Part shown: in pieces, positions 1 to 25,786 of the stretch
How positions within the stretch are numbered: the stretch's first letter is position 1
How the letters are laid out: each line of letters opens with the position of its first letter
Virus record (IMG/VR): IMGVR_UViG_3300030060_002228
Coordinates: 1-25,786 of that record
Length of the DNA stretch: 25,786 bases
Origin: a virus
Reading direction: 5' to 3' (one strand)
Made by a program: the position numbers and the translations under genes
The notes under the pieces: generated by a model
The model's input: only the letters and a program-made list of their open reading frames with translations
The model's database searches: none
Told to the model about the DNA's origin: nothing

Positions 1-292
1 TACCATTTGTTATTTCAGATACAATAGAACAGGCCACACCAATTATGGCAGGATCGCCTGTAAGTAGTAAATAATCAGATAACTGATAATCTTTTAATTT
101 TTGTTTTAATGTTTGAGTTACATAAGCAGGGCTTAAAATAATTTGAGAGTTTTCTGGTAGTAATACTTTTAAATTACCAAATTCTCTAGCACCAATAATA
201 TTTATTTTGGGAGCTCCTATTTTTGACCCCGGTATATCTTGTATAACAAAAACAGTTGCTTTGTTATCAGATGGCTGATTAGACATTCTCAT
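1..292 (-). CDS. Conserved phage protein of unknown function (partial, runs off left edge)
   Basis: About 97 codons are visible from an ATG at 292 reading leftwards with no stop before base 1, so the C-terminus is missing. The start has a Shine-Dalgarno-like AAGAAGGA about 10 nt upstream; a second in-frame ATG at 286 is possible. The visible protein has alternating beta-type segments and motifs such as VFVIQDIPGSKIGAPKINII near the N-terminus and YLLLTGDPAIIGVA near the cut end. I recognise this as a protein style that recurs in marine phages, but no function is known to me and no catalytic motif is visible. It is divergent from the helicase at 364 and is separated from it by a 71-bp shared promoter region, so it probably belongs to an early or middle transcription unit outside the window. 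Confidence 0.72.
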   Translation of the reverse strand, partial: MRMSNQPSDNKATVFVIQDIPGSKIGAPKINIIGAREFGNLKVLLPENSQIILSPAYVTQTLKQKLKDYQLSDYLLLTGDPAIIGVACSIVSEITNG

Positions 293-308
293 TAATAATA
301 TATCCTTC

Positions 309-337
309 TTGACATTTTATAACACATAATGTATATG
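309..337 (+). promoter_or_regulatory. Candidate sigma70-type promoter for the helicase gene
   Basis: A perfect -35 hexamer TTGACA (309-314) is followed by a 17-bp spacer and TATATG (332-337), a 4/6 match to the -10 consensus. Transcription would start around 344, about 20 nt before the ATG at 364. Its -10 and -35 elements overlap the oppositely oriented promoter candidate, so the two could compete for RNA polymerase. Confidence 0.45.
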
Positions 338-344
338 CTTCCAA
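316..344 (-). promoter_or_regulatory. Candidate sigma70-type promoter for the leftward partial gene
   Basis: Read on the minus strand, TTGGAA (339-344) is followed after exactly 17 bp by TATAAA (316-321). These match the -35 and -10 consensus at 4/6 and 5/6 positions. The predicted transcript would begin near 308, leaving a very short leader before the ATG at 292. It interleaves with the rightward promoter candidate in the same 71-bp gap. Confidence 0.42.
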
Positions 345-363
345 TAGAAAGTAAAAATATATT

Positions 364-1788
364 ATGCATTATAAACATAAAAGCAAGCCTTTTGCTCATC
401 AAGATAAGGCCCTTAAAATGTCGTGGGATAAAGAAGTATTCGCTTATTTTATGGAGATGGGTACAGGTAAATCAAAGGTCTTAATAGACAATATCGCTAT
501 GTTATATAATAGTGGTAAGATAAACGCTGCACTGATAGTAGCACCAAAAGGTGTATATAAAACTTGGTTTGACCAAGAGATACCTAATCATATGCCAGAT
601 TACATACCAAAAGTTATGGGTCTATGGCGTACAGATCCTAATGCAAAAGAGTTAAAACCTTTGTTTAAAACAGGAGCGGAACTTCATATATTAATTATGA
701 ATGTTGAAGCTTTTTCAACTAAAAAAGGACTACAGTTTGCGCATAAATTTTTGAATAGTCATAATGCATTGCTGGGTATTGATGAGTCTACAACTATAAA
801 AAACCCTGCTGCTAAAAGAACTAAAAATATTTTGTCTTTAAGATCTCTTACTAAATATAGAAGAATACTTACAGGTTCACCTGTAACTAAATCACCTCTT
901 GATTTATATTCTCAATGTCAATTTTTAGATCCTTGGTTGTTGGATCAATCTTCTTATTATTCTTTTAGAACTAGATATGCTATCTGTAGAAAAATACAGG
1001 TTCATGGTAGACAAGTTGAGATTGTTGTTGGATACAGAAACCTAGGTGAACTATCAGATAAAATAAAACCTTTTTCTTATCGTGTATTAAAAGATGATTG
1101 TTTAGATTTACCAAAGAAAACATATTTAAAACGTACTATTGATTTGTCTGACGATCAAAAGAAAGTTTATAAACAAATGAAACAAGAAGCACTTGCTGTA
1201 TTAAATGGTAAGATGGTTACATCAGCCACTGTAATTACTCAACTTATGAGATTACATCAAATTACTTGTGGTCATTTCACAGCTAATGACGGTTCAGTGC
1301 AAGAGATAAAAAACAATCGTATATCTCAACTGATGGACATACTAGAAGAAGTTGAGGGTAAAGCTGTTATATGGGCTCATTATAGGTATGACATAGAAAA
1401 AATTGTACAAGCTATATCAAAAAAATATGGTAATAATTCTGTGGTAACTTATTACGGTGATACATCTACAGACGATAGACAGAGAGCTATTCAAAAAATA
1501 CAGGACCCAGAATCACCAGTTAGATTTATAGTAGGCACACCTCAAACAGGTGGTTATGGTATAACTCTTACAGGTGCATCAACTATGATTTACTACTCTA
1601 ATGGCTATGATCTAGAAAAAAGACAACAATCTGAAGCTAGAATAGATAGAATAGGTCAAGAAAAACCTATGACTTATATAGATATTATGGCAGAAGACAC
1701 TATAGATATGAGAATAGTAAAATCTTTACGACAAAAAGTAAATATAGCTACCGAAATCATGGGAGAAGAGTTAAAAGATTGGATATGA
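364..1788 (+). CDS. SNF2-type DEAD/DEAH-box helicase/ATPase (phage)
   Basis: This is a superfamily 2 helicase of the SNF2/Rad54-like type, expected to couple ATP hydrolysis to movement on double-stranded DNA. Visible motifs in order are a Q-motif-like AHQ near residue 11, Walker A MGTGKS (32-37), motif II as DEST (140-143, in place of DEAH), motif III LTGSP (169-173), and motif VI QSEARIDRIGQ (422-432). Both RecA-like lobes therefore appear complete in 474 residues, with no large insertion or accessory domain, which is compact and typical of phage versions. The ATG at 364 follows the divergent promoter region; upstream there is only a weak GAAAG-type ribosome site. Phages usually carry such genes in the replication/recombination module, so this likely marks the end of the early region where it meets the late block on the other strand. 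The exact substrate is unknown. Confidence 0.88.
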   Translation: MHYKHKSKPFAHQDKALKMSWDKEVFAYFMEMGTGKSKVLIDNIAMLYNSGKINAALIVAPKGVYKTWFDQEIPNHMPDYIPKVMGLWRTDPNAKELKPLFKTGAELHILIMNVEAFSTKKGLQFAHKFLNSHNALLGIDESTTIKNPAAKRTKNILSLRSLTKYRRILTGSPVTKSPLDLYSQCQFLDPWLLDQSSYYSFRTRYAICRKIQVHGRQVEIVVGYRNLGELSDKIKPFSYRVLKDDCLDLPKKTYLKRTIDLSDDQKKVYKQMKQEALAVLNGKMVTSATVITQLMRLHQITCGHFTANDGSVQEIKNNRISQLMDILEEVEGKAVIWAHYRYDIEKIVQAISKKYGNNSVVTYYGDTSTDDRQRAIQKIQDPESPVRFIVGTPQTGGYGITLTGASTMIYYSNGYDLEKRQQSEARIDRIGQEKPMTYIDIMAEDTIDMRIVKSLRQKVNIATEIMGEELKDWI

Positions 1789-1988
1789 AATATCCTTATT
1801 ATATTAGAATGGCAATATTATTATGTGTTGGTGCGTTTGCACCAATTGGTATTCACCATATTGTTTATAAATTATGGGATGTCAGTGTATTGCGAGCAGC
1901 AGAAATAACTTTTATATTATGTATTCCGATAGCTTATTGGATGGCCAGTAAAATAAATGAACGTTGGCACGACGACCGAGAAGATTAA
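1785..1988 (+). CDS. Small two-helix membrane protein, unknown function
   Basis: This 67-residue protein contains two strongly hydrophobic segments: residues about 8-24 (MAILLCVGAFAPIGIHHI) and about 38-53 (EITFILCIPIAYWMA). A charged tail, NERWHDDRED, follows. The shape, two membrane helices with a short polar loop and charged C-terminus, fits a small inner-membrane protein and could fit a class II-type holin, but there is no family signature. I chose the ATG at 1785 because it overlaps the helicase stop in an ATGA arrangement; an in-frame TTG at 1779 sits 8 nt after GAAGAG and is an alternative. It is co-directional with the helicase and probably translationally coupled to it. Its stop codon shares the TTAA at 1985-1988 with the stop of the converging gene. 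Confidence 0.62.
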   Translation: MKYPYYIRMAILLCVGAFAPIGIHHIVYKLWDVSVLRAAEITFILCIPIAYWMASKINERWHDDRED

Positions 1989-2194
1989 TTCATAAATAAA
2001 TTAAAAAGACCAACAAGCGTAAGTATTGTTGTAAATGCACCGCCAACAATCCAGTAAATTACAACATCTGTTTTTCTTTCTAACTTTCCTACATCTTGAT
2101 GTAAATGATCTATCTGTCTTTTAAAACCTTGTACGTAACCATACAGAGATACTAAATGTTCGCCGGTAGTCTTTGGTGGTTTACCGTTAGCCAT
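1985..2194 (-). CDS. Small coiled-coil plus C-terminal membrane-helix protein (XhlA/holin-like)
   Basis: The 69-residue product has a polar N-terminus, a predicted amphipathic coiled coil at about residues 20-42 (heptad-like Leu/Ile/Val spacing in FKRQIDHLHQDVGKLERKTD), and one hydrophobic segment at about 45-68 (VVIYWIVGGAFTTILTLVGL). This layout resembles XhlA-type phage lysis accessory proteins, which are small and membrane-anchored with an N-terminal coiled coil. The match is by architecture only. It is the last gene of the leftward late operon, a common site for lysis genes. Its ATG overlaps the stop of the preceding gene by one base (TAATG). No endolysin is visible in this window, so a lysis cassette, if present, is incomplete here or the gene has another membrane role. 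Confidence 0.6.
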   Translation of the reverse strand: MANGKPPKTTGEHLVSLYGYVQGFKRQIDHLHQDVGKLERKTDVVIYWIVGGAFTTILTLVGLFNLFMN

Positions 2195-3006
2195 TATTCT
2201 TCGTCATACTCCATATCACCAGCCATAGCACCAGGTGATCTACTATAATCTCGACCTCCCATAGCTGCTGCGCTTGCTGCGGCTTGTGCGCTACCAAGTC
2301 CACCGTAACCTGTTTGAGCAGACTCAGCGATTGAATCCATCATACCTTGTGTATCAATATCTTTAAAACCAAATTGGCCTAAAAGATTATCTAAATTTTT
2401 CTGGCTATATCCTTTACCTGCAGCACCTCTTTGTAACATATTTGAAATTCTGTTTGATCTGCTTCTCATTTCTCTCATAGGATCAGAATAATAACCACCT
2501 AAAGCATTCATTCTATTTAATTCTTCTGCTGTCTTTCCAAATAACGTTCCGCCAAAACCAGCTAAGTCTTGATCTGATACTCCTCTGTAATATTTAGATT
2601 CTTTAGGATTAAAAATCATCTGTCCCACATCTCCTAATGAACTTAAAGCTTTACCTGCAATGCCTCCGCTTCCTATGAAATCTAATAATTTAGTGCCGCC
2701 TTGTGTAAGAAGGTCTAAGAGAGGGTTACGCTGTGATGTTGTATCACTTTCCATTAATTCACTGTCGCTATATTCCAGAAGGTCATCATCACCATCTTTC
2801 TCTATGTCAAAAGTTTGGATATCACCTTGTGTATCTGTTACTAAATTTCTTTTTATTGCTTCTCTGAGGTTTTCTCTTTCAATAGCAGACATGTCTCCCA
2901 TAGTATTATCAGCAGATCTTCTGCTTGCTAACTCTGACATAGCAGCAAAGTTGCCAATATTGGCCAGCTGTTGAAGTTCTTCTTCTGATAATTGTGTTAA
3001 ATCCAT
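2194..3006 (-). CDS. Putative virion-associated protein, unknown function
   Basis: This is a 270-residue protein with no domain I recognise. The N-terminus has a helical segment, LTQLSEEELQQLANIG. An acidic stretch occurs around residues 69-90 (EKDGDDDLLEYSDSELMESD), followed by a Gly-rich amphipathic or hydrophobic segment at about 104-132. The C-terminal third is Gly/Ala/Ser-rich (GGLGSAQAAASAAAMGGRDY) and the last residues are acidic. Position and composition suit a small internal or capsid-associated virion protein made with the large neighbour upstream. The start overlaps that gene's stop as TAATG, with AGAGGA about 8 nt upstream. A function in head or ejection is inferred from gene order only. 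Confidence 0.62.
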   Translation of the reverse strand: MDLTQLSEEELQQLANIGNFAAMSELASRRSADNTMGDMSAIERENLREAIKRNLVTDTQGDIQTFDIEKDGDDDLLEYSDSELMESDTTSQRNPLLDLLTQGGTKLLDFIGSGGIAGKALSSLGDVGQMIFNPKESKYYRGVSDQDLAGFGGTLFGKTAEELNRMNALGGYYSDPMREMRSRSNRISNMLQRGAAGKGYSQKNLDNLLGQFGFKDIDTQGMMDSIAESAQTGYGGLGSAQAAASAAAMGGRDYSRSPGAMAGDMEYDEE

Positions 3007-6000
3007 TATGCTAATCCTCTATTTCGAAGCCTAATCATCTTCTCTTCCTCTGATAATAACGTTCTCTCAGCTGGTGTCAACCCAGTAGTCATAGGTGTTG
3101 GAGCTTGTACTATAGAGGGATTTGGCTGAGGTTGTGGGGGCAACTGACTTCTCTCTGCTGGAGGTGGTATGTAATCTTCTAATCTAAAGTTCCACTCACC
3201 AGATAAAGTTGCTCCATTAAAATCTTGATACATTCTATTAATTACAGGTTCTGCTTGGCTATAAAAGTCTTGCCCTGTTTTTTGTTCTATCTCTATTAAA
3301 GATTTACGTATGTCTTTACTAGGAAAATATGGTCTAAATAAACCTTCTTTTACATACTGGTAATTTTTCTTTTGATTTCTATCTATAAAAGTTTTTGCTA
3401 TTGCATCGTCAGACATACCTAAAGTTTTAGCACTTCTAATTTTATTTCTCATAGTTCTGTTAACATCAAACATAGCTTTGTTAGCTACAAAATATCTCTC
3501 AATAACTTCTTCCATTGACTTATTAGGTCTAATTACACCTTCTCTACCTCCAGTAAATTCTTTTCTAGAGTTACGTATACCTGAGTTAAAATCATTAATG
3601 GCAAACTCAAGAGCATTCTCTGGTTTGATAGGTATTAATCTAAAACCAAACACACCAGCAAGAGATTTATCTATTTCTATAACATCTCCGTTTCTATCCG
3701 GCTTACCGGTTGCTGAGTCGTAAACTCTTACAAACTGTTTGTATTGTGGTAATTGTGATTCAACAACGTGTTTTAACATTCTATCATACTTTTCATTTCT
3801 AGGTGTTTGCTCTGTATATAAAACAACACCATCTTTTGTTACACCACCTCTAGCTACAATGTCTCCAATAGCTTCTGTAAAAATAGACTCACCAATAAAT
3901 GGGTTAGCTGTTTCAGCCATAGCTTTTGTAAGCCCTTCATAAAAACCTTTAGCTAATACTTCTTCATCTTCAATACCCTGTTGAATATTTTGTAATACAG
4001 TTCTGAACGGTCTTTGCACTGTGTCATACACATTGTTATGACTCCAATCACTATAAAATAATTCACCTGTGTTAGGATCTTTTACAAATATAAGCTGTGA
4101 GTTTTTAGACCAAGGTGCAACACCTAAGTCTCTCGCTGCTAGTGCCTCTTTGTCTGATACACCGAAGATAGCTTTTGATCCTTCAACGATACCATACGGT
4201 ATAATTGAAAACGCAGCAGCCGATCCGGCTGCTCTTGATAAGGCAATATTTTTCATAGGGTTTGTGCTTTTAAAATAATTTATACTTCCTGTTACAGGAT
4301 CTCTTAAATCTTTTAGTATTGTTTCAAAAATACCACCGCTTGTTCTAAATACTTCTGATGGCCATGACATAAAATTACCAAACGGTGTAACACGCATTGT
4401 TCTTACAAAGTCACCAACGTACGCATAGTTTGGTATTGTATTTCTTACAATATCAGCAGCTTCTTCTTTTAATTCTTGAGCTGATTTTTTAATACCTGCT
4501 TTTGCGTATGCATCTGCTCTTCTAAGTTTTTCTGTCTCATACATTGTAATTTTCCAAAAATCATCTTCAGCTACATAAACATCTTGAAATCCTTGACCTA
4601 TAGCTCTAGCTTTTCTTAACGTGCCTTCTCCTGCTTTACCTAAAGCTCTAAACATAGGTTTTAAAATAGAATCTGTTGCAATATTACCAGACTCAAATAT
4701 CTTTGCATCACGCATAAGATTTTTTAAGTCTCCCATTCTTACGTTAGTATTTGTAACACCAAGTTCTAATAACTCTCTGTAGTAGTCCATAGCTTTAGGA
4801 TCTCTTAAACCAACGTTTAAACTTTTTCTTGCTTGGTTAAAACCTCTTATCATATAAATAGGATTGGACAGTGCACCGTTAGCTAGTGCAAATGCAGAAG
4901 AAGATAAAAAGTTTCTAAAATGTGTAGGTATAGATAAAACTGTTTTTGCATATTGTGATACTGCTTTTGGTGTTAAGAATAAATTTCTATACGCACCTGA
5001 CGCTGTTCTAGCTGCAAAGTTACCTTTCTCTCCTCTCATCCATTCAGATACTTTATTTGCATTACTAAATGCTTCTGCTATTTCTTTTGATGTATATTGA
5101 CCTTGTAATCTATTTATTAATACACCATCTTGAAAATATTCTTTTACATAATCATCTATCTTTACAATTTCTGTGTTTGGTAAAGCTTTCCTTGCATCTA
5201 ATGGATTTGCAAAGAAAAAACCTTTTGACCCTGGAGCTGTTGCAGTTGTAGCCGCATCTTTTAATCTTTGATCAACATCTAATATTTCATCAAACAATTG
5301 ATTTTTTCTAGCTATTGTTGATAGTCTGTTTATACCTTCGTATATAGAAAACCTTGCATCTTCTATCTCACCAAACAATTCTCTAAATGCTTTACTACCT
5401 TTACCTATAACTTTTAATTCTTGTGATCCATCCGGTAGTTCTTTAGTTAAAGTTTGTGCAAATGTTTTTATATTTGTGGCATCAGTAGCACCTTGTGTTA
5501 GATTATCAAACTCAAAAGAAGGTAATTTTGTTTTAGGATTATATTGTCTTGCTTGTGATAAAACACTATTTACCATTTGCTCTGCTGTCTCATCTGTAAT
5601 TGGATTTTTGTTTTTAGCTGCGTATCTTTTAAATATTTCTTTTACATTATCAACAGCTTCTGTTGCAGGTTTATATCTTTGATAAAAACCAAAATCTTGG
5701 TTTTGAAATATTCTATATGTTGTACCTATAAATTGTTTTACTCTGTCACCCATAAGTTCTCGTAGATTAGCTTGTAATTTTTTACCTGCTGCTCCTTTCA
5801 GACCTACAGAACCTTGAGCTGTAATATCTAAAAGAGTGCTAAATCTATCTCTAACTTTATTTGCTGCTTCAAGAATGTTATTTACGTTTTCTGCTTTTGC
5901 ACCTTGTTTTTTCGCTAATTTAGCAAAAGCATTTACAGCTTCGTCGGGCATACCTTTTTTTATATCTCCCTCAAACATTAAATCATTTATTTCTTTTAAA

Positions 6001-6986
6001 AATTTACCTCTGTTCTCATCGTTAGTTTTATTTAAAAAATTTTTTAATGTTGGAAACATTTGATTTACTTCCTTATCAATACGTTTTACTTGTTCCATGG
6101 CAAAGTTTGTGTCTGACATCTGTCTGCCTTTTTCAGTTCTTTTAGCTAAAAATAATTCTTGTGGTTGTGCACCTCTTGGTCTAAATGCAGATCCTACTTT
6201 ATCAAAAAATCTTATTAGTTTATCACTACTATATATGGCTTCTTTACCACGTTTACCTAGTTCTCTTAATCCAACACCTGTACCAAATACTAATCCTGTA
6301 AGTGGTATGGACTCAGCACTAAATTTTAATCTGTTTAATAATTTTCTTGCAGCATCTTTTTGTGGATCTGCTTGTACATCTCTATCTAATTCTGTTGGAC
6401 CAGCTTCAAATACATCACCAATAGTTCCAATATTTTCTACATCACCAACCAAAGTTTCTCCAGCTGCACCACCCAAAGCTACTGCAGCTATATTTTGACC
6501 TGTAGTTAATTTTAGTTGTTTTGCTTTCTTTAAACCTTTTTGTAAATTTTTTGCTTTTGGATTTAAATATGTGCCAGCTTTTCTAGCTCGTAAAGCTTTT
6601 AAAGATAGTTTTCTTGCAGCTGTTGCAGCAGCTGTTGCAGGTACACCTATTTGCACCAATGTTTGTGTAATCTTACCTGCAGCTGTTTTCTCAGCTGTCT
6701 CTTCAAATATATTTATTGTATCAAATACTTGTTCTACTCGTGCTGCAGCATCTGTTGTAATACCAGTTAGGTCCATCAACTCTGCGCCTAGTGAAAATAT
6801 ACCTTCAGGCACTTTGACAATACCAGATGCAATGCCCGCCATAGCACCATGTATTTGACTTATCTCTTGATCATCTTCTGCGGGTGGTTGAAGTGTTTCT
6901 ACTTCCTGTTCAAGCTCTTGTATTTCATTAGGTTTAAACTCGTCGTCGTATATTACAGTTCCTTTGGGAAATTTTTGCGAGGACAT
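3006..6986 (-). CDS. Large putative internal virion / DNA-ejection protein (1326 aa)
   Basis: The longest gene in the window. It has an acidic N-terminus (residues about 15-45). Several Ala/Gly-rich segments could insert in or cross a membrane: about 46-75, 105-125, 163-178 and 222-240. A further hydrophobic patch lies at about 912-935 (AAGSAAAFSIIPYGIVEG). The middle is a long, mostly helical, Lys/Asn-rich region, and the C-terminus is Pro/Gln-rich (PPPAERSQLPPQPQPNP) before a charged end. I see no transglycosylase, protease or polymerase motif. Very long late-module proteins of this composition in podovirus-like phages are usually core or pilot proteins ejected with the genome, which is my inference here. 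The start follows GAGGG 5 nt upstream and lies 1 nt after the preceding stop. Confidence 0.68.
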   Translation of the reverse strand: MSSQKFPKGTVIYDDEFKPNEIQELEQEVETLQPPAEDDQEISQIHGAMAGIASGIVKVPEGIFSLGAELMDLTGITTDAAARVEQVFDTINIFEETAEKTAAGKITQTLVQIGVPATAAATAARKLSLKALRARKAGTYLNPKAKNLQKGLKKAKQLKLTTGQNIAAVALGGAAGETLVGDVENIGTIGDVFEAGPTELDRDVQADPQKDAARKLLNRLKFSAESIPLTGLVFGTGVGLRELGKRGKEAIYSSDKLIRFFDKVGSAFRPRGAQPQELFLAKRTEKGRQMSDTNFAMEQVKRIDKEVNQMFPTLKNFLNKTNDENRGKFLKEINDLMFEGDIKKGMPDEAVNAFAKLAKKQGAKAENVNNILEAANKVRDRFSTLLDITAQGSVGLKGAAGKKLQANLRELMGDRVKQFIGTTYRIFQNQDFGFYQRYKPATEAVDNVKEIFKRYAAKNKNPITDETAEQMVNSVLSQARQYNPKTKLPSFEFDNLTQGATDATNIKTFAQTLTKELPDGSQELKVIGKGSKAFRELFGEIEDARFSIYEGINRLSTIARKNQLFDEILDVDQRLKDAATTATAPGSKGFFFANPLDARKALPNTEIVKIDDYVKEYFQDGVLINRLQGQYTSKEIAEAFSNANKVSEWMRGEKGNFAARTASGAYRNLFLTPKAVSQYAKTVLSIPTHFRNFLSSSAFALANGALSNPIYMIRGFNQARKSLNVGLRDPKAMDYYRELLELGVTNTNVRMGDLKNLMRDAKIFESGNIATDSILKPMFRALGKAGEGTLRKARAIGQGFQDVYVAEDDFWKITMYETEKLRRADAYAKAGIKKSAQELKEEAADIVRNTIPNYAYVGDFVRTMRVTPFGNFMSWPSEVFRTSGGIFETILKDLRDPVTGSINYFKSTNPMKNIALSRAAGSAAAFSIIPYGIVEGSKAIFGVSDKEALAARDLGVAPWSKNSQLIFVKDPNTGELFYSDWSHNNVYDTVQRPFRTVLQNIQQGIEDEEVLAKGFYEGLTKAMAETANPFIGESIFTEAIGDIVARGGVTKDGVVLYTEQTPRNEKYDRMLKHVVESQLPQYKQFVRVYDSATGKPDRNGDVIEIDKSLAGVFGFRLIPIKPENALEFAINDFNSGIRNSRKEFTGGREGVIRPNKSMEEVIERYFVANKAMFDVNRTMRNKIRSAKTLGMSDDAIAKTFIDRNQKKNYQYVKEGLFRPYFPSKDIRKSLIEIEQKTGQDFYSQAEPVINRMYQDFNGATLSGEWNFRLEDYIPPPAERSQLPPQPQPNPSIVQAPTPMTTGLTPAERTLLSEEEKMIRLRNRGLA

Positions 6987-6987
6987 T

Positions 6988-7761
6988 TTAACCCTCTTCT
7001 GTTATTTCTTTCAGAGTAATTGTATCAATCGGCTCTGTTCTTGTAGGCTCTGATTTTTTTATAACAAATTTTCTAGTAGCTGGATTTAAAAGTATAGCAC
7101 CATCATCTTGCGCTTCTAAAAATTCCCTGCTTATTCTTGTTTTACTATTGTCTAGTGGTGCAATCCCTCTGTATTTAGCTCCTAATTCATTTACAGCTCT
7201 TATATCGTCTCTTGATATTTGAACTGCTTTATATTGATCGTTTGGATTTAACGCATCACCACCAAATATATTTATTAATTGTTTTATTCTAGATTCGTCA
7301 GTTCCAGACTCATATGTTTTTTTCCCTAATTTTGCTTCTATAGCTCTGTCTGCAACATCTTTTTTAATACCAAGCTCAAGACCTTTCATAGCTCCAGCTA
7401 CACCTAAACCTTTACCTGCTGTTCTGGCTTTTAATGCTTGACCAACAGGCGCTTCAAAAGCAGAAGCTAAGTTGGCAAGTGTGCCGCCCTTACCTGCTGT
7501 TGACATACCCCTTAGTCCACCTTGAATTAAAACATTAGTTAATAGATCTCCGCCAGATGGTTTGCCTAAGTTAGCAAGTTTCATAGCTGTCTCTGCATAA
7601 CTTCTACCTGATGGTGATAATCCTGATGTTTCAAATATTTCTTGAATTTGTTCTTCTGTTGTACCTGTTTTATAATTAGTTCTAGGTTGAGCTAACTCCA
7701 TAATACCTTCGTTAACTTCCCCACCTTTTCTGAACATTGGTCTTTTTAATGTTATACTCAT
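6988..7761 (-). CDS. Putative virion protein with RKGG/GIMEL-type N-terminal motif
   Basis: A 257-residue protein whose N-terminus carries MFRKGGEVNEGIMELAQPR, a motif I associate with marine phage structural proteins; the related GIMEL sequence occurs in the protein encoded at 8569-9342. The central portion (about 60-130) is Gly/Ala/Leu-rich (GGLRGMSTAGKGGTLANL), and the rest is a mixed polar region ending in an acidic tail. No enzyme motif is seen. AAGGGG lies 4 nt before the ATG, inside the end of the previous gene, whose stop is one base away, so translation is probably coupled. Its place between other virion/ejection-type proteins suggests an internal or connector component. Confidence 0.65.
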   Translation of the reverse strand: MSITLKRPMFRKGGEVNEGIMELAQPRTNYKTGTTEEQIQEIFETSGLSPSGRSYAETAMKLANLGKPSGGDLLTNVLIQGGLRGMSTAGKGGTLANLASAFEAPVGQALKARTAGKGLGVAGAMKGLELGIKKDVADRAIEAKLGKKTYESGTDESRIKQLINIFGGDALNPNDQYKAVQISRDDIRAVNELGAKYRGIAPLDNSKTRISREFLEAQDDGAILLNPATRKFVIKKSEPTRTEPIDTITLKEITEEG

Positions 7762-7762
7762 G

Positions 7763-8569
7763 TTACCCCTTTATTAACCTATAGATACCAGCTAACGTAG
7801 CACCTGCACTTAGTCCTGTTTGTAAAGCACCTGGTGTTGGCATTACTGTGCTTCTCTCTCCACCAGGATATCCTGATATCAAAGGCACAATGCCAGAACC
7901 TAAAGTCTGAGCTGCTTCCAAAGGTTGGAAAGCTTGTCTCTGTGCAAGTTGTTGTTGGGCACCCAACGTTGCTTGATCTCTTGCTTGTTGTTGGCCACCT
8001 AATGTTGTTAAGCTTGCTATTTGTTGACCTAACAATGCAGGTGTTTGTTGTGCTAAATTAATGTTTCTTAAAAAATCTTGTTGAGATAAATTTTGTGCTT
8101 GATTAAATCCTTGTCCTAATAGTTGTGCTTGTAATGCTGCTCTGTTTCTAGCTTGACCTGTTAAATATTCTGCTTCTGCAACACCTTGTCTTCCACCGCC
8201 AAAGGCTCCAGCTTGTATAGCTTGATTTGCTAATGAAGGTAAACCAGCTTGTGTTTGTCTATCAAATTCTGCAAGTGTTGTGTCAATAACATCTTGTTGA
8301 AAAGGAGACATGTAAGATTGATAAGATGTCGGTCCAGTCAATCCTTGTGCTGCTGTTAAGAATGGTTGGAAACCACCCAGACCAGAAGCTAAACCTTCTG
8401 CTTGTGTTGTTAACGCACCAGGACCAGCAACAAACTGTGGCCCCATAACTTTTGATAAATCTTGTGTTTTAAAATCACCAACTGCTTTTTGTAAATCTGT
8501 TAAATACGTTTTGCCGGCTGCTTCAATAAACTCTGCGGGTGCCTGTCTTACTGTTTGGACTTCTGCCAT
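7763..8569 (-). CDS. Putative internal virion protein, Gln/Ala/Gly-rich
   Basis: This 268-residue protein is rich in Gln, Ala and Gly. It contains the stretches SPFQQDVIDTTLAEFDRQ (about 88-105) and AIQAGAFGGGRQGVAEAE (about 117-134), which resemble a conserved core I associate with virion proteins of many marine phages. The middle is a long, likely helical Gln-rich segment (LAQQTPALLGQQ, GGQQQARDQATLGAQQQLAQ). The C-terminus has a weakly hydrophobic Gly/Ala/Leu segment, LSAGATLAGIYRLIKG. No catalytic residues are apparent. The gene starts in a TAATG overlap with the upstream stop, and AGGAGG lies 9 nt upstream. The composition suits an ejected or internal head protein; the exact role is unknown. 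Confidence 0.66.
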   Translation of the reverse strand: MAEVQTVRQAPAEFIEAAGKTYLTDLQKAVGDFKTQDLSKVMGPQFVAGPGALTTQAEGLASGLGGFQPFLTAAQGLTGPTSYQSYMSPFQQDVIDTTLAEFDRQTQAGLPSLANQAIQAGAFGGGRQGVAEAEYLTGQARNRAALQAQLLGQGFNQAQNLSQQDFLRNINLAQQTPALLGQQIASLTTLGGQQQARDQATLGAQQQLAQRQAFQPLEAAQTLGSGIVPLISGYPGGERSTVMPTPGALQTGLSAGATLAGIYRLIKG

Positions 8570-9342
8570 TAAACTTTTCCTCCTCTTTCAAGAGATTTCA
8601 TCATGCTGTACATACGTTCAGCTCCTTTGTTAACATCTCCTTCACCCATGCCTCGTACAGCATCGGCTGTAAATACGAATTCGTTGTTGGATAACATCGC
8701 TGGGATATCATCTTCTTTTTCTTTTATACCAACTGGCTGTATAAATCCACCAGTATTTCTAAGATCTAACTCCATAATACCCTCTGGATTCTGTCTCATA
8801 GGTAGTCCCTCGGCGCTCGCTGCTTGCATAGCGTTATCACTGGCTGTATCTCCCATTGCATATCCTATTCTACCGCCTTGTGAATAGCCTCCAGCTCCAG
8901 ATGTATATTCAGAAAGATCATTACGTACTTGAGCTTCAAGCGCTTCTGCGTCTTCACTTCCATCTTCTTTTACAAAGCTTTTTAAATTTCTATATCCTTG
9001 TCTTAAATAACTTCTTAGAGAATCAACGTTTCGAGTTGCTGCGATAGCTTCTTCATCCCCTTGTTGAGCTTTAGCCATTACACCACCTAATAAAGAACCT
9101 GCAAGACCTATACCTATATTCTTAGCTACTTTACCTGTTAAAAAATCTGGTACTTTTGGCATACCTATTTTAGAACCTATCATAGGTCCAAGTTTATACG
9201 TACCATACGCTAATAAAGCAGCCTTACCTATATCAGAAGATAATATATCACCTATGCCACCTGCTACTTTTTTAACAGCTTTCTTGGCTCCCCCAGTAAT
9301 CTTCTTAACTAGGCTACCTAATCCATATAATTCTCTACTCAT
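8569..9342 (-). CDS. Marine-phage virion protein with conserved C-terminal AMLSNNEFVFTADAVR motif
   Basis: The N-terminal part is basic (about 8-30: VKKITGGAKKAVKKVAGGIG) and is followed by Gly/Ala-rich helical segments (about 40-90) that could be membrane-active. The C-terminal 100 residues hold GGRIGYAMG, GIMELDLRNTGGF, DDIPAMLSNNEFVFTADAVR and a final KGAERMYSMMKSLE, which I recognise as a conserved block in marine phage structural proteins of unknown function. I prefer the ATG at 9342 because AGAGG lies just upstream; an in-frame ATG at 9363 has no ribosome site and directly abuts the palindrome AATTTAGCTAAATT (9364-9377). It sits at the head of the ejection-type gene group, after the glycosyltransferases. 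Confidence 0.7.
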   Translation of the reverse strand: MSRELYGLGSLVKKITGGAKKAVKKVAGGIGDILSSDIGKAALLAYGTYKLGPMIGSKIGMPKVPDFLTGKVAKNIGIGLAGSLLGGVMAKAQQGDEEAIAATRNVDSLRSYLRQGYRNLKSFVKEDGSEDAEALEAQVRNDLSEYTSGAGGYSQGGRIGYAMGDTASDNAMQAASAEGLPMRQNPEGIMELDLRNTGGFIQPVGIKEKEDDIPAMLSNNEFVFTADAVRGMGEGDVNKGAERMYSMMKSLERGGKV

Positions 9343-9414
9343 CTGTCCTCTAGATATTGTCATAATTTAGCTAAATTGTTATTGGCAGGCCTACAGATCC
9401 TGTAATCTTTTATT

Positions 9415-10287
9415 TTATGTGATTTTTTTAGGCGGGTCAACAGGCTTTTCTCTAGCTTCAATAGCGTCTTTAGAAGCTTTAAGCTCATCAAAATATCTAC
9501 CACAATACTCATACTCTCCCGTATGTGATATGTGATCCATACAATATAAGTGTATTTTACCACCCATAGCCGTCCATCTTTTACAAAATCCAAAGTCTTC
9601 ACCAAAATATTGTTTAGTTTCCGGATCATGTAAACACTCAAATAAATTATAAAAATTCTCTTTGTATACCTCTTCACGATTAACCAAGGTAGGTTGACGA
9701 ATTTCTAACTCAGGATATTGTTTTATCATCTTTTCAAGAGTTTCTCTTTTAATTAACATACAGCCAGTTGGTGCATGAGTTACCTCTGCTACACCATCTT
9801 CTACTACAACTTCATTCATACCTTCTACTTTTATAGGATAATGAAAGCCTGCTTTAGCTATATCTTTTTCGTCAGTAAGTTTTAATAAATCTGTTCTTCT
9901 TTTAATTTTACCCCAATCAATATATTTCATTGGGTAAGGTACAGCTATAACATCTTTATCTTTGTCTAACATTTTAAATATACTTTCAGCTTGAAAGTCT
10001 ATGTCTGAGTCTATAAATAATAAGTGTGTGTATTTACCTGGTTCATTTAAAAACTCAGATACAATTAAGTTTCTACCTTGTTGTACAAGAGATGATTTAT
10101 ATAAAGTAAAACTAACTAATATATTTTTTTGCATACATCTTTGTTGAAATTTTAAAAGTGCTTGTGTGTAATGTATAGAGCACTCACTATGTACAGGTGT
10201 GCCTACCATAATTCTGTATTTAGGTAATCCAAGATTTACTTCTGATTGACCTGTTAAATCAAATGTTATTGGTTCATTATTTTTCAT
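9415..10287 (-). CDS. GT-A fold glycosyltransferase (GT2-like)
   Basis: The protein has the look of a nucleotide-sugar-dependent GT-A glycosyltransferase of 290 residues. The N-terminal beta strand YRIMVGTPVHSE (24-35) leads to an LVQQGRNLIVSEFL helix and then the metal-binding DxD motif in LLFIDSDIDF (DSD at 93-95). Further on are APTGCMLIKRE (172-182) and GEDFGFCKRW (229-238), typical of the acceptor/catalytic half, where ED 230-231 may supply the base. There is no transmembrane segment or signal peptide, so it acts in the host cytoplasm. AAAGGA lies 7 nt before the ATG, and the gene overlaps the preceding GT4-like gene by 11 nt. The sugar and acceptor cannot be read from the sequence; its late-operon position suggests virion or host surface glycans. 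Confidence 0.82.
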   Translation of the reverse strand: MKNNEPITFDLTGQSEVNLGLPKYRIMVGTPVHSECSIHYTQALLKFQQRCMQKNILVSFTLYKSSLVQQGRNLIVSEFLNEPGKYTHLLFIDSDIDFQAESIFKMLDKDKDVIAVPYPMKYIDWGKIKRRTDLLKLTDEKDIAKAGFHYPIKVEGMNEVVVEDGVAEVTHAPTGCMLIKRETLEKMIKQYPELEIRQPTLVNREEVYKENFYNLFECLHDPETKQYFGEDFGFCKRWTAMGGKIHLYCMDHISHTGEYEYCGRYFDELKASKDAIEAREKPVDPPKKIT

Positions 10288-11218
10288 TTAATATTCCTTT
10301 CAGTAAATGTGTCCAAGTTATAGCTATCTTTGGCCAGCCATAGTAGGTATTAGCATATTCTACTTGCCTATTCAAATGCTGTATAATTGTTGGTTGGTCT
10401 AATGTTTTCTTTGCAGACTCAATACCTATTGCACACTTTCTAGCTAAGAAGTGATAGTTCTTGCTATGTGTAAGATACATTGGATACTCTGCTCCTGTTT
10501 CATACAAAGCTCCATAGTTTGATACAATACAATATAAACCTGCAGCCATAGCTTCTAACAATGATATACAAAATGTTTCTTCCCATATACTTGGATATAC
10601 AAACATATTATAATTTTTAAGATGTCTTTTTATCCATTCGTTATTTCTAAAACCAAGATAATTTACATTTGGTAATTTTTTTGCATGATCATACAGAGCT
10701 TGATATTCTTTATCATTAGCATCAGCAAAATCTTTGCCGTATACTTGACAATTAGAAAACACATCTAATTCTATCATAGGATCTTTTATTAATTCCATAG
10801 CACCAAGTAATACATTTAATCCTCTCCATGGTGTGCAATGATGTATAATTCTACATTTTTGTCTTTTGGGTTTATATATTTCTTCTCTAGGTTTTATATT
10901 ATCTATACCATTTTTTATAACCACACATTTTTCCGTAGGTAAATCATAATACTTGGTAAAATTTTCATAATTCCAATGACTGTTAAATACATACCAATCA
11001 TATTTATTATGATTTGTTTTATCCTTAAACCAAGGATGTATGTTTGGTTGATCCCAAGAATTTTTTTGCCATAATATATTTGGTTTGTTTTTTGATAAAG
11101 GTATTTTCTCTGGTATAGATGTTGTTATCTGTACACGATCTAACAATTTATTATCTACATATTTATATAAATAACTTAATTGTAATTCAGTTCCGCCCTG
11201 TGGACTATTTTTTTCCAT
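10277..11218 (-). CDS. GT4-like (GT-B fold) glycosyltransferase
   Basis: This 313-residue protein keeps the C-terminal half of a GT-B enzyme: HHCTPWRGLNVLLGAMELI (about 126-144), the beta strand ELDVFSNC, and the signature WEETFCISLLEAMAAGLY (about 212-229), where EE/E residues contact the nucleotide sugar in GT4 members. The N-terminus shows GGTELQLS (8-15), comparable to the donor/acceptor loop motif of GT4 proteins, but the N-terminal lobe is shorter than usual for the family (normally about 350-400 residues in total). The ATG at 11218 is preferred over an in-frame TTG at 11221. It overlaps the small gene upstream by 14 nt and the GT-A gene downstream by 11 nt, implying coordinated synthesis of the two enzymes. 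Donor and acceptor are unknown. Confidence 0.82.
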   Translation of the reverse strand: MEKNSPQGGTELQLSYLYKYVDNKLLDRVQITTSIPEKIPLSKNKPNILWQKNSWDQPNIHPWFKDKTNHNKYDWYVFNSHWNYENFTKYYDLPTEKCVVIKNGIDNIKPREEIYKPKRQKCRIIHHCTPWRGLNVLLGAMELIKDPMIELDVFSNCQVYGKDFADANDKEYQALYDHAKKLPNVNYLGFRNNEWIKRHLKNYNMFVYPSIWEETFCISLLEAMAAGLYCIVSNYGALYETGAEYPMYLTHSKNYHFLARKCAIGIESAKKTLDQPTIIQHLNRQVEYANTYYGWPKIAITWTHLLKGILNEK

Positions 11219-11420
11219 CAAATATTTTTTGCAATGCGTTCATACCTCTAGGAGATACATGTACTGTTGTATCTTGTTGAATATGATCCATTGTCGTAGC
11301 TGTATTTGGATCTGCAACATCCGCTTTCATTTCTTCTTCGTCTTTATATACTTTACCAGTCCATGTGTTTTTACAAATGGTTACCGTAGTGCAGTGTATA
11401 TTTAATATGTCTTTATCCAT
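11205..11420 (-). CDS. Small hypothetical phage protein (71 aa)
   Basis: This is a short soluble protein with an N-terminal beta-like portion (ILNIHCTTVTICKNTWTGKV), an acidic centre (DEEEMKADVAD) and a polar C-terminus ending MNALQKIFDGKK. There is no membrane segment and no motif I recognise. The evidence that it is real is the context: it starts inside the stop of the previous gene in an 8-bp ATGGATAA overlap and runs 14 nt into the GT4-like gene, and the frame is kept between real genes. It could be a small virion or regulatory protein. Confidence 0.6.
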   Translation of the reverse strand: MDKDILNIHCTTVTICKNTWTGKVYKDEEEMKADVADPNTATTMDHIQQDTTVHVSPRGMNALQKIFDGKK

Positions 11421-11763
11421 TTTCTTGCGATCTGTCTATTAAAGCATAACTTATCAGGCCTTGTATCTTACTACTTCCTGTAGCTGCTTGTATGGTTATA
11501 GCATCACCTGCTTCTAAATTCAAGCTTTGGGGTGAAGCATTTATCTGTGTTTTGGCTGCTACATCATCTCGAAAAAATTCATACTCAGTGTTTGAATCAG
11601 ACGAGTCAACAAAATTCATGTTTACTAAAATAGCTGATGACGCATCATTGTTTGCACAATAAATACTTTTGACTATAATTGTTCCATTGGTAGGACAAGT
11701 AAGCACTGTGGTTTTGCTTGTATCAGTTTGTTTAAAACCTTGATTTTTATATTGTATAGTCAT
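11413..11763 (-). CDS. Putative small beta-rich virion structural protein
   Basis: The 116-residue product is dominated by short beta-strand-like stretches with Thr, Val, Ile and Asn (for example TTVLTCPTNGTIIVKSIYCA at about 18-37 and LNLEAGDAITIQAATGSSKI near 80-100). It has no charged helix, signal or membrane segment. The phrase SLNLEAGDAITIQ resembles the end strands of small phage head-decoration or tail-fitting beta-sandwich proteins, and similar proteins occur in marine phages. It begins in a TAATG overlap with the 54-aa gene and ends in an 8-bp ATGGATAA overlap with the next. A structural role is inferred from composition and neighbours. Confidence 0.62.
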   Translation of the reverse strand: MTIQYKNQGFKQTDTSKTTVLTCPTNGTIIVKSIYCANNDASSAILVNMNFVDSSDSNTEYEFFRDDVAAKTQINASPQSLNLEAGDAITIQAATGSSKIQGLISYALIDRSQENG

Positions 11764-11927
11764 TAGTTCATAAAATAGTTAAAAGCATCTTGCTCATCCT
11801 TTAAATCTTTTTGAAAGCTAAAGTTAAGTTGATTTTTTATACTATCAAGAGATGCAAGAATTTGTCTTTGATTTTCTACTTCGTATTTGTTTTTTGGTTC
11901 TGGTATGTAAACAGTAATTTTAGCCAT
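11763..11927 (-). CDS. Small hypothetical phage protein (54 aa)
   Basis: A short open frame fills the gap between the GT32 gene and the 116-aa structural gene. It reads MAKITVYIPEPKNKYEVENQ at the start and ends with DLKDEQDAFNYFMN. It starts in an 8-bp ATGGCTAA overlap with the GT32 stop and stops in a TAATG overlap with the next start, both junction types used elsewhere in this operon, which is strong support for a real gene. The centre (about 15-45) is likely an amphipathic helix rich in Gln/Asn/Lys. No function is recognisable; small virion or assembly proteins are common at such positions. Confidence 0.66.
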   Translation of the reverse strand: MAKITVYIPEPKNKYEVENQRQILASLDSIKNQLNFSFQKDLKDEQDAFNYFMN

Positions 11928-12735
11928 TTTGTTTGTTCCAATCTAGGTTATCAATATCTATATCCCTAAACTCTTTATAGTCTCTTTTAAATATTTCTTC
12001 AACAGACATATCAGGATACTTTTTTCTATATGTAGCAACAACAGCATCATGAGTTTCATTACCCCATCTACCAGTCAACATATGTCTAGTTACAACGCCA
12101 GGATCATAATGTTCAGGCTGCACTTGATATTTTGATCTATCTAATATTTTAATTTTATAGTGACTATTTAAGTCTTCATACATTTCAGATAATAATCCAC
12201 AGCCAGCTGACCTTCTAACAAATACTTGAAAATCAGAATCAGGGTGTGTGCTTCTATTACGATGTATTTCAATAGGAAAATCTTTTAGTCTTAAAAAACA
12301 CTCCTCTATAACTTCTCTCCAAAACATACTTCTACCTGAAGATATAAGTAATGAGTTTTGTACAAGTTCTCTGTTGTTTGCTCCAGGTGCTAAATAAATA
12401 GTATCGTGTTCTAATTCATCATAAAAATTACGATAACAATATGTATCCATATCAGCATAAATACCACCTTGTTCAAACATAATTATATATCTTGCAATAT
12501 CTAATTTTACAATTTCAATAGGAAAATTATGCCATACATCCCACCAGTCTGGACAATATTTAAATATGTATGCATCTATGGTGTGATCACGCCAGCTTGT
12601 AAATCTCCATTGCCCTGGATGATGTCGTAACCAAGAAGTTCTACAAGGTTTCCAAATTGGATGCCATTTGTTTTTATCATCGGGCTCTAACTGTTGAATA
12701 AGTTTTGGTATTATTATTTTATTATCTTCTGCCAT
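11920..12735 (-). CDS. GT32-type glycosyltransferase with DxD motif (OCH1-like)
   Basis: This is a glycosyltransferase of the sugar-binding DxD (Gly_transf_sug, GT32) class of about 271 residues. The core signature KLDIARYIIMFEQGGIYADM (about 77-96) continues with DTYC, placing the metal-binding DxD at D95 and D97. N-terminal IIIPKLIQQ is the usual first strand of the Rossmann-like fold, and a Trp/His-rich region (WHPIWKPCRTSWLRHHPGQW) precedes it. In the C-terminal half, GRWGNETHDAVV keeps a late His. I start at the ATG at 12735; an in-frame ATG at 12747 is possible, and neither has a clear ribosome site, so translation may be coupled to the gp10-like gene, which it overlaps by 14 nt. GT32 enzymes move hexoses to glycans; the phage acceptor is unknown. 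Confidence 0.83.
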   Translation of the reverse strand: MAEDNKIIIPKLIQQLEPDDKNKWHPIWKPCRTSWLRHHPGQWRFTSWRDHTIDAYIFKYCPDWWDVWHNFPIEIVKLDIARYIIMFEQGGIYADMDTYCYRNFYDELEHDTIYLAPGANNRELVQNSLLISSGRSMFWREVIEECFLRLKDFPIEIHRNRSTHPDSDFQVFVRRSAGCGLLSEMYEDLNSHYKIKILDRSKYQVQPEHYDPGVVTRHMLTGRWGNETHDAVVATYRKKYPDMSVEEIFKRDYKEFRDIDIDNLDWNKQNG

Positions 12736-14641
12736 CTGGTTGAGCATCGATTCTTAAAGTGCCATATCTCCATGTTTCACCGGCTGCATCATTTTCTATC
12801 TTTATACTTATTAATCTTCCTCTAGCTCTGGTATCTATCTTATCAGTTGATGACGTAACTGTAAAGGGTCCAAGTGGAGAACTTGTCGATGTGTTGTTTG
12901 GATAATCGTTAATAAACAAAGTTACTTTTGAATTACCCGTTTGATATTTAAAGTCAGGTACAAATCTTCTAATAGATGAAAATATTTCACCATCATCAAT
13001 ATCTAAATCACCTGATCTTATAAAAGCTGTAATTGCAGTTGTTGTCCCACCAGCAACTTGATCGTTACCATCTTCATGAGAATAATAAGTGGTTGCGCCA
13101 AACTTGTTTGTTATACCTTGTATTGGAAAGTTTGGTGTGCCAGTTGCTGAGTATTCTGTTGCGTAAGGATTATCGAACACATAAGCATCAACATAAGTTG
13201 TTCTAGCTAAAGATCCTGTTGTCCACACACCTTCCGCGTAATTATATGTAACTACCCTATCTATTTGTGTAGATCCTGATTTAGGATAGAACCACATAAC
13301 TTCATCGTATAAAGAATTATATCCAGCAGCAATAGTTTGATTAGATCCAAAGTTAAGACCAAGATTATTTCCTTCGGTTGTAAATACAAAATCTTCAACC
13401 AAACAAGGTAAGGATTTTACTGTACCATCATACACAAAGAAACCACCTGCATCACCCATCCAATATACAGCACCATCTGCGTAAACAACTGCATGCTGTC
13501 CAATGCAGCCACAACCTGTTCCAACTTGTCTAACACTAAATGTAAAAGGTGGTCCAACAAATTGTATTACGTAAGCTGCTCTATCTGTAAGAACAAGTGT
13601 ATAGTCTTTTGCATTTATAGCTCCTCGTATCTCGCTGCCTGCGTCTAGTCTAAAAGTTCCTGCAGTGTTTGTTGCTGTTGGGTCATATGTATTTAAATCT
13701 TCTTGATTTGAGAATCTAATAAACATTGGATCTTGTGTTGCTGGATTACCAATTGTAGTCTCTGTTCCTAAATGAAATAGATGCCTGTCTCTATCAGATA
13801 CAAGTGTCATGATAGAAGCTGTCGGGTTATTCGTAGTTGCAAAACTTGATGTTGAAGTTGAAGCTCTAACTGTTCTAGGATTAGAAGCACCTGCGTTCCA
13901 AGTGAAAGTTTTACCATTGTGTATAGTTGCAACTAATACTTCACCAAAATTATCTAATGACCAATTACCAGGATCTAACGTTACAGCTGAAATTGTTCTT
14001 TCAGTTCCCCATGTGCCTGTGCTCCAAGTGTCAGTGCCGTAACCATATCCTGTTGTTTGAGAGGTAGGTCCTATTATTTCGTATGGATCGATAGTTGCAG
14101 CTCCTGCTGCAGTCATACCAGTTCCAGACTCAACAGCGGACATGGTAATTGTAAATGAGTTTGTAGCTACAGTTATAACCTCGTAAGTTTTTTCTGTGAA
14201 ATCTATAACAGCGTATCCTGTGGCTCCACCACCAGGTAAAGTCACTGAGGAAAAAGTTACGTATCTACCTACAGCTAAACCATGAGAGGTTTTGTTTATT
14301 GTTACTGTTGCATTGTTGTTTGTTGATGTAAAAGTAGCTCCTGATATGGCAGTTGCTAAAGGTGATATGTCATAGAAGTCATCACCATAATATAAAAATA
14401 AACCTTGAGATGTACCAATAACTGTATACTTCTCTCCAGCTAATGAAGTAAAAGCATGTTGATCTCTAGCTGCACCTGGTAATTCTTTTTGAGAAACAGT
14501 AAGTTGTTTCCAACCACCTATTTTTTCTGGTAGTCCCGTTCTAAATCTAACAAAGTCACCATCTATCCATTGACCTTCAGCGCCGGATGCTGTCTCTTGT
14601 TTATTAAAACCTGGTATGAACTGTAATTTTTTTAACGCCAT
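12722..14641 (-). CDS. Tail/head-completion protein, P22 gp10-like (phage stabilisation type)
   Basis: The 639-residue protein starts with FIPGFNKQETASGAEGQW and IGGWKQL, a beginning I associate with marine phage virion proteins of the gp10 (phage stabilisation) family. It then has repeated beta-rich blocks (IGTSQGLFLYYGDDFYDISP at about 75-94; FVGPPFTFSVRQVGTGCGCI and GQHAVVYADGAVYWMGDAGG at about 360-400), as expected for a beta-propeller or sandwich ring at the portal-tail junction. An Ig-like or insertion segment of Thr/Ser/Gly-rich beta residues sits at about 100-190. The C-terminal YGTLRIDAQPDGRR resembles the end strand of gp10. No hydrolase motif is visible. It is unusual in lying between oxygenase and glycosyltransferase genes. 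Family assignment rests on pattern recognition, not alignment. Confidence 0.68.
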   Translation of the reverse strand: MALKKLQFIPGFNKQETASGAEGQWIDGDFVRFRTGLPEKIGGWKQLTVSQKELPGAARDQHAFTSLAGEKYTVIGTSQGLFLYYGDDFYDISPLATAISGATFTSTNNNATVTINKTSHGLAVGRYVTFSSVTLPGGGATGYAVIDFTEKTYEVITVATNSFTITMSAVESGTGMTAAGAATIDPYEIIGPTSQTTGYGYGTDTWSTGTWGTERTISAVTLDPGNWSLDNFGEVLVATIHNGKTFTWNAGASNPRTVRASTSTSSFATTNNPTASIMTLVSDRDRHLFHLGTETTIGNPATQDPMFIRFSNQEDLNTYDPTATNTAGTFRLDAGSEIRGAINAKDYTLVLTDRAAYVIQFVGPPFTFSVRQVGTGCGCIGQHAVVYADGAVYWMGDAGGFFVYDGTVKSLPCLVEDFVFTTEGNNLGLNFGSNQTIAAGYNSLYDEVMWFYPKSGSTQIDRVVTYNYAEGVWTTGSLARTTYVDAYVFDNPYATEYSATGTPNFPIQGITNKFGATTYYSHEDGNDQVAGGTTTAITAFIRSGDLDIDDGEIFSSIRRFVPDFKYQTGNSKVTLFINDYPNNTSTSSPLGPFTVTSSTDKIDTRARGRLISIKIENDAAGETWRYGTLRIDAQPDGRR

Positions 14642-14663
14642 AGTCTATCAGTATAAACGATTT

Positions 14664-15260
14664 TTACTTAGCTTCAATTCTAAAATTAGCAGCTATTGAT
14701 ACTCTAGTTCCCTTTGATTTAAAAGGCACTACTTCGTGTTGGGTATTATAAGGGAAGATATACAAGTCTCCTTCTCTTGGAAAAAAACCTTGTCTACCAA
14801 TAGACAAAGGTGATTGATATGGAAAAACTTGAAAAACAAGAGAGCCAGGAAGACTGCTTTGTCCTATAAAATCTTCGCCTTCTTTAATTAAACCTTTTGG
14901 AATATCTGTATACAACACACTAGAAAAATTACATTTGGTGTGAACATGTGGAGGGTTGTAATCACCAGCCACCATGTAATTAACCCAAGCTCCACTAGTT
15001 ATTAATCTACCAAGAGGTCTACCATAAAATTTATGATATCCATCTCGATAAGCTTCTAAATATCCCATGACAATATCTTGATACTTTTGAACATCTATAT
15101 CGTACTCGTCATCTAAATGTCCTGCTAGATGTTTTCTTGCATCTTTCTTTTTATCTTTTTTACATAATTTTTTAAGAGCTTTTATTTCTTCTTTTGTTAT
15201 CCTAGTCTGCATAATGAAAGGACCAAAAAAAGGGAAATTATATTTTACTTCTTTATCCAT
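14664..15260 (-). CDS. 2OG-Fe(II) oxygenase, HxH type (array member 10)
   Basis: Last-transcribed member of the oxygenase array, 198 residues. The C-terminal double-stranded beta-helix shows the sequence GDYNPPHVHTKCNFSSVLYT with H105 and H107, the distal H175 in YIFPYNTQHEVVPF, and R186 in GTRVSIAANF, which would bind the 2-oxoglutarate carboxylate. The HxH plus distal His layout is that of the PF13759-like putative oxygenase group, not the HxD of prolyl hydroxylases, so a different metal environment is possible. The N-terminal part (1-75) is basic and helical (KKLCKKDKKKDARKHLAGHL), maybe an acceptor-binding element. It starts in an 8-bp ATGGATAA overlap with the previous gene. The substrate is unknown; no metal or cosubstrate evidence exists beyond the motif. 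Confidence 0.78.
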   Translation of the reverse strand: MDKEVKYNFPFFGPFIMQTRITKEEIKALKKLCKKDKKKDARKHLAGHLDDEYDIDVQKYQDIVMGYLEAYRDGYHKFYGRPLGRLITSGAWVNYMVAGDYNPPHVHTKCNFSSVLYTDIPKGLIKEGEDFIGQSSLPGSLVFQVFPYQSPLSIGRQGFFPREGDLYIFPYNTQHEVVPFKSKGTRVSIAANFRIEAK

Positions 15261-15786
15261 GTGCTAACCATTTTATTGAGAATCTAGGTATATCTTTTTC
15301 ATTAAAAGCATTTGCTCTATGTGGGTGAGATGCAGTAAACTGAATGAGTCTACCTTGTTTAAATGGCACCTTTTTATTTGTAGGTTTGTATATAAACTCT
15401 CCTCCTGTAACTTTACATTCAGGGTAATAAAGCATCAACACAAAACTTTCATCTGTATCAGATCCATCATTATGAAATGCACCATCCATATATTTAAACT
15501 GACAGTTACCTGTTATGTGATCTAAATCTAAGTTTGGTCTTTCTACATAATGTTTTATGTGTTCATGAAAAGCTCTTAATAAATTATTAGCAATGTTAAC
15601 GTTTGGACCTACACCATTTTTATTAAAAAAAGTTTGTCCCATTAATCTATGTCTACCCTGTGTTTTATAAGGCCAACCTTTTCTACCAGCAATATTATCT
15701 ATATCCCAGTTAGAATTTATTAAATCAAAAGCTAATTGATTTACCCAATGAATATCAAAAATATCATCATGCACTTTTATCGACAT
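15253..15786 (-). CDS. 2OG-Fe(II) oxygenase, HxD type (array member 9)
   Basis: A 177-residue protein with the P4H/PKHD-like core: GAFHNDGSDTDESFVLMLYY gives H105 and D107, then GGEFIY (128-133), then GRLIQFTASHPHRA with the distal iron His at H156 (H154 is also near), and R168 in PRFSIKW as the 2-oxoglutarate anchor. The double-stranded beta-helix fills the C-terminal two thirds. The N-terminal region (about 1-95) is less typical, with WPYKTQGRHRLMGQ preceding the core. It overlaps the orphan 114-aa gene by 20 nt and the next oxygenase by 8 nt. Family-level function, hydroxylation with 2-oxoglutarate, O2 and Fe(II), is well supported by the triad; substrate choice is unknown. Confidence 0.8.
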   Translation of the reverse strand: MSIKVHDDIFDIHWVNQLAFDLINSNWDIDNIAGRKGWPYKTQGRHRLMGQTFFNKNGVGPNVNIANNLLRAFHEHIKHYVERPNLDLDHITGNCQFKYMDGAFHNDGSDTDESFVLMLYYPECKVTGGEFIYKPTNKKVPFKQGRLIQFTASHPHRANAFNEKDIPRFSIKWLAHG

Positions 15787-16111
15787 AAATATTCCAATCT
15801 AAATGTTTCATCAAATCCTCTATATGAAACTCTTTCTTACCACTTTCAATCACGTGTTTATTTAAAGTTTCTGAGTCTAGTATAACCCATTTTGTTTTAG
15901 TTTCAAATACAACCTTATCTGCTTTTGATCCTGTGTGTATTCTTTTTTGAAAAAGATCATCAATTCTTTTACGCATGTCTCTTACATCAAATTTAAATGT
16001 TTGATTTGAATGACCTTTAATTATCCCTTTAATATTCCAACCCTCATTCTTTTTTGGATATTCTATATCCGTAAGGTTATTAGCAAATCTATCTACTATG
16101 TTAGCTGACAT
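15767..16111 (-). CDS. Unknown small protein inside the oxygenase array
   Basis: This 114-residue protein lacks the HxD/HxH and distal His pattern of every neighbour and has no recognisable domain. It is basic and helical overall: an N-terminal MSANIVDRFANNL, a central DVRDMRKRIDDLFQKRI (about 42-58), and a tail EDLMKHLDWNIYVDKSA. There is no membrane segment or signal peptide. It overlaps the downstream oxygenase by 20 nt and the upstream one by 11 nt, so it is in the same translational unit. It could be an adaptor, a substrate, a cofactor-delivery partner or an unrelated insertion; the sequence does not say which. It is the only array member that is not an oxygenase. Confidence 0.62.
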   Translation of the reverse strand: MSANIVDRFANNLTDIEYPKKNEGWNIKGIIKGHSNQTFKFDVRDMRKRIDDLFQKRIHTGSKADKVVFETKTKWVILDSETLNKHVIESGKKEFHIEDLMKHLDWNIYVDKSA

Positions 16112-16664
16112 TAAATGAAAAACTTATCCTAGGTTGTTTTGATAAATTAGGTTCTACTTTATGATAGAGCCATGCTGGAAATATATACAACATGTTTTCT
16201 TCTGCTGGTACAAACCAACTAGCGGAATTATACTCTGTAAATTTACCTTGATCATGAACTTTATAATAAGCATCCATTTGCGAAGGATTTTTAAATACTA
16301 TTCGCCCAGAATTTTTAGGGCAAGAAACATAGAATACTCCTGCAAGTTTATTAAAAGGATGACTGTGTGTATCATTATAGTCTTTGTAGTAATTTATATT
16401 GAACCACATATGATTTAAATCTGGTGTATCGTTACACGATAATACTTGTGTTAAATATGCTGTAGAATATCTTTTAATATTGCTTATCAAACTTGTTCCT
16501 TTTAAGTAATCTCTCACATCTCCACTTTGATAACCTGTTGGATTACTTCTTTGTCTAGACTCATTTTCTTTTGCATAATCTAAACAAAACTTTTGTATCT
16601 TTGGTAAGTCTTGTCTTAATTTAATTTGTAAAAGTCCTGTTCTAAATATATCTTGAAAGATCAT
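16101..16664 (-). CDS. 2OG-Fe(II) oxygenase, HxH type (array member 8)
   Basis: The 187-residue sequence has a clear PF13759-like core: DYNDTHSHPFNKLAGVFYVS gives H100 and H102, the strand GRIVFKNPS follows, then MLYIFPAWLYHKVEP contains the distal H168, and QPRISFSFN contains R179. The N-terminal 80 residues (DIFRTGLLQIKLRQDLPKIQ and a long middle with GYQSGDVRDYL) form the usual helical approach to the core. The ATG overlaps the upstream stop as ATGA, giving a 4-bp coupling, and the gene's end overlaps the orphan gene start by 11 nt. Expected reaction is oxidative hydroxylation; acceptor unknown. Together with the genes at 14664 and 19548 it defines an HxH subgroup in the array. Confidence 0.82.
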   Translation of the reverse strand: MIFQDIFRTGLLQIKLRQDLPKIQKFCLDYAKENESRQRSNPTGYQSGDVRDYLKGTSLISNIKRYSTAYLTQVLSCNDTPDLNHMWFNINYYKDYNDTHSHPFNKLAGVFYVSCPKNSGRIVFKNPSQMDAYYKVHDQGKFTEYNSASWFVPAEENMLYIFPAWLYHKVEPNLSKQPRISFSFNVS

Positions 16665-17332
16665 ATCTTTGGATAACCTAGCATAGGTCGTCCGTCGTAA
16701 AGATTTTTTGTGCCAAAAGGTCCCTTTCTATTATTGTAATGAAGAAAAACTTGTCCACAAAGTTTACCTTTGAAAGGTTCTCTCCAATGTTCTAAATCAC
16801 AACCAGAGTATAATAAAATATCTCCTGGTTCTAAATCTACAGCCACACCTTTATGTGCTGTATTTTTTATTTTAGTTTGCTCTCCAACTTTATCAAACGT
16901 TGTATCAAGTATATTGTTTTCTCCTGTTGGATCTATGTATATTGTCCAAGGATCGCCACCTAAATTTAGTGTGCCAGATATTTCACAACTAGCTCTGTCT
17001 TTGTGTCTAGCTAATTTTGATCCTGTTTCATACAATCTCGTATATGAATATGTCGGTATTAAATCTAAACCTGTATATTTTTTTATAGGTTTGATTGTCA
17101 TATCTAACAAAGTTTCCATAGCCCAATCACCATGTTTAGAATAAACACCTTGAACTTGTGAGTCAGAAAATGTTCCTATAAAAGTATTTTGAGGATAAGT
17201 GTATCTCTTCTGCAACAAATCTTTTACGACAGTTGCTTGCATAATAAGATAGTTGTAAACAAAATCACAGACTTTTGGGTCCACAATTTTTTTAACTACA
17301 CAGTATTTCTTTTTTTTAAACTCTTGCTTCAT
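16661..17332 (-). CDS. 2OG-Fe(II) oxygenase-like, HxD type with no clear cosubstrate Arg (array member 7)
   Basis: The ATG at 17332 overlaps the previous stop as ATGA and gives 223 residues; an in-frame TTG at 17347 is less likely. KLARHKDRASCEISGTLNLG contains H110 and D112, followed by GDPWTIYIDPTG. VDLEPGDILLYSGCDLEHWR carries the distal H182. Downstream, EPFKGKLCGQVFLHYNNRKG lacks the Arg normally found about 10 residues after the distal His; Lys residues sit near there. This may mean a substituted 2-oxoglutarate contact or altered activity. The wording DLEHWREPFKG...QVFLHY recurs in phage oxygenases in my experience, so the gene is probably functional. The Lys-rich N-terminus KQEFKKKKY is unusual. 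Substrate unknown. Confidence 0.78.
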   Translation of the reverse strand: MKQEFKKKKYCVVKKIVDPKVCDFVYNYLIMQATVVKDLLQKRYTYPQNTFIGTFSDSQVQGVYSKHGDWAMETLLDMTIKPIKKYTGLDLIPTYSYTRLYETGSKLARHKDRASCEISGTLNLGGDPWTIYIDPTGENNILDTTFDKVGEQTKIKNTAHKGVAVDLEPGDILLYSGCDLEHWREPFKGKLCGQVFLHYNNRKGPFGTKNLYDGRPMLGYPKI

Positions 17333-17874
17333 GTAAAATGTATCCAACCTGTTGCAATATATTTTTCTCTTGTCTTACTTATCTCACCTTTATGTGTATG
17401 TGTAAAGTCTGTCGGCCAAATAATTGTCACGCCTTTTTTAGCTCTTATTGTTTTCTTTTGATATTTAAAATGTGTACCTCCACCTGGCACAGTGTTTAAG
17501 TAAGTCATAAACACTAATAATCTATCACCATCTATAGTTTGCATTCTCTCATTGTGCCAACGTTTAAAACCTCCGTTTGGATTATAGTGTTGAATATTAA
17601 ATCCTTTGTGACAAGCATACCTAGCATGATCTTTTAATTCTGTATATTTATCTTGATATTTTAAAATAAGTTTATTGATGTGAACCATATAATCTTTTAT
17701 TGGATATATATTTTTAAAAGCACAGGAAAGGTCTGTAGATTCTTTTATAAGTGGATTTACTTTAAAACCAGCCTCACCTGGTCTTGTGTGTTCTATATTT
17801 TTATTAAAGTAACTAATTAAATCATCACACAACTTTAGTGGTGTTTTGTATTGCTGTATAAAATTACTTACCAT
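17329..17874 (-). CDS. 2OG-Fe(II) oxygenase-like, HxE variant (array member 6)
   Basis: In this 181-residue protein the core reads GGFKRWHNERMQTIDGDRLL, giving H107 and E109 in place of the usual Asp, then MTYLNTVPGGGTHFKYQKK, then GVTIIWPTDFTHTHKGEISK with H159 or H161 as the distal His, and REKYIATGWIHF near the C-terminus, where R169 or K171 could contact 2-oxoglutarate. The strand order agrees with a double-stranded beta-helix. HxE is an accepted but less common iron-site variant in this superfamily. It overlaps the upstream stop by 7 nt (ATATGGTAA) and the next start by 4 nt, so it is embedded in the coupled array. Its acceptor is unknown. Confidence 0.77.
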   Translation of the reverse strand: MVSNFIQQYKTPLKLCDDLISYFNKNIEHTRPGEAGFKVNPLIKESTDLSCAFKNIYPIKDYMVHINKLILKYQDKYTELKDHARYACHKGFNIQHYNPNGGFKRWHNERMQTIDGDRLLVFMTYLNTVPGGGTHFKYQKKTIRAKKGVTIIWPTDFTHTHKGEISKTREKYIATGWIHFT

Positions 17875-18440
17875 ATAGGTATATATCCTGTATTTATATC
17901 TTGTGGTCCGTATTTATTTTCCATAACTTTAAAATCATCAGCGTTTACCACATCAAACGCAATAGTAATTCTTTGTCCTTTAAAAGGAGATAATACATTT
18001 ACTTTGTGATGTTTGTAAGCTGGACCTAAATACATTTTACCAGCTTCATTTTTAACAGTAAAATCTTTAAATTCAGTTTCTGTATTTTTTGGATCAATAG
18101 ATAAATATCCGTGAAAAGTACAATCTTCATGATTGTGCCACGCTAATACTTCATCTTGTTTATGTAGATTTAACCAACATTGAAACCATAGCGGACCTTT
18201 CTTTTTGTAAAAACTTCTTATGTTTTTTTGCATTTCTTTAAATAATAAATAATAAAGCGAAGATCCTGCAGATAAAGAAACAAAACTATAATATCTAAAA
18301 AAACTAGTGGAGTTAATTTGTCTTAAGAACTGACCATAAGCAAAATGAAATCTATCATGTGCTTTGATAGCATCTTTAATTAATTTCTTTTGATTTTGTT
18401 TTACAAGTTTTATGTCGTAAAATTTATAATCTACTGCCAT
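17868..18440 (-). CDS. 2OG-Fe(II) oxygenase-like, HxHxD motif (array member 5)
   Basis: I chose the ATG at 18440 (190 residues, beginning MAVDYKFYD) because AAAGGG lies 6 nt upstream; an in-frame ATG at 18458 lacks a comparable site. The core is EVLAWHNHEDCTFHGYLSID, which contains H102, H104 and D106, so either H102-x-H104 or H104-x-D106 could hold the metal. GKMYLGPAYKHHKVNVLSPF carries distal H144/H145 and GQRITIAFDV gives R157 as the 2-oxoglutarate anchor. The N-terminal 75 residues are basic and aromatic (FFRYYSFVSL). The overlap with the previous gene is 10 nt. The exact ligand set cannot be decided without a structure. Membership in the fold is well supported by order and spacing. Confidence 0.75.
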   Translation of the reverse strand: MAVDYKFYDIKLVKQNQKKLIKDAIKAHDRFHFAYGQFLRQINSTSFFRYYSFVSLSAGSSLYYLLFKEMQKNIRSFYKKKGPLWFQCWLNLHKQDEVLAWHNHEDCTFHGYLSIDPKNTETEFKDFTVKNEAGKMYLGPAYKHHKVNVLSPFKGQRITIAFDVVNADDFKVMENKYGPQDINTGYIPIW

Positions 18441-18976
18441 GTTGGTCCCTTTCTCCAATGCACTAAAGTCTTTCTCTCTCCTTTTATAATAGGTTCTACT
18501 TTATGTAAAATAAAAGATGGAAATATTATCAAAGATCCAGGTTGATTAAAACCCTCAAACTTTAATATTTGATGTAGATGTAAATAAAAATCACCACCTA
18601 AGTATTCTTTTTCTGACACATTTACTAACGCTGTAAATTTTAAATCATAACTATCTAGTGGTTGTAAATCGACATGCCAGTTATATTCACCACTGTTTTC
18701 TGCTTTGTAAGTGTTATGATATATCCAATCTCTATCTACCGATGGATGTAATACAAAACCAAAATTAAAAGTATTTATTTCATTAACTCTATCATCTATT
18801 TTATTTATAAAAGGTTTTAAATGTTTAGCATGTACTATTTGTACATCACAAGTTTTAACAGTGTCTGCAGGATGATCACCAAGTGAGTCATCTGATTTAT
18901 TGTTTACTATTTTGTTTATCTCTTTTATTTCTTTCTTAGAGAAAAAATTTTGTTGAATATGCCAGGGGGTCTTCAT
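18431..18976 (-). CDS. 2OG-Fe(II) oxygenase, PKHD-like HxD type (array member 4)
   Basis: The 181-residue protein has a well-formed prolyl 4-hydroxylase-like core: GEYNWHVDLQPLDSYDLKFT with H101 and D103, the strand LGGDFYLHL (126-134), then PGSLIIFPSFILHKVEPIIK with the distal H158, and GERKTLVHWRKGP with R168. The C-terminal HWRKGP ending is close to the AWIGGP ending of the next oxygenase, suggesting these two are nearest relatives within the array. The N-terminal PWHIQQNFFSKKEIKEINKI is the typical helical start of the fold. The ATG overlaps the upstream stop as ATGA. A protein side chain (Pro, Lys, Asp or Asn) or a small molecule could be the acceptor; the sequence does not decide. Confidence 0.84.
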   Translation of the reverse strand: MKTPWHIQQNFFSKKEIKEINKIVNNKSDDSLGDHPADTVKTCDVQIVHAKHLKPFINKIDDRVNEINTFNFGFVLHPSVDRDWIYHNTYKAENSGEYNWHVDLQPLDSYDLKFTALVNVSEKEYLGGDFYLHLHQILKFEGFNQPGSLIIFPSFILHKVEPIIKGERKTLVHWRKGPTWQ

Positions 18977-19548
18977 TTAAAGTCAGGGCCACCTATCCAA
19001 GCAACTAAAGAATATCTAGTTCCTTTTGTAACAGGGGTGACTTGATGCAATACATAACTAGGAAAAACATTACAACAACCTTGATCTCGTTTACCCATGT
19101 CTGCTTTATCAGATAAATATAATTCTAAATCACCACCTTCGTAAGTTTTAGGATCTGATAATTGTAAAGTTACTGATAGTTTTCTAGCTGAACTACCTGC
19201 TGATCTATCAACATGTTTACCGTAGTGTCCACCAGGAGCTTGATACTCTGTAAATTGTATATCTTCCATAAAACCAAAAAGTTCAAAATGAAAATATTTA
19301 TCATTTAATTGATGTATGACATCTGTAAGTTTTGCATATATTTCTGGACATTCATTCCAAGATAACCAAGCTACTTTACTTTGTCTTACTTTCTTATCTT
19401 TTTTAGGTCTTAAAATATCTATGCTTGCAGCTTTTGTGCCTTTCTTTTTACAAAAATCAATTACCCATTTACATTGTTCTGGTGTAAGAACTTTTTCTTG
19501 CCAAGCCCAATGTTGTACTTTATCTGTTTTTAGTGCCCATCCACCCAT
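18973..19548 (-). CDS. 2OG-Fe(II) oxygenase, PKHD/PiuC-like (array member 3)
   Basis: This 191-residue protein is the most canonical member: HWAWQEKVLTPEQCKWVIDF opens the fold, PGGHYGKHVDRSAGSSARKL contains H112 and D114, LSVTLQLSDPKTYEGGDLEL gives the central strands, NVFPSYVLHQVTPVTKG has the distal H168, and TRYSLVAWIGGPDFK has R178 as the 2-oxoglutarate anchor. It resembles PKHD-type hydroxylases (PiuC/YbiX-like) in length and motif spacing, which supports Fe(II)- and 2-oxoglutarate-dependent hydroxylation. The start lies in a TAATG junction with the previous oxygenase. Cytoplasmic, no signal. The acceptor is unknown. Confidence 0.88.
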   Translation of the reverse strand: MGGWALKTDKVQHWAWQEKVLTPEQCKWVIDFCKKKGTKAASIDILRPKKDKKVRQSKVAWLSWNECPEIYAKLTDVIHQLNDKYFHFELFGFMEDIQFTEYQAPGGHYGKHVDRSAGSSARKLSVTLQLSDPKTYEGGDLELYLSDKADMGKRDQGCCNVFPSYVLHQVTPVTKGTRYSLVAWIGGPDFK

Positions 19549-20150
19549 TATAAATCCTTAAAATTATAAGCTAAACTTATTCTTGGTTTATCTTTTACCT
19601 GTTGTTCAACAGCATGTTCTAATGAAGAATCAAATATAACACACATACCTGGTTGTGGGTCTACAAGCATTTCTTTAAATGTAAGATCATTATACTGTTT
19701 ATATTTAATTCTAGACATTTGATTAACAGGGCTTTTGAAAGATACCCTAGCGTGATCACGTCCACCACTTAAAAAATATATAGTGCTTAATGTTGAAGCA
19801 CCATGAATATGATATTCTTGATAATCATTCTTTTCATAAATATTAAACCATCCTTCATGAGGACGTGGATTTAAATGTGTAACATCTATTTGTGCGTGAT
19901 TCGCATAACTCATGACTGCATCTATTACAAAGTTTTGTATAGGTAAAAAATCTTTATTATCAACAATATCAAAAGTTCCTAAAGTGTTATATGTATTTCT
20001 TGATAACCAATTGCTACCACCTTTTTTTGTTTTCTTTTTAATTTGATTACACTTCTTTACAAGTTTGTCTTCAATTAAATGATGTCTATGATTAATGGCA
20101 AAACCAAAGATAGATGCAAAGAAAGGTCTAACTTCTAGTGGTGGAATCAT
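19548..20150 (-). CDS. 2OG-Fe(II) oxygenase, HxH type (array member 2)
   Basis: This 200-residue protein belongs with the HxH subgroup: NDYQEYHIHGASTLSTIYFL has H114 and H116, SGGRDHARVSFKSPVNQ follows, then PQPGMCVIFDSSLEHAVEQQ with distal H179, and KDKPRISLAYNFKDL with R190. Its N-terminal half (1-100) begins MIPPLEVRPFFASIFGFAIN and contains a basic stretch, IKKKTKKGGSNW, before RPHEGWFNIYEKND. Compared with the 187-aa HxH enzyme at 16101, the core spacing is alike but the N-terminus differs, as expected for old paralogues. The ATG overlaps the upstream stop as ATGA. The reaction is inferred from family; acceptor unknown. Confidence 0.82.
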   Translation of the reverse strand: MIPPLEVRPFFASIFGFAINHRHHLIEDKLVKKCNQIKKKTKKGGSNWLSRNTYNTLGTFDIVDNKDFLPIQNFVIDAVMSYANHAQIDVTHLNPRPHEGWFNIYEKNDYQEYHIHGASTLSTIYFLSGGRDHARVSFKSPVNQMSRIKYKQYNDLTFKEMLVDPQPGMCVIFDSSLEHAVEQQVKDKPRISLAYNFKDL

Positions 20151-20629
20151 TTGTATTTAAAAACAATTGTGTATCTAATCTTATCTCTGAAAGGTGTTGC
20201 TTTGTGCCATACATCATCAGCAAAAATAACTAATCGATGTCTTTTAGGAACAATACCTTGTATCAAAGGGTCATTAATAAACAATGTTTCTCCTCCAAGA
20301 TCTACATCATGTTCATCGAAATCAACAGCATAGTATAAAAGTGTGGTAACATCTTTACCATCAGAATGATAATAAGGATTCTCTCCTGGTTCAAAACTAT
20401 TAATATATGCTCTAAATAATTTGCCTTTAGGTGTTAATTCTAATTTTTTAAAAGTTTTTATAAACGTTTTATAAATATACGAAGTTTTTTTTAATGTTGT
20501 GACTTTACCAGTGGGAGGAGTTTCTGGTCTATCAGACTCACCACGTTTAAATTTTAGCTTCTTAATTTCAGCTAGGATTTTTTTATTTTCGTCTTTTTTA
20601 AATATCTTATCTACTACTCTTAATGTCAT
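20147..20629 (-). CDS. 2OG-Fe(II) oxygenase, short HxD type (array member 1, first transcribed)
   Basis: The first and shortest array member, 160 residues. The core reads EPGENPYYHSDGKDVTTLLY with H88 and D90, then AVDFDEHDVDLGGETLFIND, then PKRHRLVIFADDVWHKATPF with distal H142, and RDKIRYTIVFKYK with R152. The N-terminal 70 residues are very Lys-rich (FKKDENKKILAEIKKLKFKR), which may simply be a helix preceding the double-stranded beta-helix. It follows the 130-aa gene after a 41-nt gap that includes a weak AAAGAGA ribosome site and a weak stem GCTTT/AAAGC, and this gap is the natural entry point of the array. No other promoter-like element is convincing here. Confidence 0.83.
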   Translation of the reverse strand: MTLRVVDKIFKKDENKKILAEIKKLKFKRGESDRPETPPTGKVTTLKKTSYIYKTFIKTFKKLELTPKGKLFRAYINSFEPGENPYYHSDGKDVTTLLYYAVDFDEHDVDLGGETLFINDPLIQGIVPKRHRLVIFADDVWHKATPFRDKIRYTIVFKYK

Positions 20630-20670
20630 TCTGTTCTCTTTCTATCAGCTTTCTAATTAAAAGCCAATGA

Positions 20671-21063
20671 CTAAGCTGGTTTATTCATTACCCAACTTTG
20701 TGATGCTTCATCCCATTCTTTTAAATAGCCATCTTCTTCATCTAAAGGTTGTGCAACAGGGGGTTCCCATTGACCATTAGTTCTATTTAAAGTCCATGAT
20801 GGGTATGGTTGACCTTCATGGAAACCATCCATTTCTTCATCATAAATCCAACCTGGACCTGGATAATTCATTCTAAAAGCTTTACTTTGATCTTCTGATT
20901 GCTCGCCTGTGATAGGATCAAAGTGTATGCCACCTTTTGTATTGTAGCTACATTGTCTTACGTTTAATCCTCTGGCTCTAATTTCTTCTTCAGTAATAGT
21001 ATCAGGAGCGTGGTTAACTCTTGTTACAACATTGTTTTCATCTAACTCTGCAAAATGTGCCAT
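20671..21063 (-). CDS. Conserved marine-phage virion/tail-associated protein of unknown function
   Basis: The 130-residue protein begins MAHFAELDENNVVTRVNHAP, which I recognise as the start of a small protein common near fibre genes in cyanophages and other marine phages. Its C-terminal part has the Trp/Pro pattern YPGPGWIYDEEMDGFHEGQP, PYPSWTLNRTNGQWEPP and a final SQSWVMNKPA. No signal, membrane segment or enzyme motif is visible. Family members are thought to be structural or fibre-linked, but I know of no proven function. It starts a few bases after the glycine-rich gene and precedes the first oxygenase, so it is placed exactly between fibre proteins and modification enzymes. Confidence 0.74.
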   Translation of the reverse strand: MAHFAELDENNVVTRVNHAPDTITEEEIRARGLNVRQCSYNTKGGIHFDPITGEQSEDQSKAFRMNYPGPGWIYDEEMDGFHEGQPYPSWTLNRTNGQWEPPVAQPLDEEDGYLKEWDEASQSWVMNKPA

Positions 21064-21068
21064 ATCTA

Positions 21069-22157
21069 TTACGCCTCACTAAACGCTACAGTCTGAGAAC
21101 TATCAGACGTTGCTGTTACTGTATAAATTTTAAATGATGGAGATGTAGAACTTGTTTGAGTTACACCTGGGCTAAAAGTTGCATTAAAGCTAGCAGGGAT
21201 TTTAATAACTACAACACCTGATCCGCCATTACCACCTGGGAATTGACCTGTGTTTGCACCTGTTGATGATCCTCCACCTGCTCCTTGGTTTGTTCCGCCA
21301 GCAGTTCCTGCTTGTCCATTTCTCCAAGATCCTCCGCCACCAGTTCCACCGGATCCGCCTGGGCCTTGGTCTTCTCGAGAGCCACCACCCCCGCCGCCAC
21401 CTCGCGTTACAGGTGATCCTGTGATTGAGTTTGTTAATCCATTTCCGCCTGGTCCACCGTTACCTGGTTGTGGTGATGCACCTGGAGGTGGTCCTGGAGT
21501 TGCGTCTGTTCCGGATGCCCCGGCTCCGCCGCCACCGCCACCTGGAAATGGGTTTTTATCTGTGTATCCACCTAAACCACCTGGGAATCCTTGACTTGGA
21601 TCACCTGGTCCTCTTTTAGATGGGTCTGCTGTTTTTGAAGATGGTGGGTTTTGATCGTCACCGTTTTCACCGGATCCAACACCGTTTCCACCTCCTGACC
21701 CACCTGGCCATCCTCTTCCTTCAGGGAAAGAGTTTGGAATTATTGGGTTAGCATCTCTAATTGTTGGTGGGTGAAAGGCTCCTCCGCCTCCACCTAATGA
21801 TGTAATAGTTGCAAATACTGATGGACTTCCATTGTTAGAATATCCAGTTGGTGGTGCTGGGTTTTGACCAGTAGTACCACCAGCTCCTACGACTAAAGAA
21901 TAATCTTTTCCTAAGAAAAGATCTAATTGTCCTGCAGGATCTTGAGAAGATGAGTTATCAGGTCCACCTGAATATTGAGATGAGTTCGCTGGATCAACCA
22001 AACGATACCCGCCGGCTCCTCCGCCGCCTCCCTGATTTGTACCGCCACCGGCGCCACCAGCTAAAACGAAAAATGAAATACCTTCAATTTTCTTTCCGGC
22101 CATAGTTAAACCGAAACCTTTTGCTGCTCCTGCACCGAATGATCCTAATATTGGCAT
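21069..22157 (-). CDS. Glycine-rich adhesin/tail-fibre-tip-like protein
   Basis: A 362-residue protein in which Gly, Pro, Ser and Asn dominate after the first 25 residues. Motifs include FFVLAGGAGGGTNQGGGGGA (about 29-48), SLVVGAGGTTGQNPAPPTGY, repeated PGG/GGPGGNG/GGSGG units, and a short conserved end GGNGGSGVVVIKIPASF before a beta-type C-terminus. This is the layout of phage glycine-rich domains, for example the receptor-binding adhesins of T-even-like phages whose poly-Gly runs fold as polyglycine-II sandwiches; I infer an adhesin or fibre-tip role. Pro residues next to Gly make it a conceivable target for the nearby hydroxylases, but this is speculation. AGGAGG lies about 9 nt upstream of the ATG. 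Local GC is clearly above the neighbours because of Gly/Pro codons. Confidence 0.78.
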   Translation of the reverse strand: MPILGSFGAGAAKGFGLTMAGKKIEGISFFVLAGGAGGGTNQGGGGGAGGYRLVDPANSSQYSGGPDNSSSQDPAGQLDLFLGKDYSLVVGAGGTTGQNPAPPTGYSNNGSPSVFATITSLGGGGGAFHPPTIRDANPIIPNSFPEGRGWPGGSGGGNGVGSGENGDDQNPPSSKTADPSKRGPGDPSQGFPGGLGGYTDKNPFPGGGGGGAGASGTDATPGPPPGASPQPGNGGPGGNGLTNSITGSPVTRGGGGGGGSREDQGPGGSGGTGGGGSWRNGQAGTAGGTNQGAGGGSSTGANTGQFPGGNGGSGVVVIKIPASFNATFSPGVTQTSSTSPSFKIYTVTATSDSSQTVAFSEA

Positions 22158-22178
22158 GCTCTTTCTCCTCCTAATTTA

Positions 22179-23249
22179 TTACGCAAACTGTGTTTGTGCT
22201 GCAAGCGCTGTAAACGCAGCGTCACCAGTTTTAATAATTGTATATGTATAAGCATCGACAGAGTTAGCATTACCAGCTGTTGTCGCAGAACCGCCTGACC
22301 ATTCTGGAGTTACTGAACCTCCGTCAATTGTAACTGCATTATTGTAATAAGGTGTACCAGTGTTTGTTGTCAAAAAGGCAACAGTGATTGACTCACCTGT
22401 ATCCATAATATTGTTTAAAGAGTTTGAACCATCACCTCTGAAGTTAACTGTGTAGTTACCTGCTGAAGCAGATGTGTGGTAAAGAACAGCTTGTGTGATT
22501 ACGTCATAGTTAACTGTTCCAGTTGTACCTGTTGCAGCGATAGTTATTTTTTCTGCTAGTTGCTGAATTTTACCAGCGCCTAGAGTTACTCTTCCTAAAC
22601 CTTTTCCATTAATATTTAAATCAATGTTTGTGTCACCACCAGTTGCAGCAACACTTGGACCTGTACCTGTAGCTTGGTTAGTTACAGAGATCTCGTTAAC
22701 TGCTGAACTAGTTTTTACAAATTTAATGTATTCGTTATTTGAATCATCTTCTAATGCTCCACCAGTGTCGATAATAACGTCATTACCATTTGTATCTAGT
22801 ACGCCTGATAATTGTGGTGTGATGTCAGATGATAAATCTGTGAAAGCAGTATCAACAACATTAGTTCCATCTGAGAAAACCATTTTTGTAGTTTTGTCAG
22901 TTGTTGCCCAAGTAACTCCAGAACCTGAAGAAGTTTTGAAAGTTACAGTGTAAGCACCAGATGTTCCGTTTGCTACAATGAAAGTTTTTTCAATTGAATC
23001 AGGAATAGTAACGTTAACGTTAGTCGATAAAGTTCCTGTTAATTTGATTACTGCGTTTTTACCGTTTGATACGGCACCGTTAGAAAAAGTAAGTGCTCTG
23101 TTAGCGTTCGTTAAGTTGAACGTATCATATCCACCGATTGCTTGTTCTACGATTAATAAGTTTGTGTTAGTTATTTGACCCCATGTTCCCGAGTTTTCAC
23201 CGGTTGCTTGTACAGTCAATTTTAGACTTGCTGATGTCGAGTTTGCCAT
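22179..23249 (-). CDS. Tail-fibre/virion structural protein
   Basis: The 356-residue protein starts MANSTSASLKLTVQATGENS and continues GTWGQITNTNLLIVEQAIGG, an N-terminal block seen in many marine phage fibre or structural proteins. The remainder is beta-rich with Thr/Ser/Asn/Gly (NVTIPDSIEKTFIVANGTSG, LNINGKGLGRVTLGAGK), with no catalytic motif. It fits a trimeric fibre stem. The ATG has AAGAGGA about 10 nt upstream, and a promoter candidate lies in the 81-bp gap before it, the largest gap in the late block. The downstream neighbour is the glycine-rich protein, consistent with a stem-then-tip order. Confidence 0.78.
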   Translation of the reverse strand: MANSTSASLKLTVQATGENSGTWGQITNTNLLIVEQAIGGYDTFNLTNANRALTFSNGAVSNGKNAVIKLTGTLSTNVNVTIPDSIEKTFIVANGTSGAYTVTFKTSSGSGVTWATTDKTTKMVFSDGTNVVDTAFTDLSSDITPQLSGVLDTNGNDVIIDTGGALEDDSNNEYIKFVKTSSAVNEISVTNQATGTGPSVAATGGDTNIDLNINGKGLGRVTLGAGKIQQLAEKITIAATGTTGTVNYDVITQAVLYHTSASAGNYTVNFRGDGSNSLNNIMDTGESITVAFLTTNTGTPYYNNAVTIDGGSVTPEWSGGSATTAGNANSVDAYTYTIIKTGDAAFTALAAQTQFA

Positions 23250-23273
23250 AATTTTTATATCCTCTTATTACGT

Positions 23274-23302
23274 TTTTTATTAAAATTTATATGGGCTGTC
23301 AA
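23274..23302 (-). promoter_or_regulatory. Candidate late promoter before the tail-fibre gene
   Basis: On the minus strand a perfect TTGACA (23297-23302) is followed by a 17-bp spacer and TAAAAA (23274-23279), a 4/6 match to the -10 consensus. Upstream of the -35 lies an A/T-only tract including the 16-bp palindrome AAATTTAATTAAATTT (23308-23323), which could act as an UP-like element. It would allow the fibre, glycine-rich and oxygenase genes to be transcribed separately from the upstream structural genes. Same -35 hexamer as the helicase promoter candidate. Confidence 0.38.
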
Positions 23303-23330
23303 ACACTAAATTTAATTAAATTTTATTGTT

Positions 23331-25019
23331 TTAAGCTGCGGTGTCAACCTCTTTCCATGTAGCGGTTGTGCCGGTATCTACTTCATTCCAGATCAAATTA
23401 TATACTGTTCCTACGTTAGCTGTCAAGCCTATTCCAGTAGGTAAAACAATACCATCTGCAGTAACTATTTCTTCTCCCTCATTCATAGTCATGCCAATAC
23501 CTGTTAACATGACGTCTGGAGATGGATCTGCTTGACCTAAATTAGCAGTCATAGCTATACCTGTAATTTCGAATGTATTACTAGGATTACCCCAGTTTCC
23601 TTCTCCCCAACCGTATCTACCCCAACCTTGGTTAATTTCACCTGCTACAGTCTCTTCTCCTAAAGTTGTAGTCATTGAAATACCTGTAGGTATTACTGTT
23701 TGGATATTAGTATTTTCGTTCCATGGTTGTTGACCCCATGCTTCTCTACCCCAACCAACTTTAACTTCTGCTGTTGTGGATACAGATGCAAGAGTTGCTG
23801 ACATTGCTTGCCCAGAAAGCGTTGCACCTTCATTTGGTGAACCCCAAACTTGTGCACCCCATTCTGTTCTACCCCAACCTTGATTAATTTCACTCGATAT
23901 ACTTACACTGCCAATTGTAGCTGACATTGCTATTCCAGTTAAAGATGCAACAGGAACAAAAACGTTGTCATTCCAAGGAGCAGTGCCCCAAGTTGATCTA
24001 CCCCAACCTTCATTAACTTGCGCTGTAACAGTTGGTGAGGCAAGAGTCGCTGACATTGCAATACCAGTTAAAGATGCAGCTTCATCTGTATCACCCCAAA
24101 CTTGATTACCCCAAGCTCCTCGTGACCAACCTGCATTTACTTCTGCAGTCACTGTTTCTTCACCTTGAGCGACAGTCATCGCTTGACCAGTTACATTTAC
24201 GCTTAATTCTGTTTCGTTAGTATTCCAACCTTCTTGTCCCCAACCTTTTCTACCCCAACCAGTATTTACTTGAGTAGTTATAGTTGGACTTGCAAGAGTT
24301 GCAGACATTTGAATACCTGTTGGTTGTGTTTGTCCAAAGATACCCCATGATGCTTCGTTCCAACCAAATCGTCCCCAACCTGTGTTTACTTGTTCTGTGG
24401 TAGTCACACTTCCTAAAGAAGCTGACATTGATATGCCTGATAAAATTCCTGATCCTGAGTCGGTTACATCACCCCACTCACCGTTGTTCCATGCTGTTGT
24501 TCCCCAACCTTCTCTTAAAAATGCTGTGACTCCATCTGTTGCTATGGTTGCGCCATTACCTGTTACGTTAAAAGTTGAATTTTCATTATCGTTCCAGTTA
24601 CCAACACTCCATGCACCTGCACCCCAAGAATCAACTTGAAGGTCCATAACACCACCCATTCCTGAGCCGTGTACATAACAAATAAAATAAAAATCTGCAG
24701 TTTGAGAAACTGTAAGTTCTACAGAACGAGTTGTTGCTGCGTTAAAAGTTGTTGTGTCTGTGTATTGAGCGTAAGAAACTGTCGACCCATCTAATTTAAA
24801 AGTTACACCAGAAGTTATTGCTTGACCTGTTGATGTAGTTGTAGAAAAAATTAATGGGTGATTATCATTAGTATAGTCATCTTGATTAAACGCATACGTT
24901 AAGCCGCCGACTACATCGACGTCCATCGTACGAACACCGTCTAAATAAAATACATTTCCTGTCCCGCCGCCGTACCTACTGCCTGTTGCAACAGTAACTG
25001 TATACGTTTTAAACGCCAT
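23331..25019 (-). CDS. Virion protein with cupredoxin-like N-terminal domain and nine Trp-rich repeats
   Basis: This 562-residue protein begins with a beta-rich domain (1-130) containing NDNHPLIFST (H54), then FYFICYVHGSGMGGVMDL with C114, H117 and M121. That His plus Cys-x2-His-x3-Met set is the ligand order of type 1 copper (plastocyanin-like) sites, though binding is unproven. From about residue 131 to 505 there are nine units of about 40 residues, each with a Trp block (such as TGWGRKGWGQEGW) followed by a strand block (such as LTGIAMSATLASPTVTAQVN). A short tail ends NLIWNEVDTGTTATWKEVD. The likely place is the virion surface or a fibre-like protein; no signal peptide exists. Its SD AGGAGGT lies inside a stem-loop with the start codon. 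It follows the 147-aa structural gene after 15 nt. Confidence 0.8.
   Translation of the reverse strand: MAFKTYTVTVATGSRYGGGTGNVFYLDGVRTMDVDVVGGLTYAFNQDDYTNDNHPLIFSTTTSTGQAITSGVTFKLDGSTVSYAQYTDTTTFNAATTRSVELTVSQTADFYFICYVHGSGMGGVMDLQVDSWGAGAWSVGNWNDNENSTFNVTGNGATIATDGVTAFLREGWGTTAWNNGEWGDVTDSGSGILSGISMSASLGSVTTTEQVNTGWGRFGWNEASWGIFGQTQPTGIQMSATLASPTITTQVNTGWGRKGWGQEGWNTNETELSVNVTGQAMTVAQGEETVTAEVNAGWSRGAWGNQVWGDTDEAASLTGIAMSATLASPTVTAQVNEGWGRSTWGTAPWNDNVFVPVASLTGIAMSATIGSVSISSEINQGWGRTEWGAQVWGSPNEGATLSGQAMSATLASVSTTAEVKVGWGREAWGQQPWNENTNIQTVIPTGISMTTTLGEETVAGEINQGWGRYGWGEGNWGNPSNTFEITGIAMTANLGQADPSPDVMLTGIGMTMNEGEEIVTADGIVLPTGIGLTANVGTVYNLIWNEVDTGTTATWKEVDTAA
23505..24629 (-). repeat. Nine tandem ~120-bp coding repeats (Trp-rich ~40-aa units)
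   Basis: Each repeat encodes a Trp block of the form GWGRxxWGxxxW and a beta block of the form TGIAMSATLxSxTVTAxV. On the plus strand the DNA signature TACCCCAACC (reverse complement of the GWGR codons) recurs at near-constant spacing. Units differ in sequence, so they have diverged since duplication, though some (for example those with SLTGIAMSATLASPTV) remain close. Repeats of this length could recombine to change protein length. Confidence 0.78.
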
Positions 25020-25035
25020 AGGAGTTACCTCCTAT
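25018..25035 (-). promoter_or_regulatory. Hairpin sequestering the Shine-Dalgarno and start codon
   Basis: On the minus strand ATAGGAG-GTAA-CTCCTAT is a perfect 7-bp stem with a GTAA (GNRA-type) loop. The 5' arm and loop contain the SD AGGAGGT; the 3' arm ends with the first two bases of the ATG of the gene at 23331-25019. The stop TAA of the upstream gene overlaps the hairpin base, so a ribosome finishing that gene would open it. This suggests translational coupling or dose control of the repeat protein. Confidence 0.55.
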
Positions 25036-25478
25036 TAACCAGAGATCCTTAGAATCGCTGCTGTTGACGTGGCTGCTGGAAACTGAATAGTAAACGTTCC
25101 TGATGTTGCTGTTTTATCACTTCCAAAATCTAAAACTGCTACAGCTTTGTTAGAGAAAGTTGTATTATATATTAATGCACCTCTCGCTGTTAAAGTTACG
25201 CCAGTAAAAGATCTATCTGCAAAGTCAACTCTTGCTACACCAGCTGTCATTGAAGTTCCAGAATTAACTAGTTTTCCGCCACCCTGTGTGTATTGTCCAG
25301 AGTTAGAAACTTGGTTTCCTGTACTGTCTCCAGGATATACAGTTGTTGTTGAATTTAAAGTTGCAGAAGAAGTATAAAGAGCGATTTTAAAAACATCACC
25401 ACCTGATTGTGAAAAGTCGTGATCTCCATCAAATAGTTCTTTTTTAAAACTGTTTGCTATTGCTTGTGTTATTGCCAT
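25035..25478 (-). CDS. Conserved marine-phage structural protein (147 aa)
   Basis: The protein starts MAITQAIANSFKKELFDGDH and continues SGGDVFKIALYTSSATLNST, a sequence type widespread in cyanophage, pelagiphage and environmental phage structural clusters. The rest is beta-rich (VNSGTSMTAGVARVDFADRS, TARGALIYNTTFSNKAVAVL) and ends with SGTFTIQFPAATSTAAILRI. No enzyme motif, signal or membrane segment is present. AAGGAG lies 7 nt before the ATG, giving a strong ribosome site. Its stop is inside the hairpin that controls the next gene. I infer a tail or head structural protein; the exact position in the particle is unknown. Confidence 0.76.
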   Translation of the reverse strand: MAITQAIANSFKKELFDGDHDFSQSGGDVFKIALYTSSATLNSTTTVYPGDSTGNQVSNSGQYTQGGGKLVNSGTSMTAGVARVDFADRSFTGVTLTARGALIYNTTFSNKAVAVLDFGSDKTATSGTFTIQFPAATSTAAILRISG

Positions 25479-25489
25479 GTTTTATCTCC

Positions 25490-25786
25490 TTATCCTTGTT
25501 TTGGTAAACGAGGTGCGCTTTCAATAAACTCATCTCGTCTTCTTCTTCCCATTTGCTCTATAGAGAATCCTTCAATCGCTTGTTTATACCTTTGTTCGTA
25601 TAATTGCAAGAGATCTGTCGGTCCCTTTAGAAAACCATATGCCTCAACTAGGCAAGCATATAAAAGTCCGTTGGGAAATTGCAAACTCAGATATGTAGTT
25701 GTATTTGTAGACGATAATCCAGAAGGTTTCAAGATATAATTTAACTGAATCGTATAAGCAGCGTCTGCCACAGGAGCAAAAACTAG
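25490..25786 (-). CDS. Phage structural/adaptor-type protein, C-terminal part (partial, runs off right edge)
   Basis: The frame is open to the right edge, so the N-terminus is missing; at the edge it reads LVFAPVADAAYTIQLNYILK and goes on to TYLSLQFPNGLLYACLVEAY and GFLKGPTDLLQLYEQRYKQA. An in-frame GTG at 25771 is probably internal. This C-terminal pattern, DAAYTI followed by a helix with LLYACLVEAYGFLKG, resembles that of small head-to-tail adaptor or similar structural proteins in marine phages, as I remember them. The basic RMGRRRRDEF-like stretch near residue 75 may contact DNA or the portal. It is the first gene of the leftward late block visible here, with an 11-nt gap to the next gene. 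Confidence 0.66.
   Translation of the reverse strand, partial: LVFAPVADAAYTIQLNYILKPSGLSSTNTTTYLSLQFPNGLLYACLVEAYGFLKGPTDLLQLYEQRYKQAIEGFSIEQMGRRRRDEFIESAPRLPKQG

Follow-up and report, generated by a model that had tools for sequence, protein, structure and literature searches.

A tail-gene island with ten predicted 2-oxoglutarate/Fe(II) oxygenases in a marine phage related to SAR11 phages

Clustered 2-oxoglutarate (2OG) oxygenase genes are already on record for HTVC023P-type pelagiphages, where they were interpreted as metabolic genes partnered with a 'ferrochelatase' (PMC9599517, 2022), and Synechococcus phage S-SCSM1 possesses 24 2OG genes (PMC9602691). HTVC023P, HTVC027P and 023Pt_psg01 belong to the same phage group as the locus studied here, share its neighbourhood and carry several non-orthologous 2OG genes near their tail genes. 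However, these isolates have three to four 2OG genes per locus rather than ten, and an adhesin-linked array is not the published reading of their clusters. In cyanophage Syn9, seven consecutive genes (gp48-gp54) encode double-stranded beta-helix (DSBH) proteins, one of them belonging to PHROG 2954 and two bearing the label endonuclease V. Most carry other names than 2OG oxygenase (endonuclease V, minor coat protein, ferrochelatase), and the run includes JmjC_2 and DUF6445 types that are absent from our window. The cultured phage HTVC008M has a run of five 2OG genes. S-SCSM1 resembles the window in its large and diverse 2OG set, with runs (240-243 and 248-251) flanking tail-fibre genes, but it is a 229-kb myovirus with 2OG genes genome-wide and a longest run of four in the stretch examined. 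Bacterial PKHD-type and prolyl-4-hydroxylases, by comparison, are single chromosomal enzymes. Those considered here (PiuC, Sbal_3634 and the Pseudomonas putida prolyl-4-hydroxylase, P4H) share their fold and HxD...H site with two of our proteins, o9 and the model of o5, but they are about 11-15% identical to o5, and their substrates are not transferable.

The window, i.e., the entire DNA stretch of 25,786 nucleotides that we analysed, is a contig fragment whose source, to judge from its conserved genes and gene order in comparison with HTVC023P and HTVC027P, is a marine phage related to those infecting the ocean bacterium SAR11. Its helicase is 64% identical at the amino acid level to that of HTVC027P, and a tail gene and the gene order are shared as well, which places it with the HTVC023P-type phages. 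All eleven open reading frames at 14664-20629 (o1 to o11; like every gene of the window discussed below, on the minus strand) are present as a sequence-only reading had described them, and ten of them encode 2OG/Fe(II)-oxygenase (DSBH) proteins as assessed with Pfam and PHROG profiles and, for o5, with fold comparison. In the Pfam search, six match PF13759 or PF13640 at E <= 4.6e-5: o1 (14664-15260; PF13759, 3.7e-14), o4 (16101-16664; PF13759, 3.3e-21), o6 (17329-17874; PF13640, 2e-9), o7 (17868-18458; PF13759, 4.6e-5), o9 (18973-19548; PF13640, 1.4e-15) and o10 (19548-20150; PF13759, 4.6e-19). Lower scores were obtained for o11 (20147-20629; PF13640, 2.8e-4) and o8 (18431-18976; weak, 0.08); o5 (16661-17347) matches neither family, and o2 (15253-15786) has no Pfam match. 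All ten match phrog_81 (o1, 6e-28), phrog_61 (o6, 3e-32; o8, 1.5e-18), phrog_2696 (o7, 2e-34, with phrog_81 at 2e-10), phrog_274 (o2, 6e-18; o11, 2e-16) or phrog_2954 (o5, 6e-47). Of the three Pfam profiles that had been proposed as a check, PF13640 and PF13759 match most members and PF05721 matches none of the ten. The predicted identity as DSBH 2OG oxygenases is well supported for nine proteins; o2, placed by PHROG profile and motif alone, is the least secure.

The ten had been credited with the iron-site signatures of this superfamily, a description that holds for family membership but not for every metal ligand. An HxD/E...H site is found in six proteins: o2 (HND...H; H105, D107 and H156 invariant in six sequences), o5 (HKD...H; H115, D117 and H187 invariant in 45 homologues), o6 (HNE...H), o8 and o9 (both HVD...H) and o11 (HSD...H). 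The four PF13759/phrog_81-type members have an invariant HxH...H site instead, namely o1 (HVH...H; H105-x-H107...H175, R186), o4 (HSH...H), o7 (HNH...H), which aligns with this group, and o10 (HIH...H). These positions align with the HxH of the solved relatives 3bvc and 2rg4, to which o4 is related; the four lack the canonical carboxylate ligand, and their oxygenase activity is predicted. The loose motif is found in nearly all family members (99.7%), but 44% of shuffled sequences and 26% of other genes match it too; hence the motif alone is weak evidence, we rejected it as proof of family, and the family claim is carried by profiles and folds. Solved relatives of o9 comprise the PKHD-type hydroxylase 3dkq, PiuC and the P. 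putida P4H (4iw3), and o9 is 33% identical to o8 over 124 amino acids (E=4.5e-14). A profile comparison of o2 and o11 with o8 and o9 returned a short C-terminal match and nothing more.

A profile-profile comparison of o5 with o9 showed no sequence homology; o5 was placed by fold comparison. In the PDB, its AlphaFold model (pLDDT 92.4) most resembles prolyl-4-hydroxylases and other 2OG oxygenases, the top match being the P. putida P4H crystallised with EF-Tu. No ferrochelatase is among the best 50 PDB fold matches of this model, and the ferrochelatase Pfam profile matches none of 45 PHROG 2954 members. On the strength of the model and the invariant H115, D117 and H187, the name 'ferrochelatase' for PHROG 2954 is wrong and o5 is a predicted 2OG oxygenase; we found no paper in the open-access literature that corrects the label. 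A similar misnomer concerns phrog_274, shared by o2 and o11 and labelled 'DNA endonuclease V' in PHROGs: H-x-D...H is conserved in phrog_274-type proteins carrying this label. A T4-type endonuclease V, as the label of PHROG 274/2297 implies, was rejected, with o11 and Syn9 gp51 and gp53 matching PF13640 and no endonuclease family.

Neighbouring genes share 1-28 bases along the whole array, which can thus be read as a single operon, and the ten oxygenases are apparently co-transcribed within the tail-gene operon. They had been called consecutive, with one unrelated gene between them; the interruption is real, so that the strict run is eight plus two. The intervening gene, o3 (15767-16111), encodes a small non-oxygenase protein that is a conserved companion of 2OG arrays, its 22 homologues in 22 loci adjoining a 2OG gene in every case (22/22). 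Its AlphaFold2 model (pLDDT 85.6) has no PDB match at E<=0.001 and no significant match among viral structures, and no relative was found among isolate phages. A weak RecU-like similarity was rejected.

The oxygenases differ considerably from one another (29% identity for the best pair, 23% as the median), and for 8/10 the closest relatives occur in other phages, not within the array; therefore they are not recent tandem duplicates, in agreement with the sequence-only reading. Its further suggestion that selection acts on each gene finds partial backing: relatives of the array genes are under strong purifying selection (median dN/dS 0.15 over 2214 pairs), a value measured on those relatives, the genes of the window itself having no relatives in the usable range. 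Inside the array nothing points to a chimera, and its upstream junction is backed by contig L181 (80% DNA identity over 20475-23287), in which the first 52 amino acids of o11 are 98% identical. This truncated contig was the one relative retrieved with o11 from viral contigs, and o9 and o7 retrieved none.

The array forms a hypervariable island enclosed by two conserved tail genes, an arrangement reported here for the first time. Downstream it is bounded by a conserved virion structural protein (12722-14641; phrog_3287, 1.5e-88; 87-90% identical in L087-L100) and upstream by a conserved gene (22179-23249) that is 86-94% identical in L090, L092, L096 and L100. While flanking genes are 86-94% identical, oxygenases at the same locus in relatives reach 25-47%, and the number of oxygenases at the homologous position in these relatives is 2, 4, 8 or 10; the island as a whole is exchanged between phages with about 90% identity in the flanking genes. 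Among 182 contigs, with about 620 members of the superfamily in their loci, 2OG runs form a graded series from 0 to 10 genes. The array is thus extreme yet not unique, and the claim that it is exceptional does not stand: related contigs repeatedly show arrays of 5-8, L092 has ten oxygenases on mixed strands at the homologous locus, and there are the runs of seven in Syn9 and five in HTVC008M. Nor can it be called undescribed in view of the HTVC023P-type clusters (PMC9599517). Sulfotransferases occur as island-associated enzymes in 17 loci, and SAM methyltransferases, carbamoyltransferases, a Trp halogenase and an APS-kinase-like protein lie in or beside some arrays.

The array is tightly linked to an adhesin-like gene. 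Directly upstream of o11 lies a gene for a small tail-associated protein (20671-21063; phrog_7759, 4e-24), the usual partner 5' of 2OG arrays, which in 52/54 loci is at most two genes from a 2OG gene. It is followed by a gene for a glycine-rich adhesin-like protein (21069-22157; phrog_2295, 3e-38; 28% Gly, 10% Pro), a candidate substrate. The oxygenases are located 3' of such a gene in 70/70 cases where one is present, an order not reported before; in 68/70 cases a Gly-rich gene (>=25%) is at most three genes from a 2OG gene, a spacing reached in 0/2000 within-locus permutations, and the link recurs in 8/14 loci of a different collection. These Gly-rich proteins are enriched in Pro (6.4% vs 4.3%) and depleted in D/E/K. 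In 33/74 arrays, however, no Gly-rich gene lies within four genes upstream, and in some islands (L097) collar-type adhesins take its place. The Syn9 run has no Gly-rich gene within the 8.4 kb examined, and the 2OG genes of S-SCSM2R are surrounded by genes for sugar biosynthesis; therefore, an action on adhesins need not be assumed for every phage 2OG gene.

This genomic association suggests that the island is expressed late and chemically modifies the pelagiphage tail adhesin, a reading to which we assign about an even chance and in which the substrate is inferred. The enzymes would be made late, together with the tail proteins, and each would hydroxylate particular side chains of the adhesin or neighbouring fibre proteins; prolines in the Gly/Pro-rich repeats are the first candidates, with Asn, Asp, Lys or Arg as alternatives. 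In some phages the hydroxyls might be capped by island-encoded sulfotransferases, carbamoyltransferases or glycosyltransferases. Swapping enzymes together with adhesins would alter the chemistry of the binding tip and let the phage track changes in host receptors; alternatively, the modification may stabilise the polyglycine fold. Also counted for this reading were the likeness of o9 (PKHD/PiuC, EF-Tu P4H) and of the o5 model (P. putida P4H) to protein hydroxylases, and the position of S-SCSM1 2OG genes 240-243 directly before tail-fibre genes. Virion hydroxylation by the module, as the sequence-only reading envisaged, is what we infer from these sequence data; we met no study of hydroxylation in phage virions and no demonstrated function for ocean-phage 2OG genes in the open-access literature consulted. 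That hydroxylases, sulfo-, carbamoyl-, methyl- and glycosyltransferases and a halogenase form an exchangeable island placing combinatorial marks on the Gly-rich adhesin is a more tentative proposal, which we regard as possible but doubtful.

An unlikely, though not negligible, alternative is that the targets are not tail protein but host surface glycans or lipid A, or the sugars of virion glycans, whose modification would serve superinfection exclusion or receptor change. It draws on the weak match of o10 to PF05118, on S-SCSM2R, whose 2OG genes are intermixed with KdsA/KdsB and glycosyltransferase genes, and on the glycosyltransferases near the array. The latter comprise a Gly_transf_sug protein with a DXD motif (11920-12747; PF04488, 1.1e-10), without a homologue among the relatives' loci compared, a group 1 glycosyltransferase (10277-11221; PF00534, 7.6e-17; 77-97% identical in relatives) and a weakly glycosyltransferase-like phrog_1574 protein (9415-10287; 1.1e-35; Anp1, 0.06), the last two conserved downstream of the island. 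Yet glycosyltransferases are 77-97% conserved in relatives while the oxygenases turn over, so that the two are not exchanged together, and the array goes with the adhesin end rather than with the glycosyltransferase end. Tail-fibre loci attract foreign genes generally, and the 2OG/adhesin adjacency may consequently reflect a recombination hotspot in part. That mobile 'moron' genes simply pile up there, each oxygenase with a separate role, would fit the very high turnover and the mixed strands of L092, but we consider it improbable as a full account, given that one enzyme superfamily dominates, that o3 keeps to its 2OG neighbours and that other accessory genes at these loci are often modification enzymes as well.

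Little probability likewise attaches to auxiliary metabolism, be it drain or sensing of 2-oxoglutarate or an action on host haem/iron metabolism with a phage ferrochelatase, as proposed previously (PMC3037559, PMC9599517, PMC11561400). The wide distribution of 2OG genes in marine phages speaks for it, but the haem argument falls because the 'ferrochelatase' is itself a predicted 2OG oxygenase; a 2OG drain would not require ten diverged enzymes with conserved active sites, and the position in the tail operon is left unexplained. The 2OG oxygenase superfamily takes in AlkB and TET, and oxidation of bases followed by glycosylation, or DNA repair as suggested in earlier papers, would agree with the DNA-enzyme labels of phrog_274/2297. 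We judge such a role in DNA or nucleotide modification highly improbable: Pfam searches gave no AlkB or TET_JBP match, among solved structures o9 is closest to protein hydroxylases, and the proteins labelled 'endonuclease V' carry 2OG motifs.

With the name of PHROG 2954 corrected, published interpretations of SAR11-phage biology in terms of haem and iron (PMC9599517, PMC11561400) lose their foundation. In cultured phages, long runs of oxygenase genes have escaped notice. Few accessory genes are as common in ocean phages as those for 2OG oxygenases, and the island context points to a specific, testable candidate substrate for them, the adjoining adhesin. If combinatorial marking were true, receptor binding would be diversified by chemistry, beyond sequence alone.

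The region 14664-20629 is filled by eleven minus-strand genes whose neighbours overlap by 1-28 bases, and ten of them match 2-oxoglutarate/Fe(II) (2OG) oxygenase families in Pfam or PHROG profiles, in agreement with the ten oxygenase-like genes recognized in the sequence-only reading. The iron-site signature that had been ascribed to all ten is present as HxD/E...H in six members, whereas four carry HxH...H instead, a motif that is invariant, together with the following R, across eight relatives. The Pfam search of the array proteins returned no match for o2 (15253-15786) and o5 (16661-17347); o2 is supported by phrog_274 and an invariant H-x-D...H. The AF2 model of o5 (mean pLDDT 92.4; input alignment of 45 sequences) yielded 618 PDB matches at E<=0.001, headed by Pseudomonas putida prolyl-4-hydroxylase and PHD-type enzymes; the best 50 bear names of 2OG-type enzymes, except for two chains, 8fnc and 8fni, from a trypanosome editing complex. 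The remaining gene, o3 (15767-16111), encodes a small companion protein that gave no recognisable match in family and fold searches; in each of its 22 loci, a 2OG gene is its direct neighbour.

o5 belongs to PHROG 2954, labelled 'ferrochelatase', as do Syn9 gp54, HTVC023P gp67 and a protein of HTVC008M. Because the ferrochelatase Pfam profile matches none of 45 PHROG 2954 members, and because H115, D117 and H187 of o5 are invariant in the family alignment, PHROG 2954 is, judged by modeled fold, motif and Pfam, a 2OG-oxygenase family. The site motif reads HTD in the 'ferrochelatases' of Syn9 (gp54) and S-RIM32, and HKD in those of HTVC023P and HTVC008M. Published pelagiphage work leans on the wrong name: real ferrochelatases, paired with 2OG genes, are assumed in PMC9599517 and PMC11561400, the latter naming phrog2954. 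PHROG 274 and 2297 ('DNA endonuclease V' and 'DNA endonuclease') likewise match array members; the former label sits on the 2OG-oxygenase-like o2, o11 (20147-20629), and Syn9 gp51 and gp53, the last two matching PF13640.

The helicase of the window shares 64% identity with its counterpart in Pelagibacter phage HTVC027P, and the gene order of the window recurs in HTVC023P, HTVC027P and 023Pt_psg01; the window, bases 1-25786 of a 28,620-base IMG/VR virus record, is on these sequence grounds a fragment from a HTVC023P-type pelagiphage relative. From the related phages, we infer SAR11 as host; two loci with an o5 homologue originate from SAR11 single-cell genomes. Just outside the window, a minus-strand ORF of the same record (L182, 45-569) contains, beside tail genes, a short run of ambiguous bases that is translated as X, probably a scaffold gap.

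Run length (same-strand oxygenases, one interruption tolerated) spans 0-10 over 182 loci, which were picked because they carry a related oxygenase or a related tail gene and are often cut short by contig ends. The window has ten, and runs of five, six, seven and eight occur 21, four, four and two times. The array had been called exceptional and a candidate for an undescribed system; neither description is supported in that form, as locus L092 also has ten oxygenases at the corresponding place, though distributed over both strands, and multi-gene 2OG clusters are already known in such phages. Among cultured phages, HTVC008M has a run of five DSBH-fold genes and Syn9 an uninterrupted one of seven (gp48-gp54, labelled in order 2OG, gp49, 2OG, DNA endonuclease V, minor coat protein, DNA endonuclease V, ferrochelatase). 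S-SCSM1 resembles the window in its large set of 2OG genes, 24 across the genome (PMC9602691), four of them in succession ahead of tail-fibre genes. Its 453-aa protein S-SCSM1_248 (L183, 31909-33270) has an o5-type domain, and pfam13640 and pfam05721 regions are reported (PMC9602691).

As had been proposed, the array members are not recent duplicates: they share 18-29% pairwise identity, and eight of the ten oxygenases have nearer relatives (35-62%) in other phages. Since the median dN/dS is 0.15 over 2214 non-independent pairs of relatives, purifying selection, measured among relatives, acts on these genes, in line with the selection suspected earlier.

The array lies in an island between conserved edge genes, the upstream one (22179-23249, minus strand) 86-94% identical in L090, L092, L096 and L100, and the downstream one (12722-14641, minus strand; a conserved virion protein) 87-90% identical in L087-L100. 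In relatives, the same island holds 2, 4, 8 or 10 oxygenases that are merely 25-47% identical to those of the window. A DXD glycosyltransferase gene (11920-12747, minus strand) is probably a recent insertion, since it has no relative among the comparison loci while most neighbours are about 90% conserved. At its 5' end, the island carries a glycine-rich adhesin-like gene (21069-22157, minus strand) and a phrog_7759-type small gene (20671-21063, minus strand). For all 70 proteins with at least 25% Gly, from 56 loci, the nearest 2OG gene is located 3', in 68 cases at most three genes away, and this distance is smaller than in 2000 of 2000 within-locus permutations. Because the permutation preserves locus and gene number and not the shared tail-module context, part of this proximity is due to tail-module position. 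Such a gene lies within four genes of the array in 41 of 74 arrays with sufficient upstream sequence, and the association recurs in 8 of 14 loci of a separate collection.

Islands of relatives also carry sulfotransferases (17 loci), carbamoyltransferases (L090, L096, L140), SAM methyltransferases, a Trp halogenase (L068), and APS-kinase-like and cytidylyltransferase-like proteins; in L096 (6629-9455), a split carbamoyltransferase gene and sulfotransferase, APS-kinase-like and cytidylyltransferase-like genes stand amid 2OG genes. Trp halogenase genes lie at most two genes from 2OG genes in pelagiphage-type contigs (L068, 3648-5171; L037, L054, L074, L075, L093). In L092 (5871-6758), DUF6817 is fused with a 2OG oxygenase domain. 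Carbamoyl- and sulfotransferases usually target hydroxyl or amino groups, consistent with a putative order in which the hydroxylases would act first and these transferases then on the resulting hydroxyls.

New relative to the accessible literature appear to be the array length, the adhesin-linked hypervariable island, its company of tailoring enzymes and the corrected ferrochelatase label. Modification of the adhesin or another tail protein has, in our estimate, an even chance of being the main role. Of this proposed mechanism, the data show which family the enzymes belong to, that their genes are packed like an operon, that the island turns over and is associated with the adhesin gene, and that selection acts in relatives. 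Beyond these, we infer that the array would be expressed late together with the tail genes and that its enzymes would act on prolines of a protein substrate; transferases would cap the modified sites, and the system may serve to track the host receptor.
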